Of a stretch of DNA of 64,000 nt, positions 1 to 64,000 are shown piece by piece (position 1 is the stretch's first letter; the number at the start of each line of letters is the position of its first letter). Made by a program: the position numbers and the translations under genes. The notes beneath the pieces were generated by a model. It saw only the letters and a program-made list of their open reading frames with translations, was not told where the DNA came from and made no database searches. Location: assembly GCA_016193395.1 (NCBI GenBank), contig JACPSH010000008.1, forward strand, positions 1-64,000, in the 5' to 3' direction. The DNA is from Gammaproteobacteria bacterium. GTDB taxonomy: Bacteria > Pseudomonadota > Gammaproteobacteria > Eutrophobiales > Eutrophobiaceae.

Positions 1-168
1 ATCCCGTCACTGCTCGGACGCGAGCTGATCGACGCCGGCGAAAAGGCCGGTGTGCTGGACGCCTCCGAGGCGAAGCGCATGCGCGAATACGACGCGCGCG
101 TCATGGACGTCATTCACGTGGATGAATTCGGCCGCGACGAGTTGGCGCGCGAGGCCGTTCCGTCCTAG
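1..168 (+). CDS. fadE: Acyl-CoA dehydrogenase FadE-type, C-terminal end (partial)
   Basis: Only the last 55 codons are in the window; the frame is open from base 1 and stops with TAG at 166-168. The visible tail (ELIDAGEKAGVLDASEAKRM, then VIHVDEFGRDEL) resembles the C-terminal helical extension of gammaproteobacterial FadE, which characteristically ends with an acidic residue-rich 'I-V-D-D/E-F' stretch followed by EL. FadE catalyses the first flavin-dependent step of fatty acid beta-oxidation. The catalytic core lies outside the window, so the assignment rests on this tail alone. The stop is followed after 14 bases by dispersed palindromic repeats. Confidence 0.6.
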   Translation: MPSLLGRELIDAGEKAGVLDASEAKRMREYDARVMDVIHVDEFGRDELAREAVPS

Positions 169-182
169 TTCCTCCGTATGCC

Positions 183-375
183 GTCATTCCGGATCGGGCG
201 CAGCCCGCATCCGGAATCCAGCCCTCGTGCCGCATGGGCGGCAACGCGGCTGGACTTGACTCTGGATTCCGGACGCGCCCCCGGCATGTGCCGGGGTCGG
301 TCCGGAATGACGGAATCAGGACATTCACCTCCGCCGTCATTCCGGACTTCGCGAAGCGTGCGTCCGGAATCCTGC
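183..375. repeat. Dispersed palindromic repeats (GTCATTCCGGA / TCCGGAATGAC family)
   Basis: One unit runs from 183 to 311. It opens with GTCATTCCGG, contains TCCGGAATCCAG, then CTGGATTCCGG, and closes with TCCGGAATGAC, so it is built of nested inverted repeats. A half unit follows at 336-375 (GTCATTCCGGACTTC...TCCGGAATCC). The same family forms the array at 2425-2837. The half unit supplies the stop codon and about the last dozen residues of the neighbouring exporter gene. No open reading frame in this stretch is credible. Confidence 0.85.
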
Positions 376-1527
376 ATTTGCGTAACACACCGCCATCAGC
401 ACGCCGAGCGCGACCACGGTCCACGCAAACGGTCGCGAGGTGCCGTCGTGGAATACCCCGACCGCGAGCGCCGCCAGCCCGCCTAATCCGACTTCGATGC
501 AGATGAGCAGGGCGGCCGCCGCGCCGGTGCTGCTGGATGAGGCATTCATGGCCAATGATGGCGTGGTCGCAAACACGAGTCCGTCGCCGAGCGCGATGAG
601 GCTGCAGGCCACGGCCAGCGACGCCGGGGTCTCCATGCCTCCGAATACGGCGACGGCGAGCCACAGCGTCCCGCAGATCGATGCGGCAATGCCGATCAAC
701 ACGATCTGCTCGGCGCTGCTGACGCGCGACAGCTTCCCCGCGATCAGGCTGCCCGCGGTGAATGCCAGGACCATCAGTCCCTGGAAATATCCGAAATACT
801 CGGTCGGCAGCCCATGCTGCAGGATGAGGATGAACGGGCCGGCGGTGACGAAGGCGAAGAAGAATGCCAGGTCCGCGCCACCGATCAGCACGTAGCGCAG
901 GTATGCCCAGTTGCGCAGCAGGTCGGCGTAGTCCGCAATCACCTTGCGCAGACTCAGAGCACGCACGTCGGGTTTCGCGGACTCAGGCAGGAAGCGCCAG
1001 ATGAGCATCGTCGTGACCAGCGCGACGAGAGCAACCACGAAGAAAGTCATGCGCCAGCCGAACCAGATGTAGATGTAACCGCCCAGGATCGGCGCGGTCG
1101 CGGGCGTCAAGGCGCTGAACGCGCCGTACCAGGCGAGCGCCCGAATCTGATCGCGGTCGTCGAAGACGTCGCGGATAATGGCCAGCACGAGCACGCCCTC
1201 GACGGCCGCGGTCAGCCCCTGGAAGACGCGCATCGCGATCAGCCCGCCGATGGTTGCGGCCATGCCGCAGAGGAAACTGAACAGGGTGAACCCCACCATC
1301 CCGCCGAGCAGCACGGGGCGGCGGCCGAAGCGTTCGGAGAGCGGCCCGTACAGCAGCGTCGCCAGCGCGTAGACGATGCCATTCAGGCTCATCGTCAGCT
1401 TGACCGTTGCCGCGTCCGTGCCGAAGTATTCCGGCAGGTGCGCGAGGCTGGGCGTGTAGATGTCGGTGGACATGAGCGCCACCGAGCTCGTCAGGATCAG
1501 GATCGCGAGTACAAGATTCTGGTTCAT
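337..1527 (-). CDS. MFS drug-resistance transporter, Bcr/CflA type
   Basis: The 396-residue product has about 12 hydrophobic segments, as in the major facilitator superfamily. The N-terminus (STDIYTPSLAHLPEYFG) has the acidic and proline pattern of the Bcr/CflA group, and the loop after TM2 (GPLSERFGRRPVLLGG) is the MFS motif A. It probably sits in the inner membrane and exports drugs or small metabolites in exchange for protons. I chose the ATG at 1525-1527 because the longer open frame upstream overlaps the divergent hisN-like gene and has no homologous look. The C-terminal tail FRTHASRSPE and the stop codon are encoded by a dispersed palindromic repeat, so the native tail was probably replaced. 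Substrate unknown. Confidence 0.85.
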   Translation of the reverse strand: MNQNLVLAILILTSSVALMSTDIYTPSLAHLPEYFGTDAATVKLTMSLNGIVYALATLLYGPLSERFGRRPVLLGGMVGFTLFSFLCGMAATIGGLIAMRVFQGLTAAVEGVLVLAIIRDVFDDRDQIRALAWYGAFSALTPATAPILGGYIYIWFGWRMTFFVVALVALVTTMLIWRFLPESAKPDVRALSLRKVIADYADLLRNWAYLRYVLIGGADLAFFFAFVTAGPFILILQHGLPTEYFGYFQGLMVLAFTAGSLIAGKLSRVSSAEQIVLIGIAASICGTLWLAVAVFGGMETPASLAVACSLIALGDGLVFATTPSLAMNASSSSTGAAAALLICIEVGLGGLAALAVGVFHDGTSRPFAWTVVALGVLMAVCYANAGFRTHASRSPE

Positions 1528-1608
1528 TTCGTCTGTTCCGCCGCGCCGCCATGCTACACTGCGCGCGCTTCCTCCTGCGCCGATTTTCCACCGGACGAAA
1601 TCGTTTCC

Positions 1609-2409
1609 ATGACCCCTGCATCGAACGACGCCGCGCGTTATCTCGAATTCGCCATGGACGTGATCGAGCAGGCGGGCGCGATCGCGCTGAAGTACTTCCG
1701 CACCGAACTGGAGGTCATCAACAAGGCGAAGAAGCGCGAGTACGATCCGGTCACGCGCGCGGACCGGGAGATCGAGGAATACATCCGCGGCCGCATCCGC
1801 GAGACATTCCCTAATCACGCCATCATCGGCGAGGAGTTCGGCTACCAGAGTGGCGGCAGTCCCTACTCGTGGCTGATCGATCCCATCGACGGCACCAAGG
1901 GGTTTATCACCGGTTCGCCCATGTGGGGCGTGCTCCTCGGCCTGATGGAGGCCGAATACTGCATCACCGGCCTGCTGCGCCAGCCGTTTCTGGGTGAGAC
2001 GTACTACGGCAGCCCGGCCGGCGCCTTCCTCCTGGATCATGCCGGACGCACGCCACTGAAGACGCGTGACACGCGCTCGATGGACGAGGCCATCGTCTGT
2101 TGCACGCATCCCGGCATGTTCCTCACCGAGGACGCGCGGCGGGGTTTCGATCGCGCGGCGCGATCTTGCGCCTTCACGCGCTTCGGCACGGATTGCTACG
2201 GCTATGCGCTGCTGGCCCGGGGATTCGTGGATTTGGTCGTGGAAGGCGATCTCGAGGCCTACGATATCGTTCCGTTGATCCCGATCGTCGAAGGGGCGGG
2301 CGGCATCGTCACGGACTGGCAGGGCGGTTCCGCGAACCGGGGCGGCACCGTCGTCGCCGCTGCCAACCGTGCGCTCCACGCCCGAACGCTGGAATTGCTG
2401 AATTCCTGA
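1609..2409 (+). CDS. hisN: Histidinol-phosphatase, inositol-monophosphatase family (HisN-like)
   Basis: The 266-residue protein has the metal-binding motifs of the inositol monophosphatase fold: GEE at 74-76, DPIDGT at 91-96, and a later DLEAYDIVPLIPIVEGAGG segment supplying the last metal-ligand Asp. The combination DPIDGTKGF and GGIVTDW fits the HisN branch, which dephosphorylates L-histidinol phosphate in histidine synthesis, better than the SuhB or CysQ branches. I cannot exclude CysQ-like activity. The ATG at 1609 is used; the longer upstream frame overlaps the divergent exporter. The intergenic space to the exporter start is 81 bp and must hold both promoters. A repeat array begins 15 bases after the stop. 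Confidence 0.75.
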   Translation: MTPASNDAARYLEFAMDVIEQAGAIALKYFRTELEVINKAKKREYDPVTRADREIEEYIRGRIRETFPNHAIIGEEFGYQSGGSPYSWLIDPIDGTKGFITGSPMWGVLLGLMEAEYCITGLLRQPFLGETYYGSPAGAFLLDHAGRTPLKTRDTRSMDEAIVCCTHPGMFLTEDARRGFDRAARSCAFTRFGTDCYGYALLARGFVDLVVEGDLEAYDIVPLIPIVEGAGGIVTDWQGGSANRGGTVVAAANRALHARTLELLNS

Positions 2410-2424
2410 ATGGCCTTACGCGTC

Positions 2425-2837
2425 GTCATTCCGGATCGGCCGCAGACCGATTCCGGAATCCAGCCCCGATGCGATTTCAAGCGCGACAGGGCCCGTCTGG
2501 CGCGTTGCGCCTGGATTCCGGACGTTTGCTTCGCAAAGTCCGGAATGACATTCCTTCATGCCGTCATTCCGGATCGGCCGCAGACCGATTCCGGAATCCA
2601 GCCCTGATGCGATTTCAAGCGCGACAGGGCCCGTCTGGCGCGTTGCGCCTGGATTCCGGACGTTTGCTTCGCAAAGTCCGGAATGACATTCCTTCATGCC
2701 GTCATTCCGGAACGGCCGCAGGCCGCTTCCGGAATCCAGCCTTGACGCGGAATCAACCGCGACAGGGCGCCGGTCTTACACGTCGTGATTGGATTCTGGA
2801 CGCTGATCCGGCTACGCCGGAATCGGTCCGGAATGAC
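2425..2837. repeat. Three tandem 138-bp palindromic units
   Basis: Units start at 2425, 2563 and 2701, an exact 138-bp period. The first two are nearly identical; the third is diverged. Each unit has two hairpin-forming halves: GTCATTCCGG...TCCGGAATCCAG and CTGGATTCCGG...TCCGGAATGAC, separated by a spacer containing GCGCGACAGGGC. The array lies between the hisN-like gene and the CDGSH gene and contains no convincing coding sequence, although frames stay open through it because the period is a multiple of three. Confidence 0.9.
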
Positions 2838-2915
2838 TCCCCTGCATATCGGCGGCCGGGCGTACAATACGCATCACGACTGCCAGTCCCTCTACACCGT
2901 GCGGGAGGAACAGCC

Positions 2916-3158
2916 ATGGACCAGCCCAACATCGCCCAGAAGGCGCCGATGGTCGTCAACGTCGAAGCGGGGAAGACCTACTGGTGGTGCGCGTGCGGCC
3001 GTTCGAAGAACCAGCCGTTCTGCGACGGTTCACACAAGGGTTCGAGCTTCAGCCCGATGGAGTGGAAGGCCACGGCCAGCGAGCAGCAATGGTTCTGCTG
3101 CTGCAAGCACTCGGCGAAGAAGCCGTTCTGCGACGGGACGCACAAGCGGCTGGCGTAA
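2916..3158 (+). CDS. CDGSH iron-sulfur protein with two tandem CDGSH domains
   Basis: This 80-residue protein carries two CDGSH motifs with identical spacing: Cys25, Cys27, Cys36 and His40, then Cys61, Cys63, Cys72 and His76 (PFCDGSH and PFCDGTH). Each set would hold one [2Fe-2S] cluster with the 3-Cys/1-His coordination known for this family. Such small soluble proteins are thought to act in electron transfer or iron-sulfur/redox sensing; the precise role is unknown. A good ribosome binding site (GGGAGGAA, 2903-2910) precedes the ATG. The stop codon abuts the stop of the convergent ddl gene with no spacer. Confidence 0.9.
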   Translation: MDQPNIAQKAPMVVNVEAGKTYWWCACGRSKNQPFCDGSHKGSSFSPMEWKATASEQQWFCCCKHSAKKPFCDGTHKRLA

Positions 3159-4295
3159 CTACCCAGTCAGCGCCCCCGCGGCGCCCTTCGGCAGCTCGAT
3201 GGAGTATTTGGTGCGCTGCTTCTCCCGGTGCTGCGCGAGCGCGAACTCGATCAGCCGATCGATCAGATCGCGGTAGACGATCCCGCTCGCTTCCCACAGT
3301 TTCGGGTACATGCTGATCGAGGTGAAGCCGGGGATGGTGTTGATCTCGTTGACGTAGATCTTCCCGGTGCGGCGCTCGAGGAAGAAGTCCACGCGCGCCA
3401 TGCCGGCCGCTTCAACAGCCCGGAAGGCACGCGCCGCGTAATCCTGGAATTTCTTCACCTGCGCCCTGGTCAGCTTCGCCGGGATCACGAGCCGCGTGCC
3501 TTCCTCGAGGTACTTCGCCGTGTAATCGTAGAACTCGCGGTGCGGAACGATCTCGCCTGGCACGGACGCCATGGGTCTGGCGTTGCCGAGCACTGCCACT
3601 TCGATTTCGCGCGCGTCGATCGCTCGTTCGACCATGACCTTCTGCGCGAATGGCGCCGCCGCGTTCAACGCGGCTGTGAGTTCGCCGGGCTTCTTGACCT
3701 TGGTCATGCCGACCGAGGAGCCGAGCGTCGCGGGTTTCACGAACACGGGACACTTGAGCTTCTTCCACACTGTGCGCAGGACCTGTTTCGGCTGCGCCTG
3801 CCATTCACTGCGCTGGATGGCGACGTAATCGGCGACCGGAAGTCGTTCCTGGCGGAACAGCCGTTTCTGCACGTCCTTGTCCATGCCGACCGCGGAGGCC
3901 AGCACGCCCGATCCCACGTACGGCAGTCCGGCAAGCTCGAGCAGACCCTGGATGGTTCCGTCCTCGCCGAAGGTGCCGTGCAGCGCCGGGAACACGACAT
4001 CCACGCGCACGGCGCCCTCGCTGCCCGGCCCCATCGGCACGAGCATCGCGGCCTCCGGATCGCCCGGCAGCATCATGCGCTGCCCGCTTCTCAGCACTTC
4101 GGGGAGGAGCTTGCGGGAGTGGCCGCCCACCAGCCAGCGGCCGTCCTTGCTGATGCCGATCGGCACGGCTTCGTACTTCGCGGGATCGAGCGCACGGATC
4201 ACGCTGGCCGCGGAAACCAACGACACCTCGTGTTCGCCGGATCGTCCGCCAAAAAGCACGCCTACACGCAAACGTTTTTTCTCCGTCATGATCAT
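3159..4295 (-). CDS. ddl: D-alanine--D-alanine ligase
   Basis: The product (378 residues, or 376 if the second ATG is used) is a cytoplasmic ATP-grasp enzyme joining two D-alanines for peptidoglycan. The N-terminal VLFGGRSGEHEVSLVSA motif is diagnostic. FPALHGTFGEDGTIQGLLE follows, and the ATP-grasp C-terminal metal site is seen in YVNEINTIPGFTS. The length matches the DdlA class. The start ATG at 4293-4295 overlaps the stop of the upstream ATP-grasp gene (ATGA), so the two are probably translationally coupled. This gene is not in a division/cell-wall (mra/dcw) cluster, suggesting either a second Ddl or a relocated one. Confidence 0.93.
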   Translation of the reverse strand: MIMTEKKRLRVGVLFGGRSGEHEVSLVSAASVIRALDPAKYEAVPIGISKDGRWLVGGHSRKLLPEVLRSGQRMMLPGDPEAAMLVPMGPGSEGAVRVDVVFPALHGTFGEDGTIQGLLELAGLPYVGSGVLASAVGMDKDVQKRLFRQERLPVADYVAIQRSEWQAQPKQVLRTVWKKLKCPVFVKPATLGSSVGMTKVKKPGELTAALNAAAPFAQKVMVERAIDAREIEVAVLGNARPMASVPGEIVPHREFYDYTAKYLEEGTRLVIPAKLTRAQVKKFQDYAARAFRAVEAAGMARVDFFLERRTGKIYVNEINTIPGFTSISMYPKLWEASGIVYRDLIDRLIEFALAQHREKQRTKYSIELPKGAAGALTG

Positions 4296-5239
4296 CTCCG
4301 GTTGCCGTCCCGCGCCTGCCGCGCCGCGGACGATTGGCGATCCGTATTCAGGCGACGCAGCAGGTCGTCGGCAAGCAACTCCGCGATATCAACGGGGTGC
4401 ACGGACTGCAAGCCGCGCCAGGCCGGCACCCCGTTCACCTCGAGCACGAGGTATCGTCCGTCGGCATCGCGGATGATATCAACGCCGGTGTAAAAGGTTC
4501 CGGTCGCGGCGGCGGATCGTTCCGCCAGGTCGCGCAGTTCCTCCGTCAGCACGGCGGGCAGGCACTGGCCGCCGCGCGCGCGGTTGGTGATCCAGTTGCC
4601 GGATACGCGCTCCATGGCCGCCACGGCCTGTCCGGAAATGACGAACACGCGCCAGTCGCGTCCGCCCGGTCCCGGTTGCTCCACGAAACGTTGCAGGTAG
4701 TAGATCCCTTCGACCTGTTCGCGCGGCGGCAGGCGATCCGGCGCATCGACGAGCAGCAGTCCGCGGCCGCAGTTGCCGAACAGGGGCTTCTGCACCAGCC
4801 GGTGTCCGGCGCGCATCTCGCCGGCCGCGATGGCGCGCGCGGCGTCTTCGGATTCGCAAACCCAGTATGGCGGGGTCGGGATATCGAACCGCCCGAGCAG
4901 CTGGCTGGTCATGGCCTTGTCCACGGTGCGCTCGATAGCGCGCGCCGGGTTGTAGACGACGCAGCCCAGGTCGCCGAGCGCGTGCAGGATATCGAGGCGG
5001 AACGAGACCTCCTCGAAGGTGCCATCCGGCACGGCACGCACCATGGCAGCTTCCGGCAGCGTGTCCTCGAACCCCGGCAGGAACATCCCTGATTTCGCGG
5101 CGGCGCCGAAGCGGCAGTCGCGCAGCGAGACGACCCGGGCGTCCGCGTTGCGCCGGGCAAACGCACGCAACAGGCGTTTCTCGTGCCAACCCGTGTTGTC
5201 GGAGAAAATGGCGATGCGCGGCGGGGTCACTGGCGACAT
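4292..5239 (-). CDS. RimK-like ATP-grasp ligase
   Basis: The 315-residue protein starts MSPVTPPRIAIFSDNTGWHE and shows a RimK-like ATP-grasp layout: QKPLFGNCGRGLLLV as the ATP-binding glycine-rich loop, and DIIRDADGRYLVLEVNGVPAW as the metal-binding Glu/Asn end. RimK-type enzymes add glutamate or other amino acids to proteins or cofactors. To my recollection, a RimK-like ATP-grasp protein with a similar N-terminus occurs in the tetrahydromethanopterin C1 clusters of methylotrophs, next to another ATP-grasp gene, as here. That link is inference. I chose the ATG at 5239 over the ORF start at 5317 because the extra residues are unlike the family and would overlap the divergent gene. Confidence 0.7.
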   Translation of the reverse strand: MSPVTPPRIAIFSDNTGWHEKRLLRAFARRNADARVVSLRDCRFGAAAKSGMFLPGFEDTLPEAAMVRAVPDGTFEEVSFRLDILHALGDLGCVVYNPARAIERTVDKAMTSQLLGRFDIPTPPYWVCESEDAARAIAAGEMRAGHRLVQKPLFGNCGRGLLLVDAPDRLPPREQVEGIYYLQRFVEQPGPGGRDWRVFVISGQAVAAMERVSGNWITNRARGGQCLPAVLTEELRDLAERSAAATGTFYTGVDIIRDADGRYLVLEVNGVPAWRGLQSVHPVDIAELLADDLLRRLNTDRQSSAARQARDGNRR

Positions 5240-5291
5240 TTTTATCACGGTTTCCCGCGGGCGGCCAATCTGTGAGACTGCGCACCTGCCC

Positions 5292-6416
5292 ATGGTCCAG
5301 CCTGAACTCATTGTCATCGGCGCCAGCGCGCGCGCCGCGGCTTTCTCCGCCGCGCGCGCCGGGTTTTCCCCGTGGTGGATCGATCAGTTCGGCGACGCCG
5401 ATCTGCGCGAGGCGTTCCCCGGCCGGCGCGTGCCGCCACGCGATTATCCGCGCGGAATCGTGGACGCCATCGACGCGGCGCCGCGCGCGCCCTGGATCTA
5501 CACCGGCGCGCTGGAGAACCATCTCAAAGTGCTGGAACGCGTTGCCGCCATGCGTCCGCTGCTCGGCAACGGCCGATCCGTGTGTGAGCGCGTCCGCAGC
5601 CCCTGGCTGGTGCAGGTCTGCCTGCGCGATGCCGGGATCCCCTTTCCCGATACGCCGCCGTTCGACAGCGCGCCGGGATCAGGCGGGGACTGGCTGGTCA
5701 AACCGCTGCGCGGCGCCGGGGGACAGGGAATCCGGCGGCTCCGCCCGGGATCGGATGCGGGGCCGGGTTGTTATGTGCAGCGGCGGCTCGCCGGCGAGAG
5801 CGACTCCGCGGTATTCGTCGGCAACGGCAGGGAAGCTTTCCTGCTAGGCATCACCCGGCAGCTCGTCGGATTGCCGCAGTTCAACGCTTCTGCATTCAGC
5901 TATTGCGGCAGCATCGGTCCGGCGGCGGACTCCGGTGACGAGCGTAAACAATGGCGGCGGATCGGCTCCGTGCTCGCCACGGAATTTCGCCTGGTCGGGA
6001 TCTTTGGCGTGGACGCGGTGCGCGCGCCCGCGGGGATCACGCCGGTGGAAGTCAATCCGCGCTATACGGCCTCGGTGGAAGTGCTCGAACGCGCGCTCGG
6101 CGTGTCCGCGATCAGATTGCATGTGGAGGCCTGCGAGGGAAAGCTGCCCGCCGAGGCCGGCGCCGCCAGCGGCATGTTCGTCGGCAAGGCCTGCCTGTTT
6201 GCGCCGCGCGATCTGGCGGTGCCCGATCCGGGCGCGTGGATCGGCAAAAACGTCCCGGAGGGCGATGTGCAGATCGCCGATATCCCGGCGCCGGACACGC
6301 GCATCGCCGCGGGCGCGCCGATCCTGACTTTGCTGGTGCGGGCAAATGCCGCGGAGACGTGCGCTGAACTCCTGTCAGCGCAGGCGCGCCGGATTTACGA
6401 TGATCTCGGGGTGTAA
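5292..6416 (+). CDS. ATP-grasp domain protein, possibly OrfY-like of C1 clusters
   Basis: The 374-residue protein begins MVQPELIVIGASARAAAFSA, a pattern I associate with the ATP-grasp protein (OrfY) of tetrahydromethanopterin-linked C1-transfer clusters. The ATP-grasp core is recognisable in WLVKPLRGAGGQGIRRL (nucleotide loop), YVQRRLAGESDSAVFVG, and GVDAVRAPAGITPVEVNPRY (metal site and Asn). A C-terminal region of about 80 residues follows. The gene is divergent from the RimK-like gene, with 52 bp between starts. No other methanopterin gene is in the window. The substrate is unknown. Confidence 0.65.
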   Translation: MVQPELIVIGASARAAAFSAARAGFSPWWIDQFGDADLREAFPGRRVPPRDYPRGIVDAIDAAPRAPWIYTGALENHLKVLERVAAMRPLLGNGRSVCERVRSPWLVQVCLRDAGIPFPDTPPFDSAPGSGGDWLVKPLRGAGGQGIRRLRPGSDAGPGCYVQRRLAGESDSAVFVGNGREAFLLGITRQLVGLPQFNASAFSYCGSIGPAADSGDERKQWRRIGSVLATEFRLVGIFGVDAVRAPAGITPVEVNPRYTASVEVLERALGVSAIRLHVEACEGKLPAEAGAASGMFVGKACLFAPRDLAVPDPGAWIGKNVPEGDVQIADIPAPDTRIAAGAPILTLLVRANAAETCAELLSAQARRIYDDLGV

Positions 6417-6599
6417 CCCCCCCGGGCCTGGTTGCGGGGCCGATGCAAACTGCGGCGTGCGGTTTACCGACATTGCAATTTTTTGATCCATACTATGCAG
6501 TCGCCGGTGCAGCGGCTGGCGGTGTTACCCGCCGGCCTCGACTGTCAGGCCGGTGGCGGCAGTCTTGCATCTGGCTCAGTGGCATCGGGGGATGAATAA

Positions 6600-7709
6600 T
6601 TGAGTACCGCGCTGATTCTTTCGGGCGGCGGCGCCCGCGCGTCCTACCAGGTCGGGGTGCTGCGCGGTATTTCCGAAATCATCGGCAAGGAGCGGCAGCC
6701 CTTCGAGATCATCTGCGGCACTTCGGCCGGCGCGATCAACGCCGCGTACATGGCTTCGTACATACAGTCCCCGGGCGAGGGCGTGGCGCGGCTATACGAT
6801 GCCTGGCGCGAAATTTCGGCCGCCGATGTCTACGACACGAGCTGGTCGGGCGTGCTGAAGAGCCTGGGCAGCATCCTCTGGGGCGTCATCAGCAACTCGA
6901 GCGAAGGCATGCCCTCCGCCATGCTCGATAATGCGCCCCTGCGGCAGCTTCTCTCCCGCTGGCTCGACTTCGACGCGATCCGCAACAACATCGCTTCGGG
7001 GGTATTGCGCGATCTGTGCATTACGGCCATGAATTACAGCACCGGCGAATCGGTCGCCTTTCATGAGGGCGCGGACCCGGTTGCCTGGCGGCGCGTGCAC
7101 CGGGTCGGCCAGCCCGCGATCCTGTCCATCGATCACATCATGGCCTCCAGCGCCATCCCTATCCTGTTTCCGCCGCAGACGATCAACGGGCATTATTTCG
7201 GCGACGGCGCGCTGCGGCAATTGAATCCGCTGAGCCCGGCGCTGCATCTGGGCGCGCGCCGGCTGTTCATCGTCGGTGTCAGCGCCAATCCACGGACCAC
7301 GGATGTCCCGGTCAACGAGGAGCCTCCGACCATCGCACAGATGGCCGGTCATCTGCTCAACCGCGAGTTTATCGACAACCTCGAGGCGGATATCGAACAT
7401 GCTGAAAAAATCAATGAACTGGTCGCCCAAACGGGCCGGCGAGGACCGGAGAGGATAGGCGCCCACGGCGTGGAGATACTCGTCATCACGCCGTCCATCT
7501 CCTTCGACGAGGTTGCTACGCGCTACATCAGCCGGCAGCCGTCCAGCATGCGCCTCCTTTTCCGCCTCATCGGCGCGCGCGGCCGCGGGGCGGGAGCGAG
7601 TTTTGCCAGCTACCTGCTGTTCGACGGCGGCTTCTGCACCGAGCTGATCGACGCCGGCTACCGCGACGCCATGGACAGCGCGCAGGAGATCCGCGCCTTC
7701 CTGTCCTGA
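6600..7709 (+). CDS. Patatin-like phospholipase
   Basis: The 369-residue protein has the patatin Ser-Asp dyad. There is a glycine-rich oxyanion loop near the N-terminus (LSGGGARASYQVGVL), the nucleophile elbow GTSAG with Ser42, and the catalytic Asp in FGDGALRQ near residue 200. It would hydrolyse acyl ester bonds of phospholipids or other lipids. There is no signal peptide. Translation appears to start at TTG (6600), as no in-frame ATG precedes the conserved strand, and a purine-rich GGGGGATGAA lies just upstream. The 183 bp before it hold no other gene; downstream it converges on the permease gene. Confidence 0.88.
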   Translation: MSTALILSGGGARASYQVGVLRGISEIIGKERQPFEIICGTSAGAINAAYMASYIQSPGEGVARLYDAWREISAADVYDTSWSGVLKSLGSILWGVISNSSEGMPSAMLDNAPLRQLLSRWLDFDAIRNNIASGVLRDLCITAMNYSTGESVAFHEGADPVAWRRVHRVGQPAILSIDHIMASSAIPILFPPQTINGHYFGDGALRQLNPLSPALHLGARRLFIVGVSANPRTTDVPVNEEPPTIAQMAGHLLNREFIDNLEADIEHAEKINELVAQTGRRGPERIGAHGVEILVITPSISFDEVATRYISRQPSSMRLLFRLIGARGRGAGASFASYLLFDGGFCTELIDAGYRDAMDSAQEIRAFLS

Positions 7710-7795
7710 GACGGTATTCTTTTTCGAGGCCCGGAGCGTCCGTACCGGCCAAACCTTCCGGCGGGATTCATCCGAGGGTGTTGAACGGACGCGTG

Positions 7796-7886
7796 GCACC
7801 GGGAACCCCTGCTCCGCGCGCAGCGGGAGGGCGTTACCGCTGACTGGTTCAAGCGAGCACGGACAGGGGTGCCCGGTGACAGGACC
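7796..7886 (+). repeat. 90-bp imperfect palindromic element, copy A
   Basis: The ends form a long stem: ACCGGGAACCCCTGCTCCG at the left pairs with GGACAGGGGTGCCCGGT at the right. The middle carries GCGCGCAGCGGGAGGGC and AAGCGAGCAC. The same architecture recurs at 12060-12150 and 59956-60042 with compensatory stem changes. This copy lies in the 223-bp gap between the convergent patatin and permease genes. Confidence 0.75.
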
Positions 7887-7932
7887 CGTCCGCTGACCAA
7901 CTCAACAATGATTCCGGCCGGATCGCGCTGGC

Positions 7933-9369
7933 TTAACGCTGGTGCAGCGCGCTGTGGCGGTAGCCGTAGAAGAAGTAGAGCATCACGCCAATCACGGTCC
8001 AGACGAGCAGTCGGATCCAGGTATCCGCCGGCAGGAACACTGCCATGACTCCGCAAAAAGCCACGCCGAGCAGGCTCGTGACCCACACCGCCGGCGCGCG
8101 AAACGGACGCTTGAGGTCCGGCCGCGTATAGCGCAATACCAGCACGCCGATGCAGACGACGATGAAGGCGATGAGCGTGCCGATGGACACCAGTTCGCCC
8201 AGCAGCCCGATGGGGAACACGCCGCCGATCAGCGCCGCCAGCGTACCGGTGATCAGCGTCGCCATGTGCGGTGTCCTGTACTCGGGATGGACCGCGCCGA
8301 ACACCGGCGGCAACAGCCCGTCGCGTGACATGGACAGGAAGATGCGCGCCTGGCCGAGGATCATGACGAGGATGACCGAAGTCAGCCCCGCCAGCGCTCC
8401 AACCACCACCCAGGGCACGAGCCAATGGAGTCCGGCATGCGCCTGGAGCGCCACGGCGACGGGCGCGGCGTCGTTCAAATCCGGGTAATGCACCATCCCG
8501 GTCAGGACGCCGGACATCAGGATGTACAGAATCGTGCAGATCACCAGGCTGCCCAGGATGCCGATCGGCATGTCGCGCGCCGGGTTTTTCGCCTCCAGCG
8601 TCGCCGTGGAGACAGCATCGAAACCGATATAGGCGAAGAAGATGACCCCGGCGGCGCGCAGCATGCCTGAGATCCCGTACTCCCCGAACGTGCCGGTGTT
8701 CTCCGGGATGAACGGCGTCCAGTAGTCGGCATTCACGTAAAACACGCCGAAGCCGATCACGAGCACGACAATCGAAACCTTGATGGCCACTACGATCGAG
8801 TTGACCAGGGTCGATTGCGTGATCCCGACGTAGCAGATGGCCGTGATCACGGCGGCGATCAGCACCGCCGGCAGGTTGATGAGCGCGCCGGTGAAGGCGA
8901 AGGTCATGCCGTGGTTCGTGACTTCCAGCGGCGAGGTGGTAAGCGCCGCCGGCAGGAAATTGATGTTGAAGTGATCCAGCAGCTTGACGAAATAGCGCGA
9001 CCATCCGACGGACACCGTGGAGGCGGCGAACAGGTATTCCAGCACCAGGTTCCAGCCGACGAACCAGGCGATGAATTCGCCGAGCGTCGCGTAGCTGTAC
9101 GAATAGGCGCTGCCCGACACGGGCACCATGGCGGCGAATTCCGCGTAGCACAGGGCGGAAAACAGGCAGCCGGCGCCGGCGACGACGAAGGACAGCACGA
9201 TGGCCGGCCCGGCGTACTGCGCCGCTGCCAGTCCGGTCAGCACGAAAATGCCCGTGCCGATGATGGCGCCGATGCCGAGCAGGATCAGGTGCACCGGTCC
9301 CAGGCAGCGTTTGAGGTCGGAGGGCGCGAATTCCGTGACGATTTTCGTGCGGAAGAGCTGGCTGGCCAT
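7933..9369 (-). CDS. APC-family amino acid permease (CAT/YfnA-like)
   Basis: The 478-residue membrane protein has about 12 hydrophobic helices and the APC superfamily signature in helix 1 (IGAIIGTGIFVLTG), followed by GPAIVLSFVVAGAGC and ALCYAEFAAMVPVSGSAYSYSY. The arrangement resembles the cationic-amino-acid-transporter (CAT/YfnA) branch, which imports amino acids with protons across the inner membrane. The substrate cannot be read from the sequence. The start ATG (9367-9369) is followed by a short hydrophilic N-terminus. It is a single gene, convergent with patatin and 124 bp from the GST gene. Confidence 0.9.
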   Translation of the reverse strand: MASQLFRTKIVTEFAPSDLKRCLGPVHLILLGIGAIIGTGIFVLTGLAAAQYAGPAIVLSFVVAGAGCLFSALCYAEFAAMVPVSGSAYSYSYATLGEFIAWFVGWNLVLEYLFAASTVSVGWSRYFVKLLDHFNINFLPAALTTSPLEVTNHGMTFAFTGALINLPAVLIAAVITAICYVGITQSTLVNSIVVAIKVSIVVLVIGFGVFYVNADYWTPFIPENTGTFGEYGISGMLRAAGVIFFAYIGFDAVSTATLEAKNPARDMPIGILGSLVICTILYILMSGVLTGMVHYPDLNDAAPVAVALQAHAGLHWLVPWVVVGALAGLTSVILVMILGQARIFLSMSRDGLLPPVFGAVHPEYRTPHMATLITGTLAALIGGVFPIGLLGELVSIGTLIAFIVVCIGVLVLRYTRPDLKRPFRAPAVWVTSLLGVAFCGVMAVFLPADTWIRLLVWTVIGVMLYFFYGYRHSALHQR

Positions 9370-9493
9370 GGTGAGGGATTCCTCGCGTGGGACCGTGCGT
9401 TCGGGACGATCGCGCGGCGAACGGAGTATCCATTAGATTCCCGGCAACCTCAAGCCGGAACCGTGAGGATTAGCCGCGCGAAATAATCTGAGG

Positions 9494-10099
9494 TTACTCC
9501 GCGGGCAGCGGCACGAATCGCGGCTGCGCCTTCACGCGCTCGATCCAGGTGTCGATGGCGACATACCTTCCGAGGTCCATCCCGCCGTCGGAGGCGACGT
9601 GCGTGTAAGCGAACAGCGCAATGTCGGCGATCGAGTATCGCTGGCCGACCATGTAGCGGCGTTCCGCCAAGTGTTTTTCCATCACGTCAAGAGCCTGGTA
9701 ACCGCGCTCGACCAGGCGCGGCAATTCAGCCTGGCGCGGGTGATCCGGCGGCAGGAATTTCTTGATGAACCGCGCCACGGCGACGTACGGCTCGTGGCTG
9801 TATTGCTCGAAGAACATCCATTGCAGCGTCTCGGCCTTCTCGCGCCGCTCGGCGGGCCAGAACTCGGTGCCATCCGCGAGGTAGCAAAGAATCGCGTTCG
9901 ACTCCGGCAGGTAGCGTCCGTGCTCGATCTGCAGAACGGGTACGCGCCCGTTGGCATTGATTGCCAGAAATTCCGGGGTGCGGGTCTCGCCGGTGAGGCT
10001 GTTCACTTCCTGCCACTGGTATTGCTTGCCGAGTTGTTCCAGCAGCAGCTTCACCTTGTAGCAGTTGCCCGAAACCGACGTCCCGTAGACCTTGAACAT
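9494..10099 (-). CDS. Glutathione S-transferase family protein
   Basis: The 201-residue cytosolic protein has an N-terminal thioredoxin-like GST domain (MFKVYGTSVSGNCYKVKLLL, with a Ser/Cys pair in the active-site loop). NGRVPVLQIEHGRYLPESNA is the cis-Pro and Glu-Ser glutathione site. The C-terminal helical domain contains the N-capping motif YSIADIALFAYTH. It probably conjugates or reduces electrophiles with glutathione. I use the ATG at 10099, which has GGAGGT ten bases upstream; the GTG at 10111 lies inside that ribosome site. Confidence 0.9.
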   Translation of the reverse strand: MFKVYGTSVSGNCYKVKLLLEQLGKQYQWQEVNSLTGETRTPEFLAINANGRVPVLQIEHGRYLPESNAILCYLADGTEFWPAERREKAETLQWMFFEQYSHEPYVAVARFIKKFLPPDHPRQAELPRLVERGYQALDVMEKHLAERRYMVGQRYSIADIALFAYTHVASDGGMDLGRYVAIDTWIERVKAQPRFVPLPAE

Positions 10100-10148
10100 A
10101 ATCGCTGTCACCTCCGGCGCGTGATATTAGGGTGAGCCGTCAATTAGC

Positions 10149-10673
10149 TCAATGTCCGCGAACGTCCTCTGGCGCGCCGGTCGATCGCATCGCGGCACCG
10201 CCAAGCTCGAGCGCGTAGGCCTGGTCGCAGCGGCTGGCAAGATGCCGGCGCATCGCGGGTCGAAAGCCGAAGGACCGGTACAGCGCGATCGCTTCCTTGA
10301 GCACGGAGGCCGTTTCGAGCACGAGCCGCCGGTATCCGCCGGAGCGCGCCGCTTCGATCAGTTCGCGCAGCAATTGCCGTCCAAGGCCGTGGCCTCGTGC
10401 GGTCGGCAGGAAATACATCTTCCGTATCTCGGCTTCCTCGGCATCCAGCGGAAACAGGCCGCCGCAGCCGACGATCGCGCCATGCCCGTCCTCCACGATC
10501 CTGAAAACGCCGCCGCGGGCGATATAGCTTCCGCGGATGTCCTCGAGGTCGGCGTCGACGCCACCGCATTCTGGCGCAAGGCCGTATTCACCCAGCACCG
10601 TGGCAATGATGCGTCGCACCTCGGCTGCATCGCTGGCCCTGAAATCCCTGAGGATGAATGCGGAACCGGACAT
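10149..10673 (-). CDS. GNAT family N-acetyltransferase
   Basis: The 174-residue protein starts MSGSAFILRDFRASDAAEVR and has the GNAT core. EIRKMYFLPTARGHGLGRQL is motif A with the acetyl-CoA-binding R/Q-x-x-G-x-G/A pattern, and YRRLVLETASVLKEAIALY and FGFRPAMRR are motif B. Substrate unknown. I chose the ATG at 10671-10673; the longer open frame overlaps the esterase gene. It lies 23 bp downstream of the esterase gene on the same strand, so co-transcription is likely. Confidence 0.85.
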   Translation of the reverse strand: MSGSAFILRDFRASDAAEVRRIIATVLGEYGLAPECGGVDADLEDIRGSYIARGGVFRIVEDGHGAIVGCGGLFPLDAEEAEIRKMYFLPTARGHGLGRQLLRELIEAARSGGYRRLVLETASVLKEAIALYRSFGFRPAMRRHLASRCDQAYALELGGAAMRSTGAPEDVRGH

Positions 10674-10696
10674 GGAAAGTGGCCTGCGGGTGGACG

Positions 10697-11419
10697 CTAG
10701 CCGGCGGCGAGATCCGACAGTACGCCGGCGAGTGGCCGGGGGATGGAGAAGAAGGGCGAGTGGCCGGCGTCCAGCGAGATGACGCGCCGACAGGGCGAGG
10801 CGCGGACCATGGCGCGCTGGAAGTCCACGACGATGGCGCCGTCTTCGGTACATTCGATGTACGCCCGCGGTACGCGCCCGAAATTCCGTTCCGTGATATG
10901 GACGGCGCCGGATAACGGTTTGGCCGGTTGTGGACGGAGGCGCGCCTTCGCGAAGGCAATGTCGGCGTCCGAGCAGTCCAGGTAGAAGACTTCGGTGATC
11001 TTCTCCTCGCTCAACATCAGCACCTCCCGGTCTTCGGAAGGGATCACGATCGGCGGCACCCTGGGATCGGGATTGCGTTCCTCGATGGCGAGCAGGCATT
11101 CGCCGTCGCGGGGCAGGAACGCCGCGAGGTAGATCAGCCAGTGCAGCTTCGACGACCGCAGTTCGGCGGCGCCGGTGATGGCCATGCCGCCCATGGAATG
11201 CCCCACCAGGAAAACCTTGCCCTCCTGGGCATCCAAGCTTTGCACGATACAGGCGATGTAATCGTCCAGCGTGATGCCGCGCGGCGGCCTCGGGTCATTG
11301 CCCAGGCCGGGCAGATCCGGGGCGACCGCCTTGTGGCCGAGGGCCTCGAGTTCCGGTATGACCTTGTTCCAGCACCATGCGCCGTGCCAGGCGCCATGGA
11401 TCAGGACAAACGTGGACAT
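10697..11419 (-). CDS. Alpha/beta hydrolase (EstC / plant SABP2-like esterase)
   Basis: The 240-residue protein starts MSTFVLIHGAWHGAWCWNKV, the oxyanion-hole HG segment typical of the EstC and methylesterase/hydroxynitrile-lyase branch. The nucleophile elbow is GHSMGG, and the C-terminal His lies in SLDAGHSPFFS. No signal peptide is visible, so it is cytosolic. It probably cleaves small carboxylic esters; the physiological substrate is unknown. It precedes the GNAT gene in the same direction. Confidence 0.88.
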   Translation of the reverse strand: MSTFVLIHGAWHGAWCWNKVIPELEALGHKAVAPDLPGLGNDPRPPRGITLDDYIACIVQSLDAQEGKVFLVGHSMGGMAITGAAELRSSKLHWLIYLAAFLPRDGECLLAIEERNPDPRVPPIVIPSEDREVLMLSEEKITEVFYLDCSDADIAFAKARLRPQPAKPLSGAVHITERNFGRVPRAYIECTEDGAIVVDFQRAMVRASPCRRVISLDAGHSPFFSIPRPLAGVLSDLAAG

Positions 11420-11467
11420 GCCGTCACCGGGACGTATCAGCCGTGCCTGGAACCGGAATTTTCGCGG

Positions 11468-11734
11468 TCAGCGCCGACTGGGTTTGCGCAGGACCGGATT
11501 CAGCCGATCGATGTCGGCCTGGACCTGCGCCGGCGTGCGTTCGTAGGCGATCTCGCGACCCATCACCGTCCCGGCGTAAGCCAGGCCGTTTCGGGTCGGG
11601 GTCAATTCGCAGCGCACGTTGTGCACGCCCTCGCCGAGCACGACCTCTATGCGATTCGCGCGCTTGCTGAGGACGACCACGTCCATGGTCTGGCCGGTTT
11701 CCGTGACGCGCACTTTGATCTTTTCCGGATTCAT
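11468..11734 (-). CDS. Hypothetical protein, 88 residues
   Basis: This is a small, charged soluble protein (MNPEKIKVRVTETGQTMDV...). I do not recognise the family. It contains a beta-rich N-terminal half and an RTPAQVQADIDRLN helix near the end. The ATG at 11734 gives a natural-looking N-terminus without overlapping the upstream membrane-protein gene. A second ATG at 11767 and a TTG at 11779 in the same frame would overlap that gene. No strong ribosome site precedes any of these. It sits in the same direction as its neighbours, 48 bp before the esterase start. Confidence 0.5.
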   Translation of the reverse strand: MNPEKIKVRVTETGQTMDVVVLSKRANRIEVVLGEGVHNVRCELTPTRNGLAYAGTVMGREIAYERTPAQVQADIDRLNPVLRKPSRR

Positions 11735-11756
11735 GGGCGTTTGGACGGACAGTATG

Positions 11757-12038
11757 TTATGGACCATCCCGGTCCGCAATTGACTGATGCGCGCGCCGGG
11801 AAGCGAGCCCCCGGTGGAGCCCGAGCAGGCTGATGAATACCCACGCCGCCTCCATCAGGAAGGCGGACAGGTTGAAGTCGAACAGGAGCGACACAACGAT
11901 GAGTAGCGCGCCGGCCAGGTTCAGCAGCGAATAGCGGGGATCCAGCGCGCCCATCCGCCCGATCTGGAGCAGGAAGTAGGCGATGAGAATCATGATTACG
12001 CCCACGACGCCGGCGGCGTCATACCAGTGGAAGTTCAT
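11757..12038 (-). CDS. CBU_0592-like small membrane protein
   Basis: The 93-residue protein is almost entirely three hydrophobic segments (YDAAGVVGVIMILIAYFLLQ; YSLLNLAGALLIVVSLLFDF; MEAAWVFISLLGLHRGL), the layout of the CBU_0592 family of inner-membrane proteins of unknown function. The NLAGA and FNLSAF patterns between helices fit that family. The ATG at 12036-12038 starts directly before the first helix. The region upstream contains palindromic element copy B, which would lie in or near its 5' untranslated region. Confidence 0.8.
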   Translation of the reverse strand: MNFHWYDAAGVVGVIMILIAYFLLQIGRMGALDPRYSLLNLAGALLIVVSLLFDFNLSAFLMEAAWVFISLLGLHRGLASRRAHQSIADRDGP

Positions 12039-12059
12039 GTCAGGTTCTGCCGACGGGTG

Positions 12060-12150
12060 GCATCGGGTGCCGTTGTTCGCGCGCAGCGGAAGGGCCCCAC
12101 CGGGGGAAGGTTGGATCGAGCACGGACAACGGTACCCGATGACAGGACCC
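12060..12150 (+). repeat. 90-bp imperfect palindromic element, copy B
   Basis: ATCGGGTGCCGTTGTTCG at the left pairs with GGACAACGGTACCCGAT at the right. The inner part has GCGCGCAGCGGAAGGGC and GGATCGAGCAC. Where copy A has CCCCTG/CAGGGG in the stem, this copy has CCGTTGT/ACAACGG, so pairing is kept while sequence changes. It lies between liuC (stop) and the CBU_0592-like gene (start). Confidence 0.75.
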
Positions 12151-12170
12151 GCGTGCGAGTCGGCCTCCCA

Positions 12171-12971
12171 TCATGATTTCCCATGCCTGTTCCAGTCCGG
12201 CGCGCGCCTCTCGAGGAACGCGGCCAGTCCTTCACGGGCTTCGTCCGTGGTCCGGATTTCCGCGATCCATTCGATGGTGTTGCGCAACAGCTCCTCGTCG
12301 AGTTCCCGCTCGGCTACGTCGAGCAGCAGGCGCTTGGTCGAGCGCACGGCCTCCGGTCCGTTCAGCAGAATCGCATCGACCAGGCGCGTCACGCAATCGT
12401 CCAGGGCGTCGTCCGGCGCCATCTCGTTGACCAGACCCAGGGTGAGCGCGCGCTTGGCGTCGAATCGCTCCGCCGTGAGGCAATAGCGGCGCGCGGCACG
12501 GACCCCGATTGCGCGGATGACGTACGGGCTGATGGTCGCGGGAACGAGCCCGAGCCTCACCTCGCTGAACGCGAATTGGGCGTCGCCTGCCGCGACCGCC
12601 ATGTCGCAGCAGCACACCAGGCCGGCGCCGCCGCCGAGCGCCGCGCCCTGCACCCGGGCAATGGTCGGCACGGGGAGGAAATAAAGGGTCTCGAGCATGT
12701 CCGCCAGGTTGGCGGCGTCCGTAAGATTCTCTTTGCGATTGAATCCGGCCATGCGCTTCATCCACTCGATGTCAGCGCCGGCGCAGAAGCTGGCGCCGTT
12801 TGCCCGCAGCACCAGTGCGCGCGCGGAAGGATCGTTGGCCACGGCGTTGAAGACCGCGGTGAGTCCTGCAATTACGTCTTCATTGAAGGCGTTGTGCTTG
12901 TCCGGGCGATCCAGGGTCACGGTCGCGACGCCGCGCGCATCGACTTCCAACCGGACATGCGGGCTCGCCAT
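12171..12971 (-). CDS. liuC: Enoyl-CoA hydratase/isomerase, methylglutaconyl-CoA hydratase (LiuC)
   Basis: The 266-residue crotonase-fold protein has VTLDRPDKHNAFN at the N-terminus, an oxyanion-hole segment (SFCAGADIEWM), and the second CoA-binding loop GGGAGLVCCCDMAVA followed by FSEVRLGLVPATISPYV. The last stretch is typical of LiuC/AtuE-like hydratases of leucine and isoprenoid catabolism. It would hydrate 3-methylglutaconyl-CoA to HMG-CoA. It starts 8 bp after the liuB stop, which supports the assignment. No HMG-CoA lyase (liuE) follows; the operon ends here. Confidence 0.85.
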   Translation of the reverse strand: MASPHVRLEVDARGVATVTLDRPDKHNAFNEDVIAGLTAVFNAVANDPSARALVLRANGASFCAGADIEWMKRMAGFNRKENLTDAANLADMLETLYFLPVPTIARVQGAALGGGAGLVCCCDMAVAAGDAQFAFSEVRLGLVPATISPYVIRAIGVRAARRYCLTAERFDAKRALTLGLVNEMAPDDALDDCVTRLVDAILLNGPEAVRSTKRLLLDVAERELDEELLRNTIEWIAEIRTTDEAREGLAAFLERRAPDWNRHGKS

Positions 12972-12979
12972 TTCCGCCT

Positions 12980-14587
12980 CTACATCCGGAAGACGCCGAA
13001 GCGCCGGTCTTCGATCGACGCGTTCAACGCCGCCGAGAGGCTCAACCCGAGTACACGGCGCGTATCGGCGGGATCGATGATGCCGTCGTCCCAGAGCCTC
13101 GCGCTCGCATAATACGGGTGGCCCTGGACCCGGTACTGTTCGCGGATCGGGGCCTTGATTCGTTCCTCCTCCTCTTTTGACCAGGGTTCGCCTTTCGCCT
13201 CCGCGTTGTCGCGGCGAACCTGGGCCAGCACGCCGGCCGCCTGTTCGCCGCCCATGACGGCAATGCGCGCATTCGGCCACATCCACAGGAAGCGCGGGTC
13301 GTAGGCGCGCCCGCACATCCCATAATTGCCCGCGCCGAAGCTGCCGCCGATGATCACGGTCAATTTCGGCACGCGCGTGGTGGCGACTGCCATGACCAGC
13401 TTTGCGCCGTCCTTGGCGATCCCGCCCGCCTCGTATTTTTTTCCGACCATGAAGCCGGTGATGTTCTGCAGAAATACGAGCGGGATGCCGCGCTGATCGC
13501 ACAGCTCGATGAAATGCGTGCCCTTGAGCGCGGACTCGGAGAAGAGAATGCCGTTGTTCGCCAGGATGCCGACCGGGTGGCCGTACAGCCGGGCGAAGCC
13601 GCACACGAGCGTCGTGCCGTAAAGCTGTCTGAACTCGTCGAATTCGCTGCCGTCGACGATGCGCGCAATCACTTCGCGGACGTCGAACAGCCTGCGCAGG
13701 TCTTCGTTGACGACGCCGTAGATTTCTCGCGGATCGTAGACAGGTTCGCGCGTTTCGCCCGTTTCCATTTCGCACGGTTCCCGGCGGTTGAGATTCGCGA
13801 CGATGCGCCGCGCGATGTCGAGGGCATGGCGGTCGTCCTGTGCCTGGTGATCCACTACGCCGGAAGTGCGCGCGTGCACCTCCGCGCCGCCGAGTTCCTC
13901 AGCCGTCACGACTTCTCCGGTCGCGGCCTTCACCAGCGGCGGGCCGGCGAGAAATATCGTTCCCTGGTTTTTCACGATGATGCTCTCGTCCGACATGGCG
14001 GGCACGTAGGCGCCGCCTGCCGTGCATGAGCCCATCACGACGGCGATCTGGGGGATGCGTTTTGCCGAGAGTCTGGCCTGGTTGAAAAAGATGCGGCCGA
14101 AATGATCGCGATCGGGAAACACTTCGTCCTGCTTCGGCAGGAACGCGCCGCCGGAGTCCACCAGGTAGAGGCAGGGCAGGTGGTTGGCCCCGGCGATTTC
14201 CTGGGCGCGCAGATGCTTTTTCACGGTGATGGGATAGTAGGTGCCGCCCTTGACCGTGGCGTCGTTTGCGACAATCACGCATTTGCTGCCGCTGACGCGG
14301 CCAATGCCGGTGATGATGCCCGCGCACGGGACGTCGTCGTCGTACATGCCCCAGGCCGCGAACTGCGAAAATTCGAGGAATGGCGCCCCGGGGTCGAGCA
14401 GGGCGGCAATGCGCTCGCGCGGCAGTAGCTTGCCGCGCGCGGCATGTTTCTCCCGTGCCGCGCCGCCGCCGCCTTCCTCGATTGTCGCGATTTTCGCGCG
14501 CAAATCGTCTACCAGGGACTGCATGGCCGCGGCGTTGGCCTGGAAGTCGGCGGATCTCGGATCGATTCTGGATTTGATTACGGGCAT
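12980..14587 (-). CDS. liuB: Methylcrotonyl-CoA carboxylase beta (carboxyltransferase) subunit
   Basis: The 535-residue biotin-dependent carboxyltransferase subunit contains the N-terminal crotonase-like half ([28 protein letters not shown]) and the C-terminal half ([40 protein letters not shown]). The '[10 protein letters not shown]' and 'YDPRF' segments distinguish methylcrotonyl-CoA from propionyl-CoA carboxylases. It transfers CO2 from biotin to 3-methylcrotonyl-CoA in leucine breakdown. Its ATG overlaps the liuA stop by one base (TAATG). The biotin-carboxylase partner (LiuD) is not in this operon or elsewhere in the window. Confidence 0.92.
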
Positions 14588-15756
14588 TACATCGTTTCCC
14601 TGAACAACTCCCTCCCAATCAACATCCGTCGTATCTCGCTCGTTCCCGCCCCAATCTCGTACAGCTTCGCATCGCGCAGCAGTCGACCGGTCGGGAAATC
14701 GTTGATGTAACCGTTGCCGCCCAGGGCCTGGATGGCTTCGAGCGACATCCACGTGGCTTTTTCCGCCGCGTACAGGATTGCGCCCGCCGCGTCCTTCCGG
14801 GCCGGTTCGCCGCGATCGCAGGCGCGGGCCACGGCATAGACGTAAGCCCGGCAGGCGCACAGCGTCGTGTACATGTCCGCGAGTTTTCCCTGCATGAGCT
14901 GGAATTCGCCGATCGGCTGACCGAACTGCCTGCGCTCGTGCACATAGGGCAGGACGACGTCCATGCACGCCTGCATGATTCCTATCGGACCGCCGGCGAG
15001 CACGAGCCGCTCGTAATCCAGCCCGCTCATGAGCACTTTCACGCCGTCGTTGAGTTTGCCCAGCACGTTCTCGACAGGGACTTCACAGTCGGTGAAAACA
15101 AGTTCACAGGTGTTGGATCCGCGCATGCCGAGCTTGTCCAGCTTCTGCGCCGTGGCGAAGCCCTTGAACCCGCGCTCGACGATGAAGGCGGTGATGCCCT
15201 TGCCATCGGCGACGGGATCGGTCTTCGCGTACACGACCAGCGTGTCCGCGTCCGGGCCGTTTGTGATCCACATTTTCGTGCCGTTGAGGAGGTAATGATC
15301 ACCTTTGCGCTCGGCCCGCAGGCGCATGCCGACGACGTCCGAGCCTGCGCCGGTCTCGCTCATGGCCAACGCGCCCACGTGCTCGCCGCTGATCAGTTTC
15401 GGCAAGTACCTGCGCCGCTGGTCCTCGCTGCCGTTGCGGCGGATCTGGTTGACGCACAGGTTGGAATGCGCGCCGAAGGACAGGCCGACCGCGGCGGAGG
15501 CGCGGCTGATCTCCTCCATGGCGATGACGTGTTCCAGGTACCCCATGCCGGCCCCGCCGTAACGCTCCTCGACCGTGATGCCAAGCACGCCGAGATCGCC
15601 CAGCTTGCGCCAGAGAGGGCTCGGAAATTCGTTGCTGCGGTCGATGTCCGCGGCCAGAGGGGCGATTTCCCTGTCGGCGAAGTCCCGCACCGACTGGCGC
15701 AGCATCGCAGCGGTGTCCCCCAGGTCGAAATCGAGCGCGGGCCATTGCGCCGTCAT
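14587..15756 (-). CDS. liuA: Isovaleryl-CoA dehydrogenase
   Basis: The 389-residue acyl-CoA dehydrogenase has [18 protein letters not shown] (FAD/substrate signature) and [19 protein letters not shown] catalytic Glu is placed in [12 protein letters not shown], the position characteristic of isovaleryl-CoA dehydrogenase, rather than only near the C-terminus. [20 protein letters not shown] closes the family signature. It oxidises isovaleryl-CoA to 3-methylcrotonyl-CoA and passes electrons to ETF. It is the first structural gene after a candidate LiuR operator at 15770-15789 and is translationally coupled to liuB. Confidence 0.93.
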
Positions 15757-15769
15757 GCGGACCGCCCAA

Positions 15770-15789
15770 AGTTGACGTTTACGTTAAGT
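15770..15789. promoter_or_regulatory. Candidate LiuR operator upstream of liuA
   Basis: AGTTGACGTTTACGTTAAGT is an imperfect version of the perfect 20-bp palindrome at 16210-16229. It sits 14 bp upstream of the liuA start and 20 bp downstream of the liuR stop, so it can control liuABC separately from liuR. Binding by LiuR is inferred from position and from known MerR-type LiuR sites with ACGTnnACGT cores. Confidence 0.75.
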
Positions 15790-15809
15790 CTGGCCATGGC
15801 GCGCGCGAT

Positions 15810-16193
15810 TCAGGCGGGCTCGGAAAGCAAGGTGTCCAGGCATTTCCGTTCTACCTCGTCCATGGCGTCCAGTGTGGCTTCGATGTCGCGCAGCTTGGCC
15901 AGCAGCGCGTTTCGGTGCTCGCGGATTTTTGCGCACAGCCGCAACAGCTGGCGTGAATTCAGGCGTCGCGACGGATCGTACATGTCCATGATTTCTTTGC
16001 ATTCTTCCAGGGAGAACCCAAGCCGCGTGCCGCGCAGGGTGAGCTTGAGGCGGGTATAGTCTCGGTCGGAATAAATGCGCGTCGTGCCGCGCCGGGCAGG
16101 GGCGAGCAGGCCACGGTCCTCGTAGAACCGCAGGGTGCGGGGCGTGACGTCAAACTCCTGGGAGAGCTCTGTTATGCTATAGCCGCCTGTCAT
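15810..16193 (-). CDS. liuR: MerR-family regulator LiuR
   Basis: The 127-residue protein has the N-terminal MerR winged helix-turn-helix ([20 protein letters not shown], then [12 protein letters not shown]). A dimerisation coiled coil follows ([20 protein letters not shown]). The C-terminus lacks the cysteines of metal-sensing MerR proteins and is short, as in LiuR, which represses branched-chain amino acid catabolic genes and responds to pathway CoA intermediates. Its place directly upstream of liuABC and between two matching palindromes supports this. Confidence 0.9.
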
Positions 16194-16209
16194 GATCGGG
16201 GGCCTGCTA

Positions 16210-16229
16210 AGTTGACGTTAACGTCAACT
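16210..16229. promoter_or_regulatory. Perfect 20-bp palindrome, candidate LiuR operator
   Basis: AGTTGACGTTAACGTCAACT reads the same on both strands. It lies in the gap between liuR and the divergent acyl-CoA ligase gene and can control both. A related imperfect site lies before liuA. It overlaps the TTG start that would give the longest ligase frame, which is one reason for choosing a downstream ATG there. Confidence 0.85.
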
Positions 16230-16271
16230 ATAGACGCAAGAGACCCTTCTGGCAAGGGCGTGGGTGCAACA

Positions 16272-17972
16272 ATGATGGCGAACGACAGCTTACTGAGCCG
16301 CGTCAGCGGTGCGGCCACGCACCCGCTCCTGCGCGACACCATCGGTGTTGTCCTGGCCCATGCCGCCCGGCGCTGGGGCGGGCGCGAGGCCCTCGTCGTC
16401 AGGCATCAGGATGTGCGGCTCGACTATGCCGCGCTGGACCGGCTGGTGACGGAATACGCCCGTGGCTTCCTGGCCCTGGGACTGGAGCCGGGGGACCGCG
16501 TAGGTATCTGGGCGCCGAACTGCGTCGAGTGGGTGCTGGTCCAGTTCGCGACGGCGCGGGCGGGACTCATCCTGGTCAACATCAATCCTGCCTACCGGTT
16601 GCACGAACTGGAGTACGTGCTGAACAAGGTCGGCTGCAAGGCGCTGGTCACGGCCGCGCGCTTCAAGAGCAGCGAGTACCTCGACATGCTTCGGCACCTG
16701 CTGCCGGAGCTGGCCATCGCGGAGCCGGGAGAACTGCGGGCGGCCGGTGTGCCGGCGTTGCGCGCGGTGATCCGGCTGGGCGCGGATCCCTCCCCCGGCA
16801 TGTTCAATTTCGAGGAGCTGCCGAAAATAGCCGGGCCGGAGCAGCACGCGCAGCTCGATGCACTGCAGGCCGACCTGCGGCCGGAGGATGCCATCAACAT
16901 CCAGTTCACCAGCGGCACGACGGGATCGCCGAAGGGCGCGACACTTTCGCATCTCAACATCCTCAACAACGGTTATTTCGTCGGCGAGCTGATGAAATTC
17001 ACCGAGGCGGACCGGCTTTGCATCCCGGTGCCGTTCTACCACTGTTTCGGCATGGTGCTCGGCAATCTGAACTGCATCGCTCACGGCTCCACCATGGTAG
17101 TGCCAAACGATGGCTTCGATCCCGGGTTGACGCTGACGACCATCGATGAAGAGAAATGCACGGCGCTGTTCGGCGTGCCGACGATGTTCATCGCCGAGCT
17201 GGATCACCCGGACTTTGGGAAATACGACCTCTCCAGCCTGCGCACGGGCGTCATGGCCGGCGCTCCGTGCCCGATCGAAATCATGAAGCGGGTGATCCGC
17301 GACATGCACCTCCGCGAAATCACCATTGCCTACGGGATGACGGAGACCAGCCCGGTGAGCTTCCAGAGCAGCACCGACGAACCGATCGAGCGGCGCGTAT
17401 CGACAGTTGGGCGCGTGCACCCGCACGTCGAGGTGAAGATCATCGGCGATGATGGCAGGACCGTCCCGTGCGGAGAGCGCGGCGAACTGTGCACGCGAGG
17501 ATACAGCGTCATGCTCGGCTACTGGAACGACGAGGAACGCACGCGCGAGTCGATCGACGCGGAGGGCTGGATGCACAGTGGCGACCTGGCGACTATCGAC
17601 GCGGCCGGCTATTGCAACATCGTCGGGCGCGTGAAGGACATGGTGATCCGCGGCGGCGAGAACGTTTACCCGCGCGAGGTGGAGGAATTCCTCTACACGT
17701 ACCCCATGATCCAGGACGTCTCCGTTTTCGGCGTGCCCGATCGGAAGTACGGCGAGGAATTATGCGCCTGGATCAGGCTCAAGCCCGGCGCACGCTGCGG
17801 CGAGAACGAAATCCGCGACTTCTGCCAGGAACGGATCGCTCACTACAAGGTGCCGCGCTACATCCGCTTCGTCGACGAATTCCCTATGACGGTTACGGGC
17901 AAGATCCAGAAATTCCTCATGCGCGAGCGGATGATCGAGGAGCTGGGCGTGGGAGAGGAGAAGACAGCGTGA
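16272..17972 (+). CDS. AMP-dependent acyl-CoA synthetase (medium/branched-chain, LiuR-associated)
   Basis: The 566-residue adenylate-forming enzyme has the P-loop [16 protein letters not shown], the [10 protein letters not shown]5 motif, [19 protein letters not shown] (A7-A8), [15 protein letters not shown], and the C-terminal catalytic Lys region [11 protein letters not shown]. It activates a carboxylic acid as the acyl-AMP and then the CoA thioester. Its divergent position from liuR with a shared operator suggests a branched-chain or isoprenoid acid (for example isovalerate or acetoacetate-like acids) feeding the liu pathway; the actual substrate is inferred. ATG codons at 16272 and 16275 are both possible starts. 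Confidence 0.85.
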
Positions 17973-18037
17973 CGGCGACAGTATGCGAACTCGCCGCGAT
18001 TCGCCGGGAGTAAGCGGAAATTGGAGGTAATCCCGCC

Positions 18038-18598
18038 ATGACATTGCTGATTGCGGGCCTGCTGCTCTGGACGGCCCTGCATCTTTATCCCTCCCTTGCG
18101 CCTGAAGCGCGCACCCGACTGGTCTCCAGACTGGGTCTCGGGCCCTACAAAGGAATGTTCGCGCTGGTCATTGTCGCCGCGCTGGTGTTGATCGTGTTCG
18201 GCTGGCGCGCGGTCCAGCCGGCGCAGATCTATACGCCTCCGGCGTGGGGCCGGTATGCAGCCTTCCTGCTGGTGCTGCCGACCTTCATTCTGTTTGTCGC
18301 GGCCAAGCGCAGGACGAACATCAAGCGCGTGCTGCGCCACCCGCAACTGACCGGCCTGGTGCTTTGGAGCATCGGCCACCTGCTGGCCAACGGCGACCAC
18401 CGCTCGCTGCTTTTGTTCGTGTGGCTGGCGGTCTGGGCGGGCATGGAGATGCTCACGATCAACCGCCGCGCCGGTCCCTGGGTGAAGCCGGACCCGGTTC
18501 CGGCATCAAACGACGCAATCGTCCTGGTCGGCGGCATTGTCCTGTTCGTCGTCTTCTTTTTCGCGCATCCATACCTCTCCGGTACGCGGCTCATTTGA
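18038..18598 (+). CDS. NnrU-family membrane protein
   Basis: The 186-residue inner-membrane protein has five or so hydrophobic helices and the NnrU pattern: LLLWTALHLYPSLAPEAR, YKGMFALVIVAALVLIVFGW, RHPQLTGLVLWSIGHLLANG and a GMEMLTINRRAGPW loop. NnrU-like proteins were first noted near nitric-oxide reductase genes, but homologues are widespread; no denitrification gene is visible here. A ribosome site (GGAGG) lies about nine bases before the ATG. It starts 65 bp after the acyl-CoA ligase stop. Confidence 0.85.
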   Translation: MTLLIAGLLLWTALHLYPSLAPEARTRLVSRLGLGPYKGMFALVIVAALVLIVFGWRAVQPAQIYTPPAWGRYAAFLLVLPTFILFVAAKRRTNIKRVLRHPQLTGLVLWSIGHLLANGDHRSLLLFVWLAVWAGMEMLTINRRAGPWVKPDPVPASNDAIVLVGGIVLFVVFFFAHPYLSGTRLI

Positions 18599-18627
18599 AT
18601 ATTCCGACATACGATGGAGGAGGAACA

Positions 18628-19374
18628 ATGCAATCCAGCGATGGTTCCGATTCAGGCGCAATGAACCTGAGCCGCACGGCCCGGACGGGGCCCAATCCCC
18701 AAATCCTGAAGTCCGGCACAGGAGGTTCCGGAGGCGGGTCATTGATCCTGGTGTTCATGTGGGTCATGACGCTCGCATTCGGCGCCGGCGCCGTGGTTTC
18801 GATGTTTAACATGGTTTCGATGTTTAACATGATATCTGGGTCCTGGTCCTGGCCGTTCGCGGCCGCTTCCGTGATTTTCGGGTTGGTTTCCGTTGCTCTG
18901 GCAATGCTGACGCTGAAGATGCAGAAACTGGCTCTCGGCCACCGGAAGATTGGAGAGGTTTCATTTCATATCTCCGACTATCCTGCCCGTATCGGCGGCT
19001 GGGTCGAAGGTTACTTCAATCTCGCCGCCGCGGCTCTTTCGCTGGACAGTGCGGACGTAACCTTGACGTGCTTTCAAGGCCAGTGGCGCGAAAGACCTGC
19101 CGGGAAATGGCCAAGGGCGGCATTTCGCGAAGACCCGATCTGGCGAACGGAAGGGACTTTCCCCGTCACTGCAGCCGGCGATCGCGCACGCGTGCAGGTA
19201 CGGCTGGAAATCTCGCAGGGACAGCCGACGAAGCCGATGCCGCCGCAGCCGCGGAGCGGCGCCACGCTACCCAGCGTGCCCGGTTTTCGCTGGCAATTGC
19301 AGTTTCACGGGACCGGGAAGGCGATTGACGTGTTCCACGCCTATGATTTTCCGGTTCTCGCGAAACCAAAGTGA
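18628..19374 (+). CDS. Hypothetical membrane protein with internal tandem duplication
   Basis: The 248-residue protein is not recognised. A Ser/Gly-rich N-terminal region is followed by two hydrophobic helices (around residues 39-60 and 75-97) and then a soluble C-terminal domain of about 140 residues. An 18-bp perfect tandem duplication encodes VSMFNM twice between the helices. A strong ribosome site (GGAGGAGG, 18616-18623) precedes the ATG. The last 32 bases overlap the next gene. Confidence 0.7.
   Translation: MQSSDGSDSGAMNLSRTARTGPNPQILKSGTGGSGGGSLILVFMWVMTLAFGAGAVVSMFNMVSMFNMISGSWSWPFAAASVIFGLVSVALAMLTLKMQKLALGHRKIGEVSFHISDYPARIGGWVEGYFNLAAAALSLDSADVTLTCFQGQWRERPAGKWPRAAFREDPIWRTEGTFPVTAAGDRARVQVRLEISQGQPTKPMPPQPRSGATLPSVPGFRWQLQFHGTGKAIDVFHAYDFPVLAKPK
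18794..18829 (+). repeat. 18-bp perfect tandem duplication in coding sequence
   Basis: TGGTTTCGATGTTTAACA occurs twice back to back (18794-18811 and 18812-18829). It keeps the reading frame and duplicates six residues at the end of a membrane helix. It could expand or contract by slippage. Confidence 0.95.
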
Positions 19375-19972
19375 CCGGCCTTCCGGTCGGGGGTGGCTCT
19401 CTCCGCAGTACGCCGTCATCGTCACCGCAAATCTGTTGCCGCTGGCGGGCACTTTTTTTGCCGGCTGGGACGTCGGTTCCTTGCTGGTTCTTTACTGGAT
19501 GGAAAATATCGTCATCGGCCTGTCCGGAGTCTGCAAACTCCTGGTATTCGATTTTCACCATGCCGGCGCAGAGGCCATGGCATACAGTGTTCTTGGAGTC
19601 CCGTTCTACCTGGCGCACTACGGACTGTTCTGCTACGGGCACGGCCTCCTGCTGCAGAAGTTCTATCTCAATGTCGCGCTGTCAAGCTATCTGGCGCAGG
19701 GCGGGCTCTGGGCCCTGGTCCTGGCGCTGGCGGTCGTCCACGTCGTTTCCTTCCGCGTGGACTTCCTTGACCGTGAAATCCGCCATTTGAGCCGGGACGA
19801 CATCGCGTTTGGTCCCTATAAAAGACTGATTGTCCTGCATGTCTCGCTGCTTCTCGCCGCGGCCGCCGTGACGCTCGTGCCCTGGGAACGCAGTGCCATG
19901 ATCATCCTGATCGCGATCAAGCTTGGATTTGACACCTACGCCTGGCGGCGCGGCCACTCGATCCCGGCCTAA
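19343..19972 (+). CDS. DUF6498-like membrane protein
   Basis: The 209-residue protein has five or six hydrophobic helices. The segment TANLLPLAGTFFAGWDVGSL followed by LVLYWMENIVIGLSGVCKLL matches what I recall of DUF6498 proteins, where a W-x-x-x-x-L-L-x-Y-W-x-E-N motif marks helices 2-3. Function unknown. The ATG at 19343 overlaps the preceding gene by 32 bp, suggesting coupled translation. Its TAA stop overlaps the stop codon of the convergent oxidase gene. Confidence 0.7.
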   Translation: MIFRFSRNQSDRPSGRGWLSPQYAVIVTANLLPLAGTFFAGWDVGSLLVLYWMENIVIGLSGVCKLLVFDFHHAGAEAMAYSVLGVPFYLAHYGLFCYGHGLLLQKFYLNVALSSYLAQGGLWALVLALAVVHVVSFRVDFLDREIRHLSRDDIAFGPYKRLIVLHVSLLLAAAAVTLVPWERSAMIILIAIKLGFDTYAWRRGHSIPA

Positions 19973-21348
19973 ATCACGCGGCCGGGGTTGAGTATTCCCT
20001 TCGGGTCCAGCAGCGCCTTCAGCTTCCGCATCAGGTCGATTTCCTCGGCACTGCGCGACAGGCCGAGATATTTCTTCTTGATCATGCCGATGCCGTGCTC
20101 CGCGGAAACGGAACCGTGGAACTCACCGACGCGGCGGTACACGAGTTCGTAGAGTTTCTGCGTATCTTCCGTCCGGCCGGTGCTGGTCACGAGGTGCAGG
20201 TTGCTGTCGCCCAGGTGGCCGAAGGTGAGTTGGGTCGCGCCGCTGAATGAAGCAGCGAGGTCCTTCTTCACCGCGTCGATCAACGCTTCGATGGCGCCGA
20301 TCGGGGCGCTGATGTCGAAGTGCGCGGCGGAAGTCAGCAGCGGCGCAACCTCGCCGATGGCGTCGCGGATCTTCCACAGGTTCGCGGCTTCCTTCTCCGA
20401 GCGGGCAATGACGACATCGCGGACCATGCCGTCTGTCATGGCTTCCTCCAGAACCGTCTCGAACAGGGCCGTATCGGTTTCAGGCTGCAGGCCCTCGAAT
20501 TCGATCAATGCGTACAGCGCGTGGCGTACTTCGAATGGCAGGCGCACGCCTTTCGCGTGTTGCAGCACAAAGTCGACGTAATCCGCCCACATCACTTCGA
20601 ACGCGCTGAGTCCGCTGCCGAAGCGACGGCTGGCGTGCGAGAGCAGTTTCAGCACGGAGGGGAGATCGCCGGCCGCGCAGAGCGCGGTGCAGCCCGACAG
20701 CGGCGCGGGGAACAGCCGCAGCACGGCGCGCGTCACGACGCCCAGCGTTCCTTCCGTGCCGATGAAGAGCTGCTTGAGGTCGAAGCCGGCATTGTTTTTC
20801 AGCATGCGGTTCATGGACGAGATGACCGTGCCGTCCGGCAGCACGGCTTCCAGGCCGAGCACAAGGGCGCGCGCCATGCCGTAGCGGATCACCTCGTTGC
20901 CGCCGGCATTGGTGGAAATGTTGCCGCCGATGGTGCAGGAGCCGCGCGCGCCGAGATCGAGCGGGAAGCGGAATCCAGCCGCCGCTGCCGCATCTTGCAC
21001 GGTTTCCAGCGGTGTGCCCGCCAGCACGGTCAGGGTCTGCGACACCGGATCGATCTCCTCAATCCCGGTGAGGCGCTCGAGCGAGAGCGCGATCTCGCCG
21101 GCATGCGGCGTTGCGCCGCCGCACAATCCGGTGAGCCCGCCCTGCACGACGAGCGGCTGGCCGGCGCTGTGACAGGCCTTCAGAATGAAGGCGACCTCGT
21201 CGGTCGTGCGCGGCCGCAATACCGCGATCGGACGCTGCGGATTGCTGCGGCTCCAGTCGGCGGCGTACTTGTCGGAGATGTCGGCGCCGGAAAGAACGCC
21301 CGTGGCCCCGAGTTTCGCCTTGAGTGTGTCGAGGAGGGTCGTATTCAC
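19969..21348 (-). CDS. FAD-linked oxidase, GlcD / D-2-hydroxyglutarate dehydrogenase type
   Basis: The 459-residue flavoprotein has an N-terminal FAD-binding PCMH domain (AVLRPRTTDEVAFILKACHS; GLTGLCGGATP; DLGARGSCTIGGNISTNAGG; GTEGTLGVVT) and a C-terminal FAD-oxidase domain. The latter contains GHLGDSNLHL and SVSAEHGIGMIKKKYL, where His residues bind metal in the D-2-hydroxyglutarate and D-lactate dehydrogenase family. It oxidises a D-2-hydroxyacid and passes electrons onward. The exact substrate (D-2-hydroxyglutarate, D-lactate or glycolate) is not resolved; no GlcE/GlcF partners adjoin it. Confidence 0.88.
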   Translation of the reverse strand: MNTTLLDTLKAKLGATGVLSGADISDKYAADWSRSNPQRPIAVLRPRTTDEVAFILKACHSAGQPLVVQGGLTGLCGGATPHAGEIALSLERLTGIEEIDPVSQTLTVLAGTPLETVQDAAAAAGFRFPLDLGARGSCTIGGNISTNAGGNEVIRYGMARALVLGLEAVLPDGTVISSMNRMLKNNAGFDLKQLFIGTEGTLGVVTRAVLRLFPAPLSGCTALCAAGDLPSVLKLLSHASRRFGSGLSAFEVMWADYVDFVLQHAKGVRLPFEVRHALYALIEFEGLQPETDTALFETVLEEAMTDGMVRDVVIARSEKEAANLWKIRDAIGEVAPLLTSAAHFDISAPIGAIEALIDAVKKDLAASFSGATQLTFGHLGDSNLHLVTSTGRTEDTQKLYELVYRRVGEFHGSVSAEHGIGMIKKKYLGLSRSAEEIDLMRKLKALLDPKGILNPGRVI

Positions 21349-21379
21349 GTACTACCTGCTAACTGCCACCTGCTGCCTT

Positions 21380-22570
21380 TTACAATACCGCCAGGATGGA
21401 GTCCGTCAGGTATTCGATGTTCTTCTGGCTGATCCCGGCGATGTTCATGCGGCTCGATTCGACAATGTACACGCTGAATTCCTTGCGCAGCCGCTGCACC
21501 TGTTCCTTCTTCAGGCCGAGCATGGAGAACAGCCCGCGTTGCGACTTGACGAAGCTGAAGTCGCGCGGCGCCTTCTTCTTCGCCAGCGTGTCGGCAAACA
21601 GCGCGCGCAGCGAATTCATGCGCACGCGCATGCCGTCGAGCTCCTCCTTCCACACGCGGTAGAGTTCACGGTCGCCCAGGATGGTCTTGACGATGGCGCC
21701 GCCGTGCGCCGGCGGCATGGAATACATGGCGCGTGCGATATTGTTGACGTGGGTCAGGCCCGCGTCCGCGCGGCCCGCATCGGCCGCGACAACGAGCAAT
21801 GCGCCGATCCGGTCCCGGTACAGCCCGAAGTTCTTCGAGCAGGAGTACGCAATCAGCATTTCCGGCACGGATTCCGCCAACAGCCGGGCCCCGTAACCAT
21901 CTTCCTCGAGTCCCTCGGCCATGCCGTGGTAGGCGCAGTCTACGAACGGGAGAAAGCCCTGCTTCTGCGCGAGCCGGGCGACGGCCTGCCAATCTTCGCG
22001 GCTGAGATCGGCGCCGGTCGGATTGTGGCAACAGGCGTGCATCAGCACGATGTCGCTCTTCCCCACCTTGCGCAGAACGCTGAGCATGGCGTCCGCCTCC
22101 ACCCCATGCGTCTTGTCGCTGTAGTAGGGATACTCCTTGATCTTCAGGCCGGCGCTGCCGAGCAGCGGGCCATGGTTGTTCCAGGTCGGCTTGCTCACCC
22201 AGATGGTCGCGCCGGAACGCGAACGGTTGAGCAGCTCCGCGCCGACGCGCACCGCCCCGCAGCCGCCCGGCGCCATGACCGAACGCACCCGGTTCTCCTT
22301 CAACGCCTGGTGGCCGGCTCCCAGAATATGCGGCTGCATGGCCGTGTTGAATTCCGGGTAGCCCGGCGGCGGGATATAGACCTTGGTGTTCTCTTCTCCC
22401 AGCCACAGTTTTTCCGCGCGCTTCACCGCAGCGAAAATGGGCGTCTTGCCGGATTCGTCCTTGTAAACGCCGACGCTGAGGTCGATCTTCTTCGGGTTGC
22501 TGTCTTCGTTGAAGGCGGCGGTCAAGCCCAGGATCGGATCGGCCGGGAGTTTTTCGATGGTTTCGAACAT
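21380..22570 (-). CDS. Aspartate/aromatic amino acid aminotransferase, class I
   Basis: The 396-residue PLP enzyme begins MFETIEKLPADPILGLTAAF, as in AspC/TyrB. It shows KIDLSVGVYKDESGKTP, the HACCHNPTGADLS active-site loop, and the PLP lysine in SCSKNFGLYRDR. RMNIAGIS near the C-terminus holds the Arg that binds the alpha-carboxylate. It transfers amino groups between aspartate or aromatic amino acids and 2-oxoglutarate. The gene starts 10 bp after the stop of the upstream exporter gene. Confidence 0.92.
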   Translation of the reverse strand: MFETIEKLPADPILGLTAAFNEDSNPKKIDLSVGVYKDESGKTPIFAAVKRAEKLWLGEENTKVYIPPPGYPEFNTAMQPHILGAGHQALKENRVRSVMAPGGCGAVRVGAELLNRSRSGATIWVSKPTWNNHGPLLGSAGLKIKEYPYYSDKTHGVEADAMLSVLRKVGKSDIVLMHACCHNPTGADLSREDWQAVARLAQKQGFLPFVDCAYHGMAEGLEEDGYGARLLAESVPEMLIAYSCSKNFGLYRDRIGALLVVAADAGRADAGLTHVNNIARAMYSMPPAHGGAIVKTILGDRELYRVWKEELDGMRVRMNSLRALFADTLAKKKAPRDFSFVKSQRGLFSMLGLKKEQVQRLRKEFSVYIVESSRMNIAGISQKNIEYLTDSILAVL

Positions 22571-22580
22571 GCATTACATT

Positions 22581-23993
22581 CTACCTGCTTGCTGCTTCCC
22601 CATGCACATTCCCCCTTGAGAGCGACAGAAATATTCCCGTCACGCTGATGCACGCGGCCGCGACCAGACTGAACTTGATGGCCTCGAGCAGGTGCGGGTA
22701 GTTCTCCGGCGTGAGACGCACCGGCCCGAGAAGCACGGCGAACACCGTGGAGACGACACCCATGCTGAACATCTGCCCGAGCACGCGCATCGTGCTGACC
22801 GCGCCGCCGGCCACGCCGAGTGAACGCTTCTCCACAGATCCCATGATGGCGTTGGTGTTGGGCGCCGAGAACAGCGCCACGCCGAATCCCGTCAGCATCA
22901 GGGCCGCGACGATGAAATGCATGGACGATACGCTGGTGAGGGTGGCGAGCAGCGCCAGCCCGATGCCTATCAGGAGGATCCCCGCGGACGACAGGTAGCG
23001 CGGCTCGAGGCGGTCGGACAGGCGCCCGCTCAGCGGCGAGAACAGCGCCATCATGGCCGGCTGCGCGATCAGGATCATCCCGGCGAACTGCGGAGTCATC
23101 CCCTGTATATATTGGAGATACAGGCTCATCAGGTAGGAAATCCCGAATGTCGAGCTGTAAGTAGTGAGCGAGGCCAGGCAGGAGAAGGTGAAGACCCGGT
23201 TGGAATCGAACAGGGACACGTCGAACAGCGGAGACTCCCGGCCGCGCTCGAAGCGGAAGAAATACCACACGCCCGCAACGCCGCCGATGATGGCCACCAG
23301 GCTGTGGATCGCCGGCAACGCCGAGACGCCGTACATGATCGCGATGATCGAAGCTGCGTAGATCGCCGCGCCGGGCAGGTCGAGCCGGCCGGCCGCGGGA
23401 TCCTTCCATTCGCCCCGGAGCTTCCAGAATGCGACCAGGATAATCAGCAGCGCGGCCGGGACATGGATCAGGAACACGCCGCGCCAGCTCAGGTGCTGTG
23501 TCGCCCAGCCGCCGATCAGCGGCCCGCAGGTCAATCCCAGGTACACGGCGGAGACGGTCAGCCCGATGGCCGCCCCGCGGCGTTCGCGCGGATAGATGCT
23601 GGACAGGATGGCGACGCCGGTCGCAAACAGCATCGAAGCGCCGACGCCCTGAAGTACGCGGCAGGCAATAAGCGCGGCCGCGGAATGCACGCCGGATGCC
23701 AGTACCGAAGCCACCGTCACGACGGTCATCCCCCACAGGAATACCTTCTTGCGGCCGTGCAGGTCGGCGATACGCCCGAACGGCAGGAGCAGCACGGCGC
23801 TGGTCAGCAGGTACGCGGTCGGCACCCAGCCGAGCAGGATCGCATTGGCATTCAGCCCCTCCGCGATCCGGGGGAGCGCAACGTTGACTGCGGACAGCAT
23901 CAGCGGAGCGATGAACGAGCTTAGCCAGACGATGATCAGCGCTGTGCGCTGGGTGGAGGTGTCGTTGACGTCCTGCGTGGAAGGTGGTTCCAT
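22581..23993 (-). CDS. MFS transporter, DHA2 (EmrB-like, 14-TM) family
   Basis: The 470-residue membrane protein has the drug:H+ antiporter features: SAVNVALPRIAEGL in helix 1 (motif D1), LPFGRIADLHGRKKVFLWG (motif A), and GVGASMLFATGVAIL. About 14 hydrophobic segments are present. It probably exports hydrophobic compounds. The ATG at 23991-23993 gives a plausible short cytoplasmic N-terminus; the longer frame overlaps the divergent mauE-like gene, which starts 40 bp away. Confidence 0.88.
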   Translation of the reverse strand: MEPPSTQDVNDTSTQRTALIIVWLSSFIAPLMLSAVNVALPRIAEGLNANAILLGWVPTAYLLTSAVLLLPFGRIADLHGRKKVFLWGMTVVTVASVLASGVHSAAALIACRVLQGVGASMLFATGVAILSSIYPRERRGAAIGLTVSAVYLGLTCGPLIGGWATQHLSWRGVFLIHVPAALLIILVAFWKLRGEWKDPAAGRLDLPGAAIYAASIIAIMYGVSALPAIHSLVAIIGGVAGVWYFFRFERGRESPLFDVSLFDSNRVFTFSCLASLTTYSSTFGISYLMSLYLQYIQGMTPQFAGMILIAQPAMMALFSPLSGRLSDRLEPRYLSSAGILLIGIGLALLATLTSVSSMHFIVAALMLTGFGVALFSAPNTNAIMGSVEKRSLGVAGGAVSTMRVLGQMFSMGVVSTVFAVLLGPVRLTPENYPHLLEAIKFSLVAAACISVTGIFLSLSRGNVHGEAASR

Positions 23994-24033
23994 TTGCGGC
24001 GGTAGAATAACGTGCCGCCCCGCAATTAAAAAC

Positions 24034-24567
24034 ATGGATCCCGTCATCGCGAATGCGAGCAGCCTCCTGCTCGCCGGCGTGTTCGCCGGGGCCGCGCTGC
24101 ACAAGTGGTGGCACGCCGCGGAGTTCAGGGGGGTCCTTGCCGACTACCGGGTAATCCCTGCTGAGTGGGTCAATGCGTCCTCGCGCTTGCTACCGGTTCT
24201 GGAATTCGGCGCGGCCCTGGGACTTGCAGTGCCCGGCACTGCGTTTCACGCGGCAGTACTGGCCGTCGTCCTGCTCCTTGTCTATTCGATGGCGATCACG
24301 GTCAACCTGTTGCATGGGCGGCGCGAGCTCGACTGCGGCTGCGGCGGTCCGCCGCAGCCACTGAGCGCAGCGTTGCTGCTTCGCAATGCCGTCCTTGTGG
24401 TGTTCGCGTGTGCCGTGGGCGCGGACAGGATCGAAAGACCGCTCGGGATCCTGGACTGGGGCATCACCCTGCTTGCGGCGGCCGCCGGCGTTTTGTTCTA
24501 CCTGATCATCAACCAGTTGCTGGCGAACAGCGATTCGCTCAAAGTCCTGAAGCGCCGTCATGCCTGA
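24034..24567 (+). CDS. mauE: MauE/DoxX-family redox-associated membrane protein (orphan copy)
   Basis: The 177-residue inner-membrane protein has four or five helices and the MauE pattern: a LAGVFAGAALHKWWHAAEF first helix, YSMAITVNLLHGRRELDCGCGG with the vicinal Cys-Gly-Cys, and a LLLRNAVLV helix. MauE with MauD is required for formation of methylamine dehydrogenase small-subunit disulfides. This copy is not next to an amine dehydrogenase; a second copy at 51317 is. It overlaps the mauD-like gene by 8 bp, exactly as in the other cluster. Confidence 0.82.
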   Translation: MDPVIANASSLLLAGVFAGAALHKWWHAAEFRGVLADYRVIPAEWVNASSRLLPVLEFGAALGLAVPGTAFHAAVLAVVLLLVYSMAITVNLLHGRRELDCGCGGPPQPLSAALLLRNAVLVVFACAVGADRIERPLGILDWGITLLAAAAGVLFYLIINQLLANSDSLKVLKRRHA

Positions 24568-25168
24568 GGCTTTGCTCATCTCGAACCTGTTGTTGTGGAT
24601 CGCCATCGTGGTCCTGGCGGTCATCGTTCTTGCATTGGCGCGCCAGGTCGGCCTGCTGAACGAGCGTATCGCCCCGGCCGGGGCGCTGATGATCAACAGC
24701 GTCCTCAAGGCCGGCATGCCGGCCCCGCCGATGGAGGTGGTCGATCTGAACGGTGTCCGCCGCGCCATCGGCGGGGCGTCCATGCAACGGCGGAGCACGC
24801 TGCTGTTCTTCCTGGCACCGGGGTGTCCGGTGTGCAAATCGCTTTTGCCCGTGGTTTCGTCGATTGCCCGCGGCGAGGCGGACTGGCTGGAGGTCGTCCT
24901 CGCGAGCGACGGCGCCGAATCGGAGCACCGGGAGTTCGTTGCCGCGCAGGGGATCGAACCTCTCCCCTACGTCGCCTCGGAGATCCTGGGGCGCACCTAT
25001 GGTGTCTCGAAGCTGCCCTATGCCGTGCTGATCGACGAGGAGGGCACGATCTCCTCCATGGGCATCGTCAATTCCCGCGAGCACCTCGAAAGCCTCTTCG
25101 AGTCGCGCGAGCGCGGCGTGGCCTCCATTCAGGATTATCTCGCGCGGCGCGGCGAGGGTGTGCCATGA
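24560..25168 (+). CDS. mauD: MauD-like thioredoxin-fold protein (orphan copy)
   Basis: The 202-residue protein has one N-terminal membrane anchor (LLLWIAIVVLAVIVLALARQVG) and a periplasm-facing thioredoxin domain with the redox motif CPVC in FFLAPGCPVCKSLLP and the cis-Pro at SKLPYAVLID. The ending SREHLESLFESRERGVASIQ is shared almost word for word with the MauD at 51855, so the two are paralogues. It probably moves disulfides with the adjacent MauE. The client protein is unknown here. Its stop overlaps the next start (ATGA). Confidence 0.85.
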   Translation: MPEALLISNLLLWIAIVVLAVIVLALARQVGLLNERIAPAGALMINSVLKAGMPAPPMEVVDLNGVRRAIGGASMQRRSTLLFFLAPGCPVCKSLLPVVSSIARGEADWLEVVLASDGAESEHREFVAAQGIEPLPYVASEILGRTYGVSKLPYAVLIDEEGTISSMGIVNSREHLESLFESRERGVASIQDYLARRGEGVP

Positions 25169-25632
25169 CGCTCGATGAATTTCGGGCCCGGTATCCGTTC
25201 ATCATCCACGCCCGCGTCGAGTGGGCGGACATGGATGCCTTCCAGCACGTCAATAACACCATCTATTTCCGGTACTTCGAGCGCGTGCGGATCGCATATT
25301 TCGAGCAAATGGGCATCGTCGCCCACCAGCGTACAGGAGGGTTCGGTCCCATCCTGCACTCGACACGTTGCCGGTTCCGCGCGCCCCTGACCTATCCCGA
25401 TGCCATCGAGATCGGGACCTGCATCAGCGAGTTGCAGTCCGACCGGTTCTCGATGCATTACGGCATCTACAGCCAGGGCCTTGCGACACTCGCCGCCGAA
25501 GGTGACTGCATCATGGTCTATTACGATTACGGAAAGGGCGAAAAGGCGGCCATTCCGGAGGAAATCCGTGTCAGGCTGGCGGAGTCTGCCCGGGAAGCGC
25601 CTGGGTCAAAAACCACGGGCCAGAACACTTGA
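25165..25632 (+). CDS. Acyl-CoA thioesterase, hot-dog fold (4HBT/YbgC-FadM type)
   Basis: The 155-residue protein has the 4HBT active-site pattern WADMDAFQHVNNTIYFRYFE, in which the Asp and the HVNN stretch are characteristic of YbgC/FadM thioesterases. It would hydrolyse an acyl-CoA. It overlaps the MauD-like gene by four bases (ATGA), so it is part of the mauE-mauD-like operon; the biochemical reason for that grouping is not clear. Confidence 0.85.
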   Translation: MTLDEFRARYPFIIHARVEWADMDAFQHVNNTIYFRYFERVRIAYFEQMGIVAHQRTGGFGPILHSTRCRFRAPLTYPDAIEIGTCISELQSDRFSMHYGIYSQGLATLAAEGDCIMVYYDYGKGEKAAIPEEIRVRLAESAREAPGSKTTGQNT

Positions 25633-25705
25633 TTCCCTCATCCTGTGCCGCTGATAATTAATTCGTACCGCGATCCCGGTACGGAAAAACCCAGGAGCGT
25701 TCCAG

Positions 25706-26290
25706 ATGAAATCCCATCCGTTCAAGTCGTGCGTATCCGCAATCGGCGCGATCACGATGTCATTGTTCATGGCCATACCGGCGGCGGCGGCCAACTATGA
25801 AATCGACCCGAGTCATGCGTTCATACAGTTCCGCATCTCACACCTGGGATACAGCGTGCTTAACGGGCGCTTCAACACGTTCGCGGGCAAGTTCACCTGG
25901 GACAAGGACAAGCTGCCTGAATCCGGCATCGAAGTCACCGTGCAGACGAACAGCATCGACTCGAACTGGGCCGAGCGCGACAAGCACCTGCGCGGCGAGG
26001 ACTTCCTCGACGTGGAGAAGTATCCGACCGCGATCTTCAAGAGCACGAAGTACACGGGCGACGCCAAGGGCGGAAAGCTCGAGGGCACGTTGACGCTGCA
26101 CGGCGTCACCAGGCCGCTCACGCTGGACGTGAAGTTCATCGGCGAGGGTCCGGACCCCTGGGGCGGATACCGCGCGGGATTCTCGGCCACGGCGACACTC
26201 AAGCGCGCCGACTTCGGCATGACCTACAACCTTGGCCCAGCTTCGGAGACGATGGATTTCGATTTGTTCGTGGAGGGGATCAAGAAATAG
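25706..26290 (+). CDS. YceI-family periplasmic lipocalin-like protein
   Basis: The 194-residue protein has a signal peptide (MSLFMAIPAAAANYEIDPSH, cleavage near residue 29) and the YceI domain: DPSHAFIQFRISHLGYS, EDFLDVEKYPTAIFKSTK, GTLTLHGVTRPLTLDVKF and ADFGMTYN. YceI proteins bind long amphiphilic or isoprenoid chains in the periplasm. A candidate ribosome site (AGGAGCG) precedes the ATG. It converges with cytochrome b561 downstream, a pairing often seen in bacteria. Confidence 0.92.
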   Translation: MKSHPFKSCVSAIGAITMSLFMAIPAAAANYEIDPSHAFIQFRISHLGYSVLNGRFNTFAGKFTWDKDKLPESGIEVTVQTNSIDSNWAERDKHLRGEDFLDVEKYPTAIFKSTKYTGDAKGGKLEGTLTLHGVTRPLTLDVKFIGEGPDPWGGYRAGFSATATLKRADFGMTYNLGPASETMDFDLFVEGIKK

Positions 26291-26310
26291 CAGATAGCAA
26301 GTAGTCGGCG

Positions 26311-26381
26311 TAGGGTGGAATGAGCGCATGCGAATTCCACCGACCGACCGGCGGGTTTCGCTTTGCTCAACCCGCCCTACG
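26311..26381. repeat. Dispersed inverted repeats (TAGGGTGGAAT / GGCGGGTTTCGC type)
   Basis: TAGGGTGGAATGAGCG...AATTCCACCG at 26311-26342 and GGCGGGTTTCGCTTTGCTCAACCCGCC at 26350-26376 (then CTACG) form two adjacent hairpins. A relative lies at 28719-28748. It fills the gap between the convergent yceI-like and cytochrome b561 genes and may also act as a bidirectional transcription stop. Confidence 0.8.
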
Positions 26382-26399
26382 ACTGAATGCTCTTTCCCG

Positions 26400-26945
26400 T
26401 CATCCCCACAACATCCTCTTCAACGTCCCGTCCCGGTTCAGGAATTCGTGCTTCAGCGCCGCTCCGGCGTGGCCGATGAGGAGCAGCGCCGTGCCGTACG
26501 CCAGGTAGAAATGCACCTCGATGGCGAGATCGCGCAGCGTCTCGTCCCCCTTGACCAGCGGCGGGATTTCAAACAGCCCGAACACCGCAACGCCCTTTCC
26601 CGCGGAAGTGGAAATGAGGTAGCCGGTCACCGGCAGGAGCGCCATGACCGCCAGGAGGGTGAAGTGCATGACGGCCGCGGCGGTCCGCTCCCATGGCTTC
26701 AAGGGCGCCGGGTTCTGCGGCGTGGGCGAGTAGGCCTGCCAGCCGATCTTGAGCACGGCGAGACCGAACACGAGCATCCCCAGGGATTTGTGCCACTCCA
26801 GGGACTCGTTGTACCAGCGGTCGAAATAGGTCAAATCGACCATGTACCAGCCGAGCCAGATCAGGAAAATGATCAGGGCCGCTATAAGCCAGTGGAACAG
26901 CTTCGTAACGAGGCCAAAGCGATCTGGAGAGTTTCGGAAAAGCAC
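26400..26945 (-). CDS. Cytochrome b561 family protein
   Basis: The 181-residue membrane protein has four helices and paired His ligands for two b hemes: FHWLIAALIIFLIW in helix 1, WHKSLGMLVFGLAVL in helix 2, MHFTLLAVMALLPVTGY in helix 3 and VHFYLAYGTALLLIGHAGAALKHEF in helix 4. It transfers electrons between quinol and a periplasmic acceptor. It starts with ATG at 26943-26945. It is convergent with the YceI gene. Confidence 0.92.
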   Translation of the reverse strand: MLFRNSPDRFGLVTKLFHWLIAALIIFLIWLGWYMVDLTYFDRWYNESLEWHKSLGMLVFGLAVLKIGWQAYSPTPQNPAPLKPWERTAAAVMHFTLLAVMALLPVTGYLISTSAGKGVAVFGLFEIPPLVKGDETLRDLAIEVHFYLAYGTALLLIGHAGAALKHEFLNRDGTLKRMLWG

Positions 26946-26958
26946 GGGTCAGAATGCC

Positions 26959-27015
26959 GAATATAGAATATAGGGGTGGCTTCGTAAGTATCACTCTTCC
27001 CTATATTCTACATTC
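26959..27015. repeat. A+T-rich hairpin between cytochrome b561 and NTF2-like genes
   Basis: GAATATAGAATATAGGG (26959-26975) and CCCTATATTCTACATTC (26999-27015) pair over 16 of 17 positions around a 23-base loop. A further partial ATTCTAAATTCTACATTC follows. It is strikingly A+T-rich for this genome and lies between two divergent gene starts. Confidence 0.7.
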
Positions 27016-27074
27016 TAAATTCTACATTCCGCCTCGATTGGAACAGACCTGACCAAGCTGCAGGAGGCCGCACC

Positions 27075-27443
27075 ATGCCAACCCCCGACCCCTTTCGTAT
27101 CCCCATCAAGATGCTGCTCAATGTCATCGACCGTCAGGAGTGGAAGGTGTTGGAGGCGTTGTTGCACCCGCAGACGGAATTCCAGGTGAGTAATTTCATC
27201 CCGTTCCGGGGGCGCGATTCCGTGCTGAATTATTTCCGCAACCTCCGATCCATGCGCAAGAGCGAGCATTTGATCGAAGGCGTCGCCATCGAAGGCAACC
27301 ACGGAATCTGCTGGGGGCGGTTCACGGGGACGAAGGCCGACAACAGCGAAGTCAGCTTTTTGTTCACCAGCGTGCTGACCTTCGAGGACAAGAAGATCCG
27401 GCGCTGGCGCGAATACCACTGCCTGCCGAAAGTGGGTGCATAA
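27075..27443 (+). CDS. NTF2-like / SnoaL-like protein
   Basis: The 122-residue protein fits the NTF2-like fold: an N-terminal helix pair (IKMLLNVIDRQEWKVLEALL), then HPQTEFQVS, FRGRDSVLNYF and strands ending in VLTFEDKKIRRWREYH. Such proteins may bind or isomerise small molecules; no catalytic assignment is possible. A GGAGG ribosome site lies about 11 bases upstream of the ATG. A truncated paralogue of its C-terminal half lies at 28511-28690, on the other side of the HigBA module. Confidence 0.75.
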   Translation: MPTPDPFRIPIKMLLNVIDRQEWKVLEALLHPQTEFQVSNFIPFRGRDSVLNYFRNLRSMRKSEHLIEGVAIEGNHGICWGRFTGTKADNSEVSFLFTSVLTFEDKKIRRWREYHCLPKVGA

Positions 27444-27520
27444 GCGGATGCCGGTGTTGCCCTGCCCATGGCATCACTGCAGTCGTGGCCATCCGGTACT
27501 GCGATTAACACTATTGCATA

Positions 27521-27547
27521 TTGCTATATATAGCAGAGCGATATAAT
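27521..27547 (+). promoter_or_regulatory. Promoter and palindromic operator of higBA
   Basis: A TATAAT -10 box (27542-27547) follows a TTGCTA -35-like box (27521-27526) at a 15-bp spacing, which is short. The palindrome TGCTATATATAGCA (27522-27535) overlaps the spacer and is a natural site for HigA autorepression. The higB GTG starts ten bases after the -10 box, so the transcript would have a very short or no leader. Confidence 0.65.
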
Positions 27548-27556
27548 CTCAGCCCG

Positions 27557-27844
27557 GTGCGCGTAATCAGCAACAGGAAGTTGCGCGAGTTTTCCGGCCG
27601 CCACCAGGATGCAGCCCGTCCCTTGCAAGCCTGGCGAAAGGCTGTGGAACAGGGGCTGTTCCGTAACTTTGCCGAACTCCGGCGCACCTTCGGCACGGTG
27701 GATCGCGTCGGTGATCTTTGCGTATTTGATATCGGCGGCAACAAATACCGACTGATTGCATATGTTCGATTTGACTGGAATCGCTGCTACATCAAGCAGG
27801 TGCTTACTCACGCCGCGTATGAACGAGGAGATTGGAAAACATGA
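27557..27844 (+). CDS. higB: HigB-type mRNA interferase toxin
   Basis: The 95-residue protein is a RelE-fold endoribonuclease of the HigB family: RVISNRKLREFSGRHQDA, AWRKAVEQGLFRNFAEL, IGGNKYRLIAYVRFDW and YIKQVLTHAAYERG. It cleaves mRNA at the ribosome when free of antitoxin. The GTG at 27557 gives the conserved N-terminus; the longer frame from 27521 runs through the promoter. The stop overlaps the higA start (ATGA). The toxin-first order is typical of higBA. Confidence 0.9.
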   Translation: MRVISNRKLREFSGRHQDAARPLQAWRKAVEQGLFRNFAELRRTFGTVDRVGDLCVFDIGGNKYRLIAYVRFDWNRCYIKQVLTHAAYERGDWKT

Positions 27845-28254
27845 GCGCAGTATTGAAGAAAGTTGATCCAGCGTGGCGGGCGTTCGAACGCGCCACCCGC
27901 GTGGGGCCCATCAGAAACAAGGCGCATTACGACGAGATGGTTGGAATGCTCGATGCATTGATTGCCGAGGTCAATGGCAAGCGCTCCCATCCTCTGGCCG
28001 GCTTGTTGTATATCGTTGGCGAATTTATTCGTGCATATGACGAGCGGCATTTCCCGGCAGAGGACGTTTCCGCCGTGGAAATGCTGTCGTACCTGATGGA
28101 AAGCCATAAACTCCGGCAATCTGATCTGGCGGAGATCGGGGCGCAAAGCGTCGTGTCGGCAGTGCTTGCAGGGAAGCGCAAGCTCAATGCCCGGCAAATC
28201 GCCCGGTTGTCGAAGCGGTTTGGACTACCGGCAGATGTGTTTCTCGATCGCTGA
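27841..28254 (+). CDS. higA: HigA-type antitoxin with XRE helix-turn-helix
   Basis: The 137-residue protein has an N-terminal toxin-binding region with helices and an acidic stretch (FIRAYDERHFPAEDVSAVEM), and a C-terminal HTH (KLRQSDLAEIGAQSVVSAVL followed by AGKRKLNARQIARLSKRF). It neutralises HigB and probably represses the operon through the TGCTATATATAGCA palindrome. The 137-residue length matches long HigA proteins. The ATG overlaps the higB stop by four bases. Confidence 0.9.
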   Translation: MSAVLKKVDPAWRAFERATRVGPIRNKAHYDEMVGMLDALIAEVNGKRSHPLAGLLYIVGEFIRAYDERHFPAEDVSAVEMLSYLMESHKLRQSDLAEIGAQSVVSAVLAGKRKLNARQIARLSKRFGLPADVFLDR

Positions 28255-28510
28255 AAGGCCAGAAACCAGATTACATCACCCCCGGGGTCTATTCCCGAGG
28301 TCTGTTCACAGCCGCTCTCGCTCGATCTGACCCGCACCGGGCCGCTGACCCCGCCTCGTACCGGAACGGTGACCACCGGTGCTGCACCCAACCCTCCCCG
28401 CCACGGCGCGCCTCGCCCGGATACGCGAACCACATTTGAAACCCCACCGCATCACGCCCACAATTCCCCATCGTCGCGGATCGATCTTCTTATTCCTTAT
28501 CCATGATTGA

Positions 28511-28690
28511 GACAACACTATAGAAGCCGTTGCGATCGAGGGTGGCAACACCGCTTGCTGGGGGCAGTTTACCGGGACGAAGAATGACGGTGCGGGAGTC
28601 AGCGTCATGTTCGCGAATGTCATCACGTTTGAGGACAAGATGATCAGGTGGTGGCGCGAATACCGGTGCGTACCGAAACTGGACGCGTAA
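28511..28690 (+). pseudogene. 5'-truncated NTF2-like gene remnant
   Basis: The frame from 28511 to the TAA at 28690 encodes about 59 residues parallel to the C-terminal half of the intact NTF2-like protein at 27075. VAIEGGNTACWGQFTGTKND against VAIEGNHGICWGRFTGTKAD, and FEDKMIRWWREYRC against FEDKKIRRWREYHC, show the relation. An in-frame TGA at 28508 closes it upstream and there is no start codon or ribosome site. The HigBA module lies between the two. The 256 bp from 28255 to 28510 contain no recognisable gene. Confidence 0.85.
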
Positions 28691-28718
28691 CCGCAGACAG
28701 GGGGGCTATTTGCACTGC

Positions 28719-28748
28719 GGTGGATTTCGCTGCGCTCAATCCACCCTA
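28719..28748. repeat. Inverted repeat overlapping the end of the acetoacetyl-CoA synthetase gene
   Basis: GGTGGATTTCGCTGCGCTCAATCCACC forms a hairpin, followed by CTAGG. The complementary-strand TAG (28746-28748) is the stop codon of the synthetase gene and belongs to the repeat's TAGGGTGGATT end. Related to the element at 26311. Confidence 0.75.
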
Positions 28749-30707
28749 GGACTTCAATTCGGCGAGGTCGCGGAAGTGATCCAGTGAGTCCGGGTTGGCG
28801 ATGGCTTCGAGGTTTTGCACGGTCCGGCCGTGCACGACCTCGCGGATGGCAAGTTCCATGATCTTCCCTGAGCGGGTGCGGGGGATCTCCGGCACCTGGA
28901 CGATCTTCGCCGGCACGTGGCGCGGCGTAGTGCCCTCCCGGATGCGGGTCTTGATGAGTTCCGTCAATCTTTCGTTCAGCGTCAGACCGGGCCGCAGCAC
29001 GACAAACAGCACGACGCGCACGTCCCCGTCCCATTCCTGGCTGATGGCGACGCTTTCCACCACTTCGGGCAGTTGCTCCACTTGCCGGTAGATTTCCGCC
29101 GTGCCGATGCGTACGCCACCCGGGTTCAGCGTGGCATCGGATCGGCCGTAAATGTAGAAGCCGCCTTCGGCCGTTTCCTCCGCGAAATCCCCGTGCAGCC
29201 ACACGCCGGGGAAGCGCTCGAAATACGCGGCGCGATAACGGCTCCCGTCGGAGTCATTCCAGAAACCGACGGGCATGGACGGGAACGCGCGGGTGCACAC
29301 GAGCTCGCCCTGCTGCCCGACCACCTTTTGTCCGGATTCGTTCCAGACTTCCACCGCCATGCCCAGTACCTTGGCCTGGATCTGTCCGCGCCGCACCGGC
29401 AGGGTGGGACTTCCGCCCACGAAGCAGGAAATGATGTCGGTGCCGCCGGACACGGAACTCAGGCACACGTCGGTCTTGATATTGCCATACACGTAGTCGA
29501 ATCCCTCGGGCAGCAGCGTCGAGCCGGTCGAACCGATCACGCGCAGGGCGCCGAGGTCATGAGAGCGGATCGGTTTGGCCCCGGCCTTTTCGCAGGCCTG
29601 TATGAATTTTGCCGACAGGCCCATGTGGGTCATGCGCGTGTCCCTGGCAAAATCGAACAGGGCGTTCGCATCCGGGTAGAACGGCGAGCCATCGTAAAGC
29701 AGGAGCCTGGCCTCGCAGGCCAGCGTGGAGATCAGCCAGTTCCACATCATCCACCCGCAGGTGGTGTACCAGAATGCGCGGTCGTCCCGCCGGATGTCGA
29801 AATGCAGCTTGTGTTCCTTCAGGTGCTGGAGCAGCGTTCCACCGGCGCCGTGCACGATGCACTTCGGCAGGCCGGTCGTGCCGCTCGAGAACATGATGTA
29901 GAGCGGGTGCGCAAACGGCAGTTGTTCGAACTCGATGTCGCGCGGCTCGAACCTGAGGATATGGTCGAGCACGAGGCGCGCCCGCGGGATCCCGCCGGTC
30001 GTCAGGGTGTCGCCGGTGATCTGGCGCACGAAGGGCACGATGAGGACGCGTTCGAGCGTCGGCAGCTCGGAAACGATCGCGCGCAGCTTGTCGAGGATGT
30101 CGATCTCCCTGCCGTTGTAGAAATAGCCGTCGCAGGCGATCAGCACGCGCGGCTCGATCTGGCGGAAACGGTCGAGCACGCCGGCCGTTCCAAAATCCGG
30201 CGAGCAGGATGACCAGATGGCCCCGATGGACGCCGACGCCAGCGCGCCGACCACAGTATCGGGGATGTTCGGCATCAGCGCGGCGATGCGATCGCCGGAC
30301 CTGATCCTCATGCTGCGCAGCGCCTGCGTCAGCCTGGATACTTCTTCGTAGAGCTCCTTGTAGGTCAACCGGCTGGTCCAGCCGTTCTCGCACTGGAAGA
30401 CGATAGCATCGTCGTCGTCGCGCCGGCGCAGAAGGTTCTGCGCATAATTCAGCTTCGCGTCCGGAAAAAACCTGGCGCCCGGCATCTTTTCGCCGTCGGT
30501 CAGCACGGCATCGCCACGCTGCGAGGCGATCACGCCGCAGAAATCCCACACCGCGCCCCAGAAGGCTTCGCGATCGCGGATCGACCACGCATGCAGCTCC
30601 GCGTAGTCTTTCGTTTCGACGCCCACCTGGTCGCGCACATGGCGCTGGAAGGCCGTGATGTTGGCGCGCTCAATCCGTTTGCGGTCGGGTTGCCAGAGGA
30701 TGGTCAT
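28746..30707 (-). CDS. aacS: Acetoacetyl-CoA synthetase (acetoacetate--CoA ligase)
   Basis: The 653-residue adenylate-forming enzyme has features of acetoacetate--CoA ligase: AELHAWSIRDREAFWGAVWD near the N-terminus, FSSGTTGLPKCIVHGAGGTL (P-loop), WYTTCGWMMWNWLIS, SSVSGGTDIISCF and GRSDATLNPGGVRIGTAEIY, with the C-terminal IPRTRSGKIMELA carrying the catalytic Lys. It makes acetoacetyl-CoA from acetoacetate, the end product of leucine degradation through HMG-CoA, so it may work with the liu genes although it is 13 kb away. No LiuR-like palindrome was seen before it. The stop codon is donated by a dispersed repeat. Confidence 0.92.
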   Translation of the reverse strand: MTILWQPDRKRIERANITAFQRHVRDQVGVETKDYAELHAWSIRDREAFWGAVWDFCGVIASQRGDAVLTDGEKMPGARFFPDAKLNYAQNLLRRRDDDDAIVFQCENGWTSRLTYKELYEEVSRLTQALRSMRIRSGDRIAALMPNIPDTVVGALASASIGAIWSSCSPDFGTAGVLDRFRQIEPRVLIACDGYFYNGREIDILDKLRAIVSELPTLERVLIVPFVRQITGDTLTTGGIPRARLVLDHILRFEPRDIEFEQLPFAHPLYIMFSSGTTGLPKCIVHGAGGTLLQHLKEHKLHFDIRRDDRAFWYTTCGWMMWNWLISTLACEARLLLYDGSPFYPDANALFDFARDTRMTHMGLSAKFIQACEKAGAKPIRSHDLGALRVIGSTGSTLLPEGFDYVYGNIKTDVCLSSVSGGTDIISCFVGGSPTLPVRRGQIQAKVLGMAVEVWNESGQKVVGQQGELVCTRAFPSMPVGFWNDSDGSRYRAAYFERFPGVWLHGDFAEETAEGGFYIYGRSDATLNPGGVRIGTAEIYRQVEQLPEVVESVAISQEWDGDVRVVLFVVLRPGLTLNERLTELIKTRIREGTTPRHVPAKIVQVPEIPRTRSGKIMELAIREVVHGRTVQNLEAIANPDSLDHFRDLAELKS

Positions 30708-30894
30708 GGTGTGTTTATCTTACGTGGGGCCGGATTCATTGCACATGGAAGTGCAGGCGCCGCGGAGGCCAGGGATCGCCGGGAGCGGCCATTCGGCCAT
30801 GGTTGCGGGCCGCGTCCCCAGGCAATAAACTTAACTTATGCATGCGAGTGCATAAAGCCCATTCCAGTCCCCGAACACGAACGGGAGCCGCGCC

Positions 30895-32640
30895 ATGAGC
30901 AATGCCTGGGACAACGACAAGATTATCCGCGTCGACATGAGCAAGCAGACGGTCGAGCTTGCCCCGTATCCGGGCGAGTGGCGGCTGCTCGGCGGGCGGG
31001 CGCTGTCCGCGCGCATCCTGCTCACGGAGTGCAACCCCAAATGTGACCCGCTGGGGCCGGAGAACGTACTGGTATTTGCGCCCGGATTCATCTCCGGGAC
31101 CTCCGCGCCGACGTCCGGGCGCCTGTCGGTCGGCTGCAAGAGTCCGCTGACCGGCGGCATCAAGGAAGCCAATGTCGGCGGCGAGCCGGGCCAGGACCTG
31201 ATGAAGCTCGGCTGCCGCGCGATCGTGGTCAAGGGCCAGCCGAAGGATCGCGAGAAGCGCTGGGGACTGGTCGTGGACAAGGACGAAGTGAAGCTGGTCG
31301 ATGCGACGGAATACAAGGGCATGTGGAACTACGCATCCTGTAAGAAGCTGCTCGCGAATTATCCGGACTCGGCCTCCGCGATCACCATCGGGCCGGCGGG
31401 CGAGATGATGCTCAAGGGCGCCTCGGTCGGCTGCACGGATCGGACCAAGGGCCGCCACCCGGCCCGGCACGCCGCGCGAGGCGGCGTAGGCGCAGTCATG
31501 GGTTCGAAGTGCCTGAAATGGGTGCTGGTCGACCCGGGCAAGGCGCCCCTGCGCAAACCGGCGGACACCAAGGGATTCACCGCGTACATGAAGGAATATA
31601 GCAAGGGTTACGTGGGCAGCAAGCGCCACCAGACCTTCATGTACGGCACCAGCGCAGTCGTGCCGATCGCGAACATGCTTTGGACCCTGCCGTACAAGAA
31701 CCGCACCGAGGGCCGCAATCCGCATTTCGAGGGGCTGGACGGCGCGAAGATCCGCGAAACCTTCGAGACGCGCGGCGGCGGCATGCACAACTGCATGACC
31801 GGCTGCATCGTCAGGTGTTCGAACATCGTGCATGACAAGGACGGCAATTACGTCACTTCCGCGCTCGAATTCGAGACCCTCACGCTGCTCGGTTCCTGCT
31901 GCGACATCAACCACTGGGAGGACGTGGCGGACATGGACCGGCTCTGCGACGAGCTCGGCCTCGACACGATCGAAACGGGCGCGGCGATTGCCGTGCTCAT
32001 GGACTCCGGCGGCATGAAGTACGGCGACGCCGAGGGGGCGAAACGGCTGCTGCGCGAGGACGTCGCGAAGGGAACGGATCTCGGCCGCATGGTGGGCAAT
32101 GGGGCGCTCGCGGTCGGCACCGCGCGCAAGCACAAACGCATCCCGGTCGCGAAAGGCCAGGCCATGCCGGCCTGGGATCCGCGCCCGCTGAAGGCCTCCG
32201 GCGTGACCTACTGCACGAGCCCCATGGGCGCCGACCACACAGCCGGCCTGGTGATCGATCCGGTGATCACGGGTCCGGATGCCGCGAAGGCCTCCCAGGA
32301 GATCCAGATCATCATCGCGGTTTGCGATTCGTCCGGTTTCTGCATGTTTCTCGGCCCGACCCTGGATGACACGCGCAAGTTTTACAGCCTGTTCCTTGGC
32401 GATGAAGTCACGCGCGAGCAGATCGGCGACCTCGGCTGGCAGTGCCTGGCCGATGAATGGACCTTCAACGAGCGCGCCGGCTTTACCGCGAAGGACGACG
32501 ACATCGCGGCTTGCCTGCGCGAGGAGGGCATCGGGCCGGACCATTCCATGAAGTTCGACATCCCGGCGGATGTTGTTGCCCTGGTGAAAATCCGGCAGCC
32601 CGCCGCCGAATCGCTCTATACGAAATCGCCCGCCGGCTGA
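30895..32640 (+). CDS. Aldehyde:ferredoxin oxidoreductase family (tungsten/molybdopterin) protein
   Basis: The 581-residue protein is of the AOR family. The N-terminal domain contains LLGGRALSARILLTE and APGFISGTSAPTSGRLSVGC, with SPLTGGIKEANVGG forming the pterin-binding face. Cys300, Cys304 and Cys308 (CMTGCIVRC) plus a later Cys in VCDSSGFCMFLGP are candidates for the [4Fe-4S] cluster; the first spacing differs slightly from the archaeal C-x2-C-x3-C. AOR enzymes use a tungsto- or molybdo-bispterin to interconvert aldehydes and acids with ferredoxin. No ferredoxin, tungsten transporter or pterin gene adjoins it. Length matches the family. Substrate unknown. Confidence 0.85.
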   Translation: MSNAWDNDKIIRVDMSKQTVELAPYPGEWRLLGGRALSARILLTECNPKCDPLGPENVLVFAPGFISGTSAPTSGRLSVGCKSPLTGGIKEANVGGEPGQDLMKLGCRAIVVKGQPKDREKRWGLVVDKDEVKLVDATEYKGMWNYASCKKLLANYPDSASAITIGPAGEMMLKGASVGCTDRTKGRHPARHAARGGVGAVMGSKCLKWVLVDPGKAPLRKPADTKGFTAYMKEYSKGYVGSKRHQTFMYGTSAVVPIANMLWTLPYKNRTEGRNPHFEGLDGAKIRETFETRGGGMHNCMTGCIVRCSNIVHDKDGNYVTSALEFETLTLLGSCCDINHWEDVADMDRLCDELGLDTIETGAAIAVLMDSGGMKYGDAEGAKRLLREDVAKGTDLGRMVGNGALAVGTARKHKRIPVAKGQAMPAWDPRPLKASGVTYCTSPMGADHTAGLVIDPVITGPDAAKASQEIQIIIAVCDSSGFCMFLGPTLDDTRKFYSLFLGDEVTREQIGDLGWQCLADEWTFNERAGFTAKDDDIAACLREEGIGPDHSMKFDIPADVVALVKIRQPAAESLYTKSPAG

Positions 32641-32651
32641 CGTTTCCCAAA

Positions 32652-32701
32652 AAAGGGGACAGATTTATTTTCTCGTATGAGAAAATAAATCTGTCCCCTT
32701 T
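32652..32701. repeat. Perfect 23-bp-stem hairpin (GGGGACAGATTTATTTT element)
   Basis: The left arm AAAGGGGACAGATTTATTTT (continuing CTC) pairs perfectly with the right arm ending ATAAATCTGTCCCCTTT around a 4-base GTAT loop. This sequence type is commonly seen in proteobacterial genomes around REP-associated tyrosine transposase elements. No transposase is nearby, so it is a solo or relic copy. It could also end transcription of the AOR gene. Confidence 0.85.
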
Positions 32702-32728
32702 CTTCGCTTTCTTTGATTGAGGTGCACC

Positions 32729-33295
32729 ATGGCAAAGTTTCCTTCCCTGCCGCCGATTGCGCAACTGACGGACGTATTCCGGTGCTTTCCGAAGGGGCTG
32801 TGGCCGCTGTGTGAATACCATGACGCGGTCCTGCGCGCCCCTTCGCCGCTGGCGATTGCCGAGCGCGAATTGATTGCCGCCTACGTATCAGGCGTCAATG
32901 CCTGCAATTACTGCCACGGCGCCCACAAGATCTACGCGGAAATACACGGGATCGATCCGGCAATGTTCGATCGACTCATGGCGGACCCGCAGTCGGCGGC
33001 CATCGATCCGAAGTTGCTGCCAATCCTGAATTATGTGAGAAAGCTGACCTTGTCGCCGTCCTCCGTCAGGGACAGCGACGCCGCGGCGGTCTATGCCGCC
33101 GGCTGGAGCGAGGAGGCGCTGTATGACGCCGTCTGCGTTTGCGCGCTGTTCAATTTCATGAACCGCATCGTCGAGGGCTGCGGTGTGGTCACGGACGCCG
33201 CGATCCAGGCGCAGCAACGTGAACGCGTGGCCGGGAGCCGGGACAATCCGGAGACCTACCGCAACTTCGCCAGAATGCTGGGTGTCACGGGATGA
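32729..33295 (+). CDS. AhpD-like carboxymuconolactone decarboxylase family protein (copy 1)
   Basis: The 188-residue all-helical protein has the AhpD redox motif in ERELIAAYVSGVNACNYCHG: Cys59-x-x-Cys62 with His66 after it. Peroxidase-related proteins of this family reduce hydroperoxides or act with disulfide partners. The ATG at 32729 follows a GAGGTG ribosome site. The stop overlaps the start of the PLP decarboxylase gene (ATGA). A second, N-terminally truncated copy is fused to a methyltransferase fragment at about 36550-37041. Confidence 0.87.
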   Translation: MAKFPSLPPIAQLTDVFRCFPKGLWPLCEYHDAVLRAPSPLAIAERELIAAYVSGVNACNYCHGAHKIYAEIHGIDPAMFDRLMADPQSAAIDPKLLPILNYVRKLTLSPSSVRDSDAAAVYAAGWSEEALYDAVCVCALFNFMNRIVEGCGVVTDAAIQAQQRERVAGSRDNPETYRNFARMLGVTG

Positions 33296-34794
33296 CGGCG
33301 GGACATCGCCCGGCTGCCGGAGGCAGCGAACCGCCGGTTGACGCGACGCTGACGGATTGCATCCGGGACCTCGAAAGGCAGGCCGCTGTGCTCGAACCCG
33401 GGCCGGGCGAGCGCCGCGCCGAGCTCGACGCTGTCAACGCCTATCTGGAGGAATTCCTGTCCACGCTGGATTCACGCCCGGCGTCCATGGCAGCGCGGCA
33501 GCAGGCGCGGGGAATCCTGGATTCGCCCATCGCGGAGCAGGGCATGGACATGGGGTCCGTACTGCAACTGTTCCGCGAGAACGTGAATGATGTGGGCGCG
33601 AGCCACGCCTCCGGCCGTTTCCTGGGTTACATCCCGCTCGGCGGCCTCTATCCCGGCGCGCTCGGGGAGTTTCTCGCCGCGGTCACCAACAAGTATTCCG
33701 GAGATTTTTCCTGCTGCCCGGGCGCCGCGCACATGGAATACCAGGTGCTGCGCTGGATCGCGGATCTGCTCGGTTATCCGAAAGGCGCCGCGGGCAACCT
33801 GAGTTCAGGCGGCAGTATCGGCATCCTCACGGCGACCGTGACCGCGCGCGACGCACATGGCTTGCGGGCCCCGGACTACGAGCGCGCGGTAGTGTATCTG
33901 ACGCCGCACACGCACCACGCGATGTACAAGGCGCTGCGCATCGCCGGGCTCGGCGGATGCGTGCAGCGGCGCATCGCCGTCGATGCCGCCTTCCGCATGG
34001 ATGCCGACGCGCTGGATGCGGCGGTCGCAAAGGACAAGAAGGACGGGCTAATCCCGTGGCTGCTCGTTGGCTCGGCCGGCACGACCGACGTCGGCAGCAT
34101 CGATCCGCTGGATGCGCTCGCGGAAACGGCCGATCGCCACGGCCTCTGGTTCCAGGTAGACGCCGCTTACGGCGGGTTCTTCATGTTGAGCGAGTTGGTG
34201 CGCGATCGCTTCCGGGGCATCGAGCGATCGAACTCGCTGGTCATCAACCCGCACAAAGGTCTGCACTCGCCGATGGGCGTCGGCGCGGTGCTGGTGGCCG
34301 AGGGCGAACGGCTCTACCAGTCGCACTACCATACCGCGGCGTATCTCCAGGATACGAAATACGGCGGTGAGCAGGAAACCTCGCCCGCCGACATGGGGCC
34401 GGAGTTGACCCGGCCGTTCCGCGCGCTGTCCGTCTGGCTGCCGCTCAAGCTGCTCGGCGTCGCGCCGTTCCGGGCCGCGCTGAGCGAGAAGATCCTGCTG
34501 GCGCGCTACGCCTACGAGAAGCTCGCGGAATTCGAGTATATCGAGTTGGGCCCGTTCCCGGAGCTTTCCGTCGTCGCCTTCCGCTTCGTGCCGAAGGACG
34601 GGGACGCGGACGAATTTAACCGCCGGCTGGTCGAGGCGGTGCGCGAAGATGGGGCCGTATACCTGACGTCCACGGTGCTGAACGGCCGCTACATGATCCG
34701 CATCGCCATCCTGTCCTTCCGCACGCACCGGGATGATGTTGACCTGGCGCTGGAGAAAATCAGGTATTACGTCAATAGCCTGGCAAAGTCATGA
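33292..34794 (+). CDS. PLP-dependent group II decarboxylase (aromatic amino acid/tyrosine decarboxylase-like)
   Basis: The 500-residue enzyme has the fold-type-I group II decarboxylase pattern: GAAHMEYQVLRWIADLLGYP, NLSSGGSIGILTATVTARDA, the HxH region in LTPHTHHAMYKAL, VGSAGTTDVGSIDPLDALAE, WFQVDAAYGGFF with the PLP-binding Asp, and the Schiff-base Lys in INPHKGLHSPMG. Relatives decarboxylate aromatic amino acids or glutamate, or act as aldehyde synthases. The natural substrate is unresolved. Being translationally coupled to the AhpD-like gene suggests a shared oxidative or amine-producing step. Confidence 0.87.
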   Translation: MTAGHRPAAGGSEPPVDATLTDCIRDLERQAAVLEPGPGERRAELDAVNAYLEEFLSTLDSRPASMAARQQARGILDSPIAEQGMDMGSVLQLFRENVNDVGASHASGRFLGYIPLGGLYPGALGEFLAAVTNKYSGDFSCCPGAAHMEYQVLRWIADLLGYPKGAAGNLSSGGSIGILTATVTARDAHGLRAPDYERAVVYLTPHTHHAMYKALRIAGLGGCVQRRIAVDAAFRMDADALDAAVAKDKKDGLIPWLLVGSAGTTDVGSIDPLDALAETADRHGLWFQVDAAYGGFFMLSELVRDRFRGIERSNSLVINPHKGLHSPMGVGAVLVAEGERLYQSHYHTAAYLQDTKYGGEQETSPADMGPELTRPFRALSVWLPLKLLGVAPFRAALSEKILLARYAYEKLAEFEYIELGPFPELSVVAFRFVPKDGDADEFNRRLVEAVREDGAVYLTSTVLNGRYMIRIAILSFRTHRDDVDLALEKIRYYVNSLAKS

Positions 34795-34947
34795 CTGCGC
34801 CATGCCAGCAAACAACGACTTCACTCAATTGAGTGATATTGACGTCAAGGTTTGACCGGGGTTTCATGTGATCTGGTTGCGTAGGCCGTCCGAGTCGTTA
34901 TACATTGAACAATCGAAGAGAGCCCGGCGACAGTTTACTCTAACTAT

Positions 34948-35166
34948 ATGAATCTTAAAAGGAAAGGCGCTGAGACCGAGATCGCCCAACTCAGGGAACT
35001 GCTAAGCCGTGCTATGCAGCATCCGGGCGTTGCCGAACTGATGAATGTCTACAATTCATGGAAGAAATACGACGATGCGACTAGGGGCTACGATTTGCTG
35101 AAGGCCGCGCGTCAAACTTTCTCGCTGTCCACTTCTTCCGGTCCGTTGCTGCGCTGGAGCGATTGA
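34948..35166 (+). CDS. Hypothetical protein, 72 residues, upstream of toxin-antitoxin pair
   Basis: A small helical, charged protein (MNLKRKGAETEIAQLRELLS...) that I do not recognise. It ends one base before the start of the antitoxin gene, so it is probably the first gene of that operon. The surrounding DNA is visibly lower in G+C than the flanking catabolic genes. The 153 bp before it contain no gene; a CAATTGAGTGATATTGACGTCA stretch is A+T-rich and may hold the promoter. Confidence 0.55.
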   Translation: MNLKRKGAETEIAQLRELLSRAMQHPGVAELMNVYNSWKKYDDATRGYDLLKAARQTFSLSTSSGPLLRWSD

Positions 35167-35167
35167 A

Positions 35168-35383
35168 ATGGCGAACACGCTGCCTCTGGACAAGATGACA
35201 GTGGAAGAAAAGCTCCAGGCCATGGAGTCCCTGTGGGACGATTTGTGCCGCAGGGGGGAAGTCGTCTCACCGGAGTGGCATGGGGAAGCGCTCCAGCAAA
35301 GGGACGCCGCATACAAGCGTGGCGACGACAGTTTTCAAGACTGGGAAGCAACCAAAAAGGCGATTCGAGACCGGACTTCGTGA
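35168..35383 (+). CDS. Addiction-module antitoxin (putative addiction module component family)
   Basis: The 71-residue protein has the signature of this antitoxin family: DKMTVEEKLQAMESLWDDLC followed by SPEWHGEALQQRDAAYKRGD. The C-terminal portion wraps the toxin. Unlike ParD- or RelB-type antitoxins it has no evident ribbon-helix-helix. Its stop overlaps the toxin GTG start (GTGA). Confidence 0.88.
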   Translation: MANTLPLDKMTVEEKLQAMESLWDDLCRRGEVVSPEWHGEALQQRDAAYKRGDDSFQDWEATKKAIRDRTS

Positions 35384-35688
35384 GGATCAGAATTCTCCGG
35401 TCTGCCGGCCAGGATCTGATCGAAGGTTACCGGTTTTACGAGAGGCAGGCATCGGGCGTCGGAGCGTATTTTCTCGACGCGCTCTATTCGGATCTCGATT
35501 CCCTGGCCATCAACGCAGGCGTACACGCCGTGCATTTCGACGGGTATCATCGGCTGCTTTCGAAACGCTTTCCATTCGCGGTCTATTACCGTATCGAGCA
35601 CGACGAAGTGCGGGTCTATGCCGTACTCGATTGCCGTCGCCAGCCTGCCTGGATCAGGAGCAAGCTGCCCAAGGGTTTCGAGGAATGA
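35380..35688 (+). CDS. RelE/ParE-family toxin
   Basis: The 102-residue protein has a RelE/ParE fold pattern: ILRSAGQDLIEGYRFYERQA, YFLDALYSDLDSLAINAGVH and RLLSKRFPFAVYYRIEHDEV ending in VYAVLDCRRQPAW. It likely inhibits gyrase or translation when unbalanced. The GTG at 35380 overlaps the antitoxin stop by four bases; this antitoxin-first order with overlap is normal for this family. Confidence 0.88.
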   Translation: MRIRILRSAGQDLIEGYRFYERQASGVGAYFLDALYSDLDSLAINAGVHAVHFDGYHRLLSKRFPFAVYYRIEHDEVRVYAVLDCRRQPAWIRSKLPKGFEE

Positions 35689-35751
35689 GCTTCATGGCAA
35701 CGCAGTCGCCGATCGTCTGCACGTCCGGCCGGAATAAAGCGAGGAAACTGC

Positions 35752-37041
35752 ATGGATGACAAGTCACGTTCGAGCGGCAGGAAGCCGCACCCGCTATCGC
35801 AGCTCAAGACTGAACTGATCTGGGAGGACAAGTACGACGCGGAGGGGAAGCGCGTCGCGCCGCTGCGAGTGGCGCTGCCGTTTCAGACAGTCGAAACCGT
35901 CAATGAATCCAGCCAGGATCGGCAGAAGAGCCTGTTGTTCGATTCATCCGGCGTGCGCGAGGAGGAGTGGCGCAACCGGCTGATCTGGGGCGACAAGAAA
36001 TACGTGCTACCCTCGCTGTTGCCCGAGTTCGCGGGCAAGGTCAATCTCATCTACATCGACCCGCCGTTCGATACCGGCGCGGATTTCTCATTCACCGCCA
36101 CCGTCCCGGATCATCCCGAAACGCCCGAAGACGATTCGTTCACCTTCACCAAAGAGCCGAGCATCATCGAGCACAAAGCCTATCGCGACACGTGGGGACG
36201 CGAACTGGATTCCTACCTGCAATGGTTCTACGAAACTGTGGTGGCGCTTCATGAATTGCTGAATGAGCATGGGAGTCTATACATACATCTTGATTGGCAT
36301 GTCAGTTTCTACGCGAAAGCGATCATCGACGAAGTCTTTGGCCCGGACAGATTTGTAAACGAGGTTGTATGGAAGCGGCAGACTGCCAAAGGCGATGTAA
36401 CGCAAGGCGCGATGCATATGGGGCGAATCCACGAAGCGATTTTCTTCTACACAAAGTCTGAGAATTACGCGTGGAACATGCAGTACACGCCCTACGATGA
36501 GAGCTACACCGACTCGGCGTACCGCAGTCAAGATCCGGATGGGCGTCGGCCGCTGTGCGAGTACCACGACGCCATCCTGCGCGCCGACTCGCCGCTCACG
36601 ATCGGGGAACGCGAGCTGATCGCTGCGTATGTTTCCGGGCTCAATGCCTGCAACTACTGTCACGGCGCCCACCGAATCTTCGCCGAAGGGCACGGCGTCG
36701 AGCCGGGCATCTTCGACCGGTTGATGGCGGACCCGCAGACCGCGGAAATCAATCCGAAGGTGCTGCCGATCCTGGACTACGTCCGCAAGCTCACCCTGTC
36801 GTCCGCTTCAGTGAGGGACAGCGATGTCGAGGCCGTATATGCAGCGGGCTGGAGCGAGGAAGCGTTGTACGACGTTGTCTGCGTCTGCGCGCTGTTCAAC
36901 TTCATGAACCGCATCGTCGAGGGCTGCGGCGTGACCCGGACTCCGGCCGGCGAAGCGGAGCAGCGGGAACGGGTGGCCGGCAGCCGCGGCGACCCGGAAG
37001 GCTACCGCAATTTCGCCCGCAATCTCGGAATCACTGGTTAA
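35752..37041 (+). CDS. Chimeric ORF: truncated N6-adenine DNA methyltransferase fused in frame to a truncated AhpD-like protein
   Basis: Residues 1 to about 266 match the N-terminal part of type III-like (Mod) site-specific DNA methyltransferases, with NRLIWGDKKYVLPSLLPEF and the catalytic motif IV DPPF at 103-106 in NLIYIDPPFDTGADF. After YTDSAYRSQDPDGRR the sequence switches to PLCEYHDAILRADSPL and continues, without frameshift, as a close paralogue of the AhpD-like protein at 32729, including the CNYCHGAH redox site, to the end. In this methyltransferase class the AdoMet-binding FxGxG motif lies C-terminal, so it has been lost and the first half should be inactive. The AhpD part lacks its first 25 residues. 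The breakpoint is near 36550. A ribosome site (GAGGAAA) precedes the ATG. An assembly chimera is possible. Confidence 0.85.
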   Translation: MDDKSRSSGRKPHPLSQLKTELIWEDKYDAEGKRVAPLRVALPFQTVETVNESSQDRQKSLLFDSSGVREEEWRNRLIWGDKKYVLPSLLPEFAGKVNLIYIDPPFDTGADFSFTATVPDHPETPEDDSFTFTKEPSIIEHKAYRDTWGRELDSYLQWFYETVVALHELLNEHGSLYIHLDWHVSFYAKAIIDEVFGPDRFVNEVVWKRQTAKGDVTQGAMHMGRIHEAIFFYTKSENYAWNMQYTPYDESYTDSAYRSQDPDGRRPLCEYHDAILRADSPLTIGERELIAAYVSGLNACNYCHGAHRIFAEGHGVEPGIFDRLMADPQTAEINPKVLPILDYVRKLTLSSASVRDSDVEAVYAAGWSEEALYDVVCVCALFNFMNRIVEGCGVTRTPAGEAEQRERVAGSRGDPEGYRNFARNLGITG

Positions 37042-37070
37042 GGGCTGCGCACACGGCGGGATCCCCCTTC

Positions 37071-38717
37071 GTGCCAGGTCCAGCCGGTCGCGAGCGATCT
37101 CTCTACTTCGATTATCCGCGCTATTCCTTCGTCAGGCCGCCCGAGCTCCGCGGCGAGTCCCTGCGCCACGCCGTCGCGATCGCGGGGGCCGGTCCCGTGG
37201 GCCTCGCGGCGGCCCTCGAGCTCGCGCGCCACGGCGTCGCCAGTGTGGTGCTGGACGAGAAGGACACGGTCAACGACGGCAGCCGCGCCATCTGCGTCGC
37301 GCGGCACAGCCTCGAGATCTTCCAGCAGCTCGGCGTCTCGGAACGTTTCACGGCCAAGGCGCTCGGCTGGACGCACGGGACCTCGTATTACGGCACGCGA
37401 CCGGTGTACCGGCTGGAAATGCCGCACTCCGAGCAGGAACGTTTCCACCCGATGTACAACATCCAGCAGCAGTACATCGAAAAGTTCCTGGTGGATCACG
37501 CCGCAGGCCAACCGCTGGTCGAATTGCGCTGGCAGAGCCGCATCGCGGAAACGCGTCTGCGGCCTGATGGCGTCGAGCTCCGCATCGAAACACCCGGTGG
37601 TAGCTATGCGTTGCATGCCGATTACCTGCTCGCGGCCGACGGCGCGCGCAGTAGCGTCAGGCATTCGCTGGGACTGCCGCTGCGGGGCGAAGCCTACGAG
37701 GGCCGCTACGTCATCGTGGACATCGGGATGCCCTCCGACTACCCGGTCGAGCGCCGCGCATTCTTCGATCCGCCCGCCAATCCCGGCTCCACCGTGCTGC
37801 TGCACCGGCAGCCCGACGACATCTGGCGCGTCGACTACCAGCTCCGCGACGACGAGGACGAGGATCAGGCTCTCGAGGAGAAGAACATTCGTGCGCGCGT
37901 CGGTGCGATCCTGGAAATGGTGGGCGAAAAAGGTCCGTGGGAGCTCGAATGGTGGAGCCTGTACAAGGCCTACACGCTGGCGCTGGACGACTACCGGTGC
38001 GGGCCCGTCCTGTTCATCGGTGACGCGGCGCACCTGGTGCCCATCTTCGGCGTGCGCGGGCTCAATTCCGGCCTTGCCGATGCCGCGAACGCGGGCTGGA
38101 AGCTGGCTTACGTGATCCGCGGCCGGGCATCGCCCGCGCTGCTCGATTCTTATTCGCCGGAGCGGCGCGGCGCGACGCTGGAGATCTTCGAGAATTCCGC
38201 GCGCAGCACGCGCTTCATGACACCGCCGACCCGCGGCTACCGGCTCATGCGCGACGCGGCGCTGGCGCTCGCGGTCGAGCACGAATTCACGCGCCCGCTG
38301 ATCAACCCGCGTCAGTCGCGTCCTTACACCTACGCGGAGAGTCCGCTCACTTGGCAGGAGGGTGATGCGGAGTTCACGGCAGGCCCGCGCGCCGGGGCAC
38401 CGCTCTTCAATCAGCGTCTCGGTCCGGACGACTACCTCCTGGATCGCCTGGGCGCCGGATTCAGCGGCCTGTGTTTTTTCGCGGATGCGCGCGTACCGGA
38501 ACCGGTCCGGCAGCTGTTCGATGAATTCTCCGCGGGCGGAGAACGCTTCACCCCGATCGTTGTCGATGAACGCTGCGCGCACGTGTTCGCGGCCTACGGT
38601 GCCATCGATGGCAGCTTCTACCTGGTGCGTCCGGATCGGCACGTGTGCGCCCGCTGGCGCGAAATCGATATCGACCAGGCAAGGCGCGCGCTGGGGCGCG
38701 CCCTGGGAGGGAGTTGA
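37071..38717 (+). CDS. FAD-dependent aromatic monooxygenase (MhpA/PheA-TfdB class)
   Basis: The 548-residue group A flavin monooxygenase has the dinucleotide-binding GAGPVGLAAALELARHG near residue 40, the DG motif YLLAADGARSSVRHSLG, and the GD motif GPVLFIGDAAHLVPIFGVRG, followed by a C-terminal thioredoxin-like domain as in 3-(3-hydroxyphenyl)propionate and phenol hydroxylases. It uses NAD(P)H and O2 to hydroxylate an aromatic ring, possibly displacing a substituent. I chose GTG at 37071, the only plausible in-frame start before the FAD motif that does not enter the preceding gene. It lies 29 bp after the AhpD-like end and one base before the DUF2783 gene. Confidence 0.88.
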   Translation: MPGPAGRERSLYFDYPRYSFVRPPELRGESLRHAVAIAGAGPVGLAAALELARHGVASVVLDEKDTVNDGSRAICVARHSLEIFQQLGVSERFTAKALGWTHGTSYYGTRPVYRLEMPHSEQERFHPMYNIQQQYIEKFLVDHAAGQPLVELRWQSRIAETRLRPDGVELRIETPGGSYALHADYLLAADGARSSVRHSLGLPLRGEAYEGRYVIVDIGMPSDYPVERRAFFDPPANPGSTVLLHRQPDDIWRVDYQLRDDEDEDQALEEKNIRARVGAILEMVGEKGPWELEWWSLYKAYTLALDDYRCGPVLFIGDAAHLVPIFGVRGLNSGLADAANAGWKLAYVIRGRASPALLDSYSPERRGATLEIFENSARSTRFMTPPTRGYRLMRDAALALAVEHEFTRPLINPRQSRPYTYAESPLTWQEGDAEFTAGPRAGAPLFNQRLGPDDYLLDRLGAGFSGLCFFADARVPEPVRQLFDEFSAGGERFTPIVVDERCAHVFAAYGAIDGSFYLVRPDRHVCARWREIDIDQARRALGRALGGS

Positions 38718-38718
38718 G

Positions 38719-38913
38719 ATGGAGGGCAGACTGCCGGAAGCGGACCTGGAGCGGGCCTACGAGCTCATCGCGGAAGCCATCGATCGCGCCGGCGCGGAGA
38801 AGGAATCGCGCTTTCTCGCGCGGCTCTGCCTCGCGCTGGCCGCGCAGCTCGAGGGGCTCGACCGGGTCGAGACGGCTATCCGGATCTCCGAAAGCGATCC
38901 CGCGGTCCGCTGA
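38719..38913 (+). CDS. DUF2783-like small protein
   Basis: The 64-residue helical protein (LPEADLERAYELIAEAIDRA, then SRFLARLCLALAAQLEGLDR) resembles DUF2783 proteins, short helical products encoded next to flavin monooxygenases and MBL hydrolases of aromatic degradation clusters. It starts one base after the monooxygenase stop, with GGGAGG upstream, so it is in the same operon. A second DUF2783 protein lies at 61592. Function unknown; perhaps an accessory subunit or chaperone. Confidence 0.7.
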   Translation: MEGRLPEADLERAYELIAEAIDRAGAEKESRFLARLCLALAAQLEGLDRVETAIRISESDPAVR

Positions 38914-38933
38914 CCCCGACCTCGGGGGCAAAG

Positions 38934-41132
38934 CTAGTTGCGCCTGTCGGCGAGCGGCCGGGCCGGATAATAATGCAGCGGTACGGGATCCCCGCGCGCC
39001 TTCCGCGCGCGCGCCTGCGCCGGTGTTTCGACCCTGGCCGCGGCGGCGAGTCCCGCCTTCCGATCCACGGGGAAGGGAGCATCCGCCGCATCCGGCGGCG
39101 GCATCATGTCGGCGTGGAAGTAGGCGACCTTGTGTTTCGCCGGGTCCACGCGCCGGTGCACGTCGAGGTCGCGCTCGTTCGCGCCGTGCGGCGCGGCCAC
39201 GCAGATTCCGTCGACAATCTCCAGATCCAGCCACCACTTCTTGTGGGGGTTGCGCACGCCGTGGCCGAGCCAGTCGTCGAGGCGCGTGGCGACAGGCACC
39301 AGCAGCGGCTTGAGCCACATCGCATTGATGCCGAGCCAGCTTGCAATCTGCGTATACAGCGGACCGTCCAGCGTCACGACCTTGTTCAGCGGGCAGGTTT
39401 TCATGCAGCGCCCGCAGGCCAGCCCGCGCTTGTTGGTGAGCCGGTAGCGGGTGCAGCGATCCACGTCCGGCTTCCAGATCTCGTAGCCGTTGAACATGAC
39501 CTTGCCGCCGAAGGGAATCGCGTCGCAGGGACATTCGCGCGCGCACTTGCGGCAGTTGGAGCAGAAATACTGGAGGCCGAAATCCACGGGGCGGTCGGGA
39601 ACCAGCGGCAGGTCGGTGGTCATCACGACGGACTTGAAGCGCGGGCCGACGAAGGGGTTGAGGACCAGTTCCCCGATGCGGCTGAGCTCGCCCAGTCCCG
39701 CCCAGAGGATCAACGGGATGTGCAGCACGTCGGAATCGGCGTTGGTCTGCGGCCGCGCGGGAAATCCCAGGGACCGCAGGAAGTCGGCCATGACCCCGGC
39801 GATCTCGGCACCGCGCAGGTAGGCACGCATGGACTGCGCGCCCGAGATGAAGTCATCGCCGGACGCACCTTCCATGGTCTCGTAGCCCTGGTCGATGAGC
39901 ATGACGACGGCATAGCGGTGATAGGGCTCGATGGGCGTGCCGTCCTCCTTGTGGGAGAACCAGGCGTAGGCCGGGATCTCGCAGATCCCGGTAAGGTCCG
40001 AACCCAGGAAATAGGACAGCGACTTGAGCGCCCGCGTGTTCGCTTCCGGGTCGGCGCAGCCGGGATCGGCGCGCTCCGCGACCTGGCCGTTCTGCATCGG
40101 CACCATGCCGCGGATGAGATTGATCATCGCGGCGGGCAGGGGATGCTTGTAGGCGAAGCGCCAGCGTTCCTTCTGCGCCTTGTCCCCCAGGTCGCCCTTC
40201 AGCGCGCGTTCGAAGAAGGCCGCGCGCTTCGGCACTCTCGGCACCTCGTCCTCGAGAATGAGCGTCGTCGGCCGGTCAACGCGCCGCACCGTTTCCATGG
40301 GATAGCGGCTGAGATGCGTGGGGCGGTGTGCCTGGCGCAGGCGTTCGATACCCGACACTGCGCCTCCGATCCCCAGCCAGTAGGCGATGCCCTTCGCATC
40401 CAGCGCGCGCGCCGCGAGCGGCTCATCGGTCGCGAGTTCGTAGTTCGTGGTCACGGCCGCGAGCGAGAAGTCGGAGCCCGTATAGGGATTCACGATGTCT
40501 CCGTCCCTGCGGATGGCGAGACCGGCGAGGACCGCGAGCCGATCCAGATCCACGCCGCCTGTCTCCGCATCGTGCGCTTCGGCTGCAAATCCCATCTGGC
40601 GGATCTGCCCGGCGATGCAGGCCGCGATCTCGAAGGCGCGCATCGCGGCCGTCGCCGCCACGCAGCCCTCGACCCATGCGCGCGCCGGGTTGTCCGCTTC
40701 CGGCAGGCGGGGATGTTCCACCAGGATCACGACTGCGTGCGTGTGTGCCGGCGCGCTGGCGCCGTTCAGCCAGCAGGATGGCGCGATCCGGCAGATGCCC
40801 ACCTGGCCCGCATCCAGGAAGTACGCCGCGCCCTTGATGTCGACGGTACGCCGCGCCCGATCCGCCGGTACGGGTGCCCGGGCAGGCGCCGGCTCGCCGG
40901 CGCGGAAGCGCCGGAACAGATCGTGATACCTGCGGACCGCGGCGCCGAACGGAGAGTCGGTTCGCGCCGGCACACGCCGCACGACGGATTCGGAACCGCG
41001 CTCGCGCCCGCCCGGGTCCGGTTCCCGCGGCAGGCGTTCCAGCGGGTAGGGCCCCAGGTGATACGGTCGGGTCGCGTTGGAGAAGAAGATCACAGCGGCA
41101 GAGCCATCGAGCCTGAGAACAGTATGCAGCAT
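38934..41132 (-). CDS. Reductive dehalogenase homologue (RdhA-like, cytoplasmic/catabolic type)
   Basis: The 732-residue protein has the C-terminal hallmark of RdhA: GPRFKSVVMTTDLPLVPDRP followed by two [4Fe-4S] sites. The first is Cys524-x2-Cys527-x2-Cys530-x3-Cys534-Pro; the second is Cys560 with Cys573-x2-Cys576-x3-Cys580-Pro. The middle part (about 250-520) corresponds to the cobalamin-binding domain. No twin-arginine signal is present and no RdhB anchor is nearby, so it should be soluble and cytoplasmic, like the oxygen-tolerant catabolic enzymes typified by Nitratireductor NpRdhA (about 700 residues). It lacks the C-terminal ferredoxin-reductase fusion of BhbA-type enzymes. Known members remove halogens from aromatics via cobalamin; epoxyqueuosine reductase is a related but much shorter family. 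Divergent from the Rieske gene. The electron donor is not evident. Confidence 0.82.
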   Translation of the reverse strand: MLHTVLRLDGSAAVIFFSNATRPYHLGPYPLERLPREPDPGGRERGSESVVRRVPARTDSPFGAAVRRYHDLFRRFRAGEPAPARAPVPADRARRTVDIKGAAYFLDAGQVGICRIAPSCWLNGASAPAHTHAVVILVEHPRLPEADNPARAWVEGCVAATAAMRAFEIAACIAGQIRQMGFAAEAHDAETGGVDLDRLAVLAGLAIRRDGDIVNPYTGSDFSLAAVTTNYELATDEPLAARALDAKGIAYWLGIGGAVSGIERLRQAHRPTHLSRYPMETVRRVDRPTTLILEDEVPRVPKRAAFFERALKGDLGDKAQKERWRFAYKHPLPAAMINLIRGMVPMQNGQVAERADPGCADPEANTRALKSLSYFLGSDLTGICEIPAYAWFSHKEDGTPIEPYHRYAVVMLIDQGYETMEGASGDDFISGAQSMRAYLRGAEIAGVMADFLRSLGFPARPQTNADSDVLHIPLILWAGLGELSRIGELVLNPFVGPRFKSVVMTTDLPLVPDRPVDFGLQYFCSNCRKCARECPCDAIPFGGKVMFNGYEIWKPDVDRCTRYRLTNKRGLACGRCMKTCPLNKVVTLDGPLYTQIASWLGINAMWLKPLLVPVATRLDDWLGHGVRNPHKKWWLDLEIVDGICVAAPHGANERDLDVHRRVDPAKHKVAYFHADMMPPPDAADAPFPVDRKAGLAAAARVETPAQARARKARGDPVPLHYYPARPLADRRN

Positions 41133-41239
41133 CGGAGCGGCTTCCGCGCCCGGGCGCGTGCCATAATGAACCGAGTCAGCGGCACGCTGCGGCGCAGCAA
41201 CCGGGGCGGCGGTCGTGCCCGGTCATCGAGGTGAGCGGG

Positions 41240-42337
41240 ATGTCGACGAGCATCGAATCGAAGCGGCGCGAAAAGATCGGCGCCATCGCGACGGCCAGCA
41301 TGGCGAACCGCGCAATGCCGCTGATCCGCAACGCCTGGTACGTGGCGGCGCAGGGTTCGGAGCTCGGGCGCACGCCCATCGCCCGGCAGCTGCTCGAGCG
41401 CAGCGTGGTCCTGTTCCGTAGGGAGAACGGCGAAGCCGTGGCCCTTCAGAATCGCTGCTGCCACCGATCCTTCCCGCTCTCCGAAGGCAGACTCGAGGGC
41501 GATACGCTGGTCTGCCGCTATCACGGTTTTCGCTACAACTGCGAAGGCCGCGTCATCGAAGTCCCGAGCCAGAGTCATCCCCCGGGAGAGATTGGCGTGC
41601 ACTGCTACCCGGTGCGGGAGAAGAGTCCTTTCGTCTGGTTCTGGGCGGGCGATCCCGGGAAGGCTGACGAAGCATGCCTGCCGCACCAGGAATGGCTGGA
41701 GTCCGCGGACTGGGATCGCTACGCCGGTTATCTGCATATCAATGCCAGCTACGTGCACATGCACGAGAACCTGCTCGATCTCTCGCACCTGAGCTTTCTC
41801 CACGAGAAGACCTTCGGCACGCCCGAGTACGCGCGCGCGCCGATCGAGATGACGGTCGAGCCGCCCAACTTCGAGGTGTGGCGGCACGTCGAGTGCGAGC
41901 TCCCCGCGATCTACTCGAAACCGCTGGGGTGGACGGGCCAGAAGGCGATCCGGAGTTCCGGCGCGCAGTTCGTGGGGCCCGGCCTGCATGTGAACACGGG
42001 CGTCTTCCGCAATCTGGAGATCCCTGAATCCGGGCAGGAGCCGAAACCGATGGTAAAGGTCGCGCAGCTCATCACGCCGGAGTCGCGGGACGCCACGCAT
42101 TACTGGTACTGCCTCAGCCGCAACTTCGCCCGCCATGACGAGGGCGTGACGGAATTCATGAAGAACGCGCAGTACGCCGCTTTCAGCGAGGACGTCTATG
42201 CCCTCGAGCACATCCGCGGGATGCAGGATCTCGGAGAGCCTCCCGGCTTCCTCGAGATCAACGTCGCCGCCGACCGTCCCGGCGTGGAGATGCGGCGCTA
42301 CCTCAAGCAGCTCTCGGACGCCGAGCAGGCGGGCTGA
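41240..42337 (+). CDS. Rieske non-heme iron oxygenase, alpha subunit (VanA-like)
   Basis: The 365-residue protein has the Rieske [2Fe-2S] ligands Cys73, His75, Cys92 and His95 (RCCHRSFPLSEG, VCRYHGF) and the mononuclear iron motif in HENLLDLSHLSFLHEKTFG. The compact length and single-component architecture fit the VanA/dicamba-monooxygenase group, which demethylate or hydroxylate aromatic substrates using a separate reductase. No reductase is adjacent. The ATG at 41240 has GAGGTG six bases upstream. The gene is divergent from the dehalogenase homologue, 107 bp apart. Confidence 0.9.
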   Translation: MSTSIESKRREKIGAIATASMANRAMPLIRNAWYVAAQGSELGRTPIARQLLERSVVLFRRENGEAVALQNRCCHRSFPLSEGRLEGDTLVCRYHGFRYNCEGRVIEVPSQSHPPGEIGVHCYPVREKSPFVWFWAGDPGKADEACLPHQEWLESADWDRYAGYLHINASYVHMHENLLDLSHLSFLHEKTFGTPEYARAPIEMTVEPPNFEVWRHVECELPAIYSKPLGWTGQKAIRSSGAQFVGPGLHVNTGVFRNLEIPESGQEPKPMVKVAQLITPESRDATHYWYCLSRNFARHDEGVTEFMKNAQYAAFSEDVYALEHIRGMQDLGEPPGFLEINVAADRPGVEMRRYLKQLSDAEQAG

Positions 42338-42588
42338 AACGCGTCTGTGGTGGAACCGCAACAGCGGGGGGGGGGGTCCACCTATACTTAATTCGGCTGC
42401 GCCTCTCACTTCTAAGTATCCGTCGTGGCAGGCACAATTGCTCGACAACGGCGGGTCGCGGCCGGGCCGGCTGTCCCCAATTCGGAGGACAGCTTCGGCG
42501 CCGCTCCAGTCGTAGAATTCCGACAGGTGCTCGGCCTCCGGGTCGGCGCCGGCAAGGGCAATACCAGACCGCACACAGGAGGTCGCTC
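42338..42588. other. Intergenic leader between Rieske and TonB-receptor genes, with G11 tract
   Basis: No gene is visible. It contains a run of eleven G (42366-42376), a CACCTATACTTAATTCGGC stretch directly after it that could hold a -10 element, and an imperfect palindrome GCTGTCCCCAATTCGGAGGA(CAGC) at 42470-42493. The homopolymer sits upstream of a surface receptor, the arrangement seen in slip-strand phase variation. Confidence 0.5.
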
Positions 42589-45012
42589 ATGACGTTTTCA
42601 TATCCCGCTCGTTCCGGATTGTTGCCGCCGCTCGCGCTCGGCGTGTTCGCGCTGGCCGCCACGCCGCTGCACGCGCAGGTACTCGAGGAAATCATCGTCA
42701 CGGCGCAGAAGCGCGAGCAGAGCGTCCAGGATGTCGGGATCTCGGTCACGGCCTACACCGGCACGCAGCTGCACGAGCTGGGCTTGACCGATACCGTCGA
42801 TCTGACCGCCATGACCCCGGGGTTGCAATACACGGTGCCGAACGCGGAGGGCAGCCAGATCAACTTCTTCCTGCGCGGCGTCGGACTCAACGAGGTCGCG
42901 GATGCGAACGAGAACCCGGTCGCGGTCTACAACGACGAGGTGTACCGGGCGGCGATGGGCGGCCTGCACCTCCAGATGTTCGACATGGAGCGGGCCGAGG
43001 TGCTGCGCGGACCGCAGGGAACGCTGTTCGGCCGTAACACCTCCGGCGGCCTCATTCACTTCATCTCGAACAAGCCCACCGACGACTTCATGGCCTATGT
43101 TCAGGGCGGCGCGGGTTCCTACGGCGAGTGGAACACCGAGGCGGTGATCAACGGCAGGCTGCTCGACACGCTCGCCGGGCGGCTATCGTTCGCGTACGAC
43201 ACGAACGGCGGTTACGTGGACAACGACTTCCAGGGTACCGATCCGGTGTCGGGCGGCGATCCGGACGATTTCTCCGAATCGAATGCGCTGGCCGGGCGGG
43301 TACAGCTGCTGTGGACGCCGAACGAGGACTTCGACGCGCTGCTCAAGTTTCATTACTCGCACAACCGCGGCCAGGTGGGCGCGTGGCAGAACCAGGCCGC
43401 CACCTTCCCCGTGGTCGGCGGCGCGCCCGATTTCGACAACCGCGTGCCGCTCGGGCCGACCGAGGTGAACCAGTTCTGCCCGGACGGCGCCGGCGGGTTC
43501 ATTCCCGGTCCTGCGCCCGGCACGGACTGCCTCGGCTACCTCGACACCGACGGCGATCCCCACGAGGGCAGCTTCGATCGCGACGGGGACACGGCGGTCA
43601 CGGCGGCGGGCATCGCCGGTACGCTGCACTGGCGGCTGGCGAACGGCTGGGAAGTCACCTCCATCACCGCTTTTGACCATGTGGACCGCACCCAGGAAGA
43701 GGACACCGACGCAAGTCCCAACAGCCTGATCCAGGTGGACTTCAACGCGGTGCCCGAGCAGTTTACGCAGGAGCTGCGGCTGGCGGGCGAGACGGATCGC
43801 CTGCGCTGGCAGGGCGGTTTCTATTACTTCAACTGGGACGTGGAGGGCGATTACCACCTGCGCATCACCGCCGACCCGTTCCTGAACCCCGACTTCCTGC
43901 CGCCGGTGTTCTTCTTCGATGTGGATTACAAGCAGGACACCGAGTCCTGGTCCGTCTTCGGCCAGGCGGAATACGATCTCACCGATCAGTTCACGCTGAT
44001 CGGCGGTATCCGCTACACCGAAGAAAACAAGGAAATGGACTACCAGATGGTCGACACGACGCCGTTCTGCCTGATTTTCGGCGTGGCCGGGAGCTGCATC
44101 GGGGCGTTCACTGATTTCGGGCTCACCGCCAACTTCCCGAGTTCGATCCGGCCGACCCGGGATCACGCGATCTTGTTCAACAAGGATACGGTCGGCGATC
44201 TGGCGGAGCACGACAAGAGCAACATCACGGGGCTCATCGAGCTGGACTGGAAGCCCACCGACGACCTGCTCATCTACGGCAAGTACTCGCGTGGCGTGAA
44301 GTCGGCCGGATTCAACTCCACCTTCATGGACGCAAGCTTCATCTTCTTCAGCAACACGCCGGAGACCGTTCCCTTCGACGACGAGACGCTGACGAGCTAC
44401 GAGGGCGGCTTCAAGGCGACGCTGTTCGACGGCACGACGCGACTCAATGCCTCGGCGTTCTACTACGACTACGAGGACTTCCAGACTTTCCGATTCGAGT
44501 TCCTGAGTTCGGTGATCTTCAACACGGATGCGGAGATCTGGGGCGGGGAAATCGAGCTGCAGACGAGTCCCTGGGAGGGATGGGACTTCCTGCTCGGCGC
44601 CTCGTTCCTCGACGCGGAGGCCAAGGCCATTCCGACCACGGGCACGGGCGCCCTGGTGGACCGGACCCCGGTGGCGGCGCCGGACGTGACCCTGAACGGC
44701 ATGGCACGCTACGAATGGCCGATGCTTGGCGGGAACATGGCCGTCGTGGCCAGCTTCAATTACCAGGATGAGACCTACTACGACATCCAGAACTACGACA
44801 TTGCGAAGGCGGATGATTACATCGTCGGCAATGTGCGCCTGCAATGGCGGTCGCCGGACAATGCCTGGGAGCTCGCGGCCTGGGTGAACAACCTCGCGGA
44901 CGAGGAGTATCTCACCTATACCTTCGATTTCACGGGCGTCGCGGGCTTCAACCAGCTCCACTTCGGCCCGCCGCGCTGGTTCGGTGGCTCGGTTCGCTAT
45001 ACCTGGCAGTAG
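42589..45012 (+). CDS. TonB-dependent outer-membrane receptor
   Basis: The 807-residue protein has a signal peptide (ending TPLHAQ, about residue 27) and the TonB-box/plug start LEEIIVTAQKREQSVQDVGI, as in the receptor group expanded in aromatic- and sterol-degrading proteobacteria. The plug domain (RGPQGTLFGRNTSGGLIHFI) is followed by a 22-strand barrel ending in an aromatic-rich strand (WFGGSVRYTWQ). It probably imports a hydrophobic or iron-bound compound using TonB energy. A very good AGGAGGT ribosome site precedes the ATG. Context beside the Rieske and dehalogenase genes suggests uptake of their substrate. Confidence 0.93.
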   Translation: MTFSYPARSGLLPPLALGVFALAATPLHAQVLEEIIVTAQKREQSVQDVGISVTAYTGTQLHELGLTDTVDLTAMTPGLQYTVPNAEGSQINFFLRGVGLNEVADANENPVAVYNDEVYRAAMGGLHLQMFDMERAEVLRGPQGTLFGRNTSGGLIHFISNKPTDDFMAYVQGGAGSYGEWNTEAVINGRLLDTLAGRLSFAYDTNGGYVDNDFQGTDPVSGGDPDDFSESNALAGRVQLLWTPNEDFDALLKFHYSHNRGQVGAWQNQAATFPVVGGAPDFDNRVPLGPTEVNQFCPDGAGGFIPGPAPGTDCLGYLDTDGDPHEGSFDRDGDTAVTAAGIAGTLHWRLANGWEVTSITAFDHVDRTQEEDTDASPNSLIQVDFNAVPEQFTQELRLAGETDRLRWQGGFYYFNWDVEGDYHLRITADPFLNPDFLPPVFFFDVDYKQDTESWSVFGQAEYDLTDQFTLIGGIRYTEENKEMDYQMVDTTPFCLIFGVAGSCIGAFTDFGLTANFPSSIRPTRDHAILFNKDTVGDLAEHDKSNITGLIELDWKPTDDLLIYGKYSRGVKSAGFNSTFMDASFIFFSNTPETVPFDDETLTSYEGGFKATLFDGTTRLNASAFYYDYEDFQTFRFEFLSSVIFNTDAEIWGGEIELQTSPWEGWDFLLGASFLDAEAKAIPTTGTGALVDRTPVAAPDVTLNGMARYEWPMLGGNMAVVASFNYQDETYYDIQNYDIAKADDYIVGNVRLQWRSPDNAWELAAWVNNLADEEYLTYTFDFTGVAGFNQLHFGPPRWFGGSVRYTWQ

Positions 45013-45023
45013 GAGGGGTCGCT

Positions 45024-45076
45024 GTAGGGCCGGCTTCAGCCGGCCCACAACATGGCCGGATAAATCCGGCCCCACA
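45024..45076. repeat. Dispersed GGCTTCAGCC / GGATAAATCC repeat, copy 1
   Basis: GTAGGGCCGGCTTCAGCCGG and GGCCGGATAAATCCGGCCCC form two hairpins. The same pair in the same orientation recurs at 47447-47501, so the kinase and phospho-lyase genes are flanked by direct copies. Confidence 0.85.
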
Positions 45077-45079
45077 AGT

Positions 45080-46096
45080 TCAGGAGAGGTACTCCTCCGC
45101 CGCGCGGCAGGCCATCGCCACCACGACCTGGCCCAGTTCCTCGGCGGTCTGCGTGCCGCTCCGGGTGTGGACCCAGCCTACGTAGGTCAGGCCCCGGGCC
45201 AGCAGGAACAGGGGCAGGCGCGCCACGTCCTCCTCGCTCAGCGGACGCAGCGACCGGTAGCCCTCGATGAGAGCGTCGCGCGCGTTCTCCCAGTAGTCCT
45301 GGTCCAGGTGGAAATAGAGCGCAGTTGCGATCTCGAACAGGTGCCAGCCCCAGCCGGCATCGTCGAAATCGATGAGGCGCAGCCGCTCGTCGTGCACCAT
45401 GATGTTCTCCGGCGTGAGATCCGCGTGGATGATGCCGTATGCGGTCGGCGCCTTGCCGAAGGCGATCAGGTCTTCGCGCACGCCCGCCCGCGCCCGCTCC
45501 ATCAGTGAGCGTTGCGAGGGCGTCAGCGACTGCAGCTCCCAGAACCGTCCCCAGAAAGGCTGTTCCCCGACGAGCCCGTCCTCGTCCCAGGCATGCCGCT
45601 TGAAACCGGGGGGCGGCGTCCAGGCCGCCGACTGGTTGTGCACGCGCGCTGCCAGCTCGCCGATGGTATGGAATGTCGAGCGGATGCCGTGTGCGCCGGC
45701 GTCCAGGGCCGCGCCCGTTTCGCCGAGCTGCCGGCCCTCGATCCAGCGGAACAGGTCCACCTGCCGCGGTTCGGGCACGCTCGCGTGGCTGATTGACTCG
45801 AACAGCGCCCCGGATTCCGAGGCGATGATCTCCGGGACGGAGACACCGGCCTCGTCCAGGGCGCGCATCCACTGCAACTCGGAATTCAGCTCGGCATCGG
45901 AGTGATAGCCGTGGCGGTGGATGCGCAACGCGCACCGGTTTCCGCCGTGCGATTCCACGCGAAACACCGCGTTCTCCCGCAGCTTGATGAGCGACAGCTC
46001 CGCGCCCTCGATTCCCCAGCGGCGCAGGGCGTCCACGCCCATTTCCCGGAAGCGGGCGGCCTGTTCGCCGCGAGGGAGAGTGTAGAACTCGCTCAT
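45080..46096 (-). CDS. Aminoglycoside-phosphotransferase-fold kinase, hydroxylysine kinase-like
   Basis: The 338-residue protein has the APH/choline-kinase fold: RVESHGGNRCALRIHRHGYH at the N-terminal nucleotide lobe, the catalytic loop AYGIIHADLTPENIMV (HxDxxxxN), and RLIDFDDAGWGWHLFEIA as the DFG-equivalent. It phosphorylates a small-molecule hydroxyl. The pairing with an AGXT2L-type phospho-lyase mirrors the human AGPHD1 (hydroxylysine kinase) and AGXT2L2 pair, in which an amino-alcohol is phosphorylated and then eliminated. That function is inferred from context. ATG at 46096 chosen to match the natural N-terminus. Confidence 0.8.
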   Translation of the reverse strand: MSEFYTLPRGEQAARFREMGVDALRRWGIEGAELSLIKLRENAVFRVESHGGNRCALRIHRHGYHSDAELNSELQWMRALDEAGVSVPEIIASESGALFESISHASVPEPRQVDLFRWIEGRQLGETGAALDAGAHGIRSTFHTIGELAARVHNQSAAWTPPPGFKRHAWDEDGLVGEQPFWGRFWELQSLTPSQRSLMERARAGVREDLIAFGKAPTAYGIIHADLTPENIMVHDERLRLIDFDDAGWGWHLFEIATALYFHLDQDYWENARDALIEGYRSLRPLSEEDVARLPLFLLARGLTYVGWVHTRSGTQTAEELGQVVVAMACRAAEEYLS

Positions 46097-46160
46097 GTGA
46101 TTCTCGGAGTTCTTGCCCGCGGAAGGACGGCGGTCGCGGCCGCTCTCCATGATCTGCGCA

Positions 46161-47441
46161 TCAGGGAGAGCCGAAGACTTCGTCCAGAGTTCCGAGCAGC
46201 AGATCCGCGTTGTCCCGGGAGAAGGGCATGGGCGGGCGCATCTTCAATACATTGTCGTAGCGGCCGATGCGGCCCATGATCACGCCCCGGTCCTTCATCC
46301 GGTTCATGATCTGCTTCGTTTCCTCGGGCGCGGGCTCCCGGCTCTGCCGGTCGCGAACCAGCTCGACGCCCACCCACAGACCCTGTCCGCGGATGTCGCC
46401 GATGCGCGCGTGCCGCCTGGCGAGCTTGCCGAGGCCCACGCGGATGTAGTCGCCGACGGTTCGGGCGTTGTCCATGAGCTGCTCCTTCTCCATGACGTCC
46501 AGCACGGCGCTGGCCGCGGCGCAGGCCACCGGATTGCCCCCGAAGGTGTTGAAGTATTCGATCTCCTGGCGGAAGCGGGCGAGCAGGTCCACGCGCGTGA
46601 CCAGCCCTGCCACGGGGTAGCCGTTGCCCATGGGCTTGCCGAGCGTGACGATGTCGGGGACGATGCCGGAGATCTGGTGTCCCCACATTGTCCCGGTGCG
46701 GCCGAAGCCCGCCTGCACCTCGTCGGCGATGAACAGGCCGCCGGCTTCGTGCACGAGGTTCACGGCCTTCTTCAGGAAGCCCGGCGGCACCGTGGGCAGG
46801 CCCTCGTTGGCGAAGATAGGGCAGAACAGCATGCCCGCGAGCCTGATCCCGGCCTGCCTGAACGAATCGATGGCCTTCCTGACCTCGTCGGCATAAACAT
46901 CCGCGAGCGCTTCGCCTTCGAGATCGCGCAGCGGCCGGTAAGTTTCCGGGAACGGGATGGCGCGCACATGGGGACTGCGCGGCTTTCCCTCGTTGAACAG
47001 CGTGGACAGCTCGTCCACCGTGGCGGTGTTGCCGTGATAGGTGTTGTCGGTGCAGATGATGCCCATGCCGCCCGTGCAGAGCCGCGCCATGCGCAGGGCG
47101 ATGTCATTGGCCTCGCTGCCGGTGCAGGTCAGGGTGAGGCTCGACAGCGACTTGTCGAAGGTAGCCGTGAGCCGCTCCGCGTAGTCGAGGATGCCTTCGT
47201 GCAGGTAGCGCGTGTGCGTATTGAGCGTCGCGCTCTGGCGGGCGATCGCGTCCACGACCTGCGGATGGCAGTGGCCGACGTGCGCGACGTTGTTGTAGCA
47301 GTCGAGGTAGCGCTTTCCGTCCGCGTCGAAGAGCCAGACGCCCTCGCCGCGCACGATGTGCACCGGCTCGTCGTAGAACAGTGGCGCTCGCTCGCCGATC
47401 AGTCGCGCGCGGCGTTCGAGGAGACTTTCACGCTCTTTCAT
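46161..47441 (-). CDS. Class III PLP aminotransferase-fold enzyme, AGXT2L / O-phospho-amine phospho-lyase-like
   Basis: The 426-residue protein has RYLDCYNNVAHVGHCHPQVV and LNTHTRYLHEGILDYAERLT, the hallmark of the AGXT2L group (ethanolamine-phosphate and 5-phosphohydroxylysine phospho-lyases). It also has CTGSEANDIALRMARLCTGG, IADEVQAGFGRTGTMWGHQ and the PLP Lys in LGKPMGNGYPVAG. These enzymes remove phosphate and ammonia from O-phosphorylated amino-alcohols to give aldehydes; ordinary omega-transaminase activity is an alternative. It is co-directional with the kinase and 64 bp before it. Upstream lies a copy of the GGCTTCAGCC repeat. Confidence 0.85.
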   Translation of the reverse strand: MKERESLLERRARLIGERAPLFYDEPVHIVRGEGVWLFDADGKRYLDCYNNVAHVGHCHPQVVDAIARQSATLNTHTRYLHEGILDYAERLTATFDKSLSSLTLTCTGSEANDIALRMARLCTGGMGIICTDNTYHGNTATVDELSTLFNEGKPRSPHVRAIPFPETYRPLRDLEGEALADVYADEVRKAIDSFRQAGIRLAGMLFCPIFANEGLPTVPPGFLKKAVNLVHEAGGLFIADEVQAGFGRTGTMWGHQISGIVPDIVTLGKPMGNGYPVAGLVTRVDLLARFRQEIEYFNTFGGNPVACAAASAVLDVMEKEQLMDNARTVGDYIRVGLGKLARRHARIGDIRGQGLWVGVELVRDRQSREPAPEETKQIMNRMKDRGVIMGRIGRYDNVLKMRPPMPFSRDNADLLLGTLDEVFGSP

Positions 47442-47446
47442 AGTCT

Positions 47447-47501
47447 TGTGGGGTCGGCTTCAGCCGGCCGCAGTTGAGGGCCGGATAAATCCGGCCCCAC
47501 A
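47447..47501. repeat. Dispersed GGCTTCAGCC / GGATAAATCC repeat, copy 2
   Basis: TGTGGGGTCGGCTTCAGCCG and GGGCCGGATAAATCCGGCCC, ending CCACA, match copy 1 at 45024 in the same orientation. It lies between the SDR stop and the phospho-lyase start, in the putative operon. Confidence 0.85.
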
Positions 47502-47530
47502 GCCGTGCGCCCAGCGTGGAGACGGCAGCG

Positions 47531-48346
47531 TCATGTGGAGCCTCCCAGCTCCTTCATGCCTTCGGCTTCTTCCAGGAACGCCGGACTTTCCGGCAGCGTC
47601 GAGCCGCCGTCCACGACGATGGTCTGCCCGGTGACGTAGCGGGCCTCATCCGAGGCGAGATACACCATCGCCCAGCCGATGTCTTCCGGTGCGCCGATGT
47701 AGCCCATGGGGATGTATTTCGCCATCTGCTTCATGCCTTCTTTGTCGGCGAGCAGCTCCATCGCGGCGGTACGGATGTAGCCCGGCTCCACGCCGTTGAC
47801 CGTGATGCCGTGGCGCGCGAGCTCGATGGCCGCGGTGCGGATGAAGGCATTGATGCCGCCTTTCGACGCCGCATAGTAGGAAGTTCCGGGCATGGCCACG
47901 CGCGGCCCCGTGACGGAGGAGGTGAACAGCAGCCGTCCGGAACCCTGCTTCCTGAAATACGGGATGCAGAGCTTCGACAGGCGGAAGCATGCCTTGAGAT
48001 TCACCGCGAGAACCGTCTCGAGATCCGCTTCGGAATAGTTCTCCACCAGACCGCCGAGGAAGGACGCAGCGTTGTGAACCATGATATCGATGCGTCCGAA
48101 CCGGTCCACGGCCGTCCCGACGACCTGCTGGATGTCTTCCTCCCGCCCGATATCGACCGTGCAGAGCACGGCCTCGCCGCCGCCGCGGGTGATTTCATCC
48201 ACCAGTTCCCTGCCGTATTTCTCGGTCCGGGTTGCCGCGACGACCTTCGCCCCTTCGCGGGCGAACAGCTTCGCGATCGCCGATCCGATCCCGCGTCCGG
48301 CGCCGGTCACGATGGCCACCCGGTCCTGCAGACGTCTGTTTTCCAT
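47531..48346 (-). CDS. Short-chain dehydrogenase/reductase
   Basis: The 271-residue classical SDR has the cofactor motif VTGAGRGIGSAIAKLF, NAA in VHNAASFLGG, and the catalytic Ser (FTSSVTG), Tyr and Lys (YYAASKGGINAF). The TRTEK after the second strand suggests NADP or NAD ambiguity. It oxidises or reduces an alcohol/carbonyl, plausibly an aldehyde formed by the amine-processing enzymes around it. ATG at 48346 has GGGAGGA upstream. It heads the leftward operon and is divergent from the amine dehydrogenase operon, 182 bp apart. Confidence 0.9.
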   Translation of the reverse strand: MENRRLQDRVAIVTGAGRGIGSAIAKLFAREGAKVVAATRTEKYGRELVDEITRGGGEAVLCTVDIGREEDIQQVVGTAVDRFGRIDIMVHNAASFLGGLVENYSEADLETVLAVNLKACFRLSKLCIPYFRKQGSGRLLFTSSVTGPRVAMPGTSYYAASKGGINAFIRTAAIELARHGITVNGVEPGYIRTAAMELLADKEGMKQMAKYIPMGYIGAPEDIGWAMVYLASDEARYVTGQTIVVDGGSTLPESPAFLEEAEGMKELGGST

Positions 48347-48528
48347 GTCTTCCTCCCGATGATCGGCGGACGGGGCGATCCCCGTCGCCTGCTGAATTCT
48401 AACGTGCGCCACGGGCCGAATGGGCGTCCCGATACGGACCATAGGTATCCGGTCCGTTTGGACCGCCAGCGGGTTCTTCGCTATATTGCCGCACAAACCG
48501 CCCCGCCGACTTCCCGCCCGAGCCCCGC

Positions 48529-49788
48529 ATGATTCAGAGTAAAGCACAAGCGTTGCTCCGCAACTGCCTTCATGACGGCGCCAGGACGCGCGACCGCGCG
48601 GCGGGACGTGCCCGGAGGGGTTGCACGACGTCCCTTGTCTTGTTTTTCCTGTGCCTGCCGCTCTCCCTGGTCCGCGCGGAACTGCCGGCGGAGAAGCTGG
48701 GCCGCGTGGAAACCCTGCCGGTCCCGTACCCCGCGCACTGGTTCTTCGCGCACGACGCCGCCTTCCACCACATGCTGGACGGCAAGATGATTCTCCTGGA
48801 TGCCGATGCGGAAACGCAGGGCGCGCAAATCAAGGGCATGTTCAACGGCTCCTTCGTCCCGCATTTCACCCAGTCGCGGACGCGCCCCGAACTCTACGTC
48901 TCGGAAACCTATTATTCGCGCGGCAACCGCGGCGAGCGCACGGACGTGGTCACGGTCTACGACATGGCGACGCTCTCACCCCAGGCGGAGATCATCCTGC
49001 CCGGCGCAAAGCGCGCCGGCTTGTTGCCCGGCCGGTACAACCTGCATCTCACCAACGACGAGTCGCTGTTGTTGAGTTTCAATTTCGGCCCCGCCACCTC
49101 GGTCGCGGTCATCGACGTCAAGGCACGCCGGGTGCTGAAAGAGATCCCGTTACCCAGCTGCGCGCTCATGTATCCGACCGGAACGCGTGGCTTCAGCTCG
49201 CTCTGCGGCAACGCCTCCCTTATCTCCTTCCAGCTCGATGCCAGCGGGGAGGTCGCCTCGCGCCGCGTCGTCGAGCCGTTCTTCGATATCGACGAGGACG
49301 CGTTGTTCGAGAAGCCGGCGATCATCGACGGCACCGGCTATTTCCCGACTTTCCTTGGCAACGTGCAGGAGATCAATTTCCGCGGCGATCACGCCGTGCC
49401 GGGCAAGCGCTGGAGCCTCGTTTCAGAAGCGGAACGCGCGCAAAGCTGGCGGCCGGGCGGCCTCCAGCTCACCGCCGCCGACGCCGCAGGGCGCATGTAT
49501 GTCCTCATGCATCCGGAGGGGCGCGAGGGCAGCCACAAGGACGGCGGTCCGGAAGTGTGGGTCTACGACGCGCAGCAGCGCGCCCGCGTGCAGCGCGTCG
49601 TGCTAAAGAACCGGGGGATCACCGTGGAGGTCACGCAGGACCGCGATCCGCTGCTGCTCGTGGTGAATACCGAGATGAACGTGGACGTGTATCGCGCGGC
49701 GGACGGAGGGTACCTGCGCACGCTCAGCGATTTCGGGCAGGAGACGCCGCTGGTCCTGCATGCGATCCGGCGTGGACCGAAGGAATGA
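48529..49788 (+). CDS. Amine dehydrogenase heavy chain (MauB/AauB type)
   Basis: The 419-residue protein has an N-terminal signal (TTSLVLFFLCLPLSLVRAEL) after a basic stretch and the seven-bladed beta-propeller of methylamine/aromatic amine dehydrogenase heavy chains. The conserved stretches LPVPYPAHWFFAHDAAFHHM, SETYYSRGNRGERTDVVTVY and MHPEGREGSHKDGGPEVWVY are typical. The propeller holds the TTQ-bearing light chain in the periplasm. It begins the rightward operon; the light chain gene starts seven bases after its stop. Methylamine versus aromatic-amine specificity is not decidable from this chain alone. Confidence 0.92.
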   Translation: MIQSKAQALLRNCLHDGARTRDRAAGRARRGCTTSLVLFFLCLPLSLVRAELPAEKLGRVETLPVPYPAHWFFAHDAAFHHMLDGKMILLDADAETQGAQIKGMFNGSFVPHFTQSRTRPELYVSETYYSRGNRGERTDVVTVYDMATLSPQAEIILPGAKRAGLLPGRYNLHLTNDESLLLSFNFGPATSVAVIDVKARRVLKEIPLPSCALMYPTGTRGFSSLCGNASLISFQLDASGEVASRRVVEPFFDIDEDALFEKPAIIDGTGYFPTFLGNVQEINFRGDHAVPGKRWSLVSEAERAQSWRPGGLQLTAADAAGRMYVLMHPEGREGSHKDGGPEVWVYDAQQRARVQRVVLKNRGITVEVTQDRDPLLLVVNTEMNVDVYRAADGGYLRTLSDFGQETPLVLHAIRRGPKE

Positions 49789-49795
49789 CTGGGCA

Positions 49796-50320
49796 ATGAA
49801 CTGGCTCGACCGTCTCGCCGAACGCTGTACGCGTCGCGTCGCGAGGAACTCTTCCAGACGCAGTTTTCTCGCGCTGCTCGGCAGCGCGCTGGTCGGGGGC
49901 GCGGCGGTTCCGCTGCTGCCGGTGGCGCGTGCTGCGGATGCCGGGGCTTCCGGCGGGACGGCGGCAGACCCCGGCGATCCCACGAAATGCGATTACTGGC
50001 GCAACTGCGCCATCGACGGGTATTTGTGTGCCTGCTGCGGCGGCACGGTGAATACCTGCCCGCCCGGAACCGAGATGTCGCCCATCACCTGGATCGGAAC
50101 CTGCCGCAACCCCGCCGACGGCCGGGATTACATCATTTCCTACAACGACTGCTGCGGGAAAACTTCCTGTGGGGCCTGCCTGTGCCAGCGAAACGAGGGC
50201 GACCGGCCGGTTTACCGCCCACACACGGCGAACGATTACAACTGGTGCCTGGGCACCGCGAGCGCCGTGTACAACTGCACCGTCACGGTCATCCTGGGGA
50301 CCGCGGCCCCGAAATCCTGA
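49796..50320 (+). CDS. TTQ-containing amine dehydrogenase light chain (MauA/AauA type)
   Basis: The 174-residue precursor has a twin-arginine signal (SSRRSFLALLGSALVGG) and the cysteine-rich light-chain fold. CDYWRNCAIDGYLCACCGG, CPPGTEMSPITW and NDCCGKTSCGACLCQRN match Paracoccus MauA. The two tryptophans that crosslink to tryptophan tryptophylquinone are Trp99 and Trp150, 51 residues apart as in Paracoccus (57 and 108). The catalytic/biogenesis aspartates Asp74 and Asp118 are at the equivalent spacing (32 and 76). It oxidises primary amines to aldehydes and ammonia in the periplasm. Coupled to the heavy chain by a 7-bp gap. Confidence 0.95.
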   Translation: MNWLDRLAERCTRRVARNSSRRSFLALLGSALVGGAAVPLLPVARAADAGASGGTAADPGDPTKCDYWRNCAIDGYLCACCGGTVNTCPPGTEMSPITWIGTCRNPADGRDYIISYNDCCGKTSCGACLCQRNEGDRPVYRPHTANDYNWCLGTASAVYNCTVTVILGTAAPKS

Positions 50321-50337
50321 TCGCGGCGACCCACGCG

Positions 50338-50835
50338 ATGCGGGCGGTCGTCTTCCTTCTCCTGCTGTGCGGCATCGCCGACCCGGGCCGGGCAGCGGAT
50401 GCGCGGCACGAGGACGGGCGCGCCCGGATCGACTACATGCTCAACTGCCAGGGCTGCCACCAGCCGGACGGAGCGGGATCGCCTGGCGCGGTGCCGCGGC
50501 TGCGCGATCACCTCGGCGGTTTTGTGCGCGTACCGGGCGGACGCGAATACCTGGTGCGCGTTCCGGGGGCCGCCCTCTCCGCGCTCGATGACGCCGGTCT
50601 CGCGGCGGTGCTGAACTGGATGCTGCGCGACTTCAGCGCGGCCGAACTGCCGGCGGATTTCGTTCCCTACGATGCCGCGGAAGTCGGCCGCCTGCGGCGT
50701 GAACCGCTGGCGGATGCCGAGAGCGAACGCCGCATCCTGCTGCAACGCATGGAAGTGCTCGAAGAGCGATCCCGCCCGGAACCCGGCGGCGACAGGGACT
50801 CGCCTGCATCGACGGAACACGGGAAGTCCTACTGA
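50338..50835 (+). CDS. Periplasmic monoheme c-type cytochrome
   Basis: The 165-residue protein has a signal peptide (VVFLLLLCGIADPGRAAD) and one heme site, Cys37-x-x-Cys40-His41. A likely axial Met lies in VLNWMLRDFSAAELP, and a charged C-terminal tail follows. It starts 17 bp after the light-chain stop and is the probable electron acceptor of the quinoprotein, taking the place of amicyanin or azurin. It has no sequence features of the diheme MauG peroxidase. Confidence 0.85.
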   Translation: MRAVVFLLLLCGIADPGRAADARHEDGRARIDYMLNCQGCHQPDGAGSPGAVPRLRDHLGGFVRVPGGREYLVRVPGAALSALDDAGLAAVLNWMLRDFSAAELPADFVPYDAAEVGRLRREPLADAESERRILLQRMEVLEERSRPEPGGDRDSPASTEHGKSY

Positions 50836-50838
50836 CGC

Positions 50839-51312
50839 GTGAACGCCGTGAGCGAGCTGTTCGACAATCCCATGGGCACCGACGGATTCGAGTTCATCGA
50901 GTACACGGCGCCCGATCCCGAGCTGCTGCGCAGCATGTTCGCGAAGATGGGATTCCCGGCGACGGGCAGGCATCGCAGCAAGAACGTGACGCGGCATTCG
51001 CAGGGCGATATCAATTTCATCATCAACGCGGAGCCGGACAGCTTCGCCCAGCGCTTCGCCCGGGAACACGGGCCGTCGATCTGTGCGATCGCGTTCCGGG
51101 TCAACAACGCGGCCACGGCCTACGCCCGTGCGCTGCACCTGGGCGCAACCGCTGCGGAGAGCAGGCCGGGGCCCATGGAACTCAACATTCCGGCCATCGA
51201 GGGGATCGGCGGCAGCCGGATCTACCTGGTCGATCGCTATGGCGACCGGTCGATTTACGACGTCGATTTCGATCCCGTCGAGTTGCGCCGCGGCGTTCTC
51301 GAAGAGGGCTGA
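50839..51312 (+). CDS. Stand-alone HPPD N-terminal domain (VOC superfamily)
   Basis: The 157-residue protein matches the N-terminal half of gammaproteobacterial 4-hydroxyphenylpyruvate dioxygenase: NPMGTDGFEFIEYTAPDPEL, GFPATGRHRSKNVTRHSQGD, EHGPSICAIAFRVNNAATAY and IPAIEGIGGSRIYLVDRYGD. HPPD is about 350 residues and binds iron with residues of its C-terminal domain. That half is absent here, so dioxygenase activity is not expected. The frame stops cleanly and the next gene (mauE) starts four bases later, indicating an intact operon member rather than a random break. It starts with GTG three bases after the cytochrome stop. Role unknown. Confidence 0.82.
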   Translation: MNAVSELFDNPMGTDGFEFIEYTAPDPELLRSMFAKMGFPATGRHRSKNVTRHSQGDINFIINAEPDSFAQRFAREHGPSICAIAFRVNNAATAYARALHLGATAAESRPGPMELNIPAIEGIGGSRIYLVDRYGDRSIYDVDFDPVELRRGVLEEG

Positions 51313-51316
51313 ACGG

Positions 51317-51862
51317 ATGCCGCTCATGGACCCCCTTCCCGCGGTCGCCGCAGCCCTCGTGCTGAGTTTCGTGTTTCTGAGCGCGGCAATGCACAAGGCC
51401 GGGGACCTGAAACGCTTCGAGGCGACGCTGGCGAACTACCGGGTGCTGCCCGCAATCCTAGTCCCCGGGACGGCGCGCCTGGTTCCTGTAATCGAAGCCG
51501 TGGTCGGCGCGGCTTTGCTGATGCCGCCGATATCCAGGATGGCGGCGATCGCGGCGGCGCTGCTGCTTGCCGCCTACACGCTGGCCATTGGCGTCAATCT
51601 CCTGCGGGGACGGCGAGCGATCGATTGCGGTTGCGGAGCGCCGGGCCGACGGCAGACCCTCAGCGGCTGGTTGCTGATCCGCAACGGCGCGCTGCTGGGG
51701 CTGAGCTGGGCATGCAGCATCCCCGTCTCCGATCGGGCGCTGCACTGGATCGACTGGAGCGTGATTGTTCCCGCGGCCGCGGCAGCGTGCCTGTTCTATG
51801 CAGCGGCGGACCAGTTGCTCGCAAACCGGGATCTGCTCGTGCGCGCAGGCGGCGATGGCTGA
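51317..51862 (+). CDS. mauE: MauE, amine dehydrogenase assembly membrane protein
   Basis: The 181-residue inner-membrane protein has LSFVFLSAAMHKAGDLKRFE at the start, ANYRVLPAILVPGTARLVPV, and LAIGVNLLRGRRAIDCGCGA with the Cys-Gly-Cys pair, parallel throughout to the orphan copy at 24034. With MauD it is thought to introduce the six disulfides of the light chain. It overlaps mauD by eight bases. The ATG at 51317 (or 51326) is close to the stop of the HPPD-like gene. Confidence 0.88.
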   Translation: MPLMDPLPAVAAALVLSFVFLSAAMHKAGDLKRFEATLANYRVLPAILVPGTARLVPVIEAVVGAALLMPPISRMAAIAAALLLAAYTLAIGVNLLRGRRAIDCGCGAPGRRQTLSGWLLIRNGALLGLSWACSIPVSDRALHWIDWSVIVPAAAAACLFYAAADQLLANRDLLVRAGGDG

Positions 51863-52445
51863 TCCGCTGCTGATATCCCACATCCTGCTCTGGCTCCTGC
51901 TCCTGGTCATGGCGGTCGTCATCTTCGCGCTCGCGAGGCAGGTAGGCATTCTCTACGAGCGTACAGCACCCGCGGGGGCGCTGATGGTCAGCCGGCGACT
52001 GGCAAGCGGATCGCAGGCGCCGGAAATGGAGGTCCCGGATCTCGACGGCCGCATGGTCCGCGTCGGCGGCGCGTCAGCCGACGGCAGGAGCACGCTGATC
52101 TTCTTCACTTCCCCCACCTGCCCGGTCTGCCGCAGCCTGCTGCCCGTCATTCTGTCCGCCGCGCGCAGCGAAGCAACGTGGCTGTCGATCGTGCTGGCGA
52201 GCGACGGCGAGGAGCACGACCACCGCGGCTACATCGCAGGCAACGGCCTGGAGGGCTTTCCGTATGTCTCCTCGCGGGCCTTTGGCGTCGCCTACGGCGT
52301 GTCGAAGCTTCCCTACGCGGTGCTCGTCGACGGGTCGGGCAAGGTCGCCTCCTTCGGGATCATCAACTCCCGCGAGCACCTCGAGAGCCTGTTCGAAGCC
52401 AAGGAGCGCGGCGTTGCCTCTATCCAGGAGCATCTTCGCGCCTGA
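51855..52445 (+). CDS. mauD: MauD, amine dehydrogenase accessory thioredoxin-like protein
   Basis: The 196-residue membrane-anchored protein starts ADPLLISHILLWLLLLVMAV and has a periplasmic thioredoxin domain with CPVC in FFTSPTCPVCRSLLPVILSA and the cis-Pro in SKLPYAVLVD. It ends with FGIINSREHLESLFEAKERG. It is the last gene of the amine dehydrogenase operon; the next 269 bp hold no recognisable gene. Confidence 0.9.
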   Translation: MADPLLISHILLWLLLLVMAVVIFALARQVGILYERTAPAGALMVSRRLASGSQAPEMEVPDLDGRMVRVGGASADGRSTLIFFTSPTCPVCRSLLPVILSAARSEATWLSIVLASDGEEHDHRGYIAGNGLEGFPYVSSRAFGVAYGVSKLPYAVLVDGSGKVASFGIINSREHLESLFEAKERGVASIQEHLRA

Positions 52446-52714
52446 CGGCGAGATTATGCACAGGACGGCATGTATGGAGGTATCAGCGGCGCGGGAGGAC
52501 AGGATGTCAAAGGGGGGCCGTGCCGGTGCCGCGAGGCCCCTGGATGGCCGGAAGCGACCAGCCGTCCTCCATGAGGTACTCCACGCCCGGGGAGGCGCGC
52601 GTGGCCTCTGTCATTATTAATAGGGACACGGGGAACCGACCGGGTGTGCGACAACGCCGTCGGGCTCTATGGCTTTAGAATTCGGAATGATCCCTGAGGC
52701 TGAGGAGAGACAAG

Positions 52715-53275
52715 ATGGTTGAGGCACGCGTGCTGCGCAATATCGGTGCGGCGGCGGGTTCGCTGTTGTTCGCCACGGCGATCGCGGCGGAGCCCGCATA
52801 TGCGCCTGGTTACGCCGAAGACCGGGCCATGATCGAGGATCTGCAGGCCCGCTACGCCTTCGCCCTGGATTTCCGCGATGCCGATACCTATGCCTCGATG
52901 TTCACTGAGGACGGCGTGCTCGACTGGGCCCGCGGTGTCGTGACGGGTCGCGAGGCCATCCGCGCCTTGATCAGTACCCTCCCCAGCCGCGCCGGTTTCG
53001 CCGCCGTCGCGGATGCGCCGGGTCTGCGACCCGCCGCGGCGCGCCACCATATTGTCAATCAGGCGATCCGGATCGAGGGCAATCGGGCGACCGCACGTGC
53101 CTACTGGTTTCAGTTCGGCAACGACAATCCGGAGCGCGAGGCCGAACTCGGCAGCTACGGCCACTACGAGGACGAACTGATCAAGATCGACGGCCAGTGG
53201 TATTTCACGAAGCGCAGGATCTACAACGAGCAGATGGACGAGCGGGCGGCGACGGGCGCCAACCCGGCGTGGTGA
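52715..53275 (+). CDS. NTF2/SnoaL-like protein with signal peptide
   Basis: The 186-residue protein has a probable signal sequence (IGAAAGSLLFATAIAAEPAY) followed by the SnoaL-like fold used by many aromatic-degradation and polyketide proteins: MIEDLQARYAFALDFRDADT, MFTEDGVLDWARGVVTGREA, RHHIVNQAIRIEGNRATARA and KIDGQWYFTKRRIYNEQ. A GAGGAGA ribosome site precedes the ATG. It would act in the periplasm if the signal is real. It converges on the LuxR gene that follows, 25 bp away. Confidence 0.8.
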   Translation: MVEARVLRNIGAAAGSLLFATAIAAEPAYAPGYAEDRAMIEDLQARYAFALDFRDADTYASMFTEDGVLDWARGVVTGREAIRALISTLPSRAGFAAVADAPGLRPAAARHHIVNQAIRIEGNRATARAYWFQFGNDNPEREAELGSYGHYEDELIKIDGQWYFTKRRIYNEQMDERAATGANPAW

Positions 53276-53300
53276 AGCGGCGAGGGACGGCAGTTGGTCG

Positions 53301-54191
53301 CTAGTTGCGCGTCCTGTCCAGCGCTTCGAGACAGAGCCAGAACAGCTCGTTCTGGGTGGCGATATTCAGCTTTTCATAGGCCCGACGGCGGTACGTATTC
53401 ACGCTGGAAACAGCGATGTTGAGGTCCAGGCTGATGCCCGTGGAAGTGAAGCCTATGAGGATGCGCTCGCAGACCTGGGCCTCCCTGGGCGCCAGGAGAT
53501 GGAACGGCTGTGTCCCGCGGCTGATCACCGAATGGACGAGATTGCGTGCCACGTCGGGGCCGGTTTCCGGCGCGCTGCGGGTCGCGGAGGGCTGCACCAT
53601 CCTGAAATGTAACGAGATCAGACTGGTGAGCAAGGGCAGGACGGAGTTCAGCAGTACCTCCTCCTGCCGCGTGTAGCAGCCGGATTCACCCATGCGCCAG
53701 AAATTGCAATAGACGTTTCCCTCTTCAACCCGCCCGATCGTGGAAATCTTGTCGATGAGATCATGCCGCGCAAAGAAGTGAGCCCGGTATTCCGGGTCGT
53801 ATTCGTCTTCGAGACGCGGCCGGAACGGGCGGCATTTCCCGCCGGCCCTACGGTCGCTGGCCTTGGCGAAATAGGGGTCGCGTTCGTAGTACTTGTCGAC
53901 GTAATCCCTGGCGAGCCCCTCCGCCTTGTCCTGCGGCAGCCTGCCGCACGTGAACAAATGTCCGGGCTCATGCGCACCGGTGATCGTGAACACCACGCAT
54001 TCATCGATATGGAAGGTGCCGTTCAGCAGCTCGAACAGTCGTTGCTCGAACGTCGGCCGCCCCACGGCCTGCGTCAGCCGGGCGACCGCGCGCAACCACG
54101 CGGGCGCCCCCGGATTGATGGCAATGGGGAGCACGCTCGCGTTTTCGCCTTGCAGTTCCTGTCTTCTGCCGTGCGAAATCTCGCTTCTCAT
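53301..54191 (-). CDS. LuxR-family transcriptional regulator
   Basis: The 296-residue protein has a C-terminal LuxR helix-turn-helix (LAPREAQVCERILIGFTSTG, then ISLDLNIAVSSVNTYRRRAYEKLNI). The N-terminal part of about 200 residues is not an evident autoinducer domain but shares features with sensor domains in catabolic LuxR solos. I chose ATG at 54191; the upstream extension is low-complexity Arg/Ala coding. It is divergent from the next LuxR gene across a 511-bp region. Confidence 0.82.
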   Translation of the reverse strand: MRSEISHGRRQELQGENASVLPIAINPGAPAWLRAVARLTQAVGRPTFEQRLFELLNGTFHIDECVVFTITGAHEPGHLFTCGRLPQDKAEGLARDYVDKYYERDPYFAKASDRRAGGKCRPFRPRLEDEYDPEYRAHFFARHDLIDKISTIGRVEEGNVYCNFWRMGESGCYTRQEEVLLNSVLPLLTSLISLHFRMVQPSATRSAPETGPDVARNLVHSVISRGTQPFHLLAPREAQVCERILIGFTSTGISLDLNIAVSSVNTYRRRAYEKLNIATQNELFWLCLEALDRTRN

Positions 54192-54702
54192 GTGGGTTCG
54201 CTGCGGAGCACGGTTGCTCCTGGCGCGCCGCACCCGTGGGTTGCAACGCGTCCCGGCCCGAGCCATCGCGCATGCCGGCGCAGCAGGTGCCCTGAAGGTA
54301 TCAAGGTGCCGCCCGCAGCCTGCAACATGCGATCGGGCGGGGCCATGCCCTCGGGAGCCCGGCCGGCTTGCAGACAGGCTTCCCCGCCTGGCGGCATCCA
54401 GGTTCCCGGCCGAGGTCACGCATGCGCTTATCGCCCCGCGAACACTCGCAAACAGCCCCGCTCGCCTGCTCGCGCCGAATATCCGCACCAGTGACGGCAA
54501 ACGCCATAACTGACCCCGGCATCCCCTCCAATCCCGCTTCATCCGGCTTGCCCTGCCGGCGATGTCACGTTTCCGTGTCGACCCTACCCGATAAAATCAG
54601 CGAAACGCGGCCAGCATTTCCGCCCGCCGCGGCTTGATTTTCCTGTCGTCTTCCTGACAGGAGCTATATACTTTCTTACACTCGCGTCGATGGGAGGCAC
54701 GA
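54192..54702. other. 511-bp divergent intergenic region between two LuxR genes
   Basis: No gene is supported; the open frames here are Arg/Ala-rich artefacts of G+C bias. Near its right end is an inverted repeat (TCCTGTC 54641-54647, GACAGGA 54656-54662) followed by TATATACTTTCTTACA, a plausible promoter for the right-hand gene. Confidence 0.55.
54641..54662. promoter_or_regulatory. Inverted repeat TCCTGTC-N8-GACAGGA, candidate regulator site
   Basis: A perfect 7-bp inverted repeat lies 41 bp before the GTG start of the PAS/LuxR gene and just upstream of an A+T-rich TATATACT. The spacing fits an activator or autorepressor site. Binding is untested. Confidence 0.45.
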
Positions 54703-55851
54703 GTGTCTGGCAACTTTCTAAGCGCCCTTATTCCGGACCTTTACGGATGCGCCGATAAACCCTCGAACTGGTCCGGCGTGCTCGATCGAATCTCGCGTCG
54801 AATGAATGCGCGCAGCGCGGTGATTCAGATGCTGCGCTGCGCGGACGATGTCCTGTACCCGGAGTGGGACCTTCGAGATTCCCTGTCAAGCGAACACGCG
54901 GAGTCGCATGACCGGTACGTCAACAACGAACAGAACCCGCGTCTCAATCTGAAAATTGCGCACGGATTTTCCGGTGCTGGCGCAATCATGCGTGACGAGG
55001 AGCGTTTCAAGCCCGGCTGCCCGCATCTCGCGCGGCTGCGGGAGCGGTTGGCGCTGATAGGTCTGGGCCGTTCAATCGCAGTGGTGCTGAAAATACCCAT
55101 GAACCGCCGGCTCATATTGCTGTTGCACAGGGCGTCCGGTGACGGCCGTGAATTCCTCAGCCGCGATGAGGAGTTTCTTTCGGAGTTGGCGCCGCATCTG
55201 AAGCAAGCCGTCGAACTCTCGGAGAAGGTCAGCATGCTTCGGGAGGAGACTGCCGTGATGAAGCAGTTCACCGACCGGATGAACACCGGCATCATCGTCG
55301 TTGATCGTCGCGGAGCAGTGCGATGGCGGAACCGCTGCGCGGAAATGATCACGAGGCAGTCGCAGCATCTGGCGATCGTGGGCGGACGATTGCGGTGCTC
55401 CAATGCGGAGGATCGCCGCAGAATCTCCCGATTCCTCTGCCAAGTCAGCTCACCCCGCCAGCGCCTGCTCACAACGATAGGGGCGTCTTATCGCAACCCG
55501 ATCCAGATCCTTGCCATTCCCGTCGACGTCCAGGCGGTGCAACCGAGTACGATGCGTCCGCGCGGCGCAGCGATAGCGCTGTTGCTGTCGGATCCGGACG
55601 GCGAGGTAGCGCTGTCGCCCTCCGACATCGGCGAGCTGTTCGGCCTGACCCCCGCGGAAGCCGCGCTGGCAGCCGCTTTGGGCGAGGGCCTGACGCTGCA
55701 CGACTATGCAGAGCGTCATGGCGTCTCAGTTGGAACGGTGCGCAACCAGCTCAAGTGTATCTTCTCGAAGACCGGCGCGGCCCGGCAGCCGGAACTGGTC
55801 AGGCTGCTCTGCACGTCCATCCCAGCACGAGCCCTGATGGAGCATCCATAA
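54703..55851 (+). CDS. LuxR-type regulator with PAS-like sensor region
   Basis: The 382-residue protein has an N-terminal sensor of about 180 residues, then a short coiled segment (LKQAVELSEKVSMLREETAV), a PAS-like stretch (FTDRMNTGIIVVDRRGAVRW), and a C-terminal LuxR-like HTH (FGLTPAEAALAAALGEGLTL, then HDYAERHGVSVGTVRNQLK). The GTG start is supported by GGGAGG six bases upstream. It probably controls the neighbouring receptor, hydrolase or amine genes. Ends 158 bp before the convergent TonB receptor stop. Confidence 0.85.
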   Translation: MSGNFLSALIPDLYGCADKPSNWSGVLDRISRRMNARSAVIQMLRCADDVLYPEWDLRDSLSSEHAESHDRYVNNEQNPRLNLKIAHGFSGAGAIMRDEERFKPGCPHLARLRERLALIGLGRSIAVVLKIPMNRRLILLLHRASGDGREFLSRDEEFLSELAPHLKQAVELSEKVSMLREETAVMKQFTDRMNTGIIVVDRRGAVRWRNRCAEMITRQSQHLAIVGGRLRCSNAEDRRRISRFLCQVSSPRQRLLTTIGASYRNPIQILAIPVDVQAVQPSTMRPRGAAIALLLSDPDGEVALSPSDIGELFGLTPAEAALAAALGEGLTLHDYAERHGVSVGTVRNQLKCIFSKTGAARQPELVRLLCTSIPARALMEHP

Positions 55852-56009
55852 CTGACCGGGAATACCGAGGTTCCGAGCCTAAAAGTCGGAGCTTCCGCAA
55901 GCCAGAACCTGCCTCCCCGCTGGGCCCGGGGCAGCCTGCGGGTTGGTTGAGGACGGCTTTCCCGCTTATCCAGCACAGGGCTGAGTCCCGAAACGGGCGT
56001 GTTCCGACA

Positions 56010-58466
56010 TTAGAAGAAGTTGCGCCGTACAGTAAACATCCATGTCCGTGGCTGGCCGGGGAAGCCATTGACATACCCGACCCCGCCGGACAGACCGTCT
56101 CCCTTATTGACATAGTACAATTCATCGGTCAGGTTGCGACCCTCGAGTGCAACAACCCACGCGCTGTCCCGATCCTCCCAGGTGATCCGACCGTTCAGAA
56201 GCGTATAGCTGTCGATCCTGCTCCCCGGACTGTTATCAGGATTCGTAAACACATCGTCCTGGTATGACACGTCCAGACGCGGCGTGACAACGCCGACGCC
56301 GGTTTCGAACCTGTATTGCGCGCCGATGCTCCACGTCAGTTCAGGCGTGAACTGCGTGATCGAATCAACGGGGATGCCTGTGACTGGATTGATGTCCTGA
56401 TACTCGAAGTCGAGCACGCCGAGGGACCCGTCGATCTGAAGACCATCTATGGGCACAAGATCCACCTCCAGCTCAGCCCCGAACACGTCGGCATTTCCAG
56501 CATTCGAGTTCAACAGGCACGGAACCCCGAAGATCGGCCCGAACTGGGCGGTGCAATTGAGGAAGGTGGCGGTGACTCCCTGATAATCGTTGTAGAACAA
56601 CGCACCGTTCAACCGCAGCCTGTTCTCGAACAACCGCGTCTTGGCGCCGACTTCAACCGTTTCCATTTCTTCCGGCTGGAACGAGACCGCCTGGACGCCA
56701 TAGAACGGGCGCGGATTGACGCCTCCGCCCTTATACCCCGTCGAGTACTGCGCATAGACCATGGCGTCTTCGGTTACGTCATAGCTGAGAGCGACTCGGT
56801 AGTCGATCCGGTCATCCTCGAACAGCCCCACCGTTCCGCTCAAGGTCGATATCAGGCAGTTCGGTGGATTACCCGGTGTACCCGGCGGCCCCAAGCACGG
56901 CTGGATCGGGCTGAAGTCCGGGTTTCTGCGCACATAGGTATATTCCTTCCTGTCGTCGCTATAGCGCAGGCCGGCGGTCAGCCGCAGGCGGTCGGTAATG
57001 CTGAAGATGCCGTTCGCGAAGACGGCGATGTTGCGCGTGTCCACGGGATCGGGGCCGTGGATGAAGTCAAAGGCGACATAGCCGAGATCGACCCGGGCAT
57101 CCAGGGTCGTCTCCGAATCGAAGTAGAAACCGCCGACGGTGATATCGGCGAAATCACCGATCGAGGTACTGATACGGATTTCCTGACTGATCTGATCGTG
57201 GATCATCCGCTGGAACAGCAGTGTGACGGGAAACGGCGTACCGTCCTGCTCGCTCGCAAATCCGGAATCGTACTCGCGGTAGCCCGTGATCGACTCGATC
57301 CGGAGGTTGTCCGTCGGGTTCCAGTCGATGTTCGCCGTGATGCTCTTGGATTCCACGTATTGCCGGCGGTCAACGACCAGGCCGTTGCGGGGGTCTTTGT
57401 AATCCGCGTAACTGACATAAGGATCGTCCGGGCTGAGCGGATCGCAGGAGTTCGCACCGAAGGCGATGAAACTGCACCCGACGGTGCCGGTGGCGAATCC
57501 GGGAATAGCGAGATTCTCCCAGATCATCGGGCCCGGCGCGGTCGGTGACAGGCCTGTGCCCGGCGTCAGAATGACCGGCGCAACCGTCGGGCCGGTCGCG
57601 AGCAGGGTATTGCCCACCGGCTCGGACTCGTCGTCCAGCCAATCCCCCGAAACATTGATTTCCAGGTCATCGCTCGGCAGCCAGCGCAGGGCCAGTCGGA
57701 CCGCGTGATACCCGATGCCACCCTCGTGCCCGGTGACACAATCGGCCCCGGTAATCTGGCTGCCGAAACTCGAGCCCGGATGTGTACAGCCGTAATCCAG
57801 GTTCTTGACGTGACCGTCCCGGGAGCGCGAAACGCCGGAAACGCGCGCGAACAGTTTATCTTCCATCAAAGTGAAATTGCTGCCCCCGCGGATATCGACA
57901 GCGTCGAATCTGCCGATTCCGGCTTCGATAAATCCGTTGCGCTCCGCCGACGGCCGTTGCGTATAGAGTTTGATCGCGCCGCCAATTGAGTTTTTGCCGG
58001 CCAGTGTCCCCTGTGGGCCACGCAGCACTTCCACCCGGTCGAGATCGAGAAGATCGAGAATCGAACCCGTCAGCGTCGAATAATAGACGTCATCGACGTA
58101 CAGGCCCACACCCGCCTCCAGCGCCGGATTGAAGTCGGTCTGGCCGACGCCGCGGATAAACCCGATGAGCGCAGGCCCGGCAAAGGCACCGGCCCGGGTC
58201 AAGGTGATGTTCGGCACTTGGGCAGAAATTTCCTCGATGGTGTTGTGGCCGCGGGCATCGAGCATCTCACCCGTCATCGCGGTAATCGCGATCGGCGTAT
58301 CCTGAACGTCCTGTTCCCTGAACTGGGCGGTGACAATGATTTCCTCCAACTCACCCTGAGCCGAGGCGGCTTCGACCATGACTGCCATAAGCAGCAGAGC
58401 TACGAACGGATATCGCAGGATCGCGCTGTCGAGCGGGCTGGATACTTCCTGAGTTCGAACTGACAT
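56010..58466 (-). CDS. TonB-dependent outer-membrane receptor
   Basis: The 818-residue protein has a signal sequence ending in AASAQ, then GELEEIIVTAQFREQDVQDT as the plug start, RGPQGTLAGKNSIGGAIKLY in the plug, and a barrel ending in WMFTVRRNFF with the terminal Phe recognised by the Bam machinery. I selected the ATG at 58466 because GGGGAGG lies seven bases upstream; the longer frame from 58490 would overlap that site. Related to the receptor at 42589 but clearly diverged. It is encoded 24 bp after the serine hydrolase, probably in one operon. Confidence 0.94.
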   Translation of the reverse strand: MSVRTQEVSSPLDSAILRYPFVALLLMAVMVEAASAQGELEEIIVTAQFREQDVQDTPIAITAMTGEMLDARGHNTIEEISAQVPNITLTRAGAFAGPALIGFIRGVGQTDFNPALEAGVGLYVDDVYYSTLTGSILDLLDLDRVEVLRGPQGTLAGKNSIGGAIKLYTQRPSAERNGFIEAGIGRFDAVDIRGGSNFTLMEDKLFARVSGVSRSRDGHVKNLDYGCTHPGSSFGSQITGADCVTGHEGGIGYHAVRLALRWLPSDDLEINVSGDWLDDESEPVGNTLLATGPTVAPVILTPGTGLSPTAPGPMIWENLAIPGFATGTVGCSFIAFGANSCDPLSPDDPYVSYADYKDPRNGLVVDRRQYVESKSITANIDWNPTDNLRIESITGYREYDSGFASEQDGTPFPVTLLFQRMIHDQISQEIRISTSIGDFADITVGGFYFDSETTLDARVDLGYVAFDFIHGPDPVDTRNIAVFANGIFSITDRLRLTAGLRYSDDRKEYTYVRRNPDFSPIQPCLGPPGTPGNPPNCLISTLSGTVGLFEDDRIDYRVALSYDVTEDAMVYAQYSTGYKGGGVNPRPFYGVQAVSFQPEEMETVEVGAKTRLFENRLRLNGALFYNDYQGVTATFLNCTAQFGPIFGVPCLLNSNAGNADVFGAELEVDLVPIDGLQIDGSLGVLDFEYQDINPVTGIPVDSITQFTPELTWSIGAQYRFETGVGVVTPRLDVSYQDDVFTNPDNSPGSRIDSYTLLNGRITWEDRDSAWVVALEGRNLTDELYYVNKGDGLSGGVGYVNGFPGQPRTWMFTVRRNFF

Positions 58467-58490
58467 AAGCTGTCCTCCCCCGTATTTCAT

Positions 58491-59741
58491 TCACGGCCGC
58501 CACGCCGATGCGGCGGCAAAAAAGGCCAACGATTCCTCCTGCCCGGACTCATCGCCGGGCGGGAAATAGCTGAACTTGACGATAACTGTGCGGGTGGCCG
58601 GATCGATGTAGATGAACTGCCCCTGCAGACCAATGGCGGCATAGGCGTGTCCGTCATCCATGGTCCACCAGTGGTGCCCGTAACCACCCCTCGCCGAATC
58701 CTCGGCCCGACTCCGGGACCGGGTGGATTCCTCCACCCAATCCGAAGATACGATCTGATGACCGTTCAGCCGGCCGTCATTCAGCATCATCTGACCGAAA
58801 CGGGCGAAGTCACGCAGCGTGCCGTTGAAGCCGGCACCGCTGAATTCCCGCCCGACACCAGGCGGGCCGTCCATGATGAAGAAGCCGTCCTCCTCGGCGC
58901 CCAACGGTTCCCACAGCCGCTGTGTCATGTACGCGGAGAGGGTGCTGCCGCTCACCCTTTCAATCAGCCAGCCCAGAACAGCCGTATCGATCGTCTTGTA
59001 AGCAAACACTTCCCCTGGCGGATGAAGCCGCGGGATGGTCCGTGCGACGTCGGCGAAGCGGGATACGTTCTTGACGAGGGCGAGGACATGATTGGTCGCA
59101 GCGGTTCCCGGGTTCTGGAAATCGTACCGCTCCTCGTAGTCAACCCCGGACCGCATCATGAGGATCTGGCGGATGGTCACGCCGTCGTAGCCGCCGCCCT
59201 TCAGTTCCGGCAGATAGGCGGTGATGTCGTCGTCCAGCGACCGGATTCTTCCCTCTTCGAGGGCGCAACCGATCAACACCGATATGAAGGACTTGGTCGT
59301 CGACCAGCCGATGAAGTGGGTGGCTTCGTCACTGTTATTGCGATACGTCTCGTAAATGATCCTGCCGTCCTTCATCAGCAGCAGTGCGTTGGTCTGCGTT
59401 CGATCCGGGAACGCCTCTGCCGGATAGGTGCTTCCCTGAAACGTATACGTGAAATCAAGTGGATGGTCCGCGCGTGGCAATCTCGATACTGGCCCCGATC
59501 GCGCGACCGTCCGCGTCGTGAACAGCGTGTCCATGCTACGGAACGTCAGAACATTGATGTCGGGATCCAGCATCGCCCATCGTGCGTTCTGAAGGGCTGC
59601 CGGCACTTCGGATGCCGGCCCAATCCCGGCAAACTCGGAGTTCATGGTCGTCGGCGCCGGATGTGCCGTATGGGGGAAACCCGCGGCAGCGATCACCTGC
59701 ACGGCGAGCAGCCGAGTGAGAAGTCTGGCGCCGCGTTTCAT
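58491..59741 (-). CDS. Exported serine hydrolase, beta-lactamase class C / NylB-like
   Basis: The 416-residue protein has a signal peptide (residues 1-28, ending TAHPA) and the penicillin-recognising fold: Ser147-Thr-Thr-Lys150 (SxxK) in GWSTTKSF, the Tyr motif in RSGVDYEERYDF, and the C-terminal strand MDDGHAYAAIGLQGQFIYID. Conserved LQGQ and DP resemble 6-aminohexanoate-dimer hydrolase (NylB) and EstB relatives. It would hydrolyse a small amide or ester in the periplasm. Placed before a TonB receptor, it may cleave the incoming compound. Substrate unknown. Confidence 0.87.
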   Translation of the reverse strand: MKRGARLLTRLLAVQVIAAAGFPHTAHPAPTTMNSEFAGIGPASEVPAALQNARWAMLDPDINVLTFRSMDTLFTTRTVARSGPVSRLPRADHPLDFTYTFQGSTYPAEAFPDRTQTNALLLMKDGRIIYETYRNNSDEATHFIGWSTTKSFISVLIGCALEEGRIRSLDDDITAYLPELKGGGYDGVTIRQILMMRSGVDYEERYDFQNPGTAATNHVLALVKNVSRFADVARTIPRLHPPGEVFAYKTIDTAVLGWLIERVSGSTLSAYMTQRLWEPLGAEEDGFFIMDGPPGVGREFSGAGFNGTLRDFARFGQMMLNDGRLNGHQIVSSDWVEESTRSRSRAEDSARGGYGHHWWTMDDGHAYAAIGLQGQFIYIDPATRTVIVKFSYFPPGDESGQEESLAFFAAASAWRP

Positions 59742-60152
59742 GTAGTGCTCGTTGGGTGTACCTTCGCGTTCATGCCGAGACAGCCGGGACCTGGCCCCGT
59801 ACGCAGAGGCCGAATGCCGCATTCTTGGAGGCGTGATGAGTCCGGTCATCTCCCATTTGGGATATGTCGCGGCAGGTTTGTGTACTGCATCGGAATGCCG
59901 GTCTTGTCGGGCTCTGTCCAGCCTCAGTCACGGCGCGGCTCAACTGACAGGCGGCGTCCGGTACCGTTGTCCACCCGCAGTGGAAGCGCCCAATGAGGGG
60001 CAGGTGGAGCGAGGACGCTCAACGGCACCCGGCGCCAGGCCCCGGCTGTTGCTGACACAGAGCATTCAGGAGTGCGCAGAGCCCGCCCCCGTACGTAGAA
60101 GGCGTGGGGCGGGGAACGCGCATTTTTCAACGAACTGTTAGGGAGAAGAACC
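59742..60152. other. 411-bp divergent intergenic region with palindromic element copy C
   Basis: Apart from the repeat at 59956-60042 no feature is clear. It separates the serine hydrolase gene from the MetE-like gene and must contain both promoters. Confidence 0.6.
59956..60042 (+). repeat. 90-bp imperfect palindromic element, copy C
   Basis: CCGGTACCGTTGTCC at the left pairs imperfectly with GCTCAACGGCACCCGG at the right. The middle has CCCGCAGTGGAAGCGCCC and GGTGGAGCGAGGACG, clearly related to copies A (7796) and B (12060). It lies in the leader region of the MetE-like gene. Confidence 0.65.
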
Positions 60153-61412
60153 GTGCCTCGCAGATCCGTTGCCAGATGCGCCTCCGTACGGAAGAAGGCC
60201 AGGCTGAAGACGTCCGGTGAGACCACCGGTCGAATCCTGAGCACGCACGTGGGCAGCCTCATCCGTCCGCCGGCCCTGATCCCGTTTCTCGAGGCGCAGC
60301 GTGACAAGTACGCCCGTGACGAGCAGGCCTACAAGGCGTGTCTGCACGACTCGGTGGCCGAGGTGGTGCGGCGCCAGGCCGCGATCGGGTTGGACGTCAT
60401 CAACGACGGCGAGTTCGGCAAGAACATCAGCTGGTCGCGCTACGTACTGGAGCGGATGAGCGGTTTCGTGCAACGCCCGGTCGAGAAGAACGGCGGGATG
60501 CCGGCAGCGGTAGTGGGACGGGACCGTCACGAGTTCGCCGAGTTCTACGCCGAATACGACCGCAGCCAGGGTTTCGCCGGCATGAGCGGGTGGGTGGTGA
60601 CAGGGCCGGTTCGTTACACGGGGCAAGTGGCGATCCAGCGCGACATTGAGAACCTCAAGGCCGCCGTCAGGGGCGTGAAAGCAGTGGATTTCTTCATGTC
60701 GGCGGTGGCGCCCGCGAGCGTGGCCCCGGATCGGTGCGATGAGTACTACAAGAGCGACGAGGAATATGTCTTCGCGGTCGCCGGGGCGCTGCGCGAGGAA
60801 TACAGAGCCATTGTCGAGGCGGGGTTCATCCTGCAGGTGGACGATGCCTACCTGGCGACGACCTATGAAGTGATGGTGCCGCCGAGAACACTCCGCGACT
60901 ACCGCAAGTGGGCGGCGATCCGCGTGGAGGCCCTGAATCACGCCCTGCAGGGGTTGCCGGAGGAACGCACGCGCTACCACGTCTGCTGGGGAAGCTGGAA
61001 CGGGCCGCATGCCTTCGATGTGGAGATGAAGCGCATCGTGGATCTGATCCTGCGGGTGAAGGCCGGCGGCTACCTGCTGGAAATGGCGAACGCCCGTCAC
61101 GAGCATGAATGGCGGGTGTGGGAAGAGGTGAAGCTGCCTGCGGGGAAGGTGCTCATTCCCGGCGTCATCAGCCACGCGACCAACGTCGTGGAACATCCGG
61201 AGCTCGTTGCCGAGCGCCTGGTGCGCCTTGCGCGGCTTGTGGGTCGGGAGAATGTCATGGCCGGCACGGACTGCGGCTTCGCACAGGGACCGTTCGTGCA
61301 GCGCGTGCATCCGAGCATCATGTGGGCGAAATTAATTTCCTTGGTCGATGGCGCGCGCCTTGCCTCGAAATGCCTGTGGAAGGCCCCCGCGCGAACCCGC
61401 CGATCCAGCTGA
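60153..61412 (+). CDS. MetE C-terminal-like (cobalamin-independent methionine synthase / CoM-transferase superfamily) protein
   Basis: The 419-residue protein has the UROD/MetE-like barrel with STHVGSLIRPP at the substrate end and the zinc-thiol activating pattern His276-x-Cys278 (RYHVCWGSW), a Glu near 310 and Cys374 in MAGTDCGF, matching the His-Cys-Glu-Cys zinc set of MetE. Proteins of this size lacking the MetE N-terminal domain include epoxyalkane:coenzyme M transferase-like enzymes and methyl or alkyl thiol transferases. In this context it might activate a thiol cofactor for attack on a reactive catabolic intermediate; that is inference. The GTG start has AGGGAGAAG upstream. Confidence 0.82.
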   Translation: MPRRSVARCASVRKKARLKTSGETTGRILSTHVGSLIRPPALIPFLEAQRDKYARDEQAYKACLHDSVAEVVRRQAAIGLDVINDGEFGKNISWSRYVLERMSGFVQRPVEKNGGMPAAVVGRDRHEFAEFYAEYDRSQGFAGMSGWVVTGPVRYTGQVAIQRDIENLKAAVRGVKAVDFFMSAVAPASVAPDRCDEYYKSDEEYVFAVAGALREEYRAIVEAGFILQVDDAYLATTYEVMVPPRTLRDYRKWAAIRVEALNHALQGLPEERTRYHVCWGSWNGPHAFDVEMKRIVDLILRVKAGGYLLEMANARHEHEWRVWEEVKLPAGKVLIPGVISHATNVVEHPELVAERLVRLARLVGRENVMAGTDCGFAQGPFVQRVHPSIMWAKLISLVDGARLASKCLWKAPARTRRSS

Positions 61413-61591
61413 TCTTCAGTCTGCCGCTGCCAGCAGGCCGGCGTCCTGAACGGCATCGCCCCACCGGTCGTATGTCGCAGGCTGCGGGCCCGTCATGAGA
61501 AATAGGGACGGGAGGCCGGCACGGCCGTCCGGCCCGTTACGCCTGTGGCGCCAGCAGAACACAGCGCTCAATCGCCGGCTGCGGATCCCCG

Positions 61592-61795
61592 CTACTTCTT
61601 CAGGCTGTTGCGGGCGTACTCGAGAATTTCCTGCAGGGCCGCGTCGTCGCCGACCTGGTTCGCGAGCAGCAGGATGATCTTGGCGTTCAGCTTGTTGCTC
61701 TCGTCCTGCGAGAGCCCCTCGTGCAGCTCGATGAGCCGCGCGTAGAACGCGTCCGGATCGGCGACGCCTGGCTCGGTGCGTAGCTTGCCCGGCAC
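61592..61795 (-). CDS. DUF2783 protein
   Basis: The 67-residue helical protein has the pattern I associate with DUF2783: ADPDAFYARLIELHEGLSQD followed by SNKLNAKIILLLANQVGDDA. It starts with GTG four bases after the stop of the MBL hydrolase gene, so the two are one operon. It has a close functional parallel in the protein at 38719. I reject the longer frame from 61882 because it lies inside the hydrolase gene. Confidence 0.82.
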   Translation of the reverse strand: MPGKLRTEPGVADPDAFYARLIELHEGLSQDESNKLNAKIILLLANQVGDDAALQEILEYARNSLKK

Positions 61796-61799
61796 CGGA

Positions 61800-62750
61800 T
61801 CAGCCCTCCAGGGACTTCCACATCTCGGCGTCGCGCTCCGCCGTCCAGATCCTCGGATCGCGGATGCCGCCGGCCTCGTCATAGGCCCGGCTTACGTCGA
61901 AGGGCAGGCAGTGGTCGAAGATCACCCAGTCGCCGAATTCAGGCTTGAGCGCCGAGTAGGTCTCCCTGTAAATCGCGTTCAGGTCGCGTCCCGCACTGCG
62001 ACCCTGCTTCACCGATTCGAACATCCGTGTGATGAACGCGCGCGTCCCCTCGATGCCGGCCTTGATCGTTTCCGGCGTCGTCAGCGCATTCCCGCGCCCG
62101 GGGACCAGCGCCTTCGGGCCGAGCGCGGCCACGCGATCCAGCGTGGCGGGCCAGTCCGTAAGGTAGGCATCGCCCGTGTAGGGCGTCGCGCCGCATTCCA
62201 CCAGATCGCCGCTGAAAAGCACTTTTTCCCCCGGCAGCCAGACGACCGTGTCGCCCTTTGTGTGGCCGCGCCCGAGCTGCAGGAACTTCACTTCGGTGCG
62301 GCCCAGCCAGAGCGTCATCTCTCCACGGAAGGAGATGGTCGGCCAGGTGAGGCCCGGAATGGAATCGCCGCCGCGGAACAGGCGCGGGAAGCGTTCGTAC
62401 TCGGACTTGTAGTCCTGCTCGCCGCGCTCGACGATCAGCTCGTAGGTGTCGTGGCTGGCGATGATGTGCTCCGCCTTGTAGGCGGAAGCGCCGAGCACGC
62501 GCACCGCGTGGTAGTGGGTGAGCACGACGTAGCGGATGGGCTTGTCGGTCACCGAACGGATCTTCGCGATGACGTCCGCCGCCATGATGGGCGTCGCCTG
62601 CGTGTCGATCACCATCACCGCGTCGTCGCCGATGACGACGCCCGTGTTGGGGTCACCCTCCGCGGTGTAGGCGTAGGCGTTATCGGCCAGCCGGCCGAAA
62701 GTGATCTTCTTGTCTTCCAGGTCCGCCTGGGAGGCGAATTTCTTGGCCAT
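61800..62750 (-). CDS. MBL-fold metallo-hydrolase with variant metal motif
   Basis: The 316-residue protein has a metallo-beta-lactamase fold: VVIGDDAVMVIDTQATPIMA, then the canonical HxHxDH position as His79-Tyr-His81-Ala-Val-Arg84, GRGHTKGDTVVWLPGEKVLF, FSGDLVECG and FGDWVIFDHCLPFD. The Asp and second His of HxHxDH are replaced by Val and Arg, so only one of the usual two metal sites may be complete. This HYHAVR variant recurs in my memory of proteins beside DUF2783 genes. Likely a lactone, thioester or ester hydrolase. ATG at 62750. Confidence 0.82.
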   Translation of the reverse strand: MAKKFASQADLEDKKITFGRLADNAYAYTAEGDPNTGVVIGDDAVMVIDTQATPIMAADVIAKIRSVTDKPIRYVVLTHYHAVRVLGASAYKAEHIIASHDTYELIVERGEQDYKSEYERFPRLFRGGDSIPGLTWPTISFRGEMTLWLGRTEVKFLQLGRGHTKGDTVVWLPGEKVLFSGDLVECGATPYTGDAYLTDWPATLDRVAALGPKALVPGRGNALTTPETIKAGIEGTRAFITRMFESVKQGRSAGRDLNAIYRETYSALKPEFGDWVIFDHCLPFDVSRAYDEAGGIRDPRIWTAERDAEMWKSLEG

Positions 62751-62825
62751 GCGCTTTAACCTCGTGCACTGCGATCGGAACTCCAAAGATTAAGGGTTGG
62801 TCTGGTGCCGTTCAATGGCGGGTCT

Positions 62826-63989
62826 TCAAGCGCTCGAGAGCGCCGGCTTCCTTACCTGCACTATCTCCCGTTGCTTGAAGACAGGCGGCAGGATCAGGGC
62901 GAGTGAGGCAGCGAAGAGCGCCACCCCCAGCCACAGCACATTCGAGTAATCGTCCTCCCGGATCACGCGCGCGGCGATCCACGGCCCGTTCGCGAGCCCG
63001 AGCATCTGGAAGGCCACCGCGTACACGACCACACGGCCGGCGCGGTCAAAGCTCGCCATGGCTGCGAGAAGATAGGGATGTGTGAGGTTCCACCCGTAAT
63101 TGTAGATGCAGACCGCGATCGCGTAGGTCCAGGCGCCGGTCCGTCCAAACAGCAGGAACAGGGGCAGGAGGGTGAGTAGTATGGCCAGGGACAGCGGCCG
63201 CGCGCGTCCGAAACGGCTGCCGATCAGCGCGGCACACAGCGCCCCGCAGACCCCTGCGAACTGCGAGGCCGTGAGACCGTTCGCTACCTGCTGCTCGGTC
63301 GCGCCGCCGTTCACGCCGATGAGGAACAGGTAGGCCCAGACCACGCCCTGGCCCAGGAAGTAGCAGAACATGGCGACGAGCGCCATCCCGGTGAAGTTCC
63401 GCGGCAGGCTCACGGCGTCCTGTTCGATCTGCGCATGCTCCGCGCCGAAGCGCGGCAGCCAGGCCGTGAACAGCAATCCGCTCGCAGGGAAAATCGCGAA
63501 GAAGAGGAGCACGCCGTTCATCCCGACGACTGCATAGACCGTGGGCATGGCGAAAAGCACGACGGCGCCGTAGATCAGCACCCACATGATGAGCCAGCCG
63601 AAGTTCCGATCCGGGTTGGCGGTGAGTCCCACCACGGCGAAACTGAGCGAAACCACGCCCCCCGCGCCCAGCCCGCATACGAAGCGGAGCACGCCGAAGA
63701 CCGGCGCCGATTCCGCAAGCAGGGAGGCAAGGTTGCCAAGGACCATGACGATCAGCGAAACGGCGAACACGCGGCGCCAGTCGAAGCGCGCGGCGAATAA
63801 GGTCATCGCGACCGTGGTGAGCGCGATGCCCCACATTTCCGCGGAGGCGATGTCGCCCGCCGCCTGCTCGGAGAAGCCGAGATACTGCACCATACCCTGC
63901 ACGAAGCCGGGCTGGACGATGAAGACTTCCGGCCCGATCACGGCCATGTACAGCGCGGCGAACAGCCCTCTGCGGCTGTTTACGTCCAC
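62826..63989 (-). CDS. MFS transporter (possibly extending beyond window)
   Basis: The 387-residue membrane protein has about 12 helices and a loop 2 FAARFDWRRVFAVSL in the motif-A position. It belongs to the major facilitator superfamily, but I cannot place it in a substrate family. A GTG at 63987-63989 is the furthest start visible; the frame remains open to base 64000, so the true start may lie outside the window. It is 75 bp upstream of the MBL hydrolase gene in the same direction and probably moves a substrate of that cluster. Confidence 0.78.
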   Translation of the reverse strand: MDVNSRRGLFAALYMAVIGPEVFIVQPGFVQGMVQYLGFSEQAAGDIASAEMWGIALTTVAMTLFAARFDWRRVFAVSLIVMVLGNLASLLAESAPVFGVLRFVCGLGAGGVVSLSFAVVGLTANPDRNFGWLIMWVLIYGAVVLFAMPTVYAVVGMNGVLLFFAIFPASGLLFTAWLPRFGAEHAQIEQDAVSLPRNFTGMALVAMFCYFLGQGVVWAYLFLIGVNGGATEQQVANGLTASQFAGVCGALCAALIGSRFGRARPLSLAILLTLLPLFLLFGRTGAWTYAIAVCIYNYGWNLTHPYLLAAMASFDRAGRVVVYAVAFQMLGLANGPWIAARVIREDDYSNVLWLGVALFAASLALILPPVFKQREIVQVRKPALSSA

Positions 63990-64000
63990 GTCGCCGCTAC

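Follow-up and report, generated by a model that had tools for sequence, protein, structure and literature searches.

An unfused reductive dehalogenase of the NpRdhA type encoded among aromatic-amine and O-demethylase-like genes in an uncultured gammaproteobacterial family

The physiological substrate and the electron donor of unfused catabolic reductive dehalogenases (RDases) are both unsettled, and a gammaproteobacterial locus that pairs such a gene with oxygen-dependent neighbours raises the question of what the enzyme would act on and what would reduce it. The locus lies in a stretch of 64,000 nucleotides (hereafter the window), in which an open reading frame at 38934..41132 on the reverse strand, here called rdh, encodes 732 amino acids. 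Judged by family and by active-site sequence, the product is a full-length catabolic reductive dehalogenase, unfused and of the NpRdhA type, with a vestigial N-terminal B12-like domain, a cobalamin domain and two [4Fe-4S] motifs (CSNCRKCARECP and CGRCMKTCP). The original prediction had reported both ferredoxin-like clusters and a TDLPLVPD segment, and these are indeed present, the latter within the stretch TTDLPLVPD. Homologues begin MIFFSN, so the true start may be a GTG at 41093, 39 bases inside the given ATG. No Tat-like RR motif is seen in the N-terminus and no RdhB-like small frame in the ORF list adjoining rdh, which bears out the earlier claim that a Tat signal and an RdhB partner are lacking. 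As far as its sequence goes, the product is best explained as a cytoplasmic enzyme dependent on cobalamin and two [4Fe-4S] clusters; it is presumably an oxygen-tolerant dehalogenase. Cobalamin supply is plausible, because one cobalamin riboswitch precedes genes for a BtuB-like receptor and an adenosyltransferase. Within the 64,000-nt window, neither Rfam matches nor tRNA were found.

The product matches the NCBIfam model TIGR02486 "reductive dehalogenase" with 170.9 bits (cut-off 160.35) and scores 28 bits with TIGR00276 (QueG), far below the cut-off of 200. Searched with phmmer against all PDB chains, it retrieves NpRdhA (E ~1e-208, residues 14-711, ~50% identity over the whole chain), followed by PceA-type enzymes at ~1e-25 and QueG at 2e-5. 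The AlphaFold2 model (pLDDT 85.6, pTM 0.91) superposes on NpRdhA with a Z of 45.5 and 2.1 A over 670 residues, compared with a Z of 24 for PceA-type enzymes and 14 for QueG, and Foldseek gives a TM-score of 0.88 against NpRdhA. Both the vestigial N-terminal duplicate of the cobalamin domain and the functional core are present, according to the full-length alignment and the fold match to NpRdhA (model residues 16-715). Phylogenetic placement, proposed in the original prediction as a check, puts the product with NpRdhA and the fused BhbA-type catabolic enzymes (support 0.98), apart from PceA and QueG, in a core-domain tree of 126 sequences; its nearest neighbours are proteins of the relatives G003 and G019 (support 0.93).

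The same results bear on three other identities. A relative of the epoxyqueuosine reductases, for which the weak TIGR00276 match might speak, is ruled out by profile, tree and fold, all of which lead to the RDases, and the genome has a separate QueG of its own (489 bits, contig C34), leaving this reading a negligible probability. An RDase serving organohalide respiration would have the fold and cofactor motifs in common with the rdh product, but it is rejected on profile, tree and fold as well; the missing Tat motif and RdhB-like ORF and the aerobic gene setting also speak against it, and we give it only a very slight chance. A fused, self-sufficient BhbA-type RDase is likewise ruled out, as the product carries neither a C-terminal reductase nor a Fer2 domain and its frame ends where NpRdhA ends. 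The original prediction was right that a fused reductase is lacking, however, this is no special trait, since NpRdhA is unfused too and catabolic RDases have been split into fused and unfused subfamilies, with NpRdhA named among the unfused (Fisher et al. 2023, PMC10463259).

At the active site, mapped on NpRdhA numbering, S422, M423, Y426, N452, K488 and R552 are all kept, with S422, Y426, K488 and R552 corresponding to Ser434, Tyr438, Lys500 and Arg564 here, and the catalytic Tyr and Lys/Arg that were to be compared with NpRdhA are thus in place. Neither of the outcomes named in the original prediction as refuting it, grouping with epoxyqueuosine reductases or loss of the catalytic Tyr, was obtained, and its main call is upheld. 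Differences from NpRdhA are found at A419 (Gly), P311 (Ala) and K307 (Arg); Gly at position 419 is the rule, occurring in 90 of 95 homologues. S422, Y426, K488 and R552 are invariant in the 95 homologues, as are the cluster cysteines in the homologue alignment. In NpRdhA crystal structures, S422, K488 and R552 bind the phenolic OH and Y426 is positioned as proton donor, and a K488Q variant is inactive (PMC7565698). In PceA and the short RdhA-like proteins of the set, position 488 is Arg, and position 552 is mostly occupied by Trp or some other residue. These residues weigh on the idea of a non-dehalogenating corrinoid Fe-S reductase, in which the NpRdhA fold would serve a new reaction. We found no assayed member reported in the 60-70% identity subclade, and the genome offers no direct evidence of halogenated substrates, but every halophenol-binding or proton-donor residue known from mutagenesis or structure is kept, and S422, K488 and R552 are wholly or partly missing in the PceA-type and short RdhA-like proteins of the same alignment. 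We consider a non-dehalogenating function improbable.

The supposed rarity of such enzymes did not survive the search, in which at least 586 related stretches were found in the species-level genome collection. Their identity to the rdh product ranges from 71% (a groundwater gammaproteobacterium) down to 49% (Nitratireductor pacificus itself, L081), and the labels of their records include Alpha-, Beta- and Gammaproteobacteria and Acidimicrobiia, among others. Of 398 genomes sampled from the phylum, 21 have TIGR02486 matches. One relative, G033, has five dehalogenase paralogues (L091, L101, L105, L107, L108), one of which is fused, has 1115 aa and a Fer2 domain, and lies close to an FAA hydrolase. 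The dehalogenase match in another, G044 (L090; G044:C40:39536-41713), has one TAA inside. The rdh product adds one more member to an established kind of enzyme, in a context for which we found no description, and among open-licence papers we found none that ties RDases to an amine dehydrogenase, to tyramine or to a dicamba-type O-demethylase. The main interest of the locus is this conserved aromatic-amine and O-demethylase-like context, together with a short list of possible electron donors.

The oxygen-dependent neighbours named in the original prediction are real. Divergent from rdh and 99 bp apart, a Rieske oxygenase with a VanA_C domain is encoded at 41231..42337 (+); its closest solved relative is the dicamba O-demethylase DdmC, which it matches over its full length (1.8e-37, residues 31-366). 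On the other side, an FAD-dependent ring monooxygenase of the PRK08132 subfamily at 37140..38717 (+), with an uncertain start at about 37050, is 70% identical to a copy near the closest rdh relative. It is followed by a small protein at 38720..38913 (+), itself lacking a Pfam match, in the position of DUF2783 in the NpRdhA locus. Farther out on this side are an aldehyde:ferredoxin oxidoreductase (AOR) family protein (30895..32640, +), which could oxidize aldehydes and be a source of low-potential electrons, and a PLP-dependent decarboxylase related to aromatic amino acid decarboxylases (33292..34794, +). In a frame at 35752-37041 (+), a fragment of a DNA methyltransferase (PF01555, aa 97-254) runs into the C-terminal two thirds of a carboxymuconolactone-decarboxylase-like protein resembling the 32717-33295 product; the frame has the look of a chimera made by recombination or of a join made in assembly. 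Of the TonB-dependent receptors encoded nearby, one lies beyond the Rieske gene (42589..45012, +); it is probably involved in uptake and is 56-68% identical to receptors near rdh in sister genera. Farther on is an SDR oxidoreductase (47531..48547, -), 72% identical to one near the closest rdh relative.

An aromatic amine dehydrogenase completes the neighbourhood. Its heavy chain (48529..49788, +) and its tryptophan tryptophylquinone (TTQ) light chain (49760..50320, +) both have the Alcaligenes faecalis aromatic amine dehydrogenase as best PDB relative. For the heavy chain, aromatic amine dehydrogenase is clearly a closer match than methylamine dehydrogenase (2e-49 vs 2e-36), whereas for the light chain the margin is slight (2e-45 vs 9e-45 for one methylamine enzyme and ~1e-36 for the rest). 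An adjoining c-type cytochrome (50386..50835, +) is a possible electron acceptor, and maturation proteins follow, one MauE-like (51083..51862, +, with the true start inside the ORF) and one a MauD-like thioredoxin (51765..52445, +) that is 59% identical to a MauD-like protein of locus L150. Between the amine dehydrogenase and MauE, at 50839-51312 (+), an HPPD N-terminal domain (PF14696, 157 aa) stands on its own. Another MauD-like thioredoxin, at 24560-25168 (+), is followed by thioesterase-, YceI- and cytochrome-b561-like ORFs, an order that recurs in L150 beside another amine dehydrogenase. Past the window, the same contig carries homogentisate dioxygenase HmgA (672 bits vs a cut-off of 511), maleylacetoacetate isomerase MaiA (273 bits vs 171), an FAA hydrolase and a second PRK08132 monooxygenase. 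A second amine dehydrogenase copy with a cytochrome c and an EthD protein (L144, 14278-16398) lies on this contig at ~78.3-80.4 kb, ~38 kb from rdh, and many relatives have two to four light-chain copies.

Is the association of these genes with rdh more than chance? We compared 96 genomes of relatives, 14 with rdh and 82 without it. The TTQ light chain occurs in 13 of the 14 rdh-positive and in 2 of the 82 rdh-negative genomes (Fisher, 4e-13; restricted to the family, 2e-10; with genera as the unit, 0.008), and this co-occurrence within the family is partly shared ancestry. Rdh and the light chain lie less than 20 kb apart in six genomes of four genera (G000, G003, G014, G030, G033, G037), where uniform placement would predict 0.4 (P ~1e-6, ignoring shared ancestry). 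An orthologue of the Rieske protein (63%) is found in 8/14 rdh-positive vs 0/82 rdh-negative genomes, in seven of these eight at 99 to 2890 bp from rdh, and is absent from the closest rdh relative (G003/L002). AOR orthologues are distributed in a similar way (12/14 vs 3/82). The sole rdh-positive relative without a TTQ light chain is G028, in which an AOR-family fragment (L117, 12164-12679; 49% to the window AOR) lies directly beside rdh. In the sister genus g15 (loci L110-L113, L122, L123, L132), one block of up to ~45 kb has paaABCDE next to rdh and also contains paaX, paaZ and paaK relatives, the amine dehydrogenase genes and genes for a nitrilase-family and a flavin amine-oxidase-like protein, and in some members those for the Rieske protein and the TonB receptor. 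Among the first 80 loci, neighbourhoods are diverse and most relatives outside the family have different neighbours, with no linkage of rdh to amine dehydrogenase, Rieske or paa genes seen outside it. The linkage of rdh with aromatic-amine genes is limited to one uncultured gammaproteobacterial family and is partly inherited.

The reading that we favour, with some reserve, is that the locus serves the aerobic use of ortho-halogenated 4-hydroxy- or 4-methoxy-phenethylamine or tyrosine-like compounds through amine oxidation, O-demethylation, cobalamin-dependent dehalogenation and ring cleavage. As gene context suggests the substrate and the order of steps, a halogenated tyrosine- or phenethylamine-type compound would be taken up and, if needed, decarboxylated. 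The TTQ aromatic amine dehydrogenase would convert the amine to an arylacetaldehyde, to be oxidized to the arylacetate, and the DdmC-like Rieske oxygenase would take off a 4-O-methyl group where there is one, presenting a free phenol to the cobalt. By analogy with the family, cob(I)alamin would attack the halogen ortho to the phenolic OH, with Ser434, Lys500 and Arg564 holding the phenolate and Tyr438 giving the proton; the dehalogenase would thereby remove halogen from ortho-halogenated 4-hydroxyphenyl-C2 compounds. The ring could then be processed via an FAD hydroxylase and homogentisate in this genome, or via phenylacetyl-CoA in the sister genus g15. A substrate of the 4-hydroxyphenylacetate type fits the enzyme class, because 3-bromo-4-hydroxyphenylacetate is a substrate of JtRdhA, a member of this clade, which enables Escherichia coli W to grow on it (PMC10463259). 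Derivatives of bromotyrosine occur in sponges, among them 3,5-dibromo-N,N,N-trimethyltyraminium and the O-methyl form of this compound (PMC3210611).

The chief competitor is an NpRdhA-type dehalogenase acting on another class of substrate, such as simple halophenols, halobenzoates or chlorinated anisyl fungal metabolites, with the amine genes coincidental in a general aromatic-degradation island. NpRdhA and JtRdhA accept halobenzoates and halophenols, the 80 neighbourhoods are diverse, and a DdmC-like Rieske protein would also suit halogenated methoxybenzoates; however, rdh and the light chain are linked across four genera well beyond what chance is estimated to give, and almost all genomes that have the light chain also have rdh. 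We take this to be a serious but clearly less likely explanation. The amine dehydrogenase and homogentisate genes could also serve ordinary tyramine, with rdh merely a neighbour. The substrate may vary among relatives, because the amine dehydrogenase linkage is confined to the family and most others have different neighbours.

Which protein would reduce the enzyme? Reconstitution of NpRdhA with proteins of its own locus failed (PMC10463259). In the present genome (96.65% complete), a ferredoxin reductase of the NpRdhA type has a best match of only 26%, and a VanB-type reductase was not found. The only protein with an FNR NAD-binding domain that was found in it is PaaE, the reductase of phenylacetyl-CoA epoxidase, whose operon is on contig C48. 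PaaE has an FNR module with a C-terminal plant-type [2Fe-2S] domain, and this order (reductase, then C-terminal Fer2) matches the tail of the fused RDases; in g15, paaE lies in the same block as rdh. Contig C37 encodes a putidaredoxin-reductase homologue (2e-115) and an adrenodoxin-type ferredoxin, the kind of pair that drives DdmC. PaaE and this C37 pair are our candidates for the electron donor, with the AOR as a third and weaker one, only a lead because none was near rdh in the first 80 loci. Other Fer2 proteins of the genome are, besides the adrenodoxin-type ferredoxin, one in a 700-aa frame that looks like a corrinoid-activation protein and three that we read as xanthine-dehydrogenase type. 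With a small home-made profile, Fer2 was found near rdh only in L002, L003 and L081 among the 80 loci, 35 of which span less than 15 kb. The L002 protein (13918-14373, -; 151 aa frame) lies ~2.7 kb from the closest rdh relative and is a possible electron carrier.

This genome narrows the questions of substrate and donor, because no FNR-type reductase other than PaaE was found in it and its conserved neighbours suggest aromatic amines, possibly O-methylated. If correct, this would bring an aerobic branch into the natural organohalogen cycle and provide a testable donor for bioremediation enzymes. A bolder and doubtful proposal is that halogenated (4-methoxy)phenethylamines or tyrosines of natural origin are degraded aerobically by a conserved pathway, in which TTQ amine dehydrogenase, DdmC-like O-demethylase and unfused B12 dehalogenase would act in sequence with PaaE as electron source.

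Compared with known systems, the rdh product shares the cobalamin and [4Fe-4S] core fold and the Tyr proton donor with the respiratory PceA of Sulfurospirillum and Desulfitobacterium, whereas PceA is Tat-exported, has Arg/Trp for Lys488/Arg552 and lacks the vestigial N-terminal domain. BhbA and JtRdhA belong to the same catabolic clade and have the catalytic Tyr-Lys and the phenol-binding Arg, but carry their own C-terminal reductase with a [2Fe-2S] domain. NpRdhA (N. pacificus pht-3B; PDB 4RAS, 6ZXU) is alike in its full-length domain plan, in being unfused, in Y426/K488/R552/S422 and in both [4Fe-4S] motifs, and it differs in the pocket, where Gly replaces A419 and Ala replaces P311 here, as in most of the wider clade. 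Its locus and the present one have in common a PRK08132-like monooxygenase (34%) and an MBL protein (46%); it also encodes a DUF2783 protein, placed like the small protein here, and an FAA hydrolase that is 55% identical to the copy downstream of the window. A linked ferredoxin reductase and two ferredoxins are found there but not here, whereas the linked genes here are those of an aromatic amine dehydrogenase and of a Rieske protein resembling O-demethylases.
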